A stretch of 64,000 bases of DNA. It comes from a virus. Of this stretch, positions 1-64,000 are shown one piece after another (within the stretch, counting starts at the first letter, position 1; every line of letters begins with the position of its first letter). The notes under the pieces were generated by a model, which ran no database searches, was not told where the DNA came from, and was given only the letters and a program-made list of their open reading frames with translations. Made by a program: the position numbers and the translations under genes. The stretch lies in IMG/VR virus record IMGVR_UViG_3300026097_000010, positions 62,001 to 126,000 of that record; one strand, given 5' to 3'.

Positions 1-3000
1 TTCTGCTCTACCGTTATTTGCTATCCAGGCACCGATGCCGTCGGAAATTACCTGTGTAAAATCATTGGATACTATTGAGTCGTTTCCACCGTTGTGCAAT
101 GCACCGTCAATTTTTTGGCCAATTGCTCCACTTCCAAATGTTGATACTCCTTGAACGTATGGCGATCTAGTAATAATCCAGGTACGGAAGTCATCTGGAC
201 CCCAACCTGGGTCTAGTGAACAATAAGCACCTGCACTAACGCGACTTGTACCATATTCATTTTCTGGGAGTAAGTCTCCTTGTAATCCATCTACAGAACA
301 ATTACGTAATCCGGTTGCATCTCTAAGATAGAACATGTCTTCTTCATGGCTTCCTATAACAGCATTTGCATAATAGCGAGAAACATAACGAGATTCGTAA
401 TTCGAAGTGTATCTTAAATCAAATTTTAGAGCATCAATATATGTATTAACATCTCTTAAACATAATTCTCTATTATAGGCCAACTCTAATCCCATAGATC
501 CTGATGCAGTAGTTAAAGTTACTGGTGTATTCGAATTTCTGGCGGTAGCAATTGTAAAAGTAGTAGAACTAACAACATTTTGCACATAATATGTTGTATC
601 TGCTTCGATGCCACCAAATGTTGTACCTGTAAATTTGATTGCGGCATTTCTAACTAAATTACTAGTATCGCCGATTGTAATAACATTTGTTGAAGCTGTA
701 GTATTTGTTGCGGTATTACCGTATGTTTCTGTAATATAAGCTGACACTTCTGCAACGATAAAATCTCTGTTTTCTTCTAATTTTAGTATAGCATAATCTC
801 TATTTCTAATATCAGTTTGACAAACTTCTCCTTCGTTCGAAGCACCGTAAATTATATTATCAATGATGCCTGCTAGATTATTAATTCTTGCAATAGCATC
901 TGCATTGCCTCCTACATTAGCAACAGCGCCGTCATTGGTATTGGTTAATGCATATTCAATTGCTTCTCTTATAACCTGTTTTTGGTTAAGATTATAATCT
1001 GCTTTTCTTAGGTAAGCATAGGCTTCTTTATTAGTTTGATATGTTGAATTAAACATAAAATCAAAGCCAGCTGATTTTATTACCGATTCTACATCGTCTG
1101 CAAAGTCGCTACTATTGTATGTTAATGAAGGATAATTAGCATTTATCCAGCTAACGGTGTCAGAACTAATTGTTGAAGCTGCAGAGTTTAATGTACTATA
1201 TGCGTTAATTAAAGCTGTGGTACTATTCACTCCATCTGCAGGTGTAGGATCGGTTAAAGTAACCGACGTTCCGACAGCACTCGGGCCAGTATCAATTATT
1301 TCAATAATATCATCTAGATTATTTCCGACCAATGTAGCAGATGCTGCAGATCCTGCTGTATCTGTAAAATTAACAATTTCGTCGTTAAGAGGAGTGATAG
1401 AGTTTCCAAGAATTACATCGTTAACTCTTGTCTTTAAAAATCCAAGAGCGAGCAAGGTAAACGGTTTAATGCTTGCGCTAATGTTTAAACTGCCTCCGGT
1501 GCCTTCATAATAAGATAGACCGGTTTTCACAGATAACGCATTACCGTCATACGTTAAATCGTAAACCAATGCATCTATAATGTTGCTAATATTTTTCTTA
1601 AATTCTGTCTTGCCGTATTTCAAATTAGGGTAATTAGCTGTAAACCATGCAATAACTTCTTCTTGGAAAAATCTTTTATTTTCCTTAACTAGCTTTCTAG
1701 CATTACCGTATCCGATAAGATAACTGGCGTTATACCCAGTAGGATCTGGCAAATTATATGAGTTGGTAGTTTCAGTTTTAAGCTCAGACTGGAGCTTCAT
1801 TACCTGAATTAATTGCTCTACCACATCTTGTTCTACAGTATCGGCTACAGGAAATGATTGGTCTTGTGCTTCGTTATTTCCAGTTGTAGCTGATACCGTT
1901 GTTCCGGTAACAATTTTTCCGATAACATCTGTCAAATGATCAAATGTTTCTGTTGTATAGTAAGCATCTGAATAATCAATTGATGCAGGTTTTGGTTTAA
2001 ATCTTGTAGATCTTAATTCATCACCTAAAATTGCTGTGTATGCAGGTACCCTAATCGGTAGAGTTTCTAGGTGTTCGCCTGTCGAAGCTTTTACTAGGTA
2101 TTGAGGAACAGATCTGGCTGGTAATCTAGAAGTATCTTGATCTTCTAATGTATTAATTATAACTTGTAACAGCGATGCAAATCTTGTATCTGTGCCTGCT
2201 TCTGCTGTGTATTCTGTATCTATATACTGACTAGCAATTGCTGTAGAATCGTCCGATACATTTTGATAGATTGTATCAGGTGCTTCGTTATCTAAGATCG
2301 ATTGTGCCAAAGTTAACAAATAAGTATACGCCGCAACTCCTTCGTCAGCCTCAGCTGAAAGAGTTAAATAGGCTTTGTCTTCAGATTCGTCCGAAAATGG
2401 GCCTTCACCTAATGCATCAACAAAAGATTGAGCGGCGGCCCGTGTTTTTAAATTACCGCCGTGTCCTATATCCCATTGTATCTTATCAAGTACAATACCA
2501 ACATCTCTTTCGCATTTGTATTCATCGTAATCAAAAGAAGATGTAAACGGAGAAATATCATTGTCTATTTGATATCTTATCCATGCTGTGATTTCTTTTT
2601 GTATAAACGCTCTGTTTAATTCTAAAAGTCTCTGTGCATTTGGATTCAGTGCACCTTTTTCGATTTGCTCGCAAGCATATCGTGTTGTTTTAAAAGGCTG
2701 ATCCCATGTTTTTCCAAAAATAGGAGCAGGAGAATCTGTACCATGGGGAGCTACGTAATAGACATATTCTACAGCTCCTAAAGATCTCCATTCTGGATCT
2801 TGTTCGCCAGCTACTAGAACTTGTCCTTGATTGCCGACTGGCAATCTAGAAGGGCCAGCACCGCCGAAGTATATTAGATCTCCTCGTTCGACTAAAACAT
2901 CAGTTTCAGATCCAATTGCGAGAACGTTCCAATATGTACCTGTAGCATCCTGATCTGGACGACTGTCTGCATTACCGCCGCCTTCTGGATCTGCTCCGAT

Positions 3001-4101
3001 AGTTGATCCGTCATCGCCTTCTGAAATATGATTCTGTACACAAACATATACATTAGAAAGATATCTTACTACATCGCCGATTTTGTATTCGACGTCGTCG
3101 ATCCATAGTCCTCTCCAATTTAAACCGGTTGTAAGGGTGTTCCAATAAGAAATATTTGGAGGTTCGTTGCCTGTAGTAATTGCTGTACAAACATACGTGT
3201 TTCCGCCAAGCCTAACAACATCACCTGGCTTATATTCGGTGCCGCTGTCCCAAACTCCGACAAAGTTAAATCCTTCTGTAAACAAATCCCAGTTTGTTGT
3301 GCTGACAGACGGAACAAAATTTGTATGATTTGTTTTTGATATATATAGATTACCGCCATAAACGACTACATCGCCTGGTTGGTAAACTGCAGCATCACTC
3401 CAGTCGTTTTCAAACTCAAATCCTTTTACAAATTGATCCCAGTTGCCTTCTTCATCTGCAAAAGTTCCTGCTCCGGAGGTGTGCGGAGTTACACAAATCC
3501 AAAGTCCGGCACCGTATTTTACAACATCATTCTCTTTATATCGAGTGTCAATTGCCCATGTGCCTTTGTATTCAATGCCTTGATTAAACGAATCCCACTT
3601 GCTTGAATCTTCTTCAAGCCCTAAATTTTCAGTGTTGGCAGAAGTATGTCCTTCGTTACAAACATATGTGTAACCGCCATATTTTACAATATCATTTCTT
3701 TTATAGCGTGTTTCTAGATCCCAATCTCCTTTCCAGTCGAACCCTTCGGCATAAAGTGTCCAATTAGAGATATCATTTTCTAGTCCAAGAGCAACGGTTG
3801 CGGCTGATGTATGGCTAGTATTACAGATATAAAGTAGTCCGCCATATTTTACAACATCATTAATTTTGTAAGTTGTTCCGGTAGACCAATCGCCTTTCCA
3901 ATCTTGGCCGTCGGTCATTTGATTCCATTTTGTAGGATTAAAATTTAAATCTGTATCAAAATTTTCAGCAGAAGTATGCCCTACTTGACAAATATATGTT
4001 CTGCCGCCGTATCTAATAACATCATCTTTAAAATATGATGTTGAGGAAGACCAATCGCCTTTCCATACAAATTTAATTCTACCTAGTTTAAATTCTGCCA
4101 T
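1..4101 (-). CDS. Giant tail-fibre/adhesin paralogue, 3' end beyond window
   Basis: An open frame runs from an ATG at 4101 to base 1 with no stop, giving 1367 residues of an incomplete protein. GGAG precedes the ATG. The N-terminus holds about seven CBM5/12-like modules, pattern W-x-Y-x-GDVV-x-YGG-x-Y-C-x-HT, over roughly residues 8-400. About residues 480-1230 hold four diverged copies of a helical repeat, pattern NRxFIxxE-x-AY ... IDA-x-YDL-x-Y-x-GN. Then comes a block with LDPGWGP and QKIDGALHNGG that is nearly identical to the next gene upstream. In that gene the same block starts near residue 756, here near 1297, so this copy carries about 540 extra residues. Role: probably a distal tail fibre or baseplate-attached adhesin, inferred from modules and fibre neighbours. 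The ligand is unknown. Confidence 0.8.
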   Translation of the reverse strand, partial: MAEFKLGRIKFVWKGDWSSSTSYFKDDVIRYGGRTYICQVGHTSAENFDTDLNFNPTKWNQMTDGQDWKGDWSTGTTYKINDVVKYGGLLYICNTSHTSAATVALGLENDISNWTLYAEGFDWKGDWDLETRYKRNDIVKYGGYTYVCNEGHTSANTENLGLEEDSSKWDSFNQGIEYKGTWAIDTRYKENDVVKYGAGLWICVTPHTSGAGTFADEEGNWDQFVKGFEFENDWSDAAVYQPGDVVVYGGNLYISKTNHTNFVPSVSTTNWDLFTEGFNFVGVWDSGTEYKPGDVVRLGGNTYVCTAITTGNEPPNISYWNTLTTGLNWRGLWIDDVEYKIGDVVRYLSNVYVCVQNHISEGDDGSTIGADPEGGGNADSRPDQDATGTYWNVLAIGSETDVLVERGDLIYFGGAGPSRLPVGNQGQVLVAGEQDPEWRSLGAVEYVYYVAPHGTDSPAPIFGKTWDQPFKTTRYACEQIEKGALNPNAQRLLELNRAFIQKEITAWIRYQIDNDISPFTSSFDYDEYKCERDVGIVLDKIQWDIGHGGNLKTRAAAQSFVDALGEGPFSDESEDKAYLTLSAEADEGVAAYTYLLTLAQSILDNEAPDTIYQNVSDDSTAIASQYIDTEYTAEAGTDTRFASLLQVIINTLEDQDTSRLPARSVPQYLVKASTGEHLETLPIRVPAYTAILGDELRSTRFKPKPASIDYSDAYYTTETFDHLTDVIGKIVTGTTVSATTGNNEAQDQSFPVADTVEQDVVEQLIQVMKLQSELKTETTNSYNLPDPTGYNASYLIGYGNARKLVKENKRFFQEEVIAWFTANYPNLKYGKTEFKKNISNIIDALVYDLTYDGNALSVKTGLSYYEGTGGSLNISASIKPFTLLALGFLKTRVNDVILGNSITPLNDEIVNFTDTAGSAASATLVGNNLDDIIEIIDTGPSAVGTSVTLTDPTPADGVNSTTALINAYSTLNSAASTISSDTVSWINANYPSLTYNSSDFADDVESVIKSAGFDFMFNSTYQTNKEAYAYLRKADYNLNQKQVIREAIEYALTNTNDGAVANVGGNADAIARINNLAGIIDNIIYGASNEGEVCQTDIRNRDYAILKLEENRDFIVAEVSAYITETYGNTATNTTASTNVITIGDTSNLVRNAAIKFTGTTFGGIEADTTYYVQNVVSSTTFTIATARNSNTPVTLTTASGSMGLELAYNRELCLRDVNTYIDALKFDLRYTSNYESRYVSRYYANAVIGSHEEDMFYLRDATGLRNCSVDGLQGDLLPENEYGTSRVSAGAYCSLDPGWGPDDFRTWIITRSPYVQGVSTFGSGAIGQKIDGALHNGGNDSIVSNDFTQVISDGIGAWIANNGRAE

Positions 4102-4119
4102 TTGTTGCTCCGTATAGTA

Positions 4120-4127
4120 TATTTATT
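4120..4127 (-). promoter_or_regulatory. Candidate late promoter (AATAAATA)
   Basis: The minus strand reads AATAAATA in the 42-base gap between the two giant fibre genes, 18 bases before the ATG at 4101. It fits the NATAAATA late box reported for marine T4-like phages. Short AT-rich boxes also occur by chance. Confidence 0.45.
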
Positions 4128-4143
4128 AGTTTGTTGTCCATAA

Positions 4144-7100
4144 TTAAAAAGACTTATAAAATATTGTTTGTGCTACCATTGTTCCACTTATTCCTGCTTC
4201 TGGTCCTATAAAATCAGCCCTTACAGGAATTAAATTTGAAAGATCAGCAACATTACTGATTTCTTGTGGACCTACTTTTACTGTGCCTGCAACAAAACTT
4301 GCGGTTGCAATTTCTGAGCCACCTAGAGTCAATCTAGATTCTAGATATCTTCTAATGGCTCGTTGTGTAGGAACAATGTTGTTAGAATCTTCCGTAAAGG
4401 TTGTGTCTGTAGAAAATTCTCTAATTACAGCGCCAGTTCCGCCTACCCGGATTCCCCCTAATCTAATCTCTGTTAATCCTCCAAGATCAAAAAAGTCAGC
4501 ACTAATTGTAACAATACCAGTAGATTGTTCTACAGCAAACAGCTCTCCTGTTCTAAAGTTTCCGTCTTGATCGGTACTTGCATAGAAAACTCTGCCTCCC
4601 AATCTTTCAAACACTTCGTTTTCTGGAGCTGTTAAAAACACTGTTCCTGAAACATACAAATCAGGATAGTTTGTTTCTGTAAAGTTTCCGGTGCCAATAT
4701 CTAAGAAATCGTGACCGGTAATACGACATTGAGAGTAACGCTCTCTAATTGACATTTGCGTATTATGGACAAACTGATCTCTTACTTTTAATTCGGGGCT
4801 TATACGAACTTCGGCAGTAAGACCTCCTTCTATAGAAGCAATTTCTGATAAAGTCACTAATGTATAAATTTCGTCAGAGCCGTCAAATGTTATTTGTGCT
4901 CCTGGCCCATATAACTTTGATAGATCGGTTACAGTGATAAATTTACCAGAAGGAATAATGTCGGCAAATCCATCACCTGAGATTGTTACATCTGTAGTCA
5001 ATGTTCTGTATCCTAATCCTCGATTTATCCAACTAGGCTGTGATAACACGCCGTCTGCTGTTCTACACAAGGCTTCAGCATCACTAGAACTACTAGGATC
5101 TGTAAAGGTAACTGTTGGTACAGTTGTATATCCCGAACCCGGATCCCATAATTTAATTTCTTGAATCTTTCCTGACAAGACAGAAACTCGACCTAGTGCT
5201 CTAGCTCCTGTTCTAATTAGATTTATTTTTCTAGAAGAATCTGCTAATGTAATCCACACCGGTGACGAAAGATCGTTAGGATTACTACCCGAAGGAGCCG
5301 ACGGTCTTCCGAACGCTACGTCGATCCAATTCTCTGAATCGATAAGTTCTCTGTTGGTCCATGTTACCCCATCAAAAGAAGTTACAGCATAATTAGAAGG
5401 TCCCGAACTAGGATCATCACCAACAACTCTACCGCCGGTGTCTCCTATTGCAAAAAATACACCTTGTGCATATCTAATTTTCTGCCAAAAGTGTGCTGTT
5501 GATCCATCTTGCGAAGGCATTGTTTCTGCTCGCCATATAAAGCCGTCGAAACTATATGCAATTTCTCCTGTTGAAGAAATTGCAACAAATCTATCATTTC
5601 CATAAGCTATCGATCTCCAATCTTTTTGCGTTGAATCATCAATAACATCCATGATATATGTTTCCCAAGTTATGGCCGAACCGGATCTAGTTCCTACCGC
5701 AACACTGTTATTACTGTTTGCAAGTGCAACAAATCTTTCTTTTCCGTATGCAATATCTATAAATTGATTAACTGTCGAATCAAATGCATCAGGAAGAGTG
5801 GTAGCGACCCAATTTATTCCGTCTCTTGATACAGCACCTTCATTTCCGTCATCTGAGACAGCTACGAATGCGCCATCTCCATACACAACTGACCTCCAAG
5901 GTCCGTTTGATGGTAAAGATGAACTAGTCCAATTTACACCATTATATGAATACGCAGCTTCGGGCGAACCGAGTTTCAATGCCACAAACACTTCTCTGCC
6001 GTTTGTTTCTTCTCTGCCTGTTGCTAAACAGCTCCATGTTCCGCCTGAAGGAAATGTTGTTGTTGACCAAGTTGTTCCGTTAGCCGATGTTAAACCAGTA
6101 TCGCTTCCGGTGGGAAGAACAACAAATCTTCCTGTAGCGCCTATTCCGCTAGATAGAAAACTAATAATAGCACCGTTATCTGTTGTGCTTAAAACTTTAA
6201 CACTAATATTATTATAAGGAGACTGTGCTCCTAATACAGACCCACTAATTGTATATGTTTCTCCAACTTGATAACCTGTTCCTGGTGATGCTAATGATAA
6301 GTTATAATCTCTTCCGTTTTTAATTATGTTGAATGTTGCTGCATCTTCGCCAGATTCTGCGCTGAGACTAATTCCGCTAAATTCCAGGTAAGTTTCACCG
6401 TACCCGATCGCTGTAAAATCTGTAGATCCTGGCATTGTTTCCGAAGTTACAGTAAACCCTGGATGAGAAAATGTAACTCTAGGTTCTATTCTATAAGTTG
6501 TTTGATTGCCTAATGTTTCTGATAAAGGAAAACCGGGTCTGACATGATCCCAACCTGGCTGGTCATCACTTTCTCTAGAAACAGTAACTACTTTGGTTAA
6601 TTGGTCATACGATGTTATATAACCGTATTGTCCCGTACCTGGGCCGCTTGTTAAAATTATGCGTTTACCTAAATAAGTTGCTTCTTGGGCTTCGTCATTC
6701 TGAGCAATTGTTATCTGAGTTGTATTACCATCTTGTGCATTATTCTGCACAACGCTATAGCCGCCTCCGCCGATTTCAGTTCCGATTGAATCTAGATCTT
6801 CTATTGTGTCTTCTAATCTTGCTTCAAATATTGCATTATCTCTAAAATCTTCAAATACTACTTCTGCATTAACCCCTGCACCTGTAAACTGTGCAGATGC
6901 TTGCGTGTAATTTTGTCCGGCGTGCTCCCATTCGAGTATTTGAATTTCGTCAACAAAATCTCCTGCAAATGTTTGTGCGATGGTTGCTTGCTGATTTCTA
7001 TTAAAGAGTCGTGCTGCTCTAGGTGTTTCGTCTGGGTCGACTCCGTCTGCTACTGCACCAAATCTCCCGTAAGAACAGTTTCCGTTTGTTGCTCTTATTA

Positions 7101-9642
7101 TTCCGCCGTTTTCTGCTAGGTATCCAATTTGGCAATAATATGTAAACACAGACACAAGTTCTGCTCTACCATTGTTCAAGACCTGGGCGCCGATGCCGTC
7201 CGATAGTACCTGTGTAAAATCGTTAGAAACCATCGATTTATTGCCGCCATTATGCAATGCTCCATCAATCTTTTGTCCGACACAGTTATCTCCTATAGTG
7301 GTCACACCTTGAATATACGGAGATCTAGTTAAAATCCATGTACGATCATCGGCCGGTCCCCAACCTGGATCTAGCGAGCAAAATGCTCCACCTGTAGGTC
7401 TTTGATAGAGATCGAAAACTTCGGGAGGATTTAAAATTCCGTCGAGTCCTTGGAGTGTACAATCTCTAACGCCGGTAGCATCTCTTAGATAGAACATATC
7501 GTCAAAATTTGCTCCGGTGATAGCATTACTGTAGTATCTTCCTTCCAGTATTGTTTTGTAGTTTCCTGTATAAATTATATCATATTTAAAAGCATCAATC
7601 GCTCTTCTTATATTTGTTTTATACAATTCAGAATCAAAGGTGTAATCTGGAAATGTTTCTTCGACATAGGCAACTGCTTCATGTGCAAAAAATTCTTTAT
7701 TTGCTTCTAAAATTAATACAGTGTTTGTGTATGCACTATCTGTAACAGCAGTATTTGTACCGGTTAGGGTCGGATTAGCGCCTTGCGATAAAACAAAAAA
7801 GTTAATATACGATATTAAATTATTAACCAATGCAGCTGTTGCAAGAGCAGAATCATTGCTTCCTGTTACAGGGGTTCCTTCTGATGAAAGAAAAACAGGA
7901 TCAACAGTATTTCCTGATGTTTTTCCTACAGTAAGCTCTTGTCCTTGGATAATGTCGCTTATAAACGGAAGAAGACGGTTTAATGCTGCTGTATAATAAG
8001 ATCCGTCATTGGCTAACTCTGCAATCGGTGTTTGTGCTTTGATTGTTGTGGATCTTAACTCTGATCCTTGGATCACAGTTCTCGCAGGAACAATTATTGG
8101 ACCAATTTCACGATGCTCTCCAGCAGAACATCGAATAGTTGTAAATCCTTCAAAATCATCATCTACTTGTTCTGCGGCAAATCGAATCGTTTTCCAAGGC
8201 TTGAAAGGACTGTATCCTCTCTGTGCATCTGTTGACGAATCAATACCTTGCGGATCGACATACACTACTCTGTTAATTTCACCGTATCTTCTGTAGACCA
8301 AAGAATCTTCATTGTCGATAGTTAGAACGGTGTCTGCGTCTCCAAGTTCTACATTTGTAGGTCCAAAGGAACTAGTATCACCTACTTCGTCTCGAGACAA
8401 ATCATAAGTTAAAAGATCTCCGCGTTGACTCAAACCTGTTTGTGTTTGTACTTCTACTACAATGTTCCAATAGTCAAAACCGCTACCGTTATCTCCTGGG
8501 AAGTTATCATTGTTTGATATATGTTGTACATTGCTTGCATAAACACTGCCTTGAAAATTAACAATGTCGTTTACTGAATATTCAACACCGGCAGACCATG
8601 CAGATCTCCAGTTTTGTCCAAATCCTATTTGTTCCCAATTCGAATCATCTAGATAATCAAGAGTACTAGCATCATCTGTAGTATCAGAAATTGCTACATA
8701 TAAATTTCCGCCACGTCTAACAACATCGCCTGTCTTGTAAGTAGATGTTGACGACCACAAACCTCTAAAGTTTACACCTTTAGATAAAAGTTCCCAATAA
8801 ATTTCTGTTGGTTGGTAAATTGAGTCGAACGGTGACTTGTTACTATTAGCTCGTACACAATAATATAAATATCCTCCATATTTTACAACACTTCCTATGC
8901 CGTAAAATAATTGAGAATCCCAATCAGTTTCAAACTCAGAACCGTCTAATTCTATTTGCCAATTATCTTCTTCATAGTTTGTAGCTGCATGACTTACTGT
9001 ACATCTCAGTAGTGATCCGTTATAAGTTACTAGGTCGTTTAATTTATATTGTGTATCTAATACAAAATCGCCTTTGTAATCAATGCCGCTGTAATATAGT
9101 TGCCATGTTTCTAAGGTACTGTCTTGAATATCATTGTTGTCGCCTACTTCGATACCATTTGATATGGTTGATGAAGTATGTCCTAAAACACAAACATAAA
9201 CATTTCCTCCATATCTTACAACATCGCCGATACCATATCTTGTCGAAGATGTCCAATCGCCTTTGAAACTAGGAGCATAAACGTATAACGACCAGTCTGA
9301 AATATTTGCATCAAACGTTCCTTGCGAAGTATGAGGAACTGTACAGACATAAAGGGCACCGCCATAGCGTACAATATCTCCTACAGTATAAACTGTAGTA
9401 GTTGTCCAGGTATGTCTGAATGCAAGTCCGTCTGCCATTTTATCCCATGCAGGAGAAAAATCAGTATCGTTTGGATTTGCTAAAAACTCTTGATCTGTTA
9501 AAAATGCAGATGCTGTATGTTGACGTATACAATAGTATACCGAACCGCTATACTGAACTACATCATCTTTATTATACGAAGTTGAAGAGGTCCACTCGCC
9601 ACGCCACGTATATCTAATTCTACTTATCTTAAACTCTGCCAT
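4144..9642 (-). CDS. Giant tail-fibre/adhesin with CBM-like repeats and Asp-box propeller
   Basis: This 1832-residue protein is the paralogue of the gene that follows it. Residues about 8-385 contain seven CBM5/12-like modules (for example GDIVRYGGALYVC). Next come a beta-rich region and one copy of the NKEFFAHE ... YKYDIIYTGN-type repeat near residues 640-720. The shared LDPGWGP and QKIDGALHNGG block follows near 756-810. Residues about 1175-1440 carry six Asp-box-like repeats of the form S-x-DG-x-W (AVSRDGINW, AYSFDGFIW, SFDGVTW), each after a strand such as FVAVS or FVAIS, which suggests a six-bladed propeller. The C-terminal 250 residues (GHDFLDIGTGN, ASTDQDGNFRTGE) resemble C-terminal regions I associate with fibre proteins of marine T4-like phages. 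It probably acts as a surface-exposed fibre binding host glycans. That role is inferred. Confidence 0.8.
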   Translation of the reverse strand: MAEFKISRIRYTWRGEWTSSTSYNKDDVVQYSGSVYYCIRQHTASAFLTDQEFLANPNDTDFSPAWDKMADGLAFRHTWTTTTVYTVGDIVRYGGALYVCTVPHTSQGTFDANISDWSLYVYAPSFKGDWTSSTRYGIGDVVRYGGNVYVCVLGHTSSTISNGIEVGDNNDIQDSTLETWQLYYSGIDYKGDFVLDTQYKLNDLVTYNGSLLRCTVSHAATNYEEDNWQIELDGSEFETDWDSQLFYGIGSVVKYGGYLYYCVRANSNKSPFDSIYQPTEIYWELLSKGVNFRGLWSSTSTYKTGDVVRRGGNLYVAISDTTDDASTLDYLDDSNWEQIGFGQNWRSAWSAGVEYSVNDIVNFQGSVYASNVQHISNNDNFPGDNGSGFDYWNIVVEVQTQTGLSQRGDLLTYDLSRDEVGDTSSFGPTNVELGDADTVLTIDNEDSLVYRRYGEINRVVYVDPQGIDSSTDAQRGYSPFKPWKTIRFAAEQVDDDFEGFTTIRCSAGEHREIGPIIVPARTVIQGSELRSTTIKAQTPIAELANDGSYYTAALNRLLPFISDIIQGQELTVGKTSGNTVDPVFLSSEGTPVTGSNDSALATAALVNNLISYINFFVLSQGANPTLTGTNTAVTDSAYTNTVLILEANKEFFAHEAVAYVEETFPDYTFDSELYKTNIRRAIDAFKYDIIYTGNYKTILEGRYYSNAITGANFDDMFYLRDATGVRDCTLQGLDGILNPPEVFDLYQRPTGGAFCSLDPGWGPADDRTWILTRSPYIQGVTTIGDNCVGQKIDGALHNGGNKSMVSNDFTQVLSDGIGAQVLNNGRAELVSVFTYYCQIGYLAENGGIIRATNGNCSYGRFGAVADGVDPDETPRAARLFNRNQQATIAQTFAGDFVDEIQILEWEHAGQNYTQASAQFTGAGVNAEVVFEDFRDNAIFEARLEDTIEDLDSIGTEIGGGGYSVVQNNAQDGNTTQITIAQNDEAQEATYLGKRIILTSGPGTGQYGYITSYDQLTKVVTVSRESDDQPGWDHVRPGFPLSETLGNQTTYRIEPRVTFSHPGFTVTSETMPGSTDFTAIGYGETYLEFSGISLSAESGEDAATFNIIKNGRDYNLSLASPGTGYQVGETYTISGSVLGAQSPYNNISVKVLSTTDNGAIISFLSSGIGATGRFVVLPTGSDTGLTSANGTTWSTTTFPSGGTWSCLATGREETNGREVFVALKLGSPEAAYSYNGVNWTSSSLPSNGPWRSVVYGDGAFVAVSDDGNEGAVSRDGINWVATTLPDAFDSTVNQFIDIAYGKERFVALANSNNSVAVGTRSGSAITWETYIMDVIDDSTQKDWRSIAYGNDRFVAISSTGEIAYSFDGFIWRAETMPSQDGSTAHFWQKIRYAQGVFFAIGDTGGRVVGDDPSSGPSNYAVTSFDGVTWTNRELIDSENWIDVAFGRPSAPSGSNPNDLSSPVWITLADSSRKINLIRTGARALGRVSVLSGKIQEIKLWDPGSGYTTVPTVTFTDPSSSSDAEALCRTADGVLSQPSWINRGLGYRTLTTDVTISGDGFADIIPSGKFITVTDLSKLYGPGAQITFDGSDEIYTLVTLSEIASIEGGLTAEVRISPELKVRDQFVHNTQMSIRERYSQCRITGHDFLDIGTGNFTETNYPDLYVSGTVFLTAPENEVFERLGGRVFYASTDQDGNFRTGELFAVEQSTGIVTISADFFDLGGLTEIRLGGIRVGGTGAVIREFSTDTTFTEDSNNIVPTQRAIRRYLESRLTLGGSEIATASFVAGTVKVGPQEISNVADLSNLIPVRADFIGPEAGISGTMVAQTIFYKSF

Positions 9643-9647
9643 ATTTT

Positions 9648-10019
9648 TTAACCGTCGCTTGAAATTCCTTCAGGATATACGTACCCTTGATTTATTCTCT
9701 GTACTAGTCTGCCTTCATCATCAATATAATAAAGAACATTCCTGTTATCCCATCTATATTGAGGGTATACTAAATTTTCGTACTCTACTTCGTGGTCTTC
9801 TGCAATGCCTTCAAAGTAATCAATACCTGGTTCAAAATCTTCAAAATTTTCAGATATAGGTCCTGGAATATTTAATTCTATAGAATCTTTATCTTTTAAT
9901 TGATCGCTTCTTAGCAAGAACAATTCTCCATCTGCATTTCTACGAATCATATATAGATATCTAGGACTGTCGCCTAATGCCTGTTGTGGGGTTGTTCCTA
10001 AATAATAATTATCTGACAT
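9648..10019 (-). CDS. Small acidic virion-associated protein, unknown function
   Basis: The product is 123 residues, rich in Asp, Glu and Tyr, with no signal peptide or membrane segment. It lies 5 bases before the giant fibre start and 9 bases after the next small structural gene, so it belongs to the same minus-strand fibre operon. The ATG at 10019 follows a GGAT ribosome-binding site. The segment YLYMIRRNADGELFLLRSDQ suggests a small beta-sheet fold, and the C-terminus (YIDDEGRLVQRINQGYVYPEG) continues in that style. I recognise no family. A role as a fibre accessory or assembly protein is suggested only by position. Confidence 0.6.
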   Translation of the reverse strand: MSDNYYLGTTPQQALGDSPRYLYMIRRNADGELFLLRSDQLKDKDSIELNIPGPISENFEDFEPGIDYFEGIAEDHEVEYENLVYPQYRWDNRNVLYYIDDEGRLVQRINQGYVYPEGISSDG

Positions 10020-10028
10020 AGTCTATCC

Positions 10029-10361
10029 TTAAGATATCTCTACATAACTAATAGTAGAATCTACACTTGCATCTGTATCTGATACTAATCTTATTCCTGA
10101 AGTTTCTGGTAAGATTAATTTTTCACCTTGTGTTATTACTTTCACACTTGTATTAGGAGGTATAACAATTCCTTTTACATAATGTCCTTGTGTTGAGTTT
10201 TCATCAACAACAAACATATCAACATTTACTACATCAAACTCTGTAGTGTTTGCAAGATTACAACCTATCACAGTTGCTCTTACTCCTAACGGTATTTGTA
10301 AAACATCTACAGGTTCAGTTCCTATGTCAGTGTTTACCGCATGTTTAAAAACTGTTGGCAT
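10029..10361 (-). CDS. Small beta-sandwich-like structural protein
   Basis: This 110-residue protein alternates hydrophobic strands and contains a conserved-looking IPPNTSVKVITQGEKLILPE segment. The same design, IPAGETVFFSDEKIILGAGD, appears in the 120-residue protein encoded at 14899-15261, so the two are probably distant paralogues. An AGGA site lies in front of the ATG and is embedded near the end of the preceding fibre gene, only 4 bases away, which implies translational coupling. The form suits a small virion decoration or fibre-linking protein. The molecular role is not known. Confidence 0.6.
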   Translation of the reverse strand: MPTVFKHAVNTDIGTEPVDVLQIPLGVRATVIGCNLANTTEFDVVNVDMFVVDENSTQGHYVKGIVIPPNTSVKVITQGEKLILPETSGIRLVSDTDASVDSTISYVEIS

Positions 10362-10365
10362 ATCT

Positions 10366-11418
10366 TTATCCTAACATTAATGCAAACGCTGCCGAAATGT
10401 CGTTTGCTTGAATTTCTGACACTGCACCTGATGCACCGGCTGGACTAGCCCATGTTGCACCATTCCAAATTTCAAGTGCTCCTGCTTCTGTATTATATCG
10501 TGTCATGCCTATAACAGCATATGCTGTAGGTCTTTCAGCATTATTTCCTACCGGAGGTACAAAGCCATTAGTCGTGTCGATTTTAAAGTACCCAGCTCCG
10601 GTCTGTGCAAAAATTGATATAGCATCATCTACTACGTTAGTTATGGTATTACTAGCTATTCTAAAGTTTCCTAATCTAACGCCGCCGGCACCGCTACCGT
10701 CGATATAGATATCATTTCCTGCAGATGAAGATATTGTGCTGTCAGTTATATTAATATCGCCAATATCCATTGTAGGCACATCAATAAAATCTGCAAAGAA
10801 TTCATTAGCAAACACAGTTCTCCATTTTTTGTCTGCAGATCCTAAATCATATGTGTTGTTTGCATCTGGTACAATATCACTTTGTATACTAGCATTAATA
10901 GTAATTGTATCTGTTAATTCGTCGCCTATTGTGATATTACCGCCTATAGTAACGTCACCAACCGCACTAACATTTCCAGAAACTGACAAGTTACCAGTAA
11001 TGTTTGTGTTGTTAACTAATTCTATGGTGCCTGCACCATTAGGTCTAAGTTCAATTGAACTGTTTGATACAGTTGTAGATATTACATTTCCTGCAACTTC
11101 AAAGTCATCGACCTGAAGTTTTGCATGATAAATTGTTGGATCTGAGCCGCTAGGGGAAAAACTAATAGTATCTTGTGTGCTACTAATTGTGTTTCCGGTA
11201 ATTGTTAAATTACCAATGTCTTGTTGATTATCAACTACAAGAGTTGTAGTTCGTGTGGTTCCAGTAACGTCTAGATCAGTTGTAGGAGAACTGTTGTTAA
11301 CGCCTATTCTACGATTGTTTACATCTAAATATAAAAGGTCAGTCTCAAAGGCCAAATCATTGCCATCACGCAATAAGTTAGACTTCAAGAGCGGACCGGA
11401 AATACGACCAATAGCCAT
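10366..11418 (-). CDS. Short fibre-like protein
   Basis: This 350-residue protein begins IGRISGPLLKSNLLRDGNDL, nearly the same as its neighbour at 11539-14343. Its middle is built of short repeats such as GNLTITGN, GNLSVSGN, VTIGGNITIGD and PNGAGTIELVNNTNITG, typical of triple-stranded beta fibre shafts. The YDLGSADKKWRTVFA motif marks a fibre module also found in the right-hand fibres as YDIGSSTRRWNRVFS. The C-terminus has the module PPVG-x-ERP ... TRYNT-x-E-x-WNGATW and ends in FALMLG. It appears to be the unexpanded version of the larger neighbour. A role as a tail or whisker fibre is inferred. Confidence 0.7.
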   Translation of the reverse strand: MAIGRISGPLLKSNLLRDGNDLAFETDLLYLDVNNRRIGVNNSSPTTDLDVTGTTRTTTLVVDNQQDIGNLTITGNTISSTQDTISFSPSGSDPTIYHAKLQVDDFEVAGNVISTTVSNSSIELRPNGAGTIELVNNTNITGNLSVSGNVSAVGDVTIGGNITIGDELTDTITINASIQSDIVPDANNTYDLGSADKKWRTVFANEFFADFIDVPTMDIGDINITDSTISSSAGNDIYIDGSGAGGVRLGNFRIASNTITNVVDDAISIFAQTGAGYFKIDTTNGFVPPVGNNAERPTAYAVIGMTRYNTEAGALEIWNGATWASPAGASGAVSEIQANDISAAFALMLG

Positions 11419-11434
11419 GCGCTCTCCTCAACCA

Positions 11435-11447
11435 CCGTGTTTCACGG
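11435..11447 (-). other. Small hairpin in leader of 10366-11418 gene
   Basis: CCGTG and CACGG flank a three-base loop, 17 bases before the ATG at 11418. It sits between repeated ACCACC motifs. It could influence ribosome access, but no function is shown. Confidence 0.3.
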
Positions 11448-11486
11448 ATAACCACCTTACATTGCGGGTTTACCACAGTTTGGTCA

Positions 11487-11510
11487 TACAAAGAAAGGTC
11501 GTTCTTTGTA
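11487..11510 (-). other. Nine-base-pair hairpin in fibre intergenic leader
   Basis: TACAAAGAA and TTCTTTGTA form a perfect 9-base-pair stem around a six-base loop. It lies in the 120-base gap between the 934-residue and 350-residue fibre genes, just downstream (minus strand) of a late-promoter box. It lacks the long T-run of a classical terminator, so it may be an mRNA-stability or processing element. Confidence 0.4.
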
Positions 11511-11518
11511 ATCATTAG

Positions 11519-11526
11519 TATTTATG
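11519..11526 (-). promoter_or_regulatory. Candidate late promoter (CATAAATA)
   Basis: The minus strand reads CATAAATA about 100 bases before the ATG of the 350-residue fibre gene. The 120-base gap is the largest in this fibre operon, so an independent late promoter here is reasonable. Confidence 0.5.
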
Positions 11527-11538
11527 CGAGTTTGAGAT

Positions 11539-14343
11539 TTAACCTAGGATAAGACTATAAACGTTAGCAAAATCTTCTTGAATTTCTTCAGTGACTTCTT
11601 CACCAGCTCCTGTTGCAATTACATAGACATTGCCGTCAAAACATTCAAGATAGCCTTCTTCTGTGTTCCAGCGAGTATCACCTATTTCGGTCGTCGACGG
11701 ACGAGTCGAATTGTCTCCAGCAGGCAGAACAAATGCATTTGTGCCAGCAAATTGATAATATCCTCTATCTGTACCAGTAAACGATATAGGATCATTATTG
11801 TTTAAATTAGTAATGTAATCATTAGGAGCAAACGAATTAATAGTTAGTGTAACAAAATCTCTAGTAATTCTATCGTACATATAGATATTAGTATCAGTAA
11901 CAGCTATAATGTCAACTCGAGATTCATTTACAGATTCTCCATTTACAGCAAAATTTCCAATAGCCGACGGATCGGGACTAATATTCGATCTTCTGATATC
12001 ATAATCTCCTTGGAGAGAAGATCTGTAGATTTGTATGGTATCTGAAGGTGCTCCACTACTAGGCTGATAATATATTTCTCTAGGATTATTTGTATCCACA
12101 AACGTAGAAAATTTGTAAAAACTATAACCTATATAGTTTATGTTAGATGTAGTTGAACTAGCTGATGATAAATCGTGTCCAGTAGAAAGTGTAAATGTTT
12201 CAACATCGCCAAATGAACTATGAATAATAACTCTTGTGCCGTCAGCATTTACGTATATATTTCCAAACGAATTATTAATCGATGCATCGATAGTTGTAGA
12301 ACTTAGTAATGATGATGTTGTTAGATCATAAGGTGTTGTTAAATTATAGTTTTTAAGTATCTTATTATATGATGAATCTCTTAACATATAATAAAAATGA
12401 GTTCCATCTGGGCTAAATGTAAAAAATGATAGTCCTATGGTATACGGTGATGATTTATCTACTAAAATAGATTGAGATTGTACAACACTCGAAAAATCAT
12501 AGGGTGCATTTAAATCATATCTTCTTACAGTTTCGAAACTAGTTTGCCATCTAAAAAGAATTGTTCCTGTAGGGTCTATTTTCCATATATCGTCTGAATT
12601 AGCAGCAAATGCATTAACTTGGCTTACTATACCACCATTTATTAACGGAATATCGGGATAAAAATCTGTTCTAAATGAATAAATTGTACTACCAGATGCT
12701 GTGAATATTTTTTTACCGTCCGATGCTAATGCCATACAAGAGCCAATCACCGAACTAATACTATGAAACTCGTCAGTATGTTCAAGGCCGGCCCAATCTA
12801 TTGTTTTAACAATCTGGTTAAGACTGTCATCTAGTACTATAAGATCTTTTTCGTCAGGTGTAAGAAGTACACTATTAATATCGCTTGACCATCTTGAGGT
12901 GTTAAATCCGTCAATTATTGATAGTCCTGACGAAATATCCCAATTATTAGTTAAACCTATTTTCCACCAAGTTCCTCTTGAAGAAGTATTACTTCTAGCG
13001 TAGAAATACATAAATTTTCCATTTGGACTAAATCGCAGATCACTAAAATAACTTGCAGTTCGGGGAGATGTTCCTGTAGAATCTAGTGTTGCGGTTGTTA
13101 AATCAAATGGAGTAGTCATTGTATACTTGTATATAGATGCTGTATTCTCAATAATGAAAAGCATTGTGCCGTCTTCACTGAGAGTAACTCCACATCTAAA
13201 CATATTTGACACTTGTCCAGATACATCTAGAGAAATACCTGTTGTTGTAATTGTTGAAAAATCATAAGGAGTTGCAAGATCATATCTATAAATTATTTCA
13301 GTACCTGCTGCAACTATTAAAATTTTACCGTTGTTAAAAAAGTCAAAACTCGTAATACCGCCGCTAAACCCTAATGTGCTTATATTATAACTACCGTCGG
13401 TTTGTGCACCTGGAAGATAATAAGTTTCTCTTTGGGGTTCAAACATTATTTCTTCAATTCTGGTTGTTTGGGTAGCTGGAAGAATAGTTACATCGTCATT
13501 TGATTGAAGGGCAAAAATTTCGTTATCAACACCATTAATAAATATTTGGTCACTTATTCTAGCATTCACAGGTGTAATTGTATCAATCTCCGAAGTATCG
13601 GTAAAAAAGATATTCTGCCATTGCCCGAAAGACGAATCGGTTTGATTTCTACCAAGGTCGTATGCATTGTCTAATCCTGGTATTAAACTTTGCTGAAGTT
13701 CTACATTAAAATCAACTACATCGTTTTCTGGTTGAGACCCTTCATTGTCAATAACATCGTCACCTAGTATTAACGATCCTTGCTTAGTTAAATTTCCAGA
13801 AATATCAATATTTCCACTTACATATAGATCACCTGTAATATTTGTATTAGCAATTAACTCTATAGTTCCGGTAGCGTTAGGTCTTAACTCTATATTTTGA
13901 TCTGGTATTAATCCTGTTATATTGTTATCGTTAAACTCTAAAGAGTCTGTAATTAATCTGTCGTGTCTGATGTAAGGATTAGTTTGACTAGGAACAAGAT
14001 TAATAGGCCCCACAGATGTAGTAAAATATGAATTTGACTGAACAATAAGATTAGCTATATTAGCTTGACTATTGACTATATTATCTGTAGTAAATATGTC
14101 GTTATTAACATCTAGATCAAAAACTGGAACATCTACATTTATTCCTATTCCTGTACCTTGTAACGATGAAGGAAGAGAAGAATCGTAATTAGGATCGCCG
14201 TATTCGCCGTCTTCTATAAATGGTTCTATAACGGGAGAAACTTTGAGATATAACAGATCTGTATCAAATGCAAGATCGTTACCATCTCGTAAGAGATTGT
14301 CTTTGAGTAAAGGACCGCTGATGCGTCCTATATTTCCTGCCAT
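11539..14343 (-). CDS. Fibre-like protein with inserted propeller-like domain
   Basis: The product is 934 residues. Residues 1-290 match the 350-residue sister fibre (IGRISGPLLKDNLLRDGNDL, PNATGTIELIANTNITGDL, YDLGRNQTDSSFGQWQNIFF). The last 75 residues match it again (LPAGDNSTRP ... TRWNTEEGYLECF, ending VYSLILG). Between them, about residues 305-830, is an extra block. It repeats a unit of the form Y-(D/N)-L-x-(T/A)-PYDLTT, with copies YDLATPYDF, YTMTTPFDL, YDLNAPYDF, YNLTTPYDL and FTLSTGHDL. Each copy follows strands of the form LRFSPNGKFMYFYA, which looks like a WD40- or YVTN-like beta-propeller. The simplest reading is a propeller inserted into an ancestral short fibre. It is probably exposed on the virion for binding; the ligand is unknown. 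Confidence 0.75.
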   Translation of the reverse strand: MAGNIGRISGPLLKDNLLRDGNDLAFDTDLLYLKVSPVIEPFIEDGEYGDPNYDSSLPSSLQGTGIGINVDVPVFDLDVNNDIFTTDNIVNSQANIANLIVQSNSYFTTSVGPINLVPSQTNPYIRHDRLITDSLEFNDNNITGLIPDQNIELRPNATGTIELIANTNITGDLYVSGNIDISGNLTKQGSLILGDDVIDNEGSQPENDVVDFNVELQQSLIPGLDNAYDLGRNQTDSSFGQWQNIFFTDTSEIDTITPVNARISDQIFINGVDNEIFALQSNDDVTILPATQTTRIEEIMFEPQRETYYLPGAQTDGSYNISTLGFSGGITSFDFFNNGKILIVAAGTEIIYRYDLATPYDFSTITTTGISLDVSGQVSNMFRCGVTLSEDGTMLFIIENTASIYKYTMTTPFDLTTATLDSTGTSPRTASYFSDLRFSPNGKFMYFYARSNTSSRGTWWKIGLTNNWDISSGLSIIDGFNTSRWSSDINSVLLTPDEKDLIVLDDSLNQIVKTIDWAGLEHTDEFHSISSVIGSCMALASDGKKIFTASGSTIYSFRTDFYPDIPLINGGIVSQVNAFAANSDDIWKIDPTGTILFRWQTSFETVRRYDLNAPYDFSSVVQSQSILVDKSSPYTIGLSFFTFSPDGTHFYYMLRDSSYNKILKNYNLTTPYDLTTSSLLSSTTIDASINNSFGNIYVNADGTRVIIHSSFGDVETFTLSTGHDLSSASSTTSNINYIGYSFYKFSTFVDTNNPREIYYQPSSGAPSDTIQIYRSSLQGDYDIRRSNISPDPSAIGNFAVNGESVNESRVDIIAVTDTNIYMYDRITRDFVTLTINSFAPNDYITNLNNNDPISFTGTDRGYYQFAGTNAFVLPAGDNSTRPSTTEIGDTRWNTEEGYLECFDGNVYVIATGAGEEVTEEIQEDFANVYSLILG

Positions 14344-14362
14344 TAGTTGCTCCTAATAGCAG

Positions 14363-14370
14363 TATTTACC
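14363..14370 (-). promoter_or_regulatory. Variant late-promoter box (GGTAAATA)
   Basis: The minus strand reads GGTAAATA 20 bases before the ATG at 14343, in a 31-base gap. It differs from the NATAAATA box at one core position. The same octamer precedes gene 6 at 40842. Confidence 0.25.
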
Positions 14371-14374
14371 GAGA

Positions 14375-14902
14375 TTAGTTGGCAAATCCGTAGTAGATAG
14401 TTACATACTTTCCTGAAGGTACAGGCGACGTAAATTTTAAATACCATCCATCGCTGTATGGAGAATTTGGGCCTGTTAAGCTTCCGCTTACACTTTGTTC
14501 TAGTGTAAAGTTTGTAGTGGAAATCTGCATAACATTTTCAACTAAAACAATAATATTATCAACCGCATCTGGTATAATACTTAACGAACCGAATACAGTT
14601 TCTGTATCATCTCCTGGACCTAACGTTTGTTTAGTAATAGTAGATGCACCCGGAGCTCGAACAATTTCCCAAGAGCCGCCGACATATGCTTCGATAGAAT
14701 TTGTATCTGTGTTATAACGAATATATCCTTCAGCATCTTCTGGCTGTCTAACACCTGTAATATCAGGACGTTGTGCTTCTGTTCCCTTTGGAAGCATAAC
14801 AGCTCCGGATATATCCATTACCGCTCGCCCGTAAGGATTTATCTGAAATGAATTATCACTAGGACTGTATTTTGATGTATTTTGTGATTTTAAAAACTTC
14901 AT
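14375..14902 (-). CDS. Small virion structural protein with fibre C-terminal module
   Basis: The product is 175 residues. Residues 37-79 carry the module LPKG-x-EAQRP ... GYIRYNT-x-EAYVGGSW, which the two fibre genes on either side of 11500 use at their C-termini. The rest is strand-rich and ends in a segment (GWYLKFTSPVPSGKYVTIYYG) like a beta-sandwich edge. The start overlaps the stop of the preceding 120-residue gene by 4 bases, so the two are co-translated. Shared module and position suggest a short fibre-associated protein, perhaps a connector or a distal tip. I know no characterised homologue. Confidence 0.6.
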   Translation of the reverse strand: MKFLKSQNTSKYSPSDNSFQINPYGRAVMDISGAVMLPKGTEAQRPDITGVRQPEDAEGYIRYNTDTNSIEAYVGGSWEIVRAPGASTITKQTLGPGDDTETVFGSLSIIPDAVDNIIVLVENVMQISTTNFTLEQSVSGSLTGPNSPYSDGWYLKFTSPVPSGKYVTIYYGFAN

Positions 14903-15261
14903 ACTTGTAAGAAACTCACTGTAACAGCAAGTAAACTTCCTGTATCTGTACCAACCTGGATAGTATCGCCTGCTCCTAAAATAATTTTTTCATCGCTAAA
15001 AAACACAGTTTCGCCTGCAGGAATTGTAAGATTACTAACTATTGTGTTTGCGGCTGTTCTTCCTGATGTAACCAAGAATACTTTACAGTCTACGGAATTT
15101 ACTGATTCATCTGTTAAATTCGGTGATCCTGTATTACAAAGAATCATAGTGGTGATAGCATTGCTAACCTGTGTGCTTGCCGATTCACCATCTGTAGTGC
15201 TGGTGAAAACTGTTTCCGGAGTATCAACATCTGTTGATGTAACTAGTGTACTTTTTATCAT
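14899..15261 (-). CDS. Small beta-rich structural protein
   Basis: The product is 120 residues. It is rich in Ser, Thr and Val, with the IPAGETVFFSDEKIILGAGD stretch that parallels a segment of the 110-residue protein at 10029-10361. There is no signal peptide and no membrane helix. It lies 9 bases after the 337-residue fibre-like gene and overlaps the 175-residue gene by 4 bases, within one minus-strand operon of virion genes. A role as a small virion protein is likely from context, but the exact position in the particle is unknown. Confidence 0.6.
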   Translation of the reverse strand: MIKSTLVTSTDVDTPETVFTSTTDGESASTQVSNAITTMILCNTGSPNLTDESVNSVDCKVFLVTSGRTAANTIVSNLTIPAGETVFFSDEKIILGAGDTIQVGTDTGSLLAVTVSFLQV

Positions 15262-15270
15262 TTTGTTCTC

Positions 15271-16284
15271 TTAAAATATCATACTAAACAACAATGCTCT
15301 ATTTTTACTTATTAATTCTCCGCCTTCTACGTTAGAGTTTGAAAAATAAAGACCTGTAGCACCAACACTTGGATCTTGAGCATTGATTGTTACAGATCCT
15401 GCTACATAGTTTACACTGTTTGAAATTTTTTCTAGCTGTATCGCATAATTTGTTTTTATTTTGCCAGTGCCGCCTGTTCGGAGATATAGATTTGTTTCAC
15501 TGTTAGAATCGTCATAATCTTCGGTTCTAATTTCAATATTTTCTCCGTCGATTTCTATTCCCGTTCTACCAACTTCACCTATTAATACTCTATCTTGATA
15601 ATATTGCGAAACTAATACGCCGTCAACAAGAACTGATATTGCACTAGTTAGCGGAGCTGGATAACTTGTTAAAGTAGCAAAATCACTACCAGCATCTGTA
15701 ACATCTAAATCTGTAACAACTATTCTTGTGTCGTCATCAACAATCTGAAACGTAGGGTTATCTCGAATGGCAGCATCGACATATGCTTTATTCGGAATGT
15801 CATCTGGATCGGTAATTTGATCTTCATAGTTTGTAGTGCCTCTAACGGTTATTACGCCGGTGCCGTTTCCTACTAAAACTAAATCTTGATCACCAGAATC
15901 TGGAGTTAAAATTCTTTTTACTTTTATTGAACTTACTTCGCCGCCGCCGAGTTCATAACTATATGTTCCATCTGAACCGTAGGTAAAAAGAAATGCTTCT
16001 TCAGTGTCGTCGTATATAATATTTGCATTTGACACAGTACCCCTGTCTATTTCTATTCCAGAGTATCTTTTGGTAACGCCAGCACCTGTTTCACCTCTAT
16101 TTAAAAGGATAACATTATCGTCGACTTGTAACTCTTCAGCAGAAATAGTGAGGGTATCACCTTCAACAATTAAGTTTCCAGTGACCCTCACTTCGCCTAT
16201 ACTCGGACCGGTATCTAAGGTAATAATTCCTTCGGCACGAGTTTTAATAGTATAATCGCCATTAGTTTGTATAAACTGGCTCAT
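15271..16284 (-). CDS. Fibre-like structural protein
   Basis: This 337-residue protein has a module near residues 29-80 of the form VTGNLIVEGDTLTISAEEL followed by VDDNVILLNRGE and SGIEIDRG. A related module, IKGNFTINDGD followed by VIEDKVVILGQTG, occurs in the 642-residue fibre at 60902-62830. The centre contains a predicted binding or folding segment (LVDGVLVSQYYQDR), and the C-terminus is strand-rich. Shared modules between genes on opposite strands argue for a common fibre building block. It is probably part of a tail or head-associated fibre. The spacing to the next gene (8 bases) shows it is co-transcribed with the 145-residue gene upstream. Confidence 0.65.
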   Translation of the reverse strand: MSQFIQTNGDYTIKTRAEGIITLDTGPSIGEVRVTGNLIVEGDTLTISAEELQVDDNVILLNRGETGAGVTKRYSGIEIDRGTVSNANIIYDDTEEAFLFTYGSDGTYSYELGGGEVSSIKVKRILTPDSGDQDLVLVGNGTGVITVRGTTNYEDQITDPDDIPNKAYVDAAIRDNPTFQIVDDDTRIVVTDLDVTDAGSDFATLTSYPAPLTSAISVLVDGVLVSQYYQDRVLIGEVGRTGIEIDGENIEIRTEDYDDSNSETNLYLRTGGTGKIKTNYAIQLEKISNSVNYVAGSVTINAQDPSVGATGLYFSNSNVEGGELISKNRALLFSMIF

Positions 16285-16292
16285 TGTTTACC

Positions 16293-16730
16293 TTACTTCT
16301 GTACGTCGATATTTGCTATAGTGAATCCGTCGCCTAAAATTGAATTATCTTTTCCTGGATTTTCCGATAACTGGTAAGTTAGATGAATCATATTGCTAGG
16401 GTCATCATCTGGCTGGCAACTAACCGTTCTGTTATGCAACTTAGTTACATAGTAAACAGCAGAGTCATTTAATGCTCCGTCTGCATCATCGTCAATTGTT
16501 ACAGCAATGCAAAATTCACCAACTCCCGGAGTTGCTTTTCCTACCAGTGAAAGTTTTTCACTGTTTTCACTATTTTTTACAATAAATTGAAGAGAGCTTC
16601 GTTGGCGATCAATGTAAAGAGGATCAGCAATGTCTCCTGATATTACTCCTCCGGTACTAAATCTTGCTGAAGTTACTTCGATTTTAGCCGTACCTTGACC
16701 AATTTTTCTTTCTTGAATAGGGCGTCCCAT
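16293..16730 (-). CDS. Conserved-type structural protein downstream of gp23
   Basis: The product is 145 residues, starting MGRPIQERKIGQGTAKIEV, with a basic N-terminus and a mostly beta C-terminal part containing FCIAVTIDDDADGALNDSAV. It is the first gene after the major capsid gene in the direction of transcription, separated from it by a terminator and a leader of about 100 bases with its own late-promoter box. The start has only a pyrimidine-free AGGAG-like stretch (AAAAAGGAGAAAA) just upstream, a strong ribosome-binding site. I do not recognise the family. A virion protein is likely from operon membership. Confidence 0.6.
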   Translation of the reverse strand: MGRPIQERKIGQGTAKIEVTSARFSTGGVISGDIADPLYIDRQRSSLQFIVKNSENSEKLSLVGKATPGVGEFCIAVTIDDDADGALNDSAVYYVTKLHNRTVSCQPDDDPSNMIHLTYQLSENPGKDNSILGDGFTIANIDVQK

Positions 16731-16828
16731 TTGTTTTCTCCTTTTTTAGAAGTCCGATGCAGGTTCTAGCTGCTACGCTGTGGGTACAGCATAAGTCCAC
16801 CTTTTAGGGGCACACTATCTGACAAAAG

Positions 16829-16836
16829 TATTTATC
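16829..16836 (-). promoter_or_regulatory. Candidate late promoter (GATAAATA)
   Basis: The minus strand reads GATAAATA directly after the gp23 terminator and about 100 bases before the ATG at 16730. This arrangement, terminator then promoter, supports a separate transcription unit for the fibre operon. The leader also contains a small GCTGT/ACAGC hairpin near 16785. Confidence 0.55.
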
Positions 16837-16859
16837 ATTATTTTAGATACTATAGTCAT

Positions 16860-16883
16860 AAAAAAAGGCCCCGTAGGGCCTTT
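16860..16883 (-). terminator. Rho-independent terminator after gp23
   Basis: AAAGGCCC and GGGCCTTT form a perfect 8-base-pair stem around a CGTA loop at 16864-16883. On the minus strand it is followed by seven T residues (16860-16866). It begins 23 bases after the gp23 stop and is the clearest intrinsic terminator in the window. Confidence 0.85.
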
Positions 16884-16905
16884 CGATGTGCATAAAGTAT
16901 AAAAC

Positions 16906-18081
16906 TTATGCGAAGCGTAGGTTTGCAGCTGTAACCGCAACTTTGCCAAGATAATCAGCAGCATTACCAAGAGATGATGCTGTGTTAGTTAGTTCTACAT
17001 AACCATATCTGGTCATGAAGCTAACTACTGGCTCGAAAGTTGACGGATCAAGTACAACACCAGAACTCATTAGAGGAATGTATGGGCAATAGAACGCTGC
17101 CGCATCTGATTCCGAAGTACCTTTGTATCCTACGATAACGTCATCGCTAGTAGCGTAGCCGTTAACATAAACACGCATTGCTGAGTTTAGTGTACCAACA
17201 AACTTGGTGTTAGTTGGAGCTTCGAAAGTACCTTCTGTAGTACGAGCAAACGCACTAGTTGTAGCACTTTGTAGAAGTGTTAGTACTGTTGGTGAAACAA
17301 CAGCCCAGTTACCAGCACCACGACGTGTACGCTGAGCAATCAAGTTACTTACACGGTTGATTTGAACAGCTAATGCAGCATGCTCGTCACCAACGAAAGT
17401 AGCAGTACCTGAAACGGCAGCTTGATCATATGTCAAAGCGGCTGTGCCAGCTAGTGTGCCTAGTGAAGCAAGAATTTCTTGATCAATTTCAGCGGTAATT
17501 TCTTGAGCAAGAGCAGCCATAATTTCTGCTTCTACATCAATACCTTGCTGAGCTTGTGCATCCTGTGCTGATTCGAAAGTCCAACGTGCGCTGAGCTTAC
17601 GAGTTTTAGCTTCTACAGTTTGCTTCAAGATTTGAATTGACATTCTGTTTCCAGCTGTACCTTCTAAAGCTGCTGTACTAGCTGCCTTGTCAGTAGCTGC
17701 AGAACCTGAATATCCTTCTGCAATCTTGAATGGCGAAAGTGCTTCTTCACCTGCTGTTGTATCAGTTCCACTTGCGCTATTGAACGAATCTGAATAACGA
17801 ACACGTAGTGTGTGGATTTGACCAACTGGTCCTGTCATTGGCTGTACACCAACTAATTCATTTGCAATGACCGTAGGCATTACACGTCTGATCACAGGAA
17901 GGATCACACGATTTAGTGTTGCAACGTTACCGGCGGAAGTAGCACCAGCTGTAGCTGACTCTGCGAGATACTTGCGAGTGTTCTCAAGAGTCGTCTCCAT
18001 AACTGAACGCTTGTTACCTTGAAGGCCTTCTAGTAGTGCCCCTTTAGTCTCCGACCAGCGTGACTCGAGTAATTGTGACAT
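16906..18081 (-). CDS. 23: Major capsid protein gp23
   Basis: gp23 forms the hexameric capsid lattice and is trimmed by gp21 during head maturation. I place the start at 18081 (MSQLLESRW, 391 residues) because GGAG lies 8 bases before it. A longer frame to 18135 would overlap the end of gene 22. Recognisable gp23 features are ATLNRVILPVIRRVMPTVIA, LVGVQPMTGPVGQI, ARWTFESAQDAQAQQGIDVE and the C-terminal FMTRYGYVELTNTA. Gene order 20-21-22-23 and a strong terminator just downstream agree. At 391 residues it is well below T4 gp23 (521), so some surface insertions are probably missing. A possible protease site of the (L/I)-x-E type is LAE at residues 39-41, before a Ser/Ala/Gly-rich segment. Confidence 0.93.
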   Translation of the reverse strand: MSQLLESRWSETKGALLEGLQGNKRSVMETTLENTRKYLAESATAGATSAGNVATLNRVILPVIRRVMPTVIANELVGVQPMTGPVGQIHTLRVRYSDSFNSASGTDTTAGEEALSPFKIAEGYSGSAATDKAASTAALEGTAGNRMSIQILKQTVEAKTRKLSARWTFESAQDAQAQQGIDVEAEIMAALAQEITAEIDQEILASLGTLAGTAALTYDQAAVSGTATFVGDEHAALAVQINRVSNLIAQRTRRGAGNWAVVSPTVLTLLQSATTSAFARTTEGTFEAPTNTKFVGTLNSAMRVYVNGYATSDDVIVGYKGTSESDAAAFYCPYIPLMSSGVVLDPSTFEPVVSFMTRYGYVELTNTASSLGNAADYLGKVAVTAANLRFA

Positions 18082-18094
18082 TATAGTTCTCCTA

Positions 18095-19183
18095 TTATAG
18101 TCCCGCAAGCCTGCGGATGTCAAAAATTTCTGCACCTTTCGATTCGGTGCTAGCTGTTTGTGCCTGTTCTTTATTGCCTGTTACTTCTTTCGCCTCGGTT
18201 AACGCTTTCTTAGTGGGTCTTCCTCCGTCCATAACGGCTGGAAGATACTTGTCAAAAGCTTTTTGTAGTTTGTCAGTTTGAACTGATTCAAGAAGTTCAT
18301 TCATTACTTCGCGCTTGTCTTTGCCAAGCGGTCCTAGTAACTCATTCATTACTTCAGCTCTCTGTTGAGATTCAGTAATTTTCTTGATTTCGCTCTCACG
18401 ACTTTCTACTTCTTGTTTAGCTTCAGCAACAATTTGCGCCGCTTCTTCGAGTTCTTGCTGTTTCTGCTGAACAACTTTTAGTAGTTTAGCAGTTTCGCTT
18501 TTCTCGTTGAGGTGACTTGTTGCATATTCGCTAGCAAAACTTTCAAAGATCCTACGACCAAAGTCATTTCTGCGTGCTGCTTCAATGTCTTCTTTCAGTT
18601 GAGTCATTTCAGTACGCAATCCTGTTGAGATTGTGTTTTCGATAACTTTAACTGAACGCTTGAGAAATTCTTTTTTAACTGATTCAAACTTGTCTCTGCT
18701 TTCTTTAACTAGGCGTACCTTAGTTTCTGCTAGGTCTTGTTTGTCAACGTGGAATTCTGCGATTTCTTTCGCTAGTGCATCCACAATAAAAGATTCTAAT
18801 TTAGCTACATTGTTTGCAACTGCCTTTCGATCTTCGTGTAGTTCAGCAAGCTCTTTCTTCAAATTTTGAAGAACAAATGATTCCATTGTTACAGAATCGT
18901 TTTTCATTTTTTGAATATATTTTGCTCTTGCTTCGATTAATCCCTGACGGTCTTCTGCAAATTCACCTAGCTCTGCCTGGAGGCGGTCTGCTAGCATGTC
19001 TTCAACAGCTTCAACCATTGCTGATTTATCGTGCTCGTATTTTTGAGCAAACTCTTCACGAAGTTCTTGAGTGACTAGTTCGCGGTTTTCTTGAATCTTG
19101 CTTTGCCAAGCTGACTCAATTTCCGATTTCATTTCTTCGGAAATCACATCATTTTCTAACAATTGTTGTACAAAATCTTGCAT
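18095..19183 (-). CDS. 22: Prohead core scaffolding protein gp22
   Basis: gp22 is the main internal scaffold around which the gp23 shell assembles, and it is later degraded by gp21. The 362-residue product is almost wholly charged coiled coil (Glu, Lys and Gln rich), with repeated helical segments such as EEFAQKYEHDKSAMVEAVED and VQQKQQELEEAAQIVAEAKQ. It begins MQDFVQQLLENDVISEEMKS, which I recognise as gp22-like in marine relatives. It lies between gp21 (10 bases) and gp23 (13 bases), the T4 order. GGAG precedes the ATG. The length exceeds T4 gp22 (about 270 residues), mainly through repeated coiled-coil segments. Confidence 0.88.
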   Translation of the reverse strand: MQDFVQQLLENDVISEEMKSEIESAWQSKIQENRELVTQELREEFAQKYEHDKSAMVEAVEDMLADRLQAELGEFAEDRQGLIEARAKYIQKMKNDSVTMESFVLQNLKKELAELHEDRKAVANNVAKLESFIVDALAKEIAEFHVDKQDLAETKVRLVKESRDKFESVKKEFLKRSVKVIENTISTGLRTEMTQLKEDIEAARRNDFGRRIFESFASEYATSHLNEKSETAKLLKVVQQKQQELEEAAQIVAEAKQEVESRESEIKKITESQQRAEVMNELLGPLGKDKREVMNELLESVQTDKLQKAFDKYLPAVMDGGRPTKKALTEAKEVTGNKEQAQTASTESKGAEIFDIRRLAGL

Positions 19184-19193
19184 GTGATTCTCC

Positions 19194-19823
19194 TTATTTG
19201 AGTCCTGAAATGATTGTTTTCAGGCTCTCTGCAATATATTGTTGTGCCTTTGGATCGCCTTGCACTTCTTTCGAAGTTAAAATTGCCTTGTATCCACCTG
19301 TTTGATTCATTAGGTGTTCGTAAACCGGTGTAGGATAAGCTCCCGGAGCAGAAGGTTGGGCAACAATGTCTACAGTAATAATTTCAAAACCTTGAACATT
19401 ACCGCTGCTGTCAACTTCTCCGCTTCCTCTTGAGCTTACGCCTAGTTTTACTCCCGACTCCAGCATGGTCTGTATTAGTTGTCCCATTGGAGTTGGAAGT
19501 ATTTTTAGTTTTCCGTAGCCATTTGGACCGTCCATCCACATTTTAGTAATCATGTGACTAACACGGTCCAAATTGATCTTTAAATCCTCAGGGTGATCAA
19601 CTTCGCCGCAGACTGAATAACCACCAGCGATCTGTTCATTGAGCGTTTCAACAGCCCTGCCGATTTCTTTAGAAGAATATACACGCTGGTTCTGATTTCG
19701 GATATCACCCTGAATACAGATGCCATTCATGTAAAGTGACTTTTGATCACCTTCTTCGGATCGCTCCAGTACAATCTTTGCCTGGTCGAAACTCAAATGT
19801 TCTGCGAGAACGTTTCTCACCAT
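19194..19823 (-). CDS. 21: Prohead maturation protease gp21
   Basis: gp21 is the serine protease (family S77-like) that cleaves scaffold, core and capsid proteins at (L/I)-x-E sites inside the prohead. The 209-residue product has the expected motifs: CGEVDHPED with the catalytic His at about residue 77, and LGVSSRGSGEV with the Ser at 130 or 131. It also has the conserved segment NQNQRVYSSKEIGRAVE near the N-terminus and DIVAQPSAPGA near residues 150-162. Length is close to T4 gp21 (212). GGAG stands before the ATG at 19823, 7 bases after the acidic core gene. Confidence 0.92.
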   Translation of the reverse strand: MVRNVLAEHLSFDQAKIVLERSEEGDQKSLYMNGICIQGDIRNQNQRVYSSKEIGRAVETLNEQIAGGYSVCGEVDHPEDLKINLDRVSHMITKMWMDGPNGYGKLKILPTPMGQLIQTMLESGVKLGVSSRGSGEVDSSGNVQGFEIITVDIVAQPSAPGAYPTPVYEHLMNQTGGYKAILTSKEVQGDPKAQQYIAESLKTIISGLK

Positions 19824-19830
19824 CTACTCC

Positions 19831-20709
19831 TTAAGATCTTTTGCCACGGAAAAGACTGCCGGTGTTATCGGCGCCGCTTTCGCTATTTGCCGCTCCACCT
19901 GATACTTTTGACATGCTCTTAGAAGCTTTGCCACCTGGCTTATTAACGTTGCCCATGTCATCTTCTTTTGGCTTGTCTGCTGTACGACCTTTTTCATCTG
20001 TCTTATCGCTTAAGATGTTTGCAGTAGTACCGCCCATGTCATTTTTCATATTGTCAACGACTGATTTAGTGTTTACGTTACTAACCGAAGTACCGTGGCT
20101 AGATCCAGCAACACCTTTACCTTCGTCGCCGCCTTTTGCGTTTTCGTAAGCACCAATTTTCTCAACATATTCACGAACAGTAGCAAGTTCAGCGTCGAAG
20201 TTATCTTTCATTTCTTCATCTTCGTCTCCCATGTCCATGTCGTCTTCGTCGCCCATGTCCATTTCTTCGCTGTCGTCTCCGCCTTTTAGTTCGTCAAACT
20301 TGGCTTGTAATTCATCGACAATGTCTTCTAGATCTTGGAAAAGTTCTTCTTCGTCAGCATCGCCCATATCTTCTTCGTCGTCCATGTCCATTTCGTCGTC
20401 AGACTCAATGTCACCAACTAAATCGTCAGTTTCGTCGCCGCCCATCATGTCTTCTTCGTCATCATCGGCTTCAATTACGTCATCGTCGAACAAGTCTTCT
20501 GAAACTTCTTCATCATCTTCGTCTTCTTCAGTAGACTCATCTACTTCTTCTTCATCTTCGTCTTCATCATCCATTTCTTCTTCAATGAGTGATTCGTAAA
20601 TTTCACGAGACTTAGCTACCACATACTCGTGGAATAGCTCTTCGGCTTTGTCTTGCTCATCGTTTACAAGATGCTCAAGCATTTGTTCTAGCGTTTCTTT
20701 TTGTGCCAT
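19831..20709 (-). CDS. Acidic prohead core protein, gp67-like
   Basis: The product is 292 residues. The N-terminal 45 residues form a helical segment (DKAEELFHEYVVAKSREIYE) that resembles the start of T4 gp67, followed as in gp67 by a run of Asp and Glu. Here the acidic region is much longer, about residues 44-175, with repeats such as MDMGDEDDMDMGDEDEEM. The C-terminal 100 residues are Gly, Ser and Lys rich and look disordered. It sits in the gp67/68 position between gp20 and gp21. Role inferred: part of the internal core that shapes the prohead and is cleaved by gp21. T4 gp67 is only about 80 residues, so identity as a true orthologue is uncertain. Confidence 0.65.
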   Translation of the reverse strand: MAQKETLEQMLEHLVNDEQDKAEELFHEYVVAKSREIYESLIEEEMDDEDEDEEEVDESTEEDEDDEEVSEDLFDDDVIEADDDEEDMMGGDETDDLVGDIESDDEMDMDDEEDMGDADEEELFQDLEDIVDELQAKFDELKGGDDSEEMDMGDEDDMDMGDEDEEMKDNFDAELATVREYVEKIGAYENAKGGDEGKGVAGSSHGTSVSNVNTKSVVDNMKNDMGGTTANILSDKTDEKGRTADKPKEDDMGNVNKPGGKASKSMSKVSGGAANSESGADNTGSLFRGKRS

Positions 20710-20744
20710 GATATATTCTCCTATCGTGATAAGGCTGTCATTAC

Positions 20745-20752
20745 TATTTACA
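20745..20752 (-). promoter_or_regulatory. Variant late-promoter box (TGTAAATA)
   Basis: The minus strand reads TGTAAATA 36 bases before the ATG at 20709, in a 63-base gap. It shares the GTAAATA core with boxes at 14363 and 40842. Support is weak. Confidence 0.2.
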
Positions 20753-20772
20753 TTATAGTTACAAAACTATGG

Positions 20773-21429
20773 TTAAATGGTAGTTTTTTGAGTCATTTGG
20801 TTTGTATATATAGTGTCTCCAAAAGTTTTACCTAACTCTTCGTAGGTGATATGCTTTAAATTTTGAAGTTGTGGACCTAATTTATCAGGAATAAATGCAT
20901 TTGATTCGATAACCCTATAAAAATTAATTTTTTTGAATTCTTTTATGGTTCTCTCGGTTTGGTTTAGCCAATTACCAAAAAATGTTGCCGAATCTGCTGA
21001 TTTTTTATAGTTAAACGTGTCTGCATACACATTGTTAAACTTGCCATTATCTCCTTGAAAATCAAATCCAAAGAAATAAATTTCACGATGCCCGTTGCTG
21101 GATGCAAAATGTAGAGCAGTAGGTCCGCTACTCCATCCTTTGTGCGGAGAAAATAAGTTTATTCCGTTTTTTGTAGTTAAACCTTTGTTAGGATTGGTCC
21201 ATACTTGATTATTTTTGTGATAGCCGCTAGCAATAATTTCATTAACCATCTTTACATCAACAGCTACGAGATAATGCGGTTCAAATTCTCGGTACTGTGC
21301 ATTACACCCATAAACAGTTCCGAGATTTAAAAAAGAATCAAGCTTTACATTAAGCCTGCTTCTTCCATTTCCAAAAATAAATGCTATATCTTGATTTCTA
21401 TTCTTGTGGTGCTTCAACTGGGTTACCAT
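20773..21429 (-). CDS. DUF115/GT29-like protein of unknown function
   Basis: The product is 218 residues. Near the N-terminus is IAFIFGNGRSRLNVKL, then VYGCNAQYREFEPHYLVAVD. A second conserved-looking block, GWSSGPTALHFASSNGHREI followed by YFFGFDFQG, is at about residues 98-126. This pattern, a nucleotide-binding-like GNG-S-R loop followed by a GCNA segment and an SGP-x-ALHFA helix, resembles the DUF115 (MptE-like) and sialyltransferase-like families. Whether it is a transferase is inference. It is inserted among the capsid assembly genes and overlaps the 80-residue gene by 32 bases with no clear ribosome-binding site of its own, so translation may be coupled. T4 has no equivalent here. Confidence 0.55.
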   Translation of the reverse strand: MVTQLKHHKNRNQDIAFIFGNGRSRLNVKLDSFLNLGTVYGCNAQYREFEPHYLVAVDVKMVNEIIASGYHKNNQVWTNPNKGLTTKNGINLFSPHKGWSSGPTALHFASSNGHREIYFFGFDFQGDNGKFNNVYADTFNYKKSADSATFFGNWLNQTERTIKEFKKINFYRVIESNAFIPDKLGPQLQNLKHITYEELGKTFGDTIYTNQMTQKTTI

Positions 21430-21640
21430 ACATCTGTTTAATAAACTCCAGCTCAGATTCTTTTTCTGCTTCGTGTGCTTCAGATTGTAAACGCATCTGA
21501 TTGATTTGTTTAAGGGTTAGACGAATTTTTCTTGTGTCAGAACGCTTGAGAACCGAGCTGTCACGCTTGTTATCATATCTGCGATCGACCGCAAAGTCGT
21601 TTACGTCACTGTTAAAATATAAAAATTCGTTTAAAAGCAT
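21398..21640 (-). CDS. 80-residue protein between gp20 and core genes
   Basis: The product is 80 residues. It is highly charged, with a basic, partly helical centre (RSDTRKIRLTLKQINQMRLQ) and an acidic C-terminal helix (EAHEAEKESELEFIKQMYG). It follows gp20 by 11 bases in the place of T4 genes 67/68, so a role in the prohead core or portal initiation is possible by position. I do not recognise a family. There is no clear Shine-Dalgarno sequence before its ATG. An AATAAATA late-box match at 21646-21653 lies only 5 bases upstream, too near to serve it with a normal leader. Confidence 0.65.
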   Translation of the reverse strand: MLLNEFLYFNSDVNDFAVDRRYDNKRDSSVLKRSDTRKIRLTLKQINQMRLQSEAHEAEKESELEFIKQMYGNPVEAPQE

Positions 21641-21651
21641 AGTTGTATTTA

Positions 21652-23373
21652 TTACGCTGGAGGTTCTTCTGGTGGTGCGGCTTCGCCACCTTCTGCAGGT
21701 GCGGCTCCGCCTTCTTCTGCTGGCGGTGCTTCCATTCCTTCCGGAGCTTCTGCGTCAATTGCACCAGCTTCGTCTGCCATTCCTCCAGCTGTAATTCCTG
21801 CTGATCGCATTTCACCGGCAGCATCAGGTGCTGGAGTTAGATTGTTTCCGTTTTCTTCTTTCCACAATCTTTCATTTTCTGCAATTTCTTCTGGGGTTAG
21901 CCCTAAGAAACGCTTCATAGCAAAACGTTTGGAAAGATAAGGAACTTGAGATATCGCACCATAAAGGTTAGCACGAGTAGTATCAAGTTCAGCCTGTCGA
22001 TATGCCGCAAAGTTTTGCGGCGGATTAAACTTCAGTTCGAACAAACTAGGATCAATATTGTATCCGCTTGTGTGCAACCAAAGTTTAAACTCTTGATCCA
22101 ACGGTTCTATAAGCATACTCTGAAGTCTCTTACAGTATTCGTTGAATCTTAATTCTTGAATATATGCTGTGCCAACCTTGCCATCTGCTACTGTGTTAGG
22201 CTGTTCGTCAATTGCGGTTGGCAAATAACTTGCAGGAATACGCAGGGCACGGAATAATTTGTTTGTGAAATATCTTAGATCGGTAATTTCACCTAGGTTA
22301 GTACCACCTGGAAGTGTTTCTACTTTAGATCCTCTGCCTTCTGCTGTCTGCGGAAAGAAATAATCTTCATTTGTTGAAAGAGGATTGTAGCTAGCATCAA
22401 CAATTGAGTTGCCGCCACCAGTTGAACTTGGAATTCTACGCTGTTGAATCTCATTTTTTACCCTTTCAACAAAACTCATTGCCATATGTGCTGGCATATT
22501 ACCAACATCCACATAGAAAATACGTCTTTCTGGGGCTCTCTGAATACGATAAATGATAATTGCGTCTTCTAACAGTTCTTTTTGCTTGTAAACTTTAAAA
22601 ACTGATTCTAAAAGTGAATTTCCAAAAGGATAATTGTTGTCTAGACCTTCGGAAATTGAAATATGCAATACGTGTTCTGCGTCAACGGTGGTTTCATCTT
22701 GTTCAGTTTGAAATCTTGTACCTGGAGATCTTGCAGCATCACCCACATAGCCTCTGCCGAAGCCTCCACCGCTAGTATACGAACTAGTTCCACTAGGCTG
22801 TGTGTTCTGTGTACCGTGCGGAGTAGTTGCTAACAGATCTTTGAAGTTAAAATTAATATCTTTGACTACATACTGTTCAGGAATCTTGCCTTCTGATTCG
22901 TTGACAATAATTTTCGATACTTTGGCCGCATCAACAAACAGCAATTTTTTAGTTTCGGGGTCTCTTACAAAGAAAGTGTCTCCGTATTTGAATGCATTTC
23001 TAACAATACGAAAAATTCTGTTTTCTAATTGCTGTAATTTAACCCATTTTTGCAAAGCTTCTTTTAGAAGTTTGGTTTCGGTGTTAGTAGGCTGTCCTCT
23101 AAAAAAGAATTGAAACGGTGTTGCGTTTTCTGTGTCTTTTTGTGTGCAGAATTCAGCAAGAATATCAAGAGCCGCATTAACTTCCGAGTCCATATCCATT
23201 GTGTCATACTGAATATAGCGTTCTGTTCTGTTTGGAGCACCCGCATATACATCTGGTAGGTACGAACTGTAGTTTGATCTAGCCGGACCTGGTCTGCCGT
23301 TACCGCCCAATGGGCTGTAGGTTCCGTCTTGATTGTCAACGTTGACGGGAGTAAAATATTTTTTCCAAGACAT
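21652..23373 (-). CDS. 20: Portal vertex protein gp20
   Basis: gp20 forms the dodecameric portal at one capsid vertex, starts prohead assembly and is the channel for DNA packaging and ejection. The 573-residue product begins MSWKKYFTPV. It contains hallmark gp20 segments: YIQYDTMDMDSEVNAALDIL near residues 52-71, NAFKYGDTFFVRDPETKKL, IYRIQRAPERRIFYVDVGNM, ALRIPASYLP and FALKRFLGLT-like FAMKRFLGLTPEEI. The length is close to T4 gp20 (524). The C-terminal 50 residues are Ala/Glu/Pro/Gly rich and probably disordered. The downstream order (core, gp21, gp22, gp23) agrees with T4. Confidence 0.93.
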   Translation of the reverse strand: MSWKKYFTPVNVDNQDGTYSPLGGNGRPGPARSNYSSYLPDVYAGAPNRTERYIQYDTMDMDSEVNAALDILAEFCTQKDTENATPFQFFFRGQPTNTETKLLKEALQKWVKLQQLENRIFRIVRNAFKYGDTFFVRDPETKKLLFVDAAKVSKIIVNESEGKIPEQYVVKDINFNFKDLLATTPHGTQNTQPSGTSSYTSGGGFGRGYVGDAARSPGTRFQTEQDETTVDAEHVLHISISEGLDNNYPFGNSLLESVFKVYKQKELLEDAIIIYRIQRAPERRIFYVDVGNMPAHMAMSFVERVKNEIQQRRIPSSTGGGNSIVDASYNPLSTNEDYFFPQTAEGRGSKVETLPGGTNLGEITDLRYFTNKLFRALRIPASYLPTAIDEQPNTVADGKVGTAYIQELRFNEYCKRLQSMLIEPLDQEFKLWLHTSGYNIDPSLFELKFNPPQNFAAYRQAELDTTRANLYGAISQVPYLSKRFAMKRFLGLTPEEIAENERLWKEENGNNLTPAPDAAGEMRSAGITAGGMADEAGAIDAEAPEGMEAPPAEEGGAAPAEGGEAAPPEEPPA

Positions 23374-23385
23374 ATATTTCTCTGT

Positions 23386-26043
23386 TTACACTGACTGGAA
23401 TAAATCGCCAGTCATTCCTCTTACTGCTCTTAATTGATCTTCTTGTAGCCTATTATTAATTGCCATTAATCTTATCAGCTGATTAATGTTAGTATTTAAT
23501 TGATCTGATGCAGAACTTCCTCCAGACTGAGCAACTGTTTCTGCCGCTGTTTCGGCTGCCTGCTTAGTAGAATCCGCATCTGCCATTTCTTGTTCTTGAG
23601 TAATAGCACTGTCTCTTCCTGCGTCAACACTAGCAACACTTGATCTTTTATCTTTAATAGCTCCTTGTGGATTTAACGCCAGTTGCTTTTGCTCTTCGTC
23701 TGTTAATTTATCTTTAACGAAGCCACTGCCTTGTGCTGTAGCTTCGTCGAGTAGTGTCTGCAATGGATCTGAATAGTCTCGCTTGGTACCGGTCACAGCT
23801 TTGGCAATTTTTTCTTCTTCTCGCTGATTCATTTTAAGCCCAGCGAGTCTGTCTTCCATTGTTTTTGTAGTTTTGTGTTGTTGATGTATTCTTGCTTCGT
23901 CCTCAGCTTGTGCAACTTTGGCAGCAATTTTCTTTAACTGAATCTGTTCATCTTCGACAGCTTCTGTTTTGTTACGCATCCTTTCTTTCGTAGCTAAATC
24001 TCTTCGTCTAGCGGCTGCTTCTTCTTCGCTTAAACCTGCGGCACCGAATGTAATTGTGTTTATTGCCTCGCCTAGGTCAATCATTAGTCGTTCGTACCCA
24101 GTAGCTAGATAATTAAAGAAATCGTCAAATCCATCTTTTATACTGGCAATTAGATAATGAAATCCTTCTTTACTGATGTAGGTTCTTAGTGTATCCCAAG
24201 TTGTGCTAATTGCATCTCCTAGTCCTTTGAATACACCGCTTAAAAATTCTGAATTTGCAATAAAACCAGTGACCATATCTATAAGACCGATAAATCCACC
24301 GATGGCAAATTTAACAACTTCGCCTAAAAATTCAAATGCACCGCTAACATAGTCCCCTACTTCGAGTAATTTCCTGCCTAAAAAGTCTGCTCCGCCGAAC
24401 AAATCTAGTATTTTCAAATACAAAGACTGGAACGGCTCTATTAAACTTAAAGAAGTAGTGACTACACTTTCAAAAACGTTTCTTAGAGCAAGCACTGTTG
24501 CTTCTAGCATTGGCCAAATTGCACTGGCAAAGTTCATTATGCCGTCGCTAACACGCTGAAATGCCGGAACAAAAAGATCTCGGAACATCGGAACAATAAG
24601 AGTTTGAACTACTGTCGCCATCATTCCAAACATATCCATAAGATGTGGAATTAATCCACTGGTTGCTAGAACTTCTTTGAATCCGTTTGAAAATTCTGCT
24701 AGCTGTTGTTTAGCGGCATTAATTTGTTCATTAAATCCATCAGTGCCAGCTTTTGCAGCTCCTTGTGCATTAGCGGCATCTAACACAGCATCTCTCTGTA
24801 GCCTTGATGTGGCAGTTAATGAATTGACCACGCCTGCTAATTCTGGAACGGCAGCACCAGCAGTTTTAATCCTTTGTAGATTTCTTGCACCTTCCTGTTG
24901 CATTAGATTATTAAGAGCATTTCTTTCTTGATCTGAAATCTTTTCTCCTCTCTGCATTCTAGAGTGAAAATCTTGCAACATGGCTGCGGATTCTGGCATT
25001 TGAGCCATTAATTTTTGACTTTCTTCCGAAGTTGCTGTTCCTGTTGCTAAAATATCTTTTGCAAAATCACCTAACTCTTGTGTAGGCATTTGTCCTATCA
25101 AATTACCAAAACTTTTTCTAACATCTTCGTTAAGTCCGGCCATTGACGCTTGGAACTGTGCATCTTTAAGTAATCTTTCACGTTCTGCTTCTTTAGCCTT
25201 GCGTTCTTGTCCTGTAATTTTAGCAAGAGCATCCATTTCTTTTAGATAATCCTGTGTTCCTGACACAAGCTCATCATTATTTTTTGTGTTTTGCATACCT
25301 TGTAATCTAAGATTACGGGCATAATTTGCAAGGCCTTCATTGATTGATTCGGTTGAAAACCCTAGAGCATACAGACCGTCTGAACTGGTTCTTAAAGATC
25401 TAGACAGAGTAGCAAATCTTCTTGCACCTTCAGTGGTAGTGCTTCCTAGGGCAACCATTGCTTCACCGTTTTGTGCAATTAGTCCTGCAAACGCATCTAG
25501 AGTCATACCAGCGGCTGATGCACTTCGTGTCATCTCACTTACACTACCGCCAAAATCTGCACCACTAGCTGTTGCTTGTTGGAAATTCTGAGCCATTGCT
25601 TCAGCTTGTCCGGCTACCGCACCGAACACCGTAGCCAATACACCGCCTACTATAGGAATATGATTAAGTGTTTGAGCGGCAGATGTCAAACTATCACCTA
25701 CATTGGCAAATTCGTCGATAACTTTTGTTGATTCTTCTGCTAATCTAGTAAATCCGCCAACTACATATCCGGCACCGGCAGCAACTAAACCTAAACCTTT
25801 ACCTACCACTCCAACAGTGCCAGATAATCCGCTTAGTGCTTTAGATGCCGCGTTAGCCGTTCCTCCAGAACCGCCGATGGCACCAATACCTCCGCCGCCG
25901 CCAGCTCCGCCTCCGCCAGCTCCGCCGCCACCGGCTCCACTACCTTTCATTAGGGTTACTAGTTCTCTGAGAGTAGATTCAGATGCGGCATTATTTGCTT
26001 CAACTGCACCAACGCCTGGAATATCTACGGTTACTGTTGCCAT
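23386..26043 (-). CDS. Probable tail tape measure protein (gp29-like role)
   Basis: The product is 885 residues. A Gly-rich linker (residues 34-60) follows a short beta N-terminus, then come hydrophobic helical segments (VGVVGKGLGLVAAGAGYVVG near 75-95). A long Ala/Gln/Glu-rich helical region spans 150-480, more hydrophobic helices lie at about 470-620, and a charged coiled-coil C-terminus follows. That layout is typical of tape measure proteins, which set tail length and are ejected into the host. No conserved catalytic motif is seen. It is the longest helical protein in the window and directly precedes gp20. AGGA stands before the ATG. In T4 gene 29 lies in the baseplate cluster, so this position differs. 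Assignment is by architecture, not by a recognised signature. Confidence 0.6.
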   Translation of the reverse strand: MATVTVDIPGVGAVEANNAASESTLRELVTLMKGSGAGGGGAGGGGAGGGGGIGAIGGSGGTANAASKALSGLSGTVGVVGKGLGLVAAGAGYVVGGFTRLAEESTKVIDEFANVGDSLTSAAQTLNHIPIVGGVLATVFGAVAGQAEAMAQNFQQATASGADFGGSVSEMTRSASAAGMTLDAFAGLIAQNGEAMVALGSTTTEGARRFATLSRSLRTSSDGLYALGFSTESINEGLANYARNLRLQGMQNTKNNDELVSGTQDYLKEMDALAKITGQERKAKEAERERLLKDAQFQASMAGLNEDVRKSFGNLIGQMPTQELGDFAKDILATGTATSEESQKLMAQMPESAAMLQDFHSRMQRGEKISDQERNALNNLMQQEGARNLQRIKTAGAAVPELAGVVNSLTATSRLQRDAVLDAANAQGAAKAGTDGFNEQINAAKQQLAEFSNGFKEVLATSGLIPHLMDMFGMMATVVQTLIVPMFRDLFVPAFQRVSDGIMNFASAIWPMLEATVLALRNVFESVVTTSLSLIEPFQSLYLKILDLFGGADFLGRKLLEVGDYVSGAFEFLGEVVKFAIGGFIGLIDMVTGFIANSEFLSGVFKGLGDAISTTWDTLRTYISKEGFHYLIASIKDGFDDFFNYLATGYERLMIDLGEAINTITFGAAGLSEEEAAARRRDLATKERMRNKTEAVEDEQIQLKKIAAKVAQAEDEARIHQQHKTTKTMEDRLAGLKMNQREEEKIAKAVTGTKRDYSDPLQTLLDEATAQGSGFVKDKLTDEEQKQLALNPQGAIKDKRSSVASVDAGRDSAITQEQEMADADSTKQAAETAAETVAQSGGSSASDQLNTNINQLIRLMAINNRLQEDQLRAVRGMTGDLFQSV

Positions 26044-26069
26044 TAATTAAAATCCTAGAAATATGCGTA

Positions 26070-26077
26070 TATAAATA
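26070..26077 (+). promoter_or_regulatory. Late promoter (TATAAATA) before gp26
   Basis: An exact T4 late-promoter box lies 34 bases before the ATG at 26112, in the 68-base gap between divergent genes. It is the best consensus match in the window. Confidence 0.7.
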
Positions 26078-26093
26078 TACTGAGTTCGTAATG

Positions 26094-26101
26094 TATTTAT
26101 T
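26094..26101 (-). promoter_or_regulatory. Late promoter (AATAAATA) before tape measure gene
   Basis: The minus strand reads AATAAATA 50 bases before the ATG at 26043. It lies 16 bases from the plus-strand late box in the same gap, and the two promoters are directed at each other's upstream sides. Confidence 0.55.
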
Positions 26102-26111
26102 GGAGAAAAAG

Positions 26112-26957
26112 ATGACTGATTTACAAAATCAAGGAAATTTGTTAAGTCAATACTATAGACAGCCTAAAATTTATATAAGATTGCCTTCTAATGGCGAATT
26201 TTACCCCGATGGAGCACTTGATAAAAGTGAAAACGGTGAGTATGCCGTATACGGCATGACAGCAAAGGACGAACTAATGTTTAAAACGCCCGATGCACTG
26301 TTAAGCGGCCAAAGCACCGTGGAAGTAATTAAAAGCTGTGTACCTGCTATTAAAGACCCTTGGCAAATGCCTACCTTAGATGTAGACACAGTGTTAGTTG
26401 CTATTAGAATTGCAACATTCGGCGATAAAATGGAAATGTCTTCTACTTGTACAGAATGCACAGAATCAAATGACTACGAACTAGACTTAACTAATCTTCT
26501 ATCTAGCTTAGGCAACATCGAATATAACTCAGTTATCGATGTTGATCCTTTAAAAATACATATACGTCCTTATACATACCGAGAAATGACAAAAACTGCT
26601 TTAAAGACTTTTGAACAACAAAGAATCTTTCAAATTATCAACGACGACTCGATGTCCGACGAACAAAAAGTCGATATGTTTGGTCAAAGTTTTGTAAAAA
26701 TTACAGAACTTTCGGTAGATATCATTGCAGGTTGTATCTATGCAATCGAAACACCTCAAGGCACTGTGCAAGATCAAGCACAAATTAAAGATTTTATCAA
26801 TAATACAACTAAAGAAATATTTGACACAATTAGCAATCATATTCAAGCAATGAAAAGTCGTAACGAAATCGAGCCTGTCGACGTTACCTGTACAGGTTGT
26901 GGACATGAATACAAACAACCGTTTACGATGGATCAAGCAAATTTTTTCGATCGATGA
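26112..26957 (+). CDS. 26: Baseplate hub subunit gp26
   Basis: gp26 helps assemble the central hub of the baseplate. I choose the ATG at 26112 (MTDLQNQGNLL, 281 residues) because GGAG lies 8 bases before it. A longer frame from 25983 would run through the promoter gap and the antisense start of the tape measure gene. Recognisable segments are KIYIRLPSNGEFYPDG, VYGMTAKDELMFKTPDALL and IRIATFGDKM. Two Cys pairs, C113/C116 (CTEC) and C260/C263 (CTGC), could bind a metal. T4 gp26 is 208 residues. The gene forms a two-gene plus-strand island with the next gene, overlapping it by 4 bases. Confidence 0.8.
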   Translation: MTDLQNQGNLLSQYYRQPKIYIRLPSNGEFYPDGALDKSENGEYAVYGMTAKDELMFKTPDALLSGQSTVEVIKSCVPAIKDPWQMPTLDVDTVLVAIRIATFGDKMEMSSTCTECTESNDYELDLTNLLSSLGNIEYNSVIDVDPLKIHIRPYTYREMTKTALKTFEQQRIFQIINDDSMSDEQKVDMFGQSFVKITELSVDIIAGCIYAIETPQGTVQDQAQIKDFINNTTKEIFDTISNHIQAMKSRNEIEPVDVTCTGCGHEYKQPFTMDQANFFDR

Positions 26958-27175
26958 TCCTTACGCAAACCGAGTCTGAAATTAGAGATTTTTCAGAGCG
27001 TTTGGATCAAGATGCCAAGGCAATTAAAAAAGAAGCATTAAAAATGTCTTGGTATATGAGAGGAATGGGCTACTCGGAAGCTATGAATTTATCCTACGAC
27101 GAACGAGAAATAGTATCAGACATTATCAAAGAAAACCTAGAAACAACTAAGAAGTCAGGACTACCGTTCTTTTAA
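26954..27175 (+). CDS. Candidate baseplate hub assembly protein gp51
   Basis: The product is 73 residues. It starts at an ATGA overlap with the gp26 stop and is thus translationally coupled to it. The C-terminal half has ALKMSWYMRGMGYSEAMNLS followed by DEREIVSDIIKENLETTKK. In my memory of marine T4-like phages, small proteins with this MSWYMRG pattern beside gene 26 are annotated as gp51, a hub assembly catalyst. T4 gp51 is much longer (249 residues), so this would be a core fragment or an analogue. Its last bases overlap the stop of the convergent minus-strand gene by 4 bases. Confidence 0.5.
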   Translation: MILTQTESEIRDFSERLDQDAKAIKKEALKMSWYMRGMGYSEAMNLSYDEREIVSDIIKENLETTKKSGLPFF

Positions 27176-27184
27176 GCGGTAGTC
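27159..27184. other. Hairpin across overlapping convergent stop codons
   Basis: GACTACCG (27159-27166) and CGGTAGTC (27177-27184) form a perfect 8-base-pair stem around a 10-base loop that contains the two interlocked stop codons (TTAA). It may slow both convergent transcripts. No T-run follows on either strand. Confidence 0.5.
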
Positions 27185-28002
27185 GCTGTTGCTGTCTTCG
27201 GTTTTGGAGTAATCTTAGGTTGTTTTTTACCAACCTGTGAAGTCATATTGGTAAATTTTTGGTTGTAGCCCATTTGCTGTCCTGCTTTTTGACCCGTTGT
27301 TGCTGTACTTGCTGTACTTGATGTAGCATCTTTTGCTGTATTTCCACCTTGAGCAGTTGTGTTCTGTGTTTGATCACCGCCTTGAACATTAATATTAATG
27401 TTGTTAGGCTGTGTTGGAGACTGTTGTTGCTGTTGTTGATCTTGTCCAGAACCTTTTTTAGCGTCTAACCCTGCAATTTCTTTTTCTAGCATTTTTCTAA
27501 TTTGTGCTCTTTGCTGTCCAGTTAATCCTGATAGCATATCCTGAGCTTGTTTGTAATTTGTAGCTCTGTTTGGATCCGGTTCTGGAGTTGGAGTTGGTCC
27601 AGGAGTTGGCGTTGGCGTTGGAGTCGGTCCGGGTGTTGGCGTTGGAGTCGGTCCGGGTGTTGGTGTTGGCTGTGGAGTAACTCCTTGAGTACCACCAGCT
27701 CCGCCACTTGTTCCATCAGCACCATCAGCACCATCAGCACCGTCTTTTCCAGAATCGCCATCACTTCCGCCGTCTAAGCTTGTAGTCTTGTAACCTGCTT
27801 TAACACCTTTAGTAAATGCTTTACCTAACCCTGCTAGACCTCCAATTGCGGCACCAGCACCTTTAGCAACTGTACCTGCGGCTGTGCCAGCACCTTTAAC
27901 TATCTTACCACCAATTTCTTTGGCTTTATCTAGCTTAGGACCTTCTGCCAGATATTCTAGTTCGTTAATTTCAGATTCTGTTAAAAAGTCATTGAATTTC
28001 AT
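27172..28002 (-). CDS. Low-complexity virion protein with candidate capsid-targeting N-terminus
   Basis: The product is 276 residues. The N-terminus MKFNDFLTESEINELEYLAE has (L/I)-x-E gp21-type sites at LTE 7-9 and LAE 18-20, like the capsid-targeting sequences of T4 internal proteins. A Gly/Ala helix (residues 30-65) is followed by a short collagen-like run (GKDGADGADGADG near 85-98). A Pro-Thr repeat (TPGPTPTPTP, near 110-142) comes next, then a Gln-rich and Thr/Ala-rich tail. No enzymatic motif is visible. It overlaps the upstream 598-residue gene by 4 bases and both may be packaged in the head. The repeat DNA at about 27590-27680 is tandem and could vary in length between strains. Confidence 0.65.
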   Translation of the reverse strand: MKFNDFLTESEINELEYLAEGPKLDKAKEIGGKIVKGAGTAAGTVAKGAGAAIGGLAGLGKAFTKGVKAGYKTTSLDGGSDGDSGKDGADGADGADGTSGGAGGTQGVTPQPTPTPGPTPTPTPGPTPTPTPTPGPTPTPEPDPNRATNYKQAQDMLSGLTGQQRAQIRKMLEKEIAGLDAKKGSGQDQQQQQQSPTQPNNININVQGGDQTQNTTAQGGNTAKDATSSTASTATTGQKAGQQMGYNQKFTNMTSQVGKKQPKITPKPKTATATTA

Positions 28003-29795
28003 GCTGTTGGTCCTGTTGTTTGATATCCACCTTGTTTAATTCCTGCTGGTTGGGTAGCTGGTTTCTTAGCAGGAGCTTTTGTCGTTGTAGAAGATGGTTG
28101 CGATCTACCTAGATATTTTAAAAGTCTACGCTTGTCTTTTGCTGTTAATTTGGCAATATGAGCTTTAACGTCGTTATACGAAAATCCTTGAGCGGCTTTC
28201 TTTCCACCAGCTCCGCCTGTTTGGCCAGTAGGAGATGTTTTTCCTCCAGTAGCACCACCTGTTTGGCTAGCACCACCGTCTTTTGCTTTTGTAGCATTAT
28301 CTTGTTTTGCGTTAGGATCAGTTTGCTTAGGTGCCGCAGGAACTTTCAATTTCATTTGCTTGTATACTGGAGTAATTACTTCGTCGTTAACTCCTTGCTG
28401 ACGTAAAAAGTTTGCCAATTCATTTGAATCTGTAGGCGATCCTGCTTTTTTCCACGCTTTGTTTAGTTTATCTGCGGTAATTTTTGTGGTTAGATTCTTG
28501 CCCATTCGTGAAAAGAAGCCAGGCTTCTTTTCTTTTTGTTCAGGCTCACCTTCGGGTGCTGGCTTAGCATCTTGCTCTGCTTCTGCTTCAGAAAGTATTT
28601 GGATTCTTTCCAGTGTGTTAAAGACCAAATAAACCTGTCCTTCACTGAGTTTAGACTTGTAAAACTCTGTGCTTTCTTTTTTAGATTCACCGTCTTGCAC
28701 AGGTTCACCTTCAACTTTAACATCTTTGCTGTCAAATTTACCTTGTATTGAACCTTGTGCTAGTGCCGCGACAGCATCGTTAACTTTAGTCATTCCTTGT
28801 AAAAACGCATCGTTCTGTTGAGCAACTTCTTTTGCTACAGCATTAATAGCATTTACATTGTCTAAGTATTCGTTAACATCGAACGAATCAGCAAACATTG
28901 ATATTTCTCTAAATGCATCTACATCACCTGCGGCTGCTTTTTCTACAAGAGCCTGTAGTTCAGGCACCATGTCTTCAGGAACGAATATACCAAGGATTGT
29001 GTCTTTAAATGAATAACCCGGCATTTCAAGTGTGTGGGTAAGATTTACATCTACCTTGGCTATTCCAGGTGCTTTATCGTACGGAATAACATCGGCTCTG
29101 ATACCTTCTAGCCAATCGCCAATTCCTTCCAGTGCCCAACCTGCCATAGCACCATATGCAGCAGTCTTTACTGACTTACCAACGGCTGTGGATAGTTTTT
29201 CACCTTTGAGCAATTCATTGGCCGATCTTAAAAAGAAACCAGCGGCAGCACCACCTGCTGGTCCAGCGGCAAACGCCGCGGCAGCGGTTAAAATACCAAC
29301 TGCTAGACTTGCTTTTCCTGGATTGGCTTTTGCCCAATCAGAAACTGACTTGATTCTTTTTGCTACTTCGGGATTATCTGTGGAAATCTTTTTCTTTAGT
29401 TCTTCGAACTTGGCATCTATATTTTTAATAGGACCAGCATTTTGAACCATTCTGCCTAGCTCATTGATTTTATCGTCAATGGCTGATACAACTTTACCTG
29501 GTAATTTAGCGGCATCTACGCCTTTTCCTACCATGGTTCTGTTACTGCCACTTGCTGTAGCACCTTGCTCTACATTGCCAAATATCTGTTGGATTTGATC
29601 AGCTGATAATGTTGCTTCCATTAATCGCAATTCAGCAATAAGAGGTTCAAACCCATTATAAAATTCATAAACAACTTTGCGTTGCTTGGTTGTAAGTCCA
29701 CTCATTGATTCGATAAGAATCTTACGAGATTCATACATCTGTGCTTCAACAAGAGACTGTCGTGATTCTACAATTGTAACTTCATTTAGTTTCAT
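27999..29795 (-). CDS. Large virion protein, candidate internal head protein
   Basis: The product is 598 residues. The first 30 residues (MKLNEVTIVESRQSLVEAQM, then YESRKILIES) contain three (L/I)-x-E sites: IVE 8-10, LVE 15-17 and LIE 27-29. This is the style of T4 capsid-targeting peptides removed by gp21. A hydrophobic Ala/Gly segment near residues 165-190 (ILTAAAAFAAGPAGGAAAGF) could insert in a membrane. A helical middle follows, then a charged Glu/Lys linker and a Gly/Thr/Lys-rich C-terminus with KLTAKDKRRLLKYLGRS. I do not recognise the family. Possible roles are an ejected internal protein or a head-core component. A late-promoter box lies 28 bases upstream. Confidence 0.6.
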   Translation of the reverse strand: MKLNEVTIVESRQSLVEAQMYESRKILIESMSGLTTKQRKVVYEFYNGFEPLIAELRLMEATLSADQIQQIFGNVEQGATASGSNRTMVGKGVDAAKLPGKVVSAIDDKINELGRMVQNAGPIKNIDAKFEELKKKISTDNPEVAKRIKSVSDWAKANPGKASLAVGILTAAAAFAAGPAGGAAAGFFLRSANELLKGEKLSTAVGKSVKTAAYGAMAGWALEGIGDWLEGIRADVIPYDKAPGIAKVDVNLTHTLEMPGYSFKDTILGIFVPEDMVPELQALVEKAAAGDVDAFREISMFADSFDVNEYLDNVNAINAVAKEVAQQNDAFLQGMTKVNDAVAALAQGSIQGKFDSKDVKVEGEPVQDGESKKESTEFYKSKLSEGQVYLVFNTLERIQILSEAEAEQDAKPAPEGEPEQKEKKPGFFSRMGKNLTTKITADKLNKAWKKAGSPTDSNELANFLRQQGVNDEVITPVYKQMKLKVPAAPKQTDPNAKQDNATKAKDGGASQTGGATGGKTSPTGQTGGAGGKKAAQGFSYNDVKAHIAKLTAKDKRRLLKYLGRSQPSSTTTKAPAKKPATQPAGIKQGGYQTTGPTA

Positions 29796-29822
29796 TTTTT
29801 ATAATTCCGAAATATTATAATT

Positions 29823-29830
29823 TATTTATC
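29823..29830 (-). promoter_or_regulatory. Late promoter (GATAAATA) before 598-residue gene
   Basis: The minus strand reads GATAAATA 28 bases before the ATG at 29795. It lies at the junction between the gp55-46-47 operon and the following virion genes, as expected where late expression begins. Confidence 0.55.
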
Positions 29831-29863
29831 GCATATTAACTAGAGAACGATCTAAAGATCGTT

Positions 29864-29896
29864 TGCGTTATCGCTTACGCTCAACGCATTTTTTTT
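29864..29896 (+). terminator. Rho-independent terminator, plus orientation
   Basis: TGCGTT (29864-29869) and AACGCA (29883-29888) form a stem, and eight T residues follow at 29889-29896. No plus-strand gene ends nearby, so it may stop antisense read-through from the gp26 unit or end a small RNA. Confidence 0.5.
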
Positions 29897-29903
29897 AATT
29901 ATT

Positions 29904-29918
29904 AACTGCGAAGCAGTT
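29904..29918 (+). other. Small hairpin with T-run
   Basis: AACTGC and GCAGTT form a 6-base-pair stem with a GAA loop and two further T residues on the plus side. It could be a second weak terminator behind the one at 29864-29896. Confidence 0.3.
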
Positions 29919-29948
29919 TTAGTATTATCTAGATTGTTCGGTCATAAA

Positions 29949-29966
29949 GAGCCCGTTGCGGGGCTC
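29949..29966 (-). terminator. Possible terminator of the gp55-46-47 operon
   Basis: GAGCCC and GGGCTC form a 6-base-pair GC-rich stem around a 6-base loop. On the minus strand only TTTATG follows, so termination would be weak. Its place, between the early-type operon and the late promoter at 29823, supports the role. Confidence 0.35.
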
Positions 29967-30328
29967 AATATTTTCTGCACATTATCTGAGTTGCACAGTC
30001 ATAACAGCATTAGGATTATATGTATTGCTACACTCGCAGGCGGTTGGCCGATACCTGCTCATCCCGTTCGAGTTTCTAGTTGTCCAACGGCAGCCATGTA
30101 TATAAAATGCTGTCTTTTATACATGACCTGGGTTTGTTCCCATCCTTAGCCTATAAAATTTTGTTCTAAACGCATCAAACTGGTTAATTAGGCATATCCA
30201 GTCATCATCATCTGGTAGTGATACGAGTCTCCGCCGTCAAACGAATATTCAATTCCCTGCGCAACTCTGGTGCCAGGTGTAAGTCCACTATAACTGCGCC
30301 AGTGGAGGCTTAATTGACGGTGTTTTGC

Positions 30329-30754
30329 CTATAATTTTTTAAGATGTTCTTTAAGAATGTTTGAACTGCCTACACGCACATTGATAATACCGTTATAGTA
30401 TTCATCCGTTTCTAGTACACGCCTGTCGAATTGCTCTTTAGCCTCTAGATAACTTAATACGCCTCTGCTAGGACAAAAATGAAGGATTTCTCTTGTGAAT
30501 TTGTCTGGGCCTAATGCCTTTACATCAGCATTTAGATGATCTGAAGATCCCCAATAGTCTCTCCAGTCACTTTCTACTGTGCTACGCCTTTTATTTTTTC
30601 TGCCTTTGAGTGGTGGTCTAGTTTTTTTGAATCGTGCTAGTTTTTTGCCTATGTATTTTTTATTGTTAGTAATATTTGTGATCAGATAGACAAAGCCTTC
30701 GCAATCTTTAGGAAGTTCTTGTACTATTTGACCGTTGTAAGTCCACTCTGACAT
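30329..30754 (-). CDS. GIY-YIG-like endonuclease candidate
   Basis: The product is 141 residues. GFVYLITNITNNKKYIGKKL (residues 20-39) has the paired GIY/YIG-type strands. WRDYWGSSDHL follows in the middle, then SYLEAKEQFDRRVL with a likely catalytic Glu, and YYNGIINVRVG near the C-terminus. These fit small phage GIY-YIG nucleases, some of which are homing endonucleases (T4 Seg proteins). The gene is last in the gp55-gp47-gp46 operon, 5 bases after the small basic gene. It borders a 533-base structured region, and mobile nucleases often sit next to such sequence. The frame continues for 46 codons beyond its TAG stop. Activity is not shown. Confidence 0.65.
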   Translation of the reverse strand: MSEWTYNGQIVQELPKDCEGFVYLITNITNNKKYIGKKLARFKKTRPPLKGRKNKRRSTVESDWRDYWGSSDHLNADVKALGPDKFTREILHFCPSRGVLSYLEAKEQFDRRVLETDEYYNGIINVRVGSSNILKEHLKKL

Positions 30755-30759
30755 CAGAC

Positions 30760-30987
30760 TTACTTAGTTTTCTTCGGTCTCCCTACCATGCCTTTTCTGG
30801 CGGCCTTTCGCGCTTCACGCTTTGCTTGTATTTCTTTGCGCCTCTCGGAAGCATGGTTTCTAATTTCACTCAGCCAAAAACGTGCTTTAATACCTGCTTC
30901 GTCAGAGCCTTTGTATTCAAAGTTTGTTTGCCATTTGAAGTATTCTTGGAATGCTTCAATCATTTTATCGTGACTGTCAGTGGCCAT
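30760..30987 (-). CDS. Small basic protein with AT-hook-like tail
   Basis: The product is 75 residues. The N-terminal half is helical and mixed (MIEAFQEYFKWQTNFEYKG). The C-terminal 30 residues are strongly basic (RRKEIQAKREARKAARKG) and end in MVGRPKKTK, which resembles the GRP core of an AT-hook and suggests DNA binding. The start codon overlaps the gp46 stop by one base (TAATG), so it is co-translated with the recombination nuclease. Role unknown. A DNA-binding helper for replication or recombination is the natural guess from context. Confidence 0.6.
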   Translation of the reverse strand: MATDSHDKMIEAFQEYFKWQTNFEYKGSDEAGIKARFWLSEIRNHASERRKEIQAKREARKAARKGMVGRPKKTK

Positions 30988-32762
30988 TACACTATATCTA
31001 CATCCGTTGAGTAGGAAGTGAATCCGTTTTCCTTGATCACTTTCAGAACTTGGCTGACTCTATTAGTTAAGTCATCTCTGTGAGATATTAAAAACACATT
31101 TTTGTCACGCTCACGGGTCATCTTTTTCAGCACACTTATGCTGTTTTCAACACCGTTCGCATCTAATCCGTTGTCAATCAGTTCGTCAATGAACAACAGG
31201 TTGATCGAGTGATACAGATTTTCCCACACATCTCTAAACGCAAAACTTAAAGACAGGATTAATCTGTTGCGTTCACCTCTTGATAGATTGTCAAAATCTA
31301 AATCCTGACCTAACTGTGTGATAATCACGCTGAGGTCATTTTGAAACTCCACTAGATGTGGCAGACCTGTCTTGTTCAAATAGTATGTAAGACGTTGATT
31401 TAAAAATGCAAGATTCTGATCGATAATGCGTTTGCGAATATAACTGTCCTTGTTGGTAAGCAGTTTGTATAAAAACTCTTGATGCTCTTTGATCCGAGTA
31501 AGTTCATTGACAGTGTCCCAGTTAATTTCTTGCATTGCACTGTCTTTCAGTTCTGCAATTTGATCGTCGTAAGGATTGGTTTCTGTGTTTTTGTTCTCTA
31601 ATTCTTTTTCTAATCCGTCAATCGTTGCTCTATGATTAAGAGCTTCTTCTAACGTACTGTATTCTACACTGGGACAATCACCGAGTTCTCCAATCAAAGA
31701 CAGTGCTTCATTATAATCTCCAAGCTCACTAGACTGTGTATCCACACGCTTTTGATAGTCAGCAACCTGCTCTGCTTTTTTCTCAACCATCGATTCGTGC
31801 TGATCGTCGTGAACTTCTTGACCGCAAGCGTGGCACTTGTGATCTGCCAGTTTTTCCAATTCGATTTGCAATTTGTCTAAATGACGTTGATCATTTTCTA
31901 CCTGTGTAACCAATCTTGCGACTGTTTTTTCAAGCTGATCTTTTTCTCTCTTGTGTTCACGCCATTGCTGTAGTGCTTTTTGTTTTTCAATTTCTACATC
32001 AATATCAATATGATCCAAGACAGAAATACTCTGTGCAATGTCTTTGAGAGACTGTGCTTTGTTATCATCCCACATACGCTTCTTGCGTTCAAGGCTTTCG
32101 ATGCTTTGTTGTATACGTTCGTTTGATGCTTTAATTGCTTCAATTTTGGTAGTTTCTGTCTGTATTTCGTCTTTGGTAAATTTAATCTGTTCTTTGAGAT
32201 TTTCTGCTTTTTCTGAAAGCATAGTAATACCCAGTAACTGTTCAATGATAGCTCGTTGGTCATTACTTCGCATACTCAAAAACGGTTCAGTATATGTGTT
32301 CAATGCCACAAGATGCTTGAACATATCGTGACTCATTCCGAACAGTTCTTCGATAGACTTTTGTGTTTCTCGGCTATCGCCTTGACTTTCGTCAGCATCT
32401 TCGGGTGTGTGTTCGTGACCGTTTACACTTAATTTTAGAAAATTGGGTTTGCGTCCACGTTCAATATGATATTCAACGCCGTCCTTTTCAAAGGAACATG
32501 TAACCAGCATATTCTTGCCATTGATTTTGTTAATAAGATTGTCTTTTTTAATATTAGTCAATGCAGAACCGTAAATGGCATAAGAAAGCCCGTTCACAAT
32601 GGTAGTTTTACCTGTTCCGTTTCTAGCACCACCATCATCGCCTCCTAGATCTAAGTTCTCACCTAACACCAAAGTAAGATGACCTTTATCAAAATCAATA
32701 GCCTGCGTTTGATTGCCCACACTCATAAAATTTTGTACTGTTAGTGTCTTGATTTTAATCAT
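30987..32762 (-). CDS. 46: Recombination nuclease subunit gp46 (SbcC/Rad50-like)
   Basis: gp46 is the ATPase partner of gp47. Together they resect DNA ends for recombination-dependent replication and host DNA breakdown. The 591-residue product has the Walker A loop GARNGTGKTT at 45-54. Long coiled coils flank a zinc hook CHAC near 310. The ABC signature LSRGERNRL is near residue 494, and the Walker B region LLFIDELID near 522. Length is close to T4 gp46 (560). The ATG overlaps the gp47 stop by 4 bases (ATGA), as in many phage 47/46 pairs. Confidence is high. Confidence 0.95.
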   Translation of the reverse strand: MIKIKTLTVQNFMSVGNQTQAIDFDKGHLTLVLGENLDLGGDDGGARNGTGKTTIVNGLSYAIYGSALTNIKKDNLINKINGKNMLVTCSFEKDGVEYHIERGRKPNFLKLSVNGHEHTPEDADESQGDSRETQKSIEELFGMSHDMFKHLVALNTYTEPFLSMRSNDQRAIIEQLLGITMLSEKAENLKEQIKFTKDEIQTETTKIEAIKASNERIQQSIESLERKKRMWDDNKAQSLKDIAQSISVLDHIDIDVEIEKQKALQQWREHKREKDQLEKTVARLVTQVENDQRHLDKLQIELEKLADHKCHACGQEVHDDQHESMVEKKAEQVADYQKRVDTQSSELGDYNEALSLIGELGDCPSVEYSTLEEALNHRATIDGLEKELENKNTETNPYDDQIAELKDSAMQEINWDTVNELTRIKEHQEFLYKLLTNKDSYIRKRIIDQNLAFLNQRLTYYLNKTGLPHLVEFQNDLSVIITQLGQDLDFDNLSRGERNRLILSLSFAFRDVWENLYHSINLLFIDELIDNGLDANGVENSISVLKKMTRERDKNVFLISHRDDLTNRVSQVLKVIKENGFTSYSTDVDIV

Positions 32763-33769
32763 AAGTTTTGATAGATATCCAGTAATATTTTTTGATCGTA
32801 ATTTTCACTTTCGATTTGATTGAGCTGATTCATCACAATAGTATCAACACTTTCAAAGTTTAAATCAATAGGCTCTGATTGTGAATCCAGTTCTACTTTT
32901 TCTGGAATCATCATTAGTTCGCGAAGCCCGTATCTAGGAATAAGTTCTTCTTTAATAAAGTTTGCTTCTTCAAACGAAATTTCAACATCGATCGTTGCTC
33001 GAACATGCATTTTTTCTCGGAGAACAGAATCTGTGTCTTCTAGTAATTCACTGAGTTTCATGGTTCTGTAAACAGGCTGTTCAGGCCACGCTTCGTACTC
33101 AGGTACGCCTCCCCATTCTAAGGTCATCATTCCTCGATCATCGTCCCACGCATCTGCATAATTGTGCGGAAATGCATTGCCCATATACACAATATTGCCT
33201 TTTTGCTGACGTTTGTGAAAATGACCTGAAAACACATATTCTGCATTTTGAAAGTGACTAGAACGGAGAGTTCCGTGATCTGGCATTTGTACCATTGCAT
33301 TCATATAGAAACTAGGCAGTTCAAAATGTCCAAACATATATCTTGAAGTGTCTTTTTCAATCAGCTTCCATTCGTCACCCACTAACCAGGGAAATATAGT
33401 TACTTCGCCTTCTGTGAATGGTTCTCTGATAGGAACAACATTAGGAAACAGTCGCATAAACTCCACTGAGTTAATCTCACGCTTGTCTTTGTAAAACAGA
33501 TCGTGATTTCCTAGAATAAAATATACTTTTTCAAAGTTTTTGCTCAGTGTTTCTAGATTGCTCAGAGTATAGTTCATTGTGGATACATCTGTAGAACTAC
33601 GATTGTGATGCCAGTCGCCTAAAAAGATACAGGTTTCTGCACCTTTTTCTTGTGCTCTTTTACAGAACCAATCCACAAACTGTTCACAGTCGATATTGTG
33701 AACTCTGCTACCGCTTTTCATACCAAAATGAATATCGGTAAAGCAGGCCGCTTTTTTAAATAAAGACAT
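32759..33769 (-). CDS. 47: Recombination nuclease subunit gp47 (SbcD/Mre11-like)
   Basis: gp47 is the metallophosphoesterase subunit of the gp46/47 nuclease. The 336-residue product shows the five expected motifs: TDIHFG (11-16), LGDWHHN (50-56), GNHD (87-90), GHFE (148-151) and SGHFHK (182-187). Length equals that of T4 gp47 (339). A strong ribosome-binding site, GGAGG, is placed 6 bases before the ATG, in the 46-base gap after gp55, so it is well translated. The gene is followed by gp46 with an ATGA overlap. Confidence 0.95.
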   Translation of the reverse strand: MSLFKKAACFTDIHFGMKSGSRVHNIDCEQFVDWFCKRAQEKGAETCIFLGDWHHNRSSTDVSTMNYTLSNLETLSKNFEKVYFILGNHDLFYKDKREINSVEFMRLFPNVVPIREPFTEGEVTIFPWLVGDEWKLIEKDTSRYMFGHFELPSFYMNAMVQMPDHGTLRSSHFQNAEYVFSGHFHKRQQKGNIVYMGNAFPHNYADAWDDDRGMMTLEWGGVPEYEAWPEQPVYRTMKLSELLEDTDSVLREKMHVRATIDVEISFEEANFIKEELIPRYGLRELMMIPEKVELDSQSEPIDLNFESVDTIVMNQLNQIESENYDQKILLDIYQNL

Positions 33770-33815
33770 TATCTACCTCCATTAAGAGTATAGTTTAAAT
33801 TTAAATAAAAGTCAA

Positions 33816-34658
33816 TCATTCGTCCCCGCTTGTGCCTCTTTCTTGGGTAAGTCCATTATCTCTACCTTCGTTCTGTCTGGTCCAACTAGGATTCATACCA
33901 TTCATTTCTAAAATATCGTCACGAATGTTTTGATTGCGTTTTTCAATGTTAATGATCCTTACAAATGAATTTGTAACAGCCGCAGTGTAGTATGCAAAAG
34001 GATTGTCTGATTTTGATTCATCGAACTGTAGTCCGATCTGTGCTAGCTGTAAAATAGCCTGCCCTTGCATTTCGTCATTGTAGGTATATCCTCGAACGTT
34101 GCCTCGTGTACCGTAACGTTCGCACAATTTCATCCACATTTTAGCCAGTTCGTTGGTGGCCATACCGTGGTCCTTAGAGAACTTACCACTGTCTAAAGGA
34201 CCACGCCAGTGACTTTTTCCTACGCATTCTAACTCTCCTTCGTCATTACTAAATTTCCAATGTTGGAACGGAGGAAAATTAACTTTTTCGTGTGCATCGG
34301 CAACAGTCTTTACTGTTTTCTTTCTGCCAGGTGCAAGCGGAATATGATCAAATGTCATAATTCTAAAAATCAACTCTTCTTTGGTAATTTTTCTATAATC
34401 GATTTCGAAATCTTTTAGGCTGGGCTTTTTTCCTTTATAATCTTGACAAGCAAGTTCGTGTGCTTCTTTGGCCAATCTTGCGGCCTTGTTTCGCTTTGCT
34501 TCAGCAACAGTCCGAATATTGATTTTGTCGATGCTAGGCAAAATTATATCGTACCGATGGTAATCTTTTTGAAGGTAAGAACAGAATGTATTCTTGCTCC
34601 TGTGAATTTCTTTCAATAAATCTTTATTGTTTAAATATTTTACTCGGCGCTGTGTCAT
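33816..34658 (-). CDS. 55: Late-transcription sigma factor gp55 with N-terminal extension
   Basis: gp55 is the small sigma factor that, with gp33 and the gp45 clamp, directs host RNA polymerase to late promoters. The C-terminal part (about residues 190-250) has the recognisable segments MQGQAILQLAQIGLQFDESK, NPFAYYTAAVTNSFVRIINI and KRNQNIRDDIL. The product is 280 residues against 185 in T4, with about 100 extra residues at the N-terminus (RTVAEAKRNKAARLAKEA, then an APGRKKTVKTVADA segment) whose role is unknown. It is first in the 55-47-46 operon. GGAG stands at 34671-34674 and a TATAAT box at 34682-34687 lies just upstream, an early-type promoter candidate. It divergently faces the baseplate operon. 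Confidence 0.85.
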   Translation of the reverse strand: MTQRRVKYLNNKDLLKEIHRSKNTFCSYLQKDYHRYDIILPSIDKINIRTVAEAKRNKAARLAKEAHELACQDYKGKKPSLKDFEIDYRKITKEELIFRIMTFDHIPLAPGRKKTVKTVADAHEKVNFPPFQHWKFSNDEGELECVGKSHWRGPLDSGKFSKDHGMATNELAKMWMKLCERYGTRGNVRGYTYNDEMQGQAILQLAQIGLQFDESKSDNPFAYYTAAVTNSFVRIINIEKRNQNIRDDILEMNGMNPSWTRQNEGRDNGLTQERGTSGDE

Positions 34659-34705
34659 GTTATGTGTATACTCCTATCGCTATTATAATAGCATATTTTT
34701 CTAAG

Positions 34706-34713
34706 AATAAATA
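34706..34713 (+). promoter_or_regulatory. Late promoter (AATAAATA) for the baseplate operon
   Basis: AATAAATA lies 27 bases before the ATG at 34741 in the 82-base gap shared with the divergent gp55 gene. It heads a run of about ten closely packed plus-strand virion genes. Confidence 0.65.
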
Positions 34714-34740
34714 GAGTTAAGAATAGGAAATTTTACCAAA

Positions 34741-35805
34741 ATGGCATTAAAAATTAATCCTTTAGCAATTGCTGTTGGAGCAATTGCGGTACAAGCTGCA
34801 AGCCAGGCATCAAATGAAAACTCTGCAACAGTTCCGTCGCAGGTTTCAGAAAGCTCAAAACAAAGTCTAGATTCAACAGTTTCTAGATTGTCCGATGGAC
34901 TTGCAGAAGCACAACGAGGTGTTTCTGAAACCTTAGGAAATCTTGACGAAAGAATTAGCGATTTTGCAAATGATACATTCGGCAGTCTAACTGATACAGT
35001 TAGTACATTTCGAGATACAGCTGATATTGCAGGCGCATTAGACAAATTAACAGGCGGCAACCTCGCCGGCGGTTTATCTGACTTGGCATCGGGAATCTCT
35101 AAATCAGCAGGCATTCTTAACGATATTCTCAGTTTAAAAAGGGGAGCGAATCTCCCCGCAGGTGCTGATTTATTTCAAGCTTCAGGTCCAGCAATTAAAG
35201 TTCAACCTAACGCTAAAAATGACTGGAGAGTAAAAATTAATACTAATTGGGCAATTTTTAACTCTGCGTTATTCAAAAGACTAGAAGAAACTGGAGGTGT
35301 AGTATTTCCTTTTACACCTCAAATAACCTTTTCAACTTCTGCCAGTTATAACGAAATAGAACCAACACATAGTAATTATCCTTTCAATGCATATCAAAAT
35401 AGCAAAATTGAAGATATACAAATTAATGCAAATTTTGTAAATCAAACCGAACGAGATGCAGAATATTTTATAGCCGCTATGACATTTTTTAAAACAGCTA
35501 CAAAAATGTTCTACGGACAAGGCGCAAATGTAGGCAACCCGCCAATAATTTGTCATCTTTCGGGTTACGGCAGTCAAATGTTTGATAGGGTTCCGGTAGT
35601 TGTAACGAGTGTTAACTTAGATTTGCCGAATGATTGTGATTATATCAGATACACATCAGGAAACGATACTACCTGGGTACCATCAGACCTCAGTTTAAAT
35701 CTTAGTGTAAGACCGGTATACAATAGAGCACAATTGCGCCAGTTTAGTTTACAACAGTATGCTCAGGGTAATATGATCTCGCCAACCGGAGGAAGATACT
35801 TATAA
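34741..35805 (+). CDS. Baseplate tail-tube cap, gp48 (or gp54)
   Basis: gp48 and gp54 cap the baseplate and start tail-tube assembly. The 354-residue product starts MALKINPLAIAVGAIAVQAA, which I recognise as the gp48-like start in marine T4-like phages. A Ser/Asp-rich helical stretch follows (residues 30-130), then a C-terminal beta domain (INTNWAIFNS, GGVVFPFTPQITFSTSASYN, LSVRPVYNRAQLRQFS). Length is close to T4 gp48 (364) and gp54 (320). It is followed at once by gp53 and other baseplate genes. The GGAGG before the next ATG lies within its end, so the genes are coupled. I cannot separate gp48 from gp54 with certainty. Confidence 0.68.
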   Translation: MALKINPLAIAVGAIAVQAASQASNENSATVPSQVSESSKQSLDSTVSRLSDGLAEAQRGVSETLGNLDERISDFANDTFGSLTDTVSTFRDTADIAGALDKLTGGNLAGGLSDLASGISKSAGILNDILSLKRGANLPAGADLFQASGPAIKVQPNAKNDWRVKINTNWAIFNSALFKRLEETGGVVFPFTPQITFSTSASYNEIEPTHSNYPFNAYQNSKIEDIQINANFVNQTERDAEYFIAAMTFFKTATKMFYGQGANVGNPPIICHLSGYGSQMFDRVPVVVTSVNLDLPNDCDYIRYTSGNDTTWVPSDLSLNLSVRPVYNRAQLRQFSLQQYAQGNMISPTGGRYL

Positions 35806-36104
35806 TGGCAAGTTACAGTAAAAGTTCTCCGTATTCGTCTACTCCGCAAAATAGACTCTATCTGGAATTGTTAGATATAAGACCTGTTCCTGCAGAACCC
35901 GACGATTTTTTGTATACAATCGAAAGCCAATATCAACATCGTCCTGATTTATTAGCTTACGATTTATATGGCAACGAAAAGCTTTGGTGGGTATTTGCTC
36001 AAAGAAACATGGCAATTATTAAAGACCCTATATATGATTTTGAAATAGGAAATAAAATTTATTTGCCTAAAAAAACAAATTTAGAAAGATTTTTAGGAGT
36101 CTAA
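35805..36104 (+). CDS. 53: Baseplate wedge protein gp53
   Basis: gp53 links wedges to the hub during baseplate assembly. The 99-residue product contains DLLAYDLYGNEKLWWVFAQR followed by IIKDPIYDFEIGNKIYLP, the LysM-like signature of the gp53 family. T4 gp53 is 196 residues, and shorter versions are expected in marine relatives. The start codon overlaps the gp48 stop by one base (TAATG), and GGAGG lies about 11 bases before it. The next gene starts 1 base after its stop. The small size and the motif make the assignment good. Confidence 0.8.
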   Translation: MASYSKSSPYSSTPQNRLYLELLDIRPVPAEPDDFLYTIESQYQHRPDLLAYDLYGNEKLWWVFAQRNMAIIKDPIYDFEIGNKIYLPKKTNLERFLGV

Positions 36105-36105
36105 T

Positions 36106-38568
36106 GTGGCTGCAGAATTCACTGAAAGACGGCTACAGTCGACTGGTAGCACCACAAATGCTAATATTGATAGAAGCCAGCCATATGTTGATATTCAAAA
36201 GAACGGCAAGACTGAAAGAATATACGGAGATCAAGCACAACTTGAATCTTTTAAACAGAAACAAGCCGCCCGAAAATCCACAAACACTGGAACTCAAAAC
36301 GTTTCAGTTGCATCTGGACAAGCAACTAATATAACAGGAATAGATGTTCCAGGCGCTATTAGTGAATTTATTAATAATTCACCCGAAGAAACATTGCAAT
36401 CGGCTACTAAAACTCAAACTCAAGGCGGCCGAGGACTTACAAACATAGTTGCTAACCCAATGGAGCAATTTGCTTCGTATACTCCATTGTGGACCATGGC
36501 TGTTTTAACTCCTACACAATTCAATGATCCTGCTTCGTATCGCACCGACGATTTAAGTTTTGCTGGAGATTTCGACATCAATTTCGAAACAGGAAATACA
36601 ATCGAATCAAGTATAATTTTTTCTAGTGCAGGAAGAGGAGACGAATATCGAACGACAACATTTTATGGATCTCCTGAATATTTTGTAGATAATTTTGTTA
36701 TGCGTTCAATAATATCAGCAACTCCTGCAACCGGAAATTCAAATGCAATAAAATTTGATTTTGAAATACACGAACCGTACTCTATGGGCCTTTTGTTACA
36801 GAGTATGCAAAATGCAGCTTTAAAAGCCGGATATGCAAATTATCTTGATAATTGTCCATATTTGCTAAGATTAGACTTCAAAGGATTTTCAGAAACCGGA
36901 CAAGAATATACTTCTATTAAACCGAAGTATTTTGTTATGAAATTGTCTAGCGTTAAATTTGAAGTAAATGAAGGCGGAAGTCTTTACAAAGTAGAAGCTA
37001 TTCCTTATAACCATCAAGCATTTAGTGATGCAATGGATATAACATTTAAGGATTTATCTTTAAAGGCCGGTAGCAAAGGAACAGTTGAAGAGTTGTTGGT
37101 TAACGGCCCAGAAAGTTTGGTGGCTGCACTTAATGCAAATGAACTGAAACTTGTAGAAGAAAAAAGAATTACTGTGCCTGACGAGTATGATATTCAATTT
37201 CCAGAAAAATCTAGCGACTTTCAGTCAAGATCTAAATTACCAGTTGAAAAAGGTGCTACAAAAAACCCAAAAGCAGGCAGCGGAAGAAAAGTCATCAAAG
37301 GAACAGATGTAGAAGTTGTTACTGATTTTACATCTAATCCTATAGGAAAATCATCTTTCGGATATGATGCAGGCCAAGGCGGCAATTTTGTTTTTAAGAA
37401 AGAAGGCGATGTTGTTGACGAAAAAACAGGAAAGATAAGAAGGGATCAAATGATAATTGATCCAAAAAACAGAACCTTTATGTTTAGTCAAGGACAGAGT
37501 TTAACAGACATTATAACACAAGTTGTTTTAAGTTCGCAATATGTAAAAAATGCAATTTCTCCTCCTGTAAATTCAGACGGATTTATTAGATGGTTTCGAT
37601 TGGATATACAGATAGAGTTTGGCCAGTTTGACTATCTAGTGGGAGATTACGCTAGAAAAATTACATTTCGTGTTGTACCGTTTTTGGTTCATCACAGCAT
37701 TTTTTCAAATCCCAATTCTGCACCAATCGGATACGATCAATTAGAAAAGAAAATTGCTAAACGGTACGACTATATCTATACCGGACAAAACAATGACATT
37801 ATAAATTTTGATATACAGATAAACAATTTATTTTATTCAGGAACTAATTCTAGTTCAGAAGGCAATACAGCCTCAGAACAGAATCCTGATATTAAAGGAG
37901 CCTCGCCGGATCCAGGACTTGAAACAGAAACTCCTGCAGGTGCCGCACCGGAGACGCAAGCTGCCCAGACTGGACGAGCTAGACCGATGGCAGATCCTGA
38001 TAATCTAAAAACTAAGTTTAAAGGAGGATCAGGATCTAAAGACACAGAACAGATGGTTGCTGAATCTTTTCATAATGCATTTATTACTGGAAGTAGTGCT
38101 GACATGGTAAGTTTAGATCTAGAAGTTTTAGGAGATCCGTATTGGCTAGTCGACAGCGGAATGTCAAATTATTTTGCAGACACTAACGAGCCTACTGATC
38201 TTATAAATGCTGATGGCACAGCAAATTATGAAGGCAGCGATGTCTATATCTATATTACATTCAGAACTCCTGCTGATATAGACATAGCATCGGGAATGTA
38301 TCAATTTAGTAAAAATCAAACTGAAAGCCCGTTCGGCGGCATATACAGGGTTACTATGTGTGAAAATACATTTAATGAAGGCAGATTTACACAAAAACTT
38401 AGATGCATAAGAATGCCGGGACAACCAGCAGATTACGACGGCGAGACTGCCACTAAAGATCCACAAAATGCACTGGCAGTCCAAACCGGAAAACAAAAAT
38501 CTGAAAAAACTGGAGTAAATGACGACTCGAAATCAGTAGCTAAAAGAGTGCTCGGAGGCAGCATTTAA
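36106..38568 (+). CDS. Baseplate hub/structural protein before gp5
   Basis: The product is 820 residues, from a GTG start at 36106 with AGGAGT in front. An ATG two bases earlier lies in another frame and is not used. Segments such as MEQFASYTPLWTMAVLTPTQ, SAGRGDEYRTTTFYGSPEYF and NCPYLLRLDFKGFSETGQ look like a beta-rich tail protein. The C-terminal DPYWLVDSGMSNYF and IYRVTMCENTFNEGRF segments recall hub proteins. Its place just before gp5 suggests the role of T4 gp27 (the hub ring that binds gp5), though I see no definite gp27 signature. There is an internal Pro/Ala/Thr-rich linker around residues 590-640. Confidence 0.5.
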   Translation: MAAEFTERRLQSTGSTTNANIDRSQPYVDIQKNGKTERIYGDQAQLESFKQKQAARKSTNTGTQNVSVASGQATNITGIDVPGAISEFINNSPEETLQSATKTQTQGGRGLTNIVANPMEQFASYTPLWTMAVLTPTQFNDPASYRTDDLSFAGDFDINFETGNTIESSIIFSSAGRGDEYRTTTFYGSPEYFVDNFVMRSIISATPATGNSNAIKFDFEIHEPYSMGLLLQSMQNAALKAGYANYLDNCPYLLRLDFKGFSETGQEYTSIKPKYFVMKLSSVKFEVNEGGSLYKVEAIPYNHQAFSDAMDITFKDLSLKAGSKGTVEELLVNGPESLVAALNANELKLVEEKRITVPDEYDIQFPEKSSDFQSRSKLPVEKGATKNPKAGSGRKVIKGTDVEVVTDFTSNPIGKSSFGYDAGQGGNFVFKKEGDVVDEKTGKIRRDQMIIDPKNRTFMFSQGQSLTDIITQVVLSSQYVKNAISPPVNSDGFIRWFRLDIQIEFGQFDYLVGDYARKITFRVVPFLVHHSIFSNPNSAPIGYDQLEKKIAKRYDYIYTGQNNDIINFDIQINNLFYSGTNSSSEGNTASEQNPDIKGASPDPGLETETPAGAAPETQAAQTGRARPMADPDNLKTKFKGGSGSKDTEQMVAESFHNAFITGSSADMVSLDLEVLGDPYWLVDSGMSNYFADTNEPTDLINADGTANYEGSDVYIYITFRTPADIDIASGMYQFSKNQTESPFGGIYRVTMCENTFNEGRFTQKLRCIRMPGQPADYDGETATKDPQNALAVQTGKQKSEKTGVNDDSKSVAKRVLGGSI

Positions 38569-40382
38569 TGTCACAACAACGAAGAAGAGCACAAAATCAA
38601 AGACAGCGTCTTAACGAATCGCTTCCTACAAGTCCTATACTTGCAAGAGTTATAAGTCATCTTGATTCTAAGGTAATGGGCGGTCTTGAAGTTACTCTAT
38701 TGCGTAATCAGGGAAACACGCTAGGCGAAGACACAGAAACGTATTCTTGCTGGCCAGCATTTCCGTTCTTTGGATATACCGGATATGAATTTCAAGGGCT
38801 AAACAACCAAGACTTTAACGACACACAAAAAAGTTACGGAATGTGGATGGTTCCACCAGACGTTGGAGTAACTGTAATGGTAGTGTTCATTGAAGGAGAT
38901 CCTAGTAAAGGTTATTGGATTGCCTGTGTTCCTCCTGACTTCAATAATCATATGGTTCCTGCTCTAGGAGCGAGCACAGAAGTTGATTTAAGTAAGGAGG
39001 ATCAACAAAAGTACAATACTACACAACCACTACCTGTAGGAAATCCTAACAAAAAATATATGCGCGATATTGGGTTTCCTGCAGAAAACATTGATTTTCT
39101 AAAAAAACCAGTTCATCCAATAGCCGATAGATTTTTAGAACAAGGCACACTTGAAGACGATATTAGAGGTCCTACTACAACGACAGCCCGCCGCGATATT
39201 CCTAGTGCGGTATACGGCATTTCGACTCCAGGTCCGTTAGACAGACGTCCAGGATCTAAAAGAGCAAGAATAGGAAAAAATAATAATCAAACTCCTGCTC
39301 CTGTTCCTGTAAGTCGACTAGGTGGTACAACTTTTGTAATGGACGATGGCGATGATCGTTATCAAAGAAAAACGCCAGCCAGCGAAGGTCCTGTAGATTA
39401 TGCTGATACACTTAATGATGAAACAGGCGATCCTACAATACCATACAATGAATATTTTCGTATAAGAACCAGAACCGGGCATCAAATTTTGATGCATAAT
39501 TCAGAAGATTTAATTTATATCGGAAATGCCAAAGGCACTACTTGGATTGAATTAACCGCCAACGGAAAAATTGACATCTATGCAGAAGACTCTATTTCAG
39601 TACATACACAAACAGACATAAATTTTCGTGCCGACAGAGACGTCAACATCGAAGCAGGCCGCAATATTAATATGAAGGCTACCGCCGAGTACCAAAGTCC
39701 AGACAGCTTGATTAACGAAAAGAAAATTCAAGATGCCAGAGAGTTTGAAAACGGCAGGATACAATTTGAAAGTGCTTTCAATACTAATATTTTAGTCGGT
39801 GCAAATTTAAAAGTCGAAACTAGAAAATATAAAAATATAGACGATGAAGATGTTGATGGAAACTTAGATATTAACATCAAAGGTAACACTAAAATAGCGA
39901 CCGGCACTGGAGATGTAGAAGATCTATATAGGCTTGATATAAACACCGACGGCAATGTGTTTGTAACTACAACAAATAATGTTGATCTTTATACCGAAGC
40001 AAATGTTAAAATCAAAACTGGTGGAAATTTAGATCTGAATACCGATGGCAATAATGCCTATACTGCAGGTGGGTCAACTGATATTTTAAGTGGCGGAAAC
40101 CACACAGAAACTGCCGCAAGAATTGATATGAACGGCCCAACAGCTAGAACAGCAGAAGAAGCTGTCGAAAGCAATATTGCCGAAGTCATAACTGATCTTA
40201 TATTACATGATAATGTAAGAACCGACGGAACACAAGTTTGGGCTGATACAAAATATCAAACAGAAATAATAAAGAGCATTATGCGAAGAGTGCCTATGCA
40301 CGAACCCTGGGCACAGCATGAACATCTTGCTCCGCAAATACAAACGCCCAACGATACAGATAGAGAGTTAGGAGAAGAATAA
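38568..40382 (+). CDS. 5: Baseplate hub spike gp5 (VgrG-like), no lysozyme domain
   Basis: gp5 forms the central membrane-piercing spike. The 604-residue product has an N-terminal OB-like domain (TSPILARVISHLDSKVMGGL, then PPDVGVTVMVVFIEGDPSKG) in residues 20-130 and a linker. The VgrG-like segment RIRTRTGHQILMHNSEDLIY, near 305-325, leads into a long strand-repeat beta-helix (DIYAEDSISVHTQ, DVNIEAGRNINMKA, NVFVTTTNNVDLYTE, SGGNHTETAARIDMNG). T4 gp5 has a lysozyme domain between OB and helix, and I see no lysozyme motif here. It ends in a segment MRRVPMHEPWAQHEH. TAATG overlaps link it to both neighbours. Confidence 0.88.
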   Translation: MSQQRRRAQNQRQRLNESLPTSPILARVISHLDSKVMGGLEVTLLRNQGNTLGEDTETYSCWPAFPFFGYTGYEFQGLNNQDFNDTQKSYGMWMVPPDVGVTVMVVFIEGDPSKGYWIACVPPDFNNHMVPALGASTEVDLSKEDQQKYNTTQPLPVGNPNKKYMRDIGFPAENIDFLKKPVHPIADRFLEQGTLEDDIRGPTTTTARRDIPSAVYGISTPGPLDRRPGSKRARIGKNNNQTPAPVPVSRLGGTTFVMDDGDDRYQRKTPASEGPVDYADTLNDETGDPTIPYNEYFRIRTRTGHQILMHNSEDLIYIGNAKGTTWIELTANGKIDIYAEDSISVHTQTDINFRADRDVNIEAGRNINMKATAEYQSPDSLINEKKIQDAREFENGRIQFESAFNTNILVGANLKVETRKYKNIDDEDVDGNLDINIKGNTKIATGTGDVEDLYRLDINTDGNVFVTTTNNVDLYTEANVKIKTGGNLDLNTDGNNAYTAGGSTDILSGGNHTETAARIDMNGPTARTAEEAVESNIAEVITDLILHDNVRTDGTQVWADTKYQTEIIKSIMRRVPMHEPWAQHEHLAPQIQTPNDTDRELGEE

Positions 40383-40825
40383 TGGCCACTACTAGATTGT
40401 ATAATCAAACAGTTGTTGCAAGAAATAAAGTCAGTGTCGGTGATGCAAATACAGGATCGTTTACTTATAAAGGATTTAGTTCGAAAGAAAAAACTAAAGG
40501 TTTTAAACTATATGATATAGATCTTGTAAAGCAGGATTTAATAAACCATTTTTACATAAGAAAAGGTGAAAAGTTAGAAAATCCTGCGTTCGGAACCGTA
40601 ATATGGGATATGTTGTTTGAGCAATTTACAGAAGAAGTAAAAGAAATTATTGCCAAAGACGTCGAAGATGTTATTAATTATGACCCTAGGATAACTGTTA
40701 ATTCTATTGCAATCGATGCAACAAGCATGGGTATAAGAATAGAAGCAGATATAACATATCTTCCTTTTGATGTTAACGAAAGGATGACCTTTAATTTCGA
40801 TAGAGATAACAATACAATAAACTGA
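40382..40825 (+). CDS. 25: Baseplate wedge gp25
   Basis: gp25 is a wedge protein with a lysozyme-like fold without activity. The 147-residue product has the family segments LYDIDLVKQDLINHFYIRKG, ENPAFGTVIWDMLFEQFT and ITVNSIAIDATSMGIRIEAD. It overlaps gp5 by one base (TAATG) and is followed by gene 6 after 41 bases. The order gp5-gp25-gp6 matches that of T4-like marine phages. Length is close to T4 gp25 (132). Confidence 0.9.
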   Translation: MATTRLYNQTVVARNKVSVGDANTGSFTYKGFSSKEKTKGFKLYDIDLVKQDLINHFYIRKGEKLENPAFGTVIWDMLFEQFTEEVKEIIAKDVEDVINYDPRITVNSIAIDATSMGIRIEADITYLPFDVNERMTFNFDRDNNTIN

Positions 40826-40838
40826 CCAGTTTATCAAG

Positions 40839-40854
40839 TATGGTAAATACCATA
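40839..40854 (+). promoter_or_regulatory. Palindrome with variant late box before gene 6
   Basis: TATGGTA and TACCATA form a 7-base-pair stem with an AA centre in the 41-base gap before gene 6. The same bases contain GGTAAATA at 40842-40849, a variant of the late box. It may be a hairpin, a promoter or a protein-binding site. Confidence 0.35.
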
Positions 40855-40866
40855 TAGGAAACATTT

Positions 40867-43800
40867 ATGAGTTCAACAGCTAGACAAAACAACCTTATTT
40901 TAAACGAGGACTGGACGAGAATATATCAGACATTTAAAAATGCTGATTTCAAAAGTTACGACTTTGAAAATCTTCGTCGTGTAATTATTGCATATCTACG
41001 TGAAAATTATCCCGAAGATTTTAACGATTATATTGAAAGTTCCGAGTATCTTGCTCTTATCGATGCTGTTGCATTTTTAGGACAAAGTCTCAGTTTTCGT
41101 GTAGATTTAGCCAGTCGCGAAAATTTTATTGAGCTTGCAGAACGCAAAGAAAGTGTCTTGCGTATCGCAAAAATGTTAGGATATAACGCTAAAAGAAATA
41201 TCCCTGCCACCGGATTATTAAAGTTTACGTCAGTAACGACCACAGAACGCATTACCGATTCTAACGGAAGAAATTTAGCACAACAGTTGGTAACATGGAA
41301 CGATCCTACTAATACAAATTGGGCAGAGCAATTTATTTTAATTCTTAATGCAGCTATGTCTGACAACACAGAATTTGGTAGAAGCCAAGGCAGTGCAACT
41401 ATTTTGGGTGTTCCAGCAGAACAGTATAGATTTAGAACGAGTACCAGTGACATACCATTATTTACTTTTTCAAAAACTGTTTCAGGCAGGTCGGCAGCTT
41501 TTGAATTGGTAAGCACAGTTTTTAAAGATGCAGAAAATTTTTACGAAGAAGCACCTACTCCTGGTAGTCAACTAGGTTTTGTATATCGACAAGATGGTCA
41601 AGGTCCGGGTAGTATAAATACCGGTTTTTTCTTGCAATTTAAACAAGGCAGTTTAGAGTTTGCCGATTTCAATATCGAAGTTCCTACCACAAACGAAAGA
41701 GTTACAGTAGATAGTCAAAATATTAACAACGACGACGTGTGGTTGTTTAAATTAAATTCAAACGGACAGCAACTTTCAGAATGGACTAAAGTTTCTAATT
41801 TTGTAGGAAATAATATTGCATATAACAGTGTTATTGGTAATATAAAAGATATCTATGCTGTAGAAACAAAAGAAAATGATAGAATTGATTTAGTTTTTGC
41901 AGACGGAGTATATGGAAATCTGCCCCAAGGACCTTTCAGAGTATATTACCGTGTTAGTAACGGACTAAATTATTCAATTACACCTCAAGAAATGCGGAAT
42001 ATTTCTATTTCGATAGATTATGTAAACAATAATGGAGAAAGCCACACATTAACAATCGGCTTATCTTTGCAATCGACGGTTGCTAATGCCAGCGAAACTG
42101 AAAACATTGATACAATAAGACAGAATGCTCCTGCATTGTACTATACTCAAAATAGAATGATTACAGGAGAAGATTACAATCTAGCTCCATTTTCTAGTTC
42201 TCAAGATATATTAAAAGTTAAAGCCATAAACAGAACATCTAGCGGAATAAGCAGAAATTTTGATATTGTCGATGCTAGTGGAAAGTATTCTAGCATTAAC
42301 GTATTTGCCGACGATGGCTTTATCTATAAAAACGAAAGCGAAAGAAATTTTTCTTTTAAGTTTACCAACAGAACAGATATTATAAATGTTATAAAAAGAC
42401 AATTAGAACCTGTTTTTAGTAGTACTGGTGTTTATAATTTTTATCTTACCAAATATGATAAAGTTGTATTCACTGATAATAACAAGGTATGGAATCAATC
42501 TACATCGGATATAAATTCGTCAACAGGTTATTTTACAGATGCGGTAGATTTAACTTTTCAAAAAGTCGGAGTGTTTTCAACTAGTTCATTACAATACCTT
42601 AAGGTCGGTTCCACAATAAAGTTTATTGCACCTTCTGGACAATCTTTTAAGAATGGAAAGTTAGTTACTTCTAATTCGTCAGATTCTGATCAAACTTCGT
42701 ATATTTGGACCAAAGTTGTTAATATTTTAGGTGACGGTACAAATGCAAGCCGAGGTAATCTGCCGTCGGGTTTAGGTCCTATTACATTTAGTGATCCTGT
42801 TCCTACTGGTGCAATTGCTAACAGAATTCTTCCTAGATTTGTTACCGATCTTCCTATATCTCTTGAAAATGAAATTGTTAATTATGTTTTTCAAAATATT
42901 AATTTTGGACTTCGTTATGATAATCTTGCGTCTCAATGGAAAATTATTCAAGCATCCAATTTAGATTTAATTAGTCCTTTTACACAAGGTCGTGCTGGAG
43001 ATACTTCTAACACAAATCTTGACGGAAGTTGGAGTGTTGCTTTTGTGAAAGAAGCCGACGAATATGTTGTGCGTATTAGAACAATTGACTATATTTTTGG
43101 AAGTGTAGAACAGAATAGATTTTATTTTGACGCTAACGAAAAAAATTACAATAGTCAAACAGGACAGGTTGTAAAAGATCAAGTAAAAGTTTTAGGAATT
43201 AATACCGGAAAAGACTTTATTACACCACTTAATAATGATTTTTCTTTTGAAATATCTGATACAATTAAATTTGATGACGGATACGAAAGCACAGAATCTA
43301 TTAAAATTTCGTTCAGCGACTCAGATGACGACGGAGCAATTGATAATCCAGAATCTTTTGAAAATATAGTCGGCGAAGATACAGATTTAAATTACCTTTA
43401 CTTTCAAGAAACTACCGACGAATATGGCAGTGTTATCTATGAAAAAATTGATAATTCAAATGAAACAATAAAAATATTGCAAACAGAAACAACATTTACA
43501 TTTGATGATGAAGAAACATACCCAGACGGGCAATTAATTTACTTCTATGATGCAAACGAAGACAGAGTTAAGCGTGTAGATAGAACAACAAACACTCTTG
43601 TTCTAGAAAGCAGTTACCGAGCTAATATAGGACGAGATGGTTTAAAATTCCAGTATATTCACAATGCAAGCGAAGATAGAAGAATAGATCCTAGTTCTAG
43701 TAATATAATCGATCTCTTTCTGTTAACAAGAGGATACGACACCGCATATCGAAATTATCTCCGCTCCGGAGGTTCAAGACCTCAAGAACCCAGTACTGAT

Positions 43801-44271
43801 GAATTAAGGATTACATATGGTGCTAGATTAAATCCTATTAAAAGCATCAGCGATGAAATTATATACCAGCCTGCCAAATATAAAGTTCTCTTTGGGTCAG
43901 AGGCACAAGAATCATTAAGGGCTAAATTTAAAGTTGTTAAAAACAAAGACAAAGTAATTAACGATAACGACTTAAAGGTTAGAATTGTAGACGCTATTGA
44001 TGAATTTTTTAATGTCGCTAACTGGGATTTTGGAGATAAATTTTATCTGAGCGAATTGACAACCTACATTTTAAATTCTGTGTCGCCCGACATTAGTAAT
44101 ATTGTGATATTGCCTAGACAGGCAGATCAAATTTTTGGAAATTTATTCGAAATACAGAGTAATCCCGATGAAATATTTGTAAGCGGAACAAGTGTAGATG
44201 ATATTGAAATTGTTTCTTCTATAACAACAGCAGAAGTTAGGACTGGAACCAATCAACAGGATAATTATTAA
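40867..44271 (+). CDS. 6: Baseplate wedge gp6 (enlarged)
   Basis: gp6 joins wedges into a ring. The N-terminal 110 residues (ILNEDWTRIYQTFKNADFKS, LIDAVAFLGQSLSFRVDLAS, AKMLGYNAKRNIPATG) and the segment YYTQNRMITGEDYNLAPFSS near residue 420 are typical of gp6 and the baseplate J family. The C-terminus has VANWDFGDKFYLSELTTYIL, also family-like. The length, 1134 residues against 660 in T4, reflects large insertions of beta-rich sequence, approximately between residues 560 and 950. The start codon has GGAA 9 bases before it. The stop overlaps the next ATG by one base. Confidence 0.88.
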   Translation: MSSTARQNNLILNEDWTRIYQTFKNADFKSYDFENLRRVIIAYLRENYPEDFNDYIESSEYLALIDAVAFLGQSLSFRVDLASRENFIELAERKESVLRIAKMLGYNAKRNIPATGLLKFTSVTTTERITDSNGRNLAQQLVTWNDPTNTNWAEQFILILNAAMSDNTEFGRSQGSATILGVPAEQYRFRTSTSDIPLFTFSKTVSGRSAAFELVSTVFKDAENFYEEAPTPGSQLGFVYRQDGQGPGSINTGFFLQFKQGSLEFADFNIEVPTTNERVTVDSQNINNDDVWLFKLNSNGQQLSEWTKVSNFVGNNIAYNSVIGNIKDIYAVETKENDRIDLVFADGVYGNLPQGPFRVYYRVSNGLNYSITPQEMRNISISIDYVNNNGESHTLTIGLSLQSTVANASETENIDTIRQNAPALYYTQNRMITGEDYNLAPFSSSQDILKVKAINRTSSGISRNFDIVDASGKYSSINVFADDGFIYKNESERNFSFKFTNRTDIINVIKRQLEPVFSSTGVYNFYLTKYDKVVFTDNNKVWNQSTSDINSSTGYFTDAVDLTFQKVGVFSTSSLQYLKVGSTIKFIAPSGQSFKNGKLVTSNSSDSDQTSYIWTKVVNILGDGTNASRGNLPSGLGPITFSDPVPTGAIANRILPRFVTDLPISLENEIVNYVFQNINFGLRYDNLASQWKIIQASNLDLISPFTQGRAGDTSNTNLDGSWSVAFVKEADEYVVRIRTIDYIFGSVEQNRFYFDANEKNYNSQTGQVVKDQVKVLGINTGKDFITPLNNDFSFEISDTIKFDDGYESTESIKISFSDSDDDGAIDNPESFENIVGEDTDLNYLYFQETTDEYGSVIYEKIDNSNETIKILQTETTFTFDDEETYPDGQLIYFYDANEDRVKRVDRTTNTLVLESSYRANIGRDGLKFQYIHNASEDRRIDPSSSNIIDLFLLTRGYDTAYRNYLRSGGSRPQEPSTDELRITYGARLNPIKSISDEIIYQPAKYKVLFGSEAQESLRAKFKVVKNKDKVINDNDLKVRIVDAIDEFFNVANWDFGDKFYLSELTTYILNSVSPDISNIVILPRQADQIFGNLFEIQSNPDEIFVSGTSVDDIEIVSSITTAEVRTGTNQQDNY

Positions 44272-47200
44272 TGGCAAATAGATCATACCCTAAAAGTAAC
44301 TTACCTATAAGAAAAACATCGGAGTTACTACCACAAGTATTTCAAACAGATACCAATAATAAATTTTTATCCGGAGTAGTAGACCCGTTGGTTCAGCCAG
44401 GAGTCTTAGATAAGACTGTCGGTTATATAGGCAGACGCTACGGTAAAACATTTAAAGGTTCTGAGGTATACCTAGATAATGATCAAACCTTACGAAGTAG
44501 GTATCAGTTAGAGCCAGGCGTAACAATTTCTGAAGACGGAAAAATAAATTCTTTCTACGATTATTTAGATTTCAAAAATCAATTAAAGTTTTTTGGAAAT
44601 GATAATGATAGAGATGATAAAATAACCTCACAAGAACACTATAGTTGGAACCCTCCTATTAACTGGGATATGTTTGTAAACTATAGAGAATATTATTGGA
44701 TGCCATTGGGGCCAGAACCTGTTTCCATAACCGGTCAAACAGGATCTATTGTTAGCACATACAAGGTAATGGCTTCAACAGGCACAAGCTGGATTTTTAC
44801 TCCTGATGGATTAACAAACAACCCGTCGATTACATTGTATAGAGGACAGACTTATGAATTTAATGTAAACTCTCCCGACGAAGGATTTACCATAAGAACA
44901 AATTATGATACTGGATCGTTACTATTTGATCCTAACAAAACATATTTTTCTGGCGATCTTGCTGTATTCGATGAGAAACTATGGAGAGCCGATACAGAAA
45001 TATCACCACTAGATGGTAGCACAATAGATATTAATTCTCAAGATTGGACTTTGATAGATTCGAGTGTTGCTAATTCTAGCTTAAATTATAATCAAGGTAT
45101 CGAAAATAACGGAGTGAAAAATGGAAAATTAACATTTACTGTTCCTCTAGATGCTCCGGATATTCTTTATTACCAAAGTGATGTGATACCTGATAGGTTA
45201 GGAACATTTATAATCGCCGATATAGAATCTAATACTTTTATAAATGTTGAACGCGAAGTAATAGGAAAAACAACCTACAAATCGAGTAACGACATCGAGT
45301 TAACAAACGGGCTGGTTGTAGAGTTTAAAGGAAATGTAACTCCGGAGAGTTATTCAAAATCAAGATGGTTAGTCGAAGGAGTTGGTAATGCTATCACACT
45401 AACAAAGTTCGAAGATTTAGTTCCTCCTGCGTTAGCACAAGACACTCCAGAAGTCCTTTTCGATAATGAAGGGTTTGATACTCAGCCATTTGATGATGCT
45501 GATCAATTCCCTGCAGAAAAAGATTATATAGTAATTTCTAAAAACAGTAAAGATCTTAATCCGTGGAGTAGATATAATCGTTGGTTCCATCGTAGCGTAA
45601 TCGAGCAATCGGCTAATTTTAATAATTCTAGTTTTAGTGCGTCTGAAGAATCTAGAGCTAAAAGACCTATAATTGAATTTAAACCGAACACAAAATTGTT
45701 TAATCACGGCGTTGTTGCGAAAAGAACAGTCGATTATATTGATACTGTTACAGACGATGTATTTTCACAAATAGAAGGAAGTATAGGCTACAGCATCGAT
45801 GGAGAATTTTTATTCGAAGGCGCCCGCATTCTTATTGTTGCTGACACTGATTCTCTTGTGAATAATAAAATCTATGAAGTTAAATTTATAACACACAATG
45901 GAATAAGAATTATTAATTTGCAAGAAACTGAGGATAGTGATTCTTTACTAGATGAAAGTGTGTTAATTAGACGAGGACAGTTAAACGCTGGACTAATGTA
46001 TCATTTTAATGGCGTTGCTTGGATAAGAAGCCAGCAAAAAACATCTGTAAATCAATCGCCGCTGTTTGATGCATTTGATTCCAACGGTGTTAGTTTTAGT
46101 GATATTGAGACATATCCTGTTTCGACCTTTCAAGGAACTAAATTATTAAGTTACCAAATTGGAACTAGTATTAATGATTCGGAGTTAGGGTTCAGTTTAA
46201 GTTATCTAAATATCGACAATGTTGGTGATATACAGTTTAACTGGAATTGGGATATTGATAATTTTCAGTATACTGAAAATCAAGTTACTAACACCGTAAA
46301 ATTAAACACAGGATTTTATAAAATTGATTCCGATTTTGATAATGGGTGGACCCAAACAGATCTAACTTTTACCCAACCAATAATTGACAGTGTTATTTTA
46401 GATACAGACACTAACGAAGTTGAACTTAGAACAGTACAGTGGGAAAATTTAACAGATTCTGCGATAATTAATTTTTATCTAAACGGACAACGAATAAACA
46501 ATAATTACAGCAGACAAGGTAACAAATTTTTATTTCAAACAACATTTTCTCAAAACGATGTAATATCTATTAAGATAATAGATAATATAGAACCTGATCA
46601 AGGATACTATGAAATTCCGTTAGGGTTGGAAAAAAATCCGCTGAATCAGGAAATTACGAGTTTTACACTAGGACAGGCGATAGATCATGTCGAATCGTCT
46701 TTGGAATTTGATAGAGAGTTTGTAGGTTCTATACCAGGTTCGTCAAATTTAAGAGATTTATCAAATTATCAATCTAAGACTACTCGATTTATAAAGCACG
46801 GCGGCGTTTCTGCATTACCGATTGTATTCTTGTGCAATAAAGATCAAAATTTAATAAAAGCATTAAAGTATGCTAAACAAGAATACACTAGATTTAAAAA
46901 CAATTTTATCGAAACAGCAACAAGTTTAAATTTTGATGGAAATACAGCAGATTTTGTAGACGAAATAGTTAACCAGTTATCAAAAACAAAGACGGTTGAT
47001 AGTCCTTTTATCGACTCGGACATGATCGGAAGCGGCGCCTACACTTCTTTAGATTATACGGTAGACGATGAAGGCATTAAAACATTTGCTCTTAGTGAAA
47101 ATTTTGATCTAGACACTCTAAGTAATCGAGCGGTGTATGTCTATTTAAATGATAACCAATTATTGCATGGAGCTGAATATACTTTCGACAGCACCTTTGG

Positions 47201-50200
47201 TTTTATTACAATAAACAAAGATCTAAGCAGAGGTGATCAGTTACAAATTAGAGAGTATGTGTCTACAACATTTAGTCACATTCCTTCGACACCAACCTCA
47301 CTTGGCCTTTTTAAAAAATATACACCGTCTAAATTTATTGATAATACTTTTCTGGAACCTAGAGAAGTAATTATTGGACACGATGGAAGCTTAACACCTA
47401 CCTATAATGATTTCCGAGACGATCTAATATTAGAATTAGAGTATCGAATTTATAACAACATCAAAGTTAATTACGACGAAACTGTATTTGATATTGATAG
47501 TGTACTAGGAGGATATTATCAGCAAGGCGATTTTACAAAATCAGATGTAGATGCAATTGTTTCGCAAGAATTTCTTTCTTGGGTTTCTAATACCGGTGTA
47601 AATTATGCAATTAATCAGTATTTTGATAGCGAAAACGCATTCACCTATACTTATTCTAATATGACCGATCCGACTGGTACACAAAACTTACCAGGTTATT
47701 GGAGAGGTGTATATCAATGGTTCTACGACACCGACAGACCGCACCGTTCTCCTTGGGAAATGTTAGGATTTAGCGAAAAGCCTACTTGGTGGAATGATGA
47801 ATATGGTCCTTCTCCATATACTCGAGGAAATTTATTATTGTGGGAAGATATACAGCAAGGCATAGTTCGTCAAGGACCTAGAGCAGGAAGATATTCTAGA
47901 TATGCTAGACCGACAATATTGAATCATATTCCAGTTGACGATGACGGTAATTTGTTAGATCCGCTATCATCTGGACTTGCAAGAGATTTTACATTGGTTA
48001 ATAATCAAGGAAGTTTTAAACTAGGTGATGTAGCTCCTGTTGAACATGCCTGGAGATCAAGTTCTGAATGGCCGTATGCTGTTTTGATTGCTTTATCATT
48101 GTTAAAACCATTTGATTTTATTACTAGATGTCTTGATAGGTCTTCTGTTACTACAAACTTGATCGGACAAGTAGTAACTAAAAATACTGGATATTTTCCA
48201 ACAATTAAAGACATTGTGGTACCTGAGCCTACTGTTCGCTTAACGAGTGGTTTAATTAATTATATGTCGTCTTATTTAAGATCTATAGGATTAAGCCCTG
48301 GCTTGTTGACAGATACCATTCAAAATATATCTGTTAGTTTATCTTCTAGATTAAGTGGATTCGTTGATAAGACACAACAAAAATATCTTTTAGATAGCAA
48401 AAATCCTAATTCTGCATCGGGTAGTATTTTCATCCCACCTGAAAATTATGATATCATTTTTAATGTTAGTTCTCCTATAGATACTATTACCTACAGCGGT
48501 GTAATTTTAGAAAAAACGTCTAGGGGATGGATAGTAAGAGGGTACGACAATATAAGTCCCTTCTTTAAATTTTATCAAGCCGTGCCGAATCAACGAGATC
48601 CTATAATTAAAGTAGGCGGTATAAGCGAAACATTTGTTGAATGGGCTCCTGAGCAAACATACAACAACGGATCTATAGTATTATATAGAAATGATTATTA
48701 TAGATCGTTAAAAACACATGTATCGGGTGAAACACTTGATACTTCTTTATGGAATAAATTACCTAATCTTCCGTTAGTAGGGGCTATCGAAGCACAGCGT
48801 AGAAGAAACTTTAATAAACTGAAATTACAACAAATAACATATGGACATGAATTTAATACAATTCAACAAGTTGTAGATTTCTTATTAGGTTACGAAGAAT
48901 ACTTAAAATCCACCGGCTTTGTTTTTGACAATTACGATACTGAAAATCAAGTTTCGCAAGATTGGACAACTAGCTGTAAAGAATTTATGTTTTGGACCAA
49001 GCATAATTGGGCGGAAGGCTCGATTATTACATTAAGTCCATCAGCTACCAAGATCCAGATCACGGCACCGGTAGGAGTAGTGGATAATATTTTAGACAGT
49101 TTCTACGAATATAGTGTTTTTAAAGGCGATGGAAACCCGTTAGATCCGAAGTTTATAGATGTAAACAGGGATTTTCAATCAGTAACAATTAATACAACTA
49201 ATACAAATCAAGGAATATATTTTCTAAAATTAAATTATGTCCTTAAAGAACATGTTGTTGTATTTGATGATAGAACTGTTTTTAATGATGTAATATACGA
49301 TAAACCTACCGGGTACCGCCAGCTTAGAATTAAATCTAGAGGATTTCGGACGGTTGATTGGGACGGCGATTATACGAGTCCTGGATTTTTATTTGATAAT
49401 GTTAATATCGAATCTTGGCAACCGTTTAGAGATTACAGTTTAGGGGATATTGTTTCTTATCGTTCGAATAACTGGGTCGCACGAGTTTCACACCCAGGCA
49501 ATGAGAATTTTGATGATGCCCAGTGGAGCCTATTAGATTCGGAACCAGAAAAGAAATTAATACCTAATTTTGATTATCGAATTAATCAATTTGAAGATTA
49601 TTTCGAAACCGGTGCTGAAGGAGTTAGCGAAGTTCAACGCCAATTAGCTAGAAATACTATAGGATTTCAATCTAGACAATATCTGAATAATTTAGCAGAA
49701 GACACAGTTACTCAGTACCGCTTATACCAAGGCTTTATAAGAGAAAAAGGAACTAATAACGCACTTACTAAACTTTTTACAAAATTAAGTGACGATACAG
49801 AAGATACTAGTTTGTTGTTAAACGAAGAATGGGCTTTTAAAGTCGGTGAATTTGGAGGTACAGACCAGTCATCAGAAGTCGAGTTCGAAATTAAAATAAA
49901 CAATTTTGAAATCAATCCTCAACCGTTGTTAGTTACATCGACCCTGCCAACTAGTAATTTAGATCAAAATTACAGAGTCACGGGAGACGAATTTACAATT
50001 TCTGCTATACCGTTCTCAACAAACATTATTCCGGTATCTTACAACTCTGAACCTGTTAAAACAGCAGGATATGTAAAATTAGACCAACCCGAATGGACGG
50101 TTAGAGATAGAATATCTCTTAATAATTTAGATATAGATCAAATTGTAGAAAATGATCATATATGGATTACATTCGACACTATTGACTGGGACGTTGTAAG

Positions 50201-53200
50201 ATTCAACCAAATACCCGGAGTAATCATTACAGATATCGAATTGACCGCAAATTCAACTGCATTAATATTTTTGAATAAAGAAAGCGGTTTAGAAATTGGT
50301 AGCTATATTGGTATTAAAAATATAACAAATCTTTCAGGCTTTTTTGAAATTGTAGATAAGTTTGTAGAAAGAAGTGAAGTTTTGCTAACACATATTATAG
50401 AAATATCTATTCCTGAAGGCACCCAGACGCCGGAATTTGAAGGAAGCACTGTAAATAATTTGTATACATTAACTGATGCTAGATTCGATGCATATGACAA
50501 TTTAGATCCTCAGTTATCGGCATTGCTAGATGAAAATAGCAAGTTATGGGTCGATAACAATGGAAATGATCTCTGGGAAGTTGTTGAAAAGAAAAAACAA
50601 TTTATATCTAAAAAGATAGAAAATTTTGGATTAATCGACCCTAGCAAAGTAGGAAGTAAAGTAGTTTATAATTCCACTTTAAATCAGACACTAACTGCCA
50701 TTCCAGATCCAGGATTTGTAATTGCATATACCGAAGCCCCAGAGTTTTTATCAGTAAGACAAATATTATCTCCTCCAGATTTTCTGCAAAGCACAGTAAC
50801 AGGACTCTTCGGCGAAGAAATATCAGTCAGTCCTGATGGAAAATGGCTTGCTGTAGGATCACCTCTTGCCAGCGGCGTCGGAAGTTATTATAAAGGATTG
50901 TTTAATCCTACCATTACATATAACCCTCTAGATATAGTATTATATGAAGGAAAATTATGGAGAGCAACCCAGCAGTATGACAGAGATCTTCTTGCCAGTT
51001 TAGACGACTCAACTTGGATAGCACCAGGAACAGAAGGTTGGGAACCTGCTACTATCGTGGAAGCGGTCAACAATCCTTCAGCTGAAGGACACACCGAGCA
51101 AGGAGTTGTTACGTTATATGAATTTGCAAATAATCAATGGTCACGAAGAATAAGCGTAGTTAGTCCAAGACCTAATAATAGAGAAAAATTCGGATCATCT
51201 ATCAGCATAGGTGTTGCAGACGGAATATATTATATGGCTGTCTCTGCACCAGGTGCCGCAGAAAATAGAGGAAGAGTATATCTGTACATTTTTGAAAACT
51301 CAGAATGGAAACATATCGAAAATGTAAAATACAGAGGAATTTATGACGACGAAGCATCTGTCTACTATGCAGGAGACATTGTTTGGTACAATGGAAATCT
51401 TTATGAGTGTCTCGACAATTCAACAACCTATGTTGATGTTAAAGATACCGGCGACTTATCATCTACAGGAAATTGGGTCAAATTAAACAATGTTGCTACA
51501 CAGAACTCTTTACCTCAAAGTGTATCTGTGGAAGATGATGGTTCGACTTTGCAAAGTGGTATACTTAATCCTATCCAAATGGCCGAACTAATAAAGGTAG
51601 GAGATCAATTTGGATCCAGTGTAGCAATGAATTACGATGCTAGTATTTTAGTAGTCGGCGCTCCGTTCTCTGATGATCAATATTTTCCTAACTATAAAGG
51701 AGTTTGGCGCCCGGATTACGAGTACACTCAAAACGACACTGTTAGACACAAAGGTAATTATTATCAGTTAGCTAACATAGGCGAAACCGCAGTTGCTTTA
51801 GATTCTACCATTACTAGTTACAATCAAGAACCTGTCGGAGAACCATGGATAGAAATTGGCGATAGTTCGACAGATCCGACCGGAAAAGTTTTTGTCTATC
51901 AACGATCATTGCTTGGTACATACGAGCTCAAACAAACCGTTTCCGCAGATAATTTTATAAACCAAAGCGGAACAGCTATATCTATTAACACAGGTGACGA
52001 GTTTGGATCGTCGGTTGATATAGATTTTTCAGGAACAACGATAGTTGCATCAAGTCCTAAGTCGGATATTGAATTTTCAAATCAAGGGTCTGCATATATT
52101 CTAAGAACCGATTCTGTAATCTTGCCCGAATACAAGCTAGTTCAAAAAATACAAAGTTATGAAAAATATCCAAATGAATTTTTCGGATTTAATGTTAGTA
52201 TAAGTCCAAATACCTCTAAAATTGCAATAGGTGCAAACAATGCACAATTTAGTTCTCCTATAAGATTTGATTCAAGCTCTACTACATTCGACGAAGGCAG
52301 ATCGTTATTTTATAGTTCTAGAGGATTTGTTGGAGCTGTATATGTTTACGAATTAAAAGATGATATCTATTTTTTAACAGAAAAACTTGAAGCTGATTTC
52401 CAAGTAGGCGAGTCTTTTGGATACAGTGTTGATTGTGACGATTCAGTGGTTGTTGTCGGGTCCCCCTTCTATAAAACAACTGGTATGGTTAGAACATTTA
52501 GAAAAGATCCAACAAAGAACAGTTGGGAAATTTTAGCTCAACAAACTCCTGTAACTCAAATAGAAAAAGTTAAAAGTATTGCATTGTATGATAACATAAA
52601 CAATATTAAAATTCAAGATCTTGATTATGTCGATCCTGCAAAATTAAAAATTTTAAACGAAGCCGAACAAGAATTAAAATTCAAAACACCTTACGACCCA
52701 GCGGTATATTCAATAGGCACCGAAACTGTGGTAGTTGATTCAGACATCGCATGGACTACAAAAAATGTCGGCGAGCTGTGGTGGGATTTAAGTACAGCAA
52801 AATGGATATACTACGAGCAAGGCGATACAGCCTATAGAACAGGAAATTGGGGAGTTCTTGCTGAAGGAGCAAGCATAGACGTGTACGAATGGGTTGAATC
52901 TTCGATCCTTCCGGCAGATTGGGCGATATTAGCAGACACCACAGAAGGTCTTGCCGAAGGTATAAGTGGACAGCCGTTGTATCCTGATAACTCTGTGTAT
53001 AGTATTAAAGAATTATACAATGTACAAACATTAGAACCTACAGAAACATTGTATTATTTCTGGGTAAGAAATAAAACAACAGTGCCTAATGATATGAACA
53101 ACAGAAGACTGTCAGCATCTTCGGTTGCAAATTTAATTTTAAATCCTTCAGCTAACAATACTTTTATAACATTGGCAGGGTCTGATAAATTATTGGCATA

Positions 53201-56200
53201 TAATTTTGAGACTGTGATTAATGAAGAAACAGCCCTGGTAAATTTAGATTTTTTCAACAAATTAGAAAAACAAAATGCGGTCCATAAAGAGTATCAATTA
53301 ATATCTGAAGGTATTGCAGACAGTTTACCTTCAGATCAATTAGAAGCAAAATGGATTGATAGCTTAATAGGTTACGACAAAGAAGGAAACAGGGTTCCGG
53401 ATACAAATTTACCATCTAAGCAAAAATACGGTTTAAATTTCAGACCTAGACAAAGTATGTTTGTAGATAGAATACCTCCTTTAAGAACGGCTATCATAAA
53501 CGTAAACCGTGTATTACAGAGAGAACCATTTGCCGACATCATAAATTTTGAAACTTTAAATTCGTTCGACGAAAAACCTAATGCAATTTTAAATTTGTAT
53601 GATGTTGCTGTTCAAACATTAATAGATTTAGAAACAGTAGGAACTGTAAGAATCAAACAAGCTGTACTAAGGGCCAACCTTATCGATGGCAGTATCGATA
53701 CTGTTGATATTTTAGATCCGGGATATGGATATAGAGTACCACCGCCTGTAGAATTTGAAGGAGATGGTACAGATGCAAAAGTATCTGTGGAATTAGATAA
53801 TCAAGGACGCATTGTTAATACGATTATCGAAAACCCAGGAAGAAAATACGCAAATATAACGACAAAAGTTAGAAATTTTTCTGTACTAGTAGAATCAGAT
53901 AGTACATTAAATGGTTTTTGGAGTATATATGCTTGGGACGATGTAAGAAAATCATTTTTTAGAAGCAGATCGCAATCATTCAACACCACTAGATATTGGG
54001 ATCTAGTTGACTGGTGGAAAGAAGGATATTCACCGACCACACGTATTGTAAAAGAAGTTAATTTAGCATTTGAAGAACAAACCATAAATGTAGAAATAGG
54101 CGATTTAATTAGAATTAAAGAATATGGTTCCGGCGGCTGGGCGGTATTTGAAAAAGTTTCTCAGTCTTCTGAGACTTTATTAGACAACTATACACTGGTC
54201 GGAAGACAGTTAGGTACTATAGAATTCAGTTCAACCTTGTATGATACATCTCAGTCCGGTATTGGATTTGATAATGTAAATTCTTTTGATACAGGATTAT
54301 ATGACATAGAAAATTCTAAGGAACTTAGAAATATTTTACAAACAATAAAAGAAGATATTTTTATAGGAGATTATAGTGCTGAGTGGAATAAACTATTTTT
54401 TACTTCGATTAGATATGCATTCGCAGAACAAACGTATGTAGATTGGGCATTTAAAACAAGTTTCTTAAATGCTGTACACAATGTCGGTTCTTTGAAGCAA
54501 AAAACAAACTATAAAAACGATAGTTTAGAAAGTTATAGAGATTATATAAATGAAGTTAAACCTTATAAAACGTCAATAAGAGAATATACAAGTAGATATA
54601 CGAGTCAGGAAAACACGCAAACTGCTGTTGGCGACTTTGATCTTCCTCCAGTATACTCCGAAATCGAAGGAAAAATTGTTTCTGTAAATCAATCGTTAGC
54701 ATTTATTGATCAATACCCGTGGAAGCTCTGGAAAGACAGCCAAGGATATTCTATCGAGTCTATACAAATTGCAGATCAAGGTACTGGATATAAGCAACCT
54801 CCGTCTGTTTTAATTCAAGGAGACGGTACAGGTGCAACCGCACAAGCATATATATCTAACGGAAAAGTAGTAGCAGTACGAATGATTAATGAAGGCATCG
54901 GTTACACTGTTGCAACCGTAACTTTAGTCGGAGGAAACGATAATGCGTCTACAACAGCAAAAGTTGTTCCAATTTTAGGTAAATCTAAATTTAGAACTCT
55001 AGATTTAACAGTAAAATTTGACAGATATACAAAGGAAGGGCTTTATACACAGTTTAATTATACACAAGAATTTATAGCAGATGGAAATTCTTCAGTGTTT
55101 AATTTAAATTATGCTCCTACTAGAGATAAAAGCAAAATTTCTGTAATACGTAATGACAACCCTGTTCTCGATGGAGAATATACAATATCTTTATTTTCGT
55201 CTGATACTGATTCGTACAGTTTGTTAAAAGGTAAAATAACATTCATAGAAGTTCCTAACAATGGCGATATAATATCAATTGAGTACGAAAAGAATGACGA
55301 ACTACTAGATTCAGTAAATCGAATTAACAAATATTATTCTCCGGTATCTGGTATGAAAGGTTCTGATATTAACCAATTAATGACAGGTATCGATTTCGGT
55401 GGAGTACAGGTTCAAGGAACTACTTTTGATGTTACAGGCGGCTGGGACGCATTACCATGGTTCACTGATAGTTGGGATAGCGTGGAAGTCTCTTCGGATT
55501 ATTATGTTGTAGCAGACGGTAGTACAACTGAAATAACGCTACCATATATTCCTTCAGAAGGACAAATAATTAACATCTATCTCAAGCGAAATACCACGGT
55601 AGAACCGAGATCGATTAATGATTTACAATATACTACTGAAATACCTGATAGTGCTACAATTCGAATTGACGATCCCGAGTATGGAACTCAAAATCAAACC
55701 AATGAAAATGCATTATTGCCTACATTTGTAGGAGACGGCTCGACTAGCACTATTGAAATTGGCACTTCTGTAAGAACCAGTACAGGCGATATCTTAATTT
55801 TCCGCCCTATCGAAAGTGATGGCTCGGTGACAATTACCGATCCTACAATTGTAGATACAAACATTCGCGGCGGCACTCTATCTGCAATGAACGGAGCTTA
55901 TTCGACAGCAACTGGATTAACAGCAGAAGAAATAGTTATCGACGGCGAAACGTTTATAAGTCCCGATCAAGTACCTGCTCCTGAAGAAAATATTCCGGGA
56001 CAGATACTTGATAGTGTTAGTATCAAAGTTTTTACTACAGACTCACAAGGAGCAGCTCCATTAAAATCAAAAATAAGCTATGGTGATAATTCTACGTCAG
56101 TGTTTGAAATAGGACAAACTATATTAGAAAATAGTTCAGTTATTGTTTACATAGACAAAGAACAACAAATCTTAGACACGGACTATTCAATAGACATAGA

Positions 56201-58052
56201 AAATAACAATGTAGTTTTTGCAGATCCGCCTGCCGCAGAAGAAGTTATTGAAATTGTTTCTTTAGGCATCGGCGGCATTTCTATTTTAGATTATCAAGAA
56301 TTTGTTGGCGACGGCAATACCAAGAACTTCTTTACCGGAGCAAGATTCGAAGATACAACTTCTACGGTTGTTATTGTGGACGGGGAAGAAATTAACATTG
56401 ATTTTATTAATGGTCTCGATGTCGGCGCAGATTCTGATATTACCGCAATTCAGTTTGTCAATAGCCCGCAAACTGGCAGTGTTATTAAAGTTATAGTATT
56501 AGCAGGATCTGTATCGAATCAGCAACTTGTTAGAGTTAATCAGCAAACCGAGTTATATGACGGTTCAACAAGATCATATGATCTTAACAACTTCGTTAAT
56601 TTAAACAGAGGAAGTGCATTATCTTCATTAATTGTTGAAGTGAATAATAGAGCATTGCAAGGTGTAGATACTCGATATTTTACTGTTAGTAACGAGTTCC
56701 TAGTGCCAAAAACTACTACAAACCAAGCAGGAGAGGTGATCGATACTTTTAACGAATGGGAATTTGAGATAGGTATTGATCCTGCAGAATCTGCAGGTGC
56801 AATTTTAACAGAGAATATCAGGGTTGAAGTTAACGGATCTACTCTTACTGGTGGACAAAACTTTGTTTACGATGGAATTAACAGAATCTTAATTTTCAGT
56901 GAATCGGTGTTATCGGAAGGCGATATATTAAAAATAGAAAATAATTTTAGAACAGAATACAATATATCTGGAAACATTTTAACTATAGATTCGGAATATA
57001 CTTTAACAGAAGGCGACGAAATAAAAATAACCTGGTTCAGCGAATATCCGTCTATGGAAATTTTATCAGATGAATACACTGGAGGAAAAGTTAATTTTGA
57101 ATTAAAGTATCAACCTATATCCTCAGATTTTGTTTGGGTATATAAAAACGGATTGAGACTGGCCCCTGAAGTTGATTATTCGGTAGACCAGCGAAATAAA
57201 ACAGTTTATTTAAAAGATCGCACCAGCGTAAACGATATAATTAAAATTATTTTATTTGGAACACAATCCTTTAAATTATCAAGTGCATACGAAATACACA
57301 AAGATATGTTTAATGTTTATCAATATAAGCGATACTCTCAAGGATCAGTTAAACTTGCAAAATCTCTAAATTATTATGATACTTCTATTGAAGTTACAAA
57401 TGGCGATTTACTAGGAGAACCTAATTTATCTAGAAATATACCCGGAGTAATTGAAATTAACCAAGAAAGAATTGAATATCTAGTTAAGTCGGGAAATATT
57501 TTATCTCAAATTAGAAGAGGAGCGACCGGAACCGCAATTAACGAAATTGTTGAATCGGGTGCAGGCATTATTGATCTAGGAGTTAATGAAAGTTTGCCAT
57601 ACGTTGAAGATCAAGAAAGATACGATTTCTTTAGTGACGGAAGCTCACAAGATATAGGACCGTTGCCGTTTACTCCGAATGCAACTGAAATCGATAACTG
57701 GTATAGAGATACTATTTCGGAAGACCATAAACAGTGCGACGATATTGAAGTATTTGTCGGCGGCCGTCGCTTGCGTAAAAACCCTATTAGAATATATGAT
57801 GAAAATTTAGGAGCCTCTAGTACGTCTGCCGATAAGACAGTTGAAGCAGAATTTAGTGTAACTGGTAATGATGCAGAAATAAGATTAACAGTCGCTCCGC
57901 CGGCCGGAACACGTATATCCGTAATACGGAAAGTTGGCAAAGTTTGGTATGATACAGGAGAAAATAGTGCAACTTCTGGAATAACTTTGCTTGAAAACGA
58001 ATCGTCGATAGCTAAATTCATTGCTCAGAAGTCAACGGATTTACCTGAATAA
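44271..58052 (+). CDS. Giant virion/baseplate protein (4593 residues), modular
   Basis: This is the largest gene in the window. Residues 1-200 are a distinct N-terminal domain (LPQVFQTDTNNKFLSGVVDP, PINWDMFVNYREYYWMP). CBM5/12-like modules appear near residues 221, 1458, 1714, 2209, 2355 and 2477 (for example FRDYSLGDIVSYRSNNWVA). Residues about 2170-2740 hold six FG-GAP-like repeats (FGEEISVSPDGKWLAVGSP, FGSSVAMNYDASILVVGAP, FGYSVDCDDSVVVVGSP), as in integrin-type propellers. Residues about 3600-4300 hold six or more GDGSTT-type beta repeats. The position after gp6, where T4 has genes 7 and 8, suggests a peripheral baseplate role. I cannot identify it as gp7. It starts at a TAATG overlap and ends inside a late-promoter box. 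Confidence 0.75.
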   Translation: MANRSYPKSNLPIRKTSELLPQVFQTDTNNKFLSGVVDPLVQPGVLDKTVGYIGRRYGKTFKGSEVYLDNDQTLRSRYQLEPGVTISEDGKINSFYDYLDFKNQLKFFGNDNDRDDKITSQEHYSWNPPINWDMFVNYREYYWMPLGPEPVSITGQTGSIVSTYKVMASTGTSWIFTPDGLTNNPSITLYRGQTYEFNVNSPDEGFTIRTNYDTGSLLFDPNKTYFSGDLAVFDEKLWRADTEISPLDGSTIDINSQDWTLIDSSVANSSLNYNQGIENNGVKNGKLTFTVPLDAPDILYYQSDVIPDRLGTFIIADIESNTFINVEREVIGKTTYKSSNDIELTNGLVVEFKGNVTPESYSKSRWLVEGVGNAITLTKFEDLVPPALAQDTPEVLFDNEGFDTQPFDDADQFPAEKDYIVISKNSKDLNPWSRYNRWFHRSVIEQSANFNNSSFSASEESRAKRPIIEFKPNTKLFNHGVVAKRTVDYIDTVTDDVFSQIEGSIGYSIDGEFLFEGARILIVADTDSLVNNKIYEVKFITHNGIRIINLQETEDSDSLLDESVLIRRGQLNAGLMYHFNGVAWIRSQQKTSVNQSPLFDAFDSNGVSFSDIETYPVSTFQGTKLLSYQIGTSINDSELGFSLSYLNIDNVGDIQFNWNWDIDNFQYTENQVTNTVKLNTGFYKIDSDFDNGWTQTDLTFTQPIIDSVILDTDTNEVELRTVQWENLTDSAIINFYLNGQRINNNYSRQGNKFLFQTTFSQNDVISIKIIDNIEPDQGYYEIPLGLEKNPLNQEITSFTLGQAIDHVESSLEFDREFVGSIPGSSNLRDLSNYQSKTTRFIKHGGVSALPIVFLCNKDQNLIKALKYAKQEYTRFKNNFIETATSLNFDGNTADFVDEIVNQLSKTKTVDSPFIDSDMIGSGAYTSLDYTVDDEGIKTFALSENFDLDTLSNRAVYVYLNDNQLLHGAEYTFDSTFGFITINKDLSRGDQLQIREYVSTTFSHIPSTPTSLGLFKKYTPSKFIDNTFLEPREVIIGHDGSLTPTYNDFRDDLILELEYRIYNNIKVNYDETVFDIDSVLGGYYQQGDFTKSDVDAIVSQEFLSWVSNTGVNYAINQYFDSENAFTYTYSNMTDPTGTQNLPGYWRGVYQWFYDTDRPHRSPWEMLGFSEKPTWWNDEYGPSPYTRGNLLLWEDIQQGIVRQGPRAGRYSRYARPTILNHIPVDDDGNLLDPLSSGLARDFTLVNNQGSFKLGDVAPVEHAWRSSSEWPYAVLIALSLLKPFDFITRCLDRSSVTTNLIGQVVTKNTGYFPTIKDIVVPEPTVRLTSGLINYMSSYLRSIGLSPGLLTDTIQNISVSLSSRLSGFVDKTQQKYLLDSKNPNSASGSIFIPPENYDIIFNVSSPIDTITYSGVILEKTSRGWIVRGYDNISPFFKFYQAVPNQRDPIIKVGGISETFVEWAPEQTYNNGSIVLYRNDYYRSLKTHVSGETLDTSLWNKLPNLPLVGAIEAQRRRNFNKLKLQQITYGHEFNTIQQVVDFLLGYEEYLKSTGFVFDNYDTENQVSQDWTTSCKEFMFWTKHNWAEGSIITLSPSATKIQITAPVGVVDNILDSFYEYSVFKGDGNPLDPKFIDVNRDFQSVTINTTNTNQGIYFLKLNYVLKEHVVVFDDRTVFNDVIYDKPTGYRQLRIKSRGFRTVDWDGDYTSPGFLFDNVNIESWQPFRDYSLGDIVSYRSNNWVARVSHPGNENFDDAQWSLLDSEPEKKLIPNFDYRINQFEDYFETGAEGVSEVQRQLARNTIGFQSRQYLNNLAEDTVTQYRLYQGFIREKGTNNALTKLFTKLSDDTEDTSLLLNEEWAFKVGEFGGTDQSSEVEFEIKINNFEINPQPLLVTSTLPTSNLDQNYRVTGDEFTISAIPFSTNIIPVSYNSEPVKTAGYVKLDQPEWTVRDRISLNNLDIDQIVENDHIWITFDTIDWDVVRFNQIPGVIITDIELTANSTALIFLNKESGLEIGSYIGIKNITNLSGFFEIVDKFVERSEVLLTHIIEISIPEGTQTPEFEGSTVNNLYTLTDARFDAYDNLDPQLSALLDENSKLWVDNNGNDLWEVVEKKKQFISKKIENFGLIDPSKVGSKVVYNSTLNQTLTAIPDPGFVIAYTEAPEFLSVRQILSPPDFLQSTVTGLFGEEISVSPDGKWLAVGSPLASGVGSYYKGLFNPTITYNPLDIVLYEGKLWRATQQYDRDLLASLDDSTWIAPGTEGWEPATIVEAVNNPSAEGHTEQGVVTLYEFANNQWSRRISVVSPRPNNREKFGSSISIGVADGIYYMAVSAPGAAENRGRVYLYIFENSEWKHIENVKYRGIYDDEASVYYAGDIVWYNGNLYECLDNSTTYVDVKDTGDLSSTGNWVKLNNVATQNSLPQSVSVEDDGSTLQSGILNPIQMAELIKVGDQFGSSVAMNYDASILVVGAPFSDDQYFPNYKGVWRPDYEYTQNDTVRHKGNYYQLANIGETAVALDSTITSYNQEPVGEPWIEIGDSSTDPTGKVFVYQRSLLGTYELKQTVSADNFINQSGTAISINTGDEFGSSVDIDFSGTTIVASSPKSDIEFSNQGSAYILRTDSVILPEYKLVQKIQSYEKYPNEFFGFNVSISPNTSKIAIGANNAQFSSPIRFDSSSTTFDEGRSLFYSSRGFVGAVYVYELKDDIYFLTEKLEADFQVGESFGYSVDCDDSVVVVGSPFYKTTGMVRTFRKDPTKNSWEILAQQTPVTQIEKVKSIALYDNINNIKIQDLDYVDPAKLKILNEAEQELKFKTPYDPAVYSIGTETVVVDSDIAWTTKNVGELWWDLSTAKWIYYEQGDTAYRTGNWGVLAEGASIDVYEWVESSILPADWAILADTTEGLAEGISGQPLYPDNSVYSIKELYNVQTLEPTETLYYFWVRNKTTVPNDMNNRRLSASSVANLILNPSANNTFITLAGSDKLLAYNFETVINEETALVNLDFFNKLEKQNAVHKEYQLISEGIADSLPSDQLEAKWIDSLIGYDKEGNRVPDTNLPSKQKYGLNFRPRQSMFVDRIPPLRTAIINVNRVLQREPFADIINFETLNSFDEKPNAILNLYDVAVQTLIDLETVGTVRIKQAVLRANLIDGSIDTVDILDPGYGYRVPPPVEFEGDGTDAKVSVELDNQGRIVNTIIENPGRKYANITTKVRNFSVLVESDSTLNGFWSIYAWDDVRKSFFRSRSQSFNTTRYWDLVDWWKEGYSPTTRIVKEVNLAFEEQTINVEIGDLIRIKEYGSGGWAVFEKVSQSSETLLDNYTLVGRQLGTIEFSSTLYDTSQSGIGFDNVNSFDTGLYDIENSKELRNILQTIKEDIFIGDYSAEWNKLFFTSIRYAFAEQTYVDWAFKTSFLNAVHNVGSLKQKTNYKNDSLESYRDYINEVKPYKTSIREYTSRYTSQENTQTAVGDFDLPPVYSEIEGKIVSVNQSLAFIDQYPWKLWKDSQGYSIESIQIADQGTGYKQPPSVLIQGDGTGATAQAYISNGKVVAVRMINEGIGYTVATVTLVGGNDNASTTAKVVPILGKSKFRTLDLTVKFDRYTKEGLYTQFNYTQEFIADGNSSVFNLNYAPTRDKSKISVIRNDNPVLDGEYTISLFSSDTDSYSLLKGKITFIEVPNNGDIISIEYEKNDELLDSVNRINKYYSPVSGMKGSDINQLMTGIDFGGVQVQGTTFDVTGGWDALPWFTDSWDSVEVSSDYYVVADGSTTEITLPYIPSEGQIINIYLKRNTTVEPRSINDLQYTTEIPDSATIRIDDPEYGTQNQTNENALLPTFVGDGSTSTIEIGTSVRTSTGDILIFRPIESDGSVTITDPTIVDTNIRGGTLSAMNGAYSTATGLTAEEIVIDGETFISPDQVPAPEENIPGQILDSVSIKVFTTDSQGAAPLKSKISYGDNSTSVFEIGQTILENSSVIVYIDKEQQILDTDYSIDIENNNVVFADPPAAEEVIEIVSLGIGGISILDYQEFVGDGNTKNFFTGARFEDTTSTVVIVDGEEINIDFINGLDVGADSDITAIQFVNSPQTGSVIKVIVLAGSVSNQQLVRVNQQTELYDGSTRSYDLNNFVNLNRGSALSSLIVEVNNRALQGVDTRYFTVSNEFLVPKTTTNQAGEVIDTFNEWEFEIGIDPAESAGAILTENIRVEVNGSTLTGGQNFVYDGINRILIFSESVLSEGDILKIENNFRTEYNISGNILTIDSEYTLTEGDEIKITWFSEYPSMEILSDEYTGGKVNFELKYQPISSDFVWVYKNGLRLAPEVDYSVDQRNKTVYLKDRTSVNDIIKIILFGTQSFKLSSAYEIHKDMFNVYQYKRYSQGSVKLAKSLNYYDTSIEVTNGDLLGEPNLSRNIPGVIEINQERIEYLVKSGNILSQIRRGATGTAINEIVESGAGIIDLGVNESLPYVEDQERYDFFSDGSSQDIGPLPFTPNATEIDNWYRDTISEDHKQCDDIEVFVGGRRLRKNPIRIYDENLGASSTSADKTVEAEFSVTGNDAEIRLTVAPPAGTRISVIRKVGKVWYDTGENSATSGITLLENESSIAKFIAQKSTDLPE

Positions 58053-58055
58053 ATA
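58048..58055 (+). promoter_or_regulatory. Late promoter (AATAAATA) after the giant gene
   Basis: AATAAATA overlaps the stop codon of the giant gene and lies 25 bases before the ATG at 58081. It would allow the small structural gene and the fibre genes to be transcribed apart from the 13.8-kb giant gene. Confidence 0.55.
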
Positions 58056-58080
58056 CACTATGAAACCTAAAGAGACCAAG

Positions 58081-58725
58081 ATGACAGATCAAGAAATTGA
58101 ACCAAAATCAGAAAGCAAAAGTCCTGATGAAAACAGCGGATTCCACGTCGAAGGACATATAAAAATATTCGACCCAAACACCGATGAAGTGTTTGTTGAT
58201 AAAAGAAATGCTATACATTATGAAAACATGAGTGTGGCAATGGTAAATTCTTTATCTAATCAAGGTCAAGGTTGGATATATGAAATGAGTTTTGGAAGTG
58301 GCGGTACCACTGTCGATCCTACAGGATTAATAACTTATCTCACTCCGAATACAGTTGGCAGAAATTCTAGTTTGTATAATCAAACATTTTCTAAAATAGT
58401 TGATCAAAACTCTATTGCCAATACTGATCCTGTAAGAAATAAAATGGAGATTCGACATATCAGTGGCGCATCTTATAGTGATATAGTAGTTAGTTGTATA
58501 TTAGATTATGGCGAACCATTGGAACAAGAAGCGTTTGATAATTCAGTTGACATGGATAGTGATTTTGTTTTTGACGAATTAGGTTTAAGATCATACGATC
58601 CTGCAGGAACAGGAGATTTGTTAACACATGTTATTTTTCACCCTGTTCAAAAATCTTTGAATAGGCTTTTGCAGATCGATTATACAATACGTGTTCAGAG
58701 TTTAACTGGTTTTACCGAGGTATAA
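58081..58725 (+). CDS. Small virion structural protein
   Basis: The product is 214 residues. I place the start at 58081 (MTDQEIEPKSES) rather than at 58060 or 58021, because a late-promoter box at 58048-58055 would place transcription start after those codons. The acidic, disordered N-terminus leads into a beta-rich domain (GHIKIFDPNTDEVFVDKRNA, AMVNSLSNQGQGWIYEMSFG). The stop precedes the next gene by 3 bases. It appears to be a protein type found near fibre genes in marine T4-like phages. A wedge or fibre-base role is inferred only from place. Confidence 0.6.
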   Translation: MTDQEIEPKSESKSPDENSGFHVEGHIKIFDPNTDEVFVDKRNAIHYENMSVAMVNSLSNQGQGWIYEMSFGSGGTTVDPTGLITYLTPNTVGRNSSLYNQTFSKIVDQNSIANTDPVRNKMEIRHISGASYSDIVVSCILDYGEPLEQEAFDNSVDMDSDFVFDELGLRSYDPAGTGDLLTHVIFHPVQKSLNRLLQIDYTIRVQSLTGFTEV

Positions 58726-58728
58726 TAA

Positions 58729-60888
58729 ATGCCGTATATTATTAATTTTACAGACAGCGAAAATAAGACACCGATAACGGTCTTTGATAACACATCAAGT
58801 AACGACACCAGTTTAACTTTTCCTGGAAGAAACGTTACAGGATACGGTCAGATAATTGGAGAAAATTTTCTTGCCCTTTTAGAAAATTTTGCTAATGCTA
58901 GTGAGCCTATCAATCCAGTTGAAGGACAATTATGGTATGATAGCAGCGACGGTGTACAACAATTAAAAATTTGGAACAATACACAGTGGACAGCTGCTTC
59001 GGGTATTCAGCGTGGACCAACTGCACCTGCTGTTGAAGAATCAAAAATTGGCGAATTGTGGGTTGATACAACAAAGCAACAACTTAATATCTTTACAGGA
59101 AATCGGTGGATTTTAGTAGGCCCAACAGAAAGTTCTATTGACGGGTTACGATATGGTCCGTCTGTTGAACAGATATCAGATACCGATGACGATATTCGAG
59201 TTGTACTGATTTTGTATATTGCTGATCAACCGGTAGCAATAGTTAGTAAAGACTCGTTCACTCCCAAAATTACAATTTCAGGATACAGTGATATCAGGGC
59301 CGGAATAAACGTTATAACACCAACAGATGCGGCACAAATAGCATTGTTTGAAGGGGGGCTGATACCGAAATTGGTTGGTACCGCATCAAATGCAGACGCA
59401 CTGAATATAGGCGGCACTGAAGTTCCGGCAAGTTTATTTTTAAGATCAGATACAACTAATACCACAGAATTTGGCTTCAATATAAGGAATAATTTTGGAT
59501 TAACAATAGGTGTCGATGGAAGTCTGAGCATTTCTACATCATCTACTGGTGCTAGAATTTATAATGCAACTCCGGGTGCGTCTTTAGACCTACAATTAAA
59601 CCGAAACAGTGTTCCGAGTACAATTTTAAGAGTAATTGACAATACTGTAGGCATAAACAAATTAGATCCGAATTATGAATTAGATGTTGCTGGCGATATT
59701 GGCCTGTCTGGATCTTTGATTATTGAAGGCACAGCAGAAACAACCAATTTAAATAATGGTAGTTTAAGAACAGCCGGCGGATTAGCTGTGACTAAAAGCG
59801 CCAGAATAGGACAGAATTTGTTTGTGGAAGGTACAACACAAGCAGAAAATATTCTACCAGCAACCGACGAGTTATACGATATAGGATCTTCTACAAGAAG
59901 ATGGAACAGAGTTTTTTCTAAAGATATCATCGCAGACACCATCACAGGAACAATTGTTGGCGATATTCAAGGCAACTCTCAGACAGCAACATCGTTGCGA
60001 AGTGTATCTTCGTTTGAACTAACTGGAGATATTGTATCTCAGAAAGCTACATTTGACGGGTCTCCTAACACACAAATCGAATTCAATACAAGTCTTTCTG
60101 CTTCCTTGATTAGAGAACGACCTGATGCCCAGCCAAATTTGTCAGAACCTAATGATTTAATACTAGTATATAGATCATCTGCAGAAGCCGCAGGAACAGG
60201 AGAATCAGCAGGATTAATTAAACAAACTAGAGATACATTTATAGGTGATTTAGGAATTCCGCTAGGTACTATTTTACCGTATGCCGGAGTAAATCCACCT
60301 GAAGGATTTTTATTGTGTGACGGATCTGAACTAGAAATTAATCAATACATTCAACTATACGGAATATTAGGCGATAGGTACAACGGTAATGCTCCTCTTG
60401 CAGGCGACAACACGTTTAGACTTCCAGATCTAAGAGGTAGATTTGCCCTAGGTAGACATAATATGGATAATAACAGAAATGTTCCGGCAGCTTCGGGATC
60501 AGGAGCACTAGTCAGTGCAGGCGGCGGCGAGCCAAGTCCTGCAAGGGTCGAAGGTGTAGAAGCGTCGACATTATCTGCATCTGCTGGACAAAGTTCGCTA
60601 TCATTAGAATTAACAAATATCCCCCAACATGAGCATAGTTTGAATGTGGATAATGTACAATACTCTGCTGTAAGGGTCGATAATGCTATTCGACCAGCCG
60701 CTCAGACCGGAAACGGCCCGACAGCTCCAGGACAAGCTCAGTATTTAAATCGATCGGGAGGTGTGCTGTCTGGCGCAAGAATACCTCTTGATGCCAGTCA
60801 GTTAGGACAACCTTTTGGTATAATGAATCCGTTTTTAACTTTAAACTACATTATCAGAGCTGGCCAGCCAGAATTTACAAGAGATTAA
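58729..60888 (+). CDS. Tail fibre with tail-collar domain
   Basis: This 719-residue fibre is the first of three tandem paralogues. The N-terminal segment FPGRNVTGYGQIIGENFLAL, followed by VEGQLWYDSSDGVQQLKIW and GELWVDTTKQQLNIFTGNRW, is shared by all three. The shaft contains the module YDIGSSTRRWNRVFSKDIIA also found on the minus strand. Residues about 512-575 form a tail-collar (gp12-type) domain: LPYAGVNPPEGFLLCDGS, then RLPDLRGRFALGRHNMDN. The C-terminus has HEHSLNVDNVQ and a Gly/Ser-rich tail. It probably makes a short tail fibre that touches the cell surface. GAGG stands before the ATG. Confidence 0.82.
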   Translation: MPYIINFTDSENKTPITVFDNTSSNDTSLTFPGRNVTGYGQIIGENFLALLENFANASEPINPVEGQLWYDSSDGVQQLKIWNNTQWTAASGIQRGPTAPAVEESKIGELWVDTTKQQLNIFTGNRWILVGPTESSIDGLRYGPSVEQISDTDDDIRVVLILYIADQPVAIVSKDSFTPKITISGYSDIRAGINVITPTDAAQIALFEGGLIPKLVGTASNADALNIGGTEVPASLFLRSDTTNTTEFGFNIRNNFGLTIGVDGSLSISTSSTGARIYNATPGASLDLQLNRNSVPSTILRVIDNTVGINKLDPNYELDVAGDIGLSGSLIIEGTAETTNLNNGSLRTAGGLAVTKSARIGQNLFVEGTTQAENILPATDELYDIGSSTRRWNRVFSKDIIADTITGTIVGDIQGNSQTATSLRSVSSFELTGDIVSQKATFDGSPNTQIEFNTSLSASLIRERPDAQPNLSEPNDLILVYRSSAEAAGTGESAGLIKQTRDTFIGDLGIPLGTILPYAGVNPPEGFLLCDGSELEINQYIQLYGILGDRYNGNAPLAGDNTFRLPDLRGRFALGRHNMDNNRNVPAASGSGALVSAGGGEPSPARVEGVEASTLSASAGQSSLSLELTNIPQHEHSLNVDNVQYSAVRVDNAIRPAAQTGNGPTAPGQAQYLNRSGGVLSGARIPLDASQLGQPFGIMNPFLTLNYIIRAGQPEFTRD

Positions 60889-60901
60889 GGGTTAGATATA
60901 C

Positions 60902-62830
60902 ATGGCTTATCAAATTAACAAAACAGACGGAACAATAATTGCAACAGTAGCTGATGGGCAACTCGATGATCTCTCAACAGATTTAACTCTTATTGGAAAA
61001 AATTATAGCGGTTACGGAGAAGCTTTCAACGAAAATTTTGTAAAAATCTTAGAAAATTTTGCTGATGTTTCTCAACCAAGTAATCCTATAAAAGGACAAG
61101 TTTGGTTCGACTCGTCAGAATCAAAATTAAAAGTTTATAATGGAACAACATTTGTTCCAGTTAGCTCTGCTACTGTAAGCAACACACAACCAGATACATT
61201 AGCCATTGGAGATCTGTGGTTTAATAATGTTGATAAACAATTGTATTTTTTCGACGGTAGCAATGCAATTCTTTTAGGGCCGGATTATTCTGAATCTCAA
61301 TTGTTAAGCGGGTTAAGAGTAGAAAATATTCTCGATAATCTAAACCAAACTCGAGTAATAACAAAACTATTTACTAACGGTATTTTGTTAGGAATATTTT
61401 CTAAAGATACATTTACACCCAAAGATCCTATTGTAGGATTTGCAGGAAGTATTCAGCCGGGATTTAATGCCAGTACTTTGGCAGGAATAAAATTTAATGT
61501 AACCGCTACAAATTCTGAATCTCTAGGCGGAGCAGATGCAGGACTGTACGTGAGAAATGATTCGTCTAATAACATCAACGGACAATTGTCATTACGAAAT
61601 GATCTAGGACTTGTAGTAGGCTCGAGTGGTACCGCATCGTTCCGTGTGGAAAATAGAGATCTTGTTATTAGAAATTCTGCAGATAATAGACAATTTATTA
61701 TAGACGTAAGAAGAGATACTAGAGGAGAAGACGCTGTAGTAATTGATGCGGCTGATAGAAGCATTGGGCTGTACGAAGAATTTAGCGATAGTCAAGTTAA
61801 TATAGGTGGCGATCTAACTATAAACGGTGACATTACTATTAAAGGTAATTTTACCATTAATGACGGCGATGTCACCCAGGTCAAGACATCTGAACTAGTT
61901 ATTGAAGATAAAGTTGTTATTCTAGGACAAACAGGCGATAGTTCATTAAACACAGATGAAAATGCAGATGGTGGCGGAATTGTATTAAAAGGATCTAATG
62001 ATCATATAATTTTATGGAGTGACGCTGGACAGGCGGCTACAGGATCATATCCTGCGTTACTAAGCAATTCGTGGACTTTTTCAGATCATATAAATCTTGC
62101 TACTAACAAATATTTTGCGATTGACGGAATTCCTATAATCGAACAAACTAATAGTACTCCAGGTTCTCAAACTTTTAAATTAACTTCGGCGGTTACATCA
62201 GTCGAAGGTGTTAGCTCTTTTGGTAAACAAACTGTAATTACAGTAGGTCCGGGAGCTGTATCAGCCGATCCGCTTTTAAGACTAGAAGATGCTAAAATAT
62301 CTACCGAGCAAAATCAAGATTTAACAATTTCTCCCGACTCTGGACAGAATATTGTTCTAGAAAACTCCCCTAGAATACAAGGCCTAGCAGATCCTAGAAG
62401 CGGTTCGTCTGGAGAGCAAGATGCAGCCACAAGAGAATATGTAGATAGTGAAATTGAATCTAGACCGATCCTTTTAAGTATTGATCTTTCAGACGGTAAA
62501 CCGAATAGCTACATTATTAGCAATATATTAGACAACATGGCTCCTGTTTCTGAATACAGATCAGGAACTGTTGCAAGAATTTTGTGTAATATTTTGAATA
62601 ATTCAGCATCGTCTTTAGATTTTGATCCGTTATTGGCAGCCGGAACTTCGAAATCAACATTCAACACGCCAACAGGAACCGCGCCGGCTGTTACAGATGT
62701 ACTTCCGGGTATTATTAATTTTCCTGCGGCAGGGCATTCAACGACCAGAATCATAAAAACATTTCAAATTACCGGACCAGAGAGTGCTAAAAATTGGAGC
62801 TTTGTTAATGACACAATTTTGGCACCATAA
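60902..62830 (+). CDS. Tail fibre paralogue 2
   Basis: This 642-residue protein shares the N-terminal domain of its neighbours (IGKNYSGYGEAFNENFVKIL, then KGQVWFDSSESKLKVYNG). Its shaft has alternating short strands (GDLTINGDITIKGNFTINDG) and the VIEDKVVILGQTG module related to that of the minus-strand gene at 15271. It lacks the tail-collar domain of paralogue 1. The C-terminus is beta-rich, with a QDAATREYVDSEIES segment typical of fibre coiled-coil junctions. It is likely to be another fibre with a different tip. It follows paralogue 1 after 13 bases. Confidence 0.78.
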   Translation: MAYQINKTDGTIIATVADGQLDDLSTDLTLIGKNYSGYGEAFNENFVKILENFADVSQPSNPIKGQVWFDSSESKLKVYNGTTFVPVSSATVSNTQPDTLAIGDLWFNNVDKQLYFFDGSNAILLGPDYSESQLLSGLRVENILDNLNQTRVITKLFTNGILLGIFSKDTFTPKDPIVGFAGSIQPGFNASTLAGIKFNVTATNSESLGGADAGLYVRNDSSNNINGQLSLRNDLGLVVGSSGTASFRVENRDLVIRNSADNRQFIIDVRRDTRGEDAVVIDAADRSIGLYEEFSDSQVNIGGDLTINGDITIKGNFTINDGDVTQVKTSELVIEDKVVILGQTGDSSLNTDENADGGGIVLKGSNDHIILWSDAGQAATGSYPALLSNSWTFSDHINLATNKYFAIDGIPIIEQTNSTPGSQTFKLTSAVTSVEGVSSFGKQTVITVGPGAVSADPLLRLEDAKISTEQNQDLTISPDSGQNIVLENSPRIQGLADPRSGSSGEQDAATREYVDSEIESRPILLSIDLSDGKPNSYIISNILDNMAPVSEYRSGTVARILCNILNNSASSLDFDPLLAAGTSKSTFNTPTGTAPAVTDVLPGIINFPAAGHSTTRIIKTFQITGPESAKNWSFVNDTILAP

Positions 62831-62851
62831 TAGACAATCAGGAGCGAATAG

Positions 62852-64000
62852 ATGTCCTACTTAATTAATAAATTCAACGGAGACGAACTAGTCATCTTAG
62901 AAGATGGAACAGTTAATGTATCCACTAGTTTAGGATTGGTCGGTAGAAACTACGTCGGATACGGAGAAATACAAAATGAAAATTTTGTATTTCTATTGGA
63001 AAATTTTGCAAATGCCGAAGCTCCAAGCAGGCCCATTACCGGACAATTATGGTATGACACTGATATAGAAACTCTTAAAATATATAACGGTAACGCCTGG
63101 GGAATTGTAGGATCTGCTCAACTTAGCGACACAGCACCTGAGGATAAAAGAGAAGGCAGTTTATGGATTGACACTGTTAATAATATATTATACGTATGGT
63201 CCGGTGCAGAATGGATTTTTATAGGGCCAGAATCTGCTCCGGGATTTGGGGTTACTAGAGCCAGGTCGGCCACAGTAATTGACAACACCGAGTTAGGCCA
63301 TCCAGTTATCTTGTTAACCATTAATGATACTGTAATCGGTATAATTGCTAACGATTCATTTAGATTATCGGGCGATCCGGGCGATTCTTTTAATGGATTT
63401 TTAGATATTGAGCCGGGTATAAATTTATCAAATACTGTAACTGTAAACGGTGACTTAAAAGGTACAGCATCTAGAGCAACGGTTTTAGAAACCAGAAGAA
63501 CAATAAATGGAATTGGATTCGACGGCTCTCAAAATATAACAATTACCGCAAATACAACCAATCATTTAGTTTCGGGACCGTATATATCCGGTTCGGATTT
63601 TAACGGGTCTACTCAAGTAACCTGGGAAGTAGACGCTAGTCCAGAAAATCGAGCAGGTAAAATAGTAGCAAGAAATGCAAACGGTGACTTCAGTGCAAAT
63701 ATTATTACATCTGATGTCGTAGGAAATCTAACAGGAAACGTAAATTCTACAGGAACAAGCAATTTTAATATTGTAACAGCTAGCGAATTTAGAGGTGCAG
63801 TACTAACTGGAAATGCGTTTACAGCAACTAAATTAAATAACTCTAGAGAAATTAACGGAGTAGAGTTTGACGGAAGTCAAAACATCACTGTTCCTGTAAG
63901 CGGTAGAGATGTTACAGGAGACACTCTTGCGTCTGCTGTTAAATTTTCGTCTTTGCAATCTGTTGGTGTACTACAAAGTTTAGATGTAGACAACACAGGA
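62852..64000 (+). CDS. Tail fibre paralogue 3, 3' end beyond window
   Basis: An open frame from an ATG at 62852 (GGAG upstream) to the window edge gives 383 residues without a stop. It shares the N-terminal fibre domain (VGRNYVGYGEIQNENFVFLL, then ITGQLWYDTDIETLKIYNG). The shaft carries two copies of a NGIGFDGSQNITI-type repeat (NGVEFDGSQNITVPVSG is the second) and the GNLTGNVNSTGTSN strand repeat. The C-terminal tip is outside the window, so the binding domain is unknown. It completes a three-gene fibre array. Confidence 0.78.
   Translation, partial: MSYLINKFNGDELVILEDGTVNVSTSLGLVGRNYVGYGEIQNENFVFLLENFANAEAPSRPITGQLWYDTDIETLKIYNGNAWGIVGSAQLSDTAPEDKREGSLWIDTVNNILYVWSGAEWIFIGPESAPGFGVTRARSATVIDNTELGHPVILLTINDTVIGIIANDSFRLSGDPGDSFNGFLDIEPGINLSNTVTVNGDLKGTASRATVLETRRTINGIGFDGSQNITITANTTNHLVSGPYISGSDFNGSTQVTWEVDASPENRAGKIVARNANGDFSANIITSDVVGNLTGNVNSTGTSNFNIVTASEFRGAVLTGNAFTATKLNNSREINGVEFDGSQNITVPVSGRDVTGDTLASAVKFSSLQSVGVLQSLDVDNTG

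Follow-up and report, generated by a model that had tools for sequence, protein, structure and literature searches.

A T4-like phage fibre gene with an inserted block predicted to form two five-bladed beta-propellers in tandem

The window (the entire 64,000-nucleotide stretch analysed, from a virus record of 152,482 bases) includes a fibre-like gene that is far longer than its sister gene next door, which raises the question of whether a foreign domain has been placed in an otherwise intact scaffold and, if so, what that domain folds into. The gene lies in a T4-like structural region that encodes a portal, a head protease and gp23 (PF07068, E 1e-100). Small virion genes follow gp23 on the minus strand, and the run closes with an 1832-aa tail fibre. 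Two adjacent genes are considered here, the first of which we call the slot gene.

11539-14343, minus strand: 934-aa virion fibre-like protein with an inserted block (slot gene), assigned from its open reading frame (ORF), synteny and the slot-family profile
10366-11418, minus strand: 350-aa sister fibre without the insertion, assigned from its ORF and BLASTP against the 934-aa protein

A scan with the 350-aa protein yielded 32 related viral loci in IMG/VR contigs, roughly 20 of which share a gene order. Specifically, gp23 is followed by genes for proteins of about 90 aa, about 130-145 aa, about 325 aa, about 122 aa and 165-230 aa, and these by a slot gene (430-554 aa). Some 117 nt separate the slot gene from a fibre of 350-355 aa, after which come proteins of 110 aa and 121 aa and, last, the large tail fibre. 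The 934-aa protein sits in the same syntenic slot, between a gene for about 175-230 aa and the 350-aa fibre, and it matches the slot-family profile with 265.8, 84.4 and 19.4 bits. We assign a probability of roughly 60% to the reading that this protein is a virion fibre of an uncultured T4-like phage, with an insertion hot spot that is filled by two five-bladed beta-propellers in tandem.

Two other large proteins of the window have recognizable features. The 1832-aa tail fibre (4144-9642, minus strand) carries six CBM_5_12-like carbohydrate-binding repeats in its N-terminal part (PF02839, E 5e-37) and, at residues 1140-1430 or so, a separate propeller-like run with the pattern W..IAYG.DRFVAISS...YS.DG..W, which belongs to a different sequence family. 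A 4593-aa ORF (44271-58052, plus strand) matches phrog_10938, a phage virion structural protein, and phrog_438, a baseplate wedge subunit.

The original prediction held that the 934-aa protein matches its 350-aa neighbour at both ends and represents a clean insertion relative to it. The two-ended match is confirmed by BLASTP, which aligns residues 5-277 with sister residues 3-238 (37% identity, E 1e-43) and residues 850-934 with sister residues 264-350 (40% identity, E 2e-14). The insertion is clean as well, but the sister is not its proper reference. Syntenic proteins of 350-355 aa (62-69% identity) are the orthologues of the 350-aa protein, and the 934-aa gene occupies the slot; thus, the sister counts as a paralogue, and an insertion should be judged against the slot genes, which are orthologous to the 934-aa gene. 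When the 934-aa protein is aligned to the slot-orthologue profile, residues 4-304 map to profile positions 3-274 and residues 841-909 map to positions 273-340, which leaves a foreign block of 536 residues, rather than the roughly 525 first estimated, between adjacent profile positions 274 and 273. Because the flanking residues 304 and 841 fall on adjacent profile positions, the propeller block is cleanly inserted and no scaffold has been lost. The protein therefore divides into three parts.

13435-14343, minus strand: N-terminal scaffold, residues 1-303, which aligns with the sister and the orthologues
11824-13434, minus strand: inserted block, residues about 304-840, with flanks on adjacent profile positions and absent from 44 of 59 distinct orthologues
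11539-11823, minus strand: C-terminal scaffold module, residues 841-934, supported by 40% identity to the sister, the orthologue profile and phrog_1325

The N-terminal scaffold begins with IGRISGPLLK and contains shaft-like repeats and a YDLG..W motif, and the C-terminal module has the pattern GYxxF...RPxxxxxGDTRWNT...LILG and is common to many phage virion proteins (phrog_1325 and others). The block has a GC content of 0.331 (GC3 of 0.179), and its flanks, at 0.343 and 0.379, are only slightly richer; base composition thus does not point strongly to a recent acquisition. In single-protein searches of IMG/VR, the sole match to the block was one contig that is 100% identical over 15,975 bases and is probably the same virus, and a search for slot-gene orthologues among isolate phages gave no match at E 1e-5.

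The block is built from repeats. Motifs of the TPYDLTT type, which the original prediction had noted, begin at residues 354, 407, 609, 666 and 717, and a blade profile built from 29 blades of other phages, with the window excluded, matches the block with 55.5 bits, whereas 200 shuffled sequences reach at most 4.8 bits. This difference indicates that the repeat does not occur by chance. Likewise, alignment of one half of the block with the other gives a Smith-Waterman (SW) score of 122, compared with at most 68 in 300 shuffles. At about 53 residues per unit, the 536 residues accommodate ten units, and an alignment from residue 310 places these ten in register, unit for unit, with ten-unit homologues. 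Furthermore, a ring-length profile matches the block twice, at residues 332-512 and 588-741, with a total of 133 bits. The window blades are divergent, with about 17-27% identity to the family, and for several single units the score from the blade profile is close to zero or negative. Searches of Pfam, NCBIfam and PDB sequences with the block returned nothing significant.

The family to which the block belongs by these two profile scores was defined from phage tblastn matches to the block in marine phage proteins. It has a unit of about 52 aa with the consensus WDISTASYDSVSFSVSSQDTSPTGLFFKPDGTKMYVVGSSNDSVYQYSLSTA and the blade motif FxxDGTxMYxxG...YxLSTxxDLSTA. A scan with the protein of Lentibacter phage ICBM2 added 120 further viral loci, 80 of which were kept. 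Among 102 non-redundant arrays in complete ORFs, 97 comprise 5, 10 or 15 units and none comprises seven (threshold 0 bits); the five others have 3, 4, 6 or 16 units. This count is unchanged at a threshold of 5 bits, and at -5 bits multiples of five make up 83 of 100 arrays, with one array of seven. Arrays of exactly five, often alone in their protein, are the commonest, and fives split by linkers are a common arrangement. The rule of fives is kept in roseophages CRP-13 and CRP-738, Lentibacter phage ICBM2, Synechococcus phage S-SKS1, Maribacter phage Molly_1 and LR756508. Two of the three bacterial-genome matches that were checked consist of separate fives, and the third is a run of ten. We found no report of the family or of this rule in the literature set searched, outside which most subscription papers lie.

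Bacterial genomes with the five-unit blade family include a Magnetococcales MAG, a Flavobacteriales MAG and Marivirga aurantiaca (L207, L208 and L209). In M. aurantiaca, the blades come after PKD-like repeats in a long secreted-type protein.

Since the block has ten units and its family counts in fives, it most likely consists of two five-bladed rings in tandem.

12658-13398, minus strand: predicted five-bladed ring 1, residues about 316-562, from the ring profile, AlphaFold2 and viral fold matches
11854-12657, minus strand: predicted five-bladed ring 2, residues about 563-830, from the ring profile, the ten-unit alignment and homology to ring 1

Structure prediction, which had been suggested as a check on the block, gives a confident propeller for the first half and a weaker picture of the second. 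An AlphaFold2 model of ring 1 (residues 308-566, with 105 rings in the alignment) has a pLDDT of 86 and a pTM of 0.86, and it displays five four-stranded blades with strand order d-a-b-c. Five-unit relatives supplied the boundaries of the modelled segment, and the model therefore favours five; within it, the ring is likely to close between the first and last blade. Matches in BFVD (TMq 0.77-0.82) are led by phage and marine-virus proteins, and natural five-unit proteins (TM about 0.8) are among the best viral matches, including ICBM2 with a TM of 0.79. Among the PDB matches listed, most are seven-bladed WD40 rings (TMq 0.44-0.55, rmsd 6-10). A model of all ten blades (18 sequences) reaches a pLDDT of 63, which drops below 50 in the last two blades, and every PDB entry that it matches, at a TMq of about 0.3, is a propeller protein or a chain that contains a propeller. 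Ring 1 is thus confidently modelled as a propeller, and because the ten-blade model is weak at ring 2, the prediction that ring 2 is five-bladed rests on sequence.

The original prediction was right about a beta-propeller-type repeat, which the family profile and the ring 1 model both bear out, but it expected a ring of about seven blades. Such a single closed propeller, with the leftover units serving as a linker, would fit the Pfam assignments of the relatives, given that 95 of the 105 rings match SGL and 72 match '7-bladed lactonase' (window ring 1 matches neither), and it would fit 1l0q, the seven-bladed YVTN surface-layer propeller from an archaeon, which among solved structures is the closest relative by sequence. 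We nevertheless regard it as quite improbable, as the block has ten units by length, the family includes no array of seven at 0 bits, and the fit of seven-bladed PDB propellers to ring 1 is poor (TMq about 0.5).

A single large ring of ten blades is also unlikely, although it would account for ten contiguous units without a linker, and ten-bladed propellers do exist, as in the Vps10 domain of sortilin. Arrays in the family most commonly have exactly five units and are often the sole array in their protein, which argues against so large a ring, as does the alignment of the 15-unit relatives L058 and L072, in which the pattern is interrupted at every fifth unit. Moreover, the first five units alone produce a confident, compact model. 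Two rings of five remain the preferred reading of the block.

To place the insertion among its relatives, we surveyed slot genes with a profile scan that retrieved 231 relatives, from which 80 loci were kept; the comparison covers 59 distinct slot proteins. The main hot spot for insertion is at core positions 272-294, just before the C-terminal module, and the 44 slot proteins mentioned above have no large insertion. Other relatives carry one of three kinds of module at this same hot spot: one of about 82-98 aa, represented by six distinct sequences with the pattern TLTVGGTITG...SDSSGTYTVN, another of 109-110 aa, and a third of 63-73 aa. These 63-110-aa modules are unrelated to the propeller block, which among the 59 distinct slot proteins occupies the main hot spot in the window and its identical copy only. 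No propeller blades were found in other slot or sister ORFs of these loci.

Several further features of the slot genes were observed. The 109-110-aa insert at the main hot spot of L198, L199 and L200 is without a Pfam match and includes GDIRNDLDNPGVINADDANL, which bears a slight resemblance to a dockerin-type calcium loop. The slot gene has another hot spot at core position 98-102, which holds unrelated inserts of 138 and 185 aa (L159:2293-4101 and L196:3998-5923). One slot gene (L187:3143-5018) is spread over two overlapping frames, 3143-4129 and 4092-5018, which reflects a frameshift or an assembly error.

By analogy, the double propeller is probably a swappable surface-binding head. The scaffold would combine a fibre shaft with a C-terminal module, and the cassette would be displayed sideways near the tip. 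In a trimeric fibre, three such pairs of rings could form a platform, comparable with that of the phi11 receptor-binding protein Gp45, in which five-bladed propellers make up a platform whose cavity is the proposed site for the GlcNAc receptor (PMC4901313). The propeller faces may recognize a ligand, probably a glycan, on the surface of the host or of particles, and a swap of the cassette would then change the adhesion target of the virion.

The propellers might instead be a structural spacer, or a head decoration for particle adhesion, rather than a host-specific receptor binder, and the 934-aa protein could be located on the head instead of the tail. The gene comes immediately after gp23 and a group of small virion genes, and the tail fibre at the end of the operon, with its CBM_5_12 repeats, is the more obvious adhesin. 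Yet close relatives differ in the cassette, a variability typical of adhesive parts, and fibre-type modules are common to the scaffold and the sister fibre, so we consider this explanation doubtful but worth retaining. Far less plausible still is an enzyme of the lactonase or gluconolactonase type that acts on the host surface. Relatives do match Pfam SGL and Lactonase, but the window block matches neither family, and the family consensus consists mostly of structural positions among which no set of catalytic residues stands out.

A surface-binding head remains our preferred role for the double propeller. More tentatively, the family as a whole could be a mobile adhesin module of marine phages, made of strictly five-bladed rings in series (5, 10 or 15 blades), whose cassettes are swapped at fixed fibre hot spots and retarget the virion. 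A few propellers in phage adhesins are already known. This one belongs to a widespread and apparently undescribed family whose members are mostly unnamed or assigned to six- or seven-bladed enzyme families, and which counts in fives, so that the fold and boundaries of its members become predictable. A single fibre gene whose fixed hot spot holds nothing, small modules or a double propeller may also offer a testable view of how adhesion changes in marine T4-like phages.

Among known systems, PF10282 lactonase, PF08450 SGL and the YVTN propeller 1l0q resemble the family in sequence at the level of the blade. Lactonase and YVTN rings have seven blades and SGL has six, whereas the family counts in fives; the window block falls under their cut-offs, and both the whole 934-aa protein and ring 1 score below the PF10282 gathering score. 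The Staphylococcus phage protein phi11 Gp45 places a five-bladed propeller in a virion adhesin with domains on both sides (PMC4901313), but it has a single ring per chain and a helical stem, in contrast to the two predicted rings and the scaffold of the 934-aa protein, which is beta-rich as judged from beta-type repeats. A search of solved structures found no sequence match between the 934-aa protein and Gp45. Other propellers in putative phage receptor-binding proteins are the distorted five-bladed PRD1 P2 and the seven-bladed phiKZ gp131C (PMC4901313), for which we saw no sequence relation to the window and no tandem rings within a fibre. Blades of the same family, about 52 aa long, also occur in ICBM2 AYP28110.1 and the 'hypothetical proteins' of roseophages CRP-2, CRP-13 and CRP-738, which share an arrangement in fives and a location in structural genome regions. 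Their carrier proteins are different, whereas in the window more divergent blades are housed inside the scaffold of a T4-like fibre.
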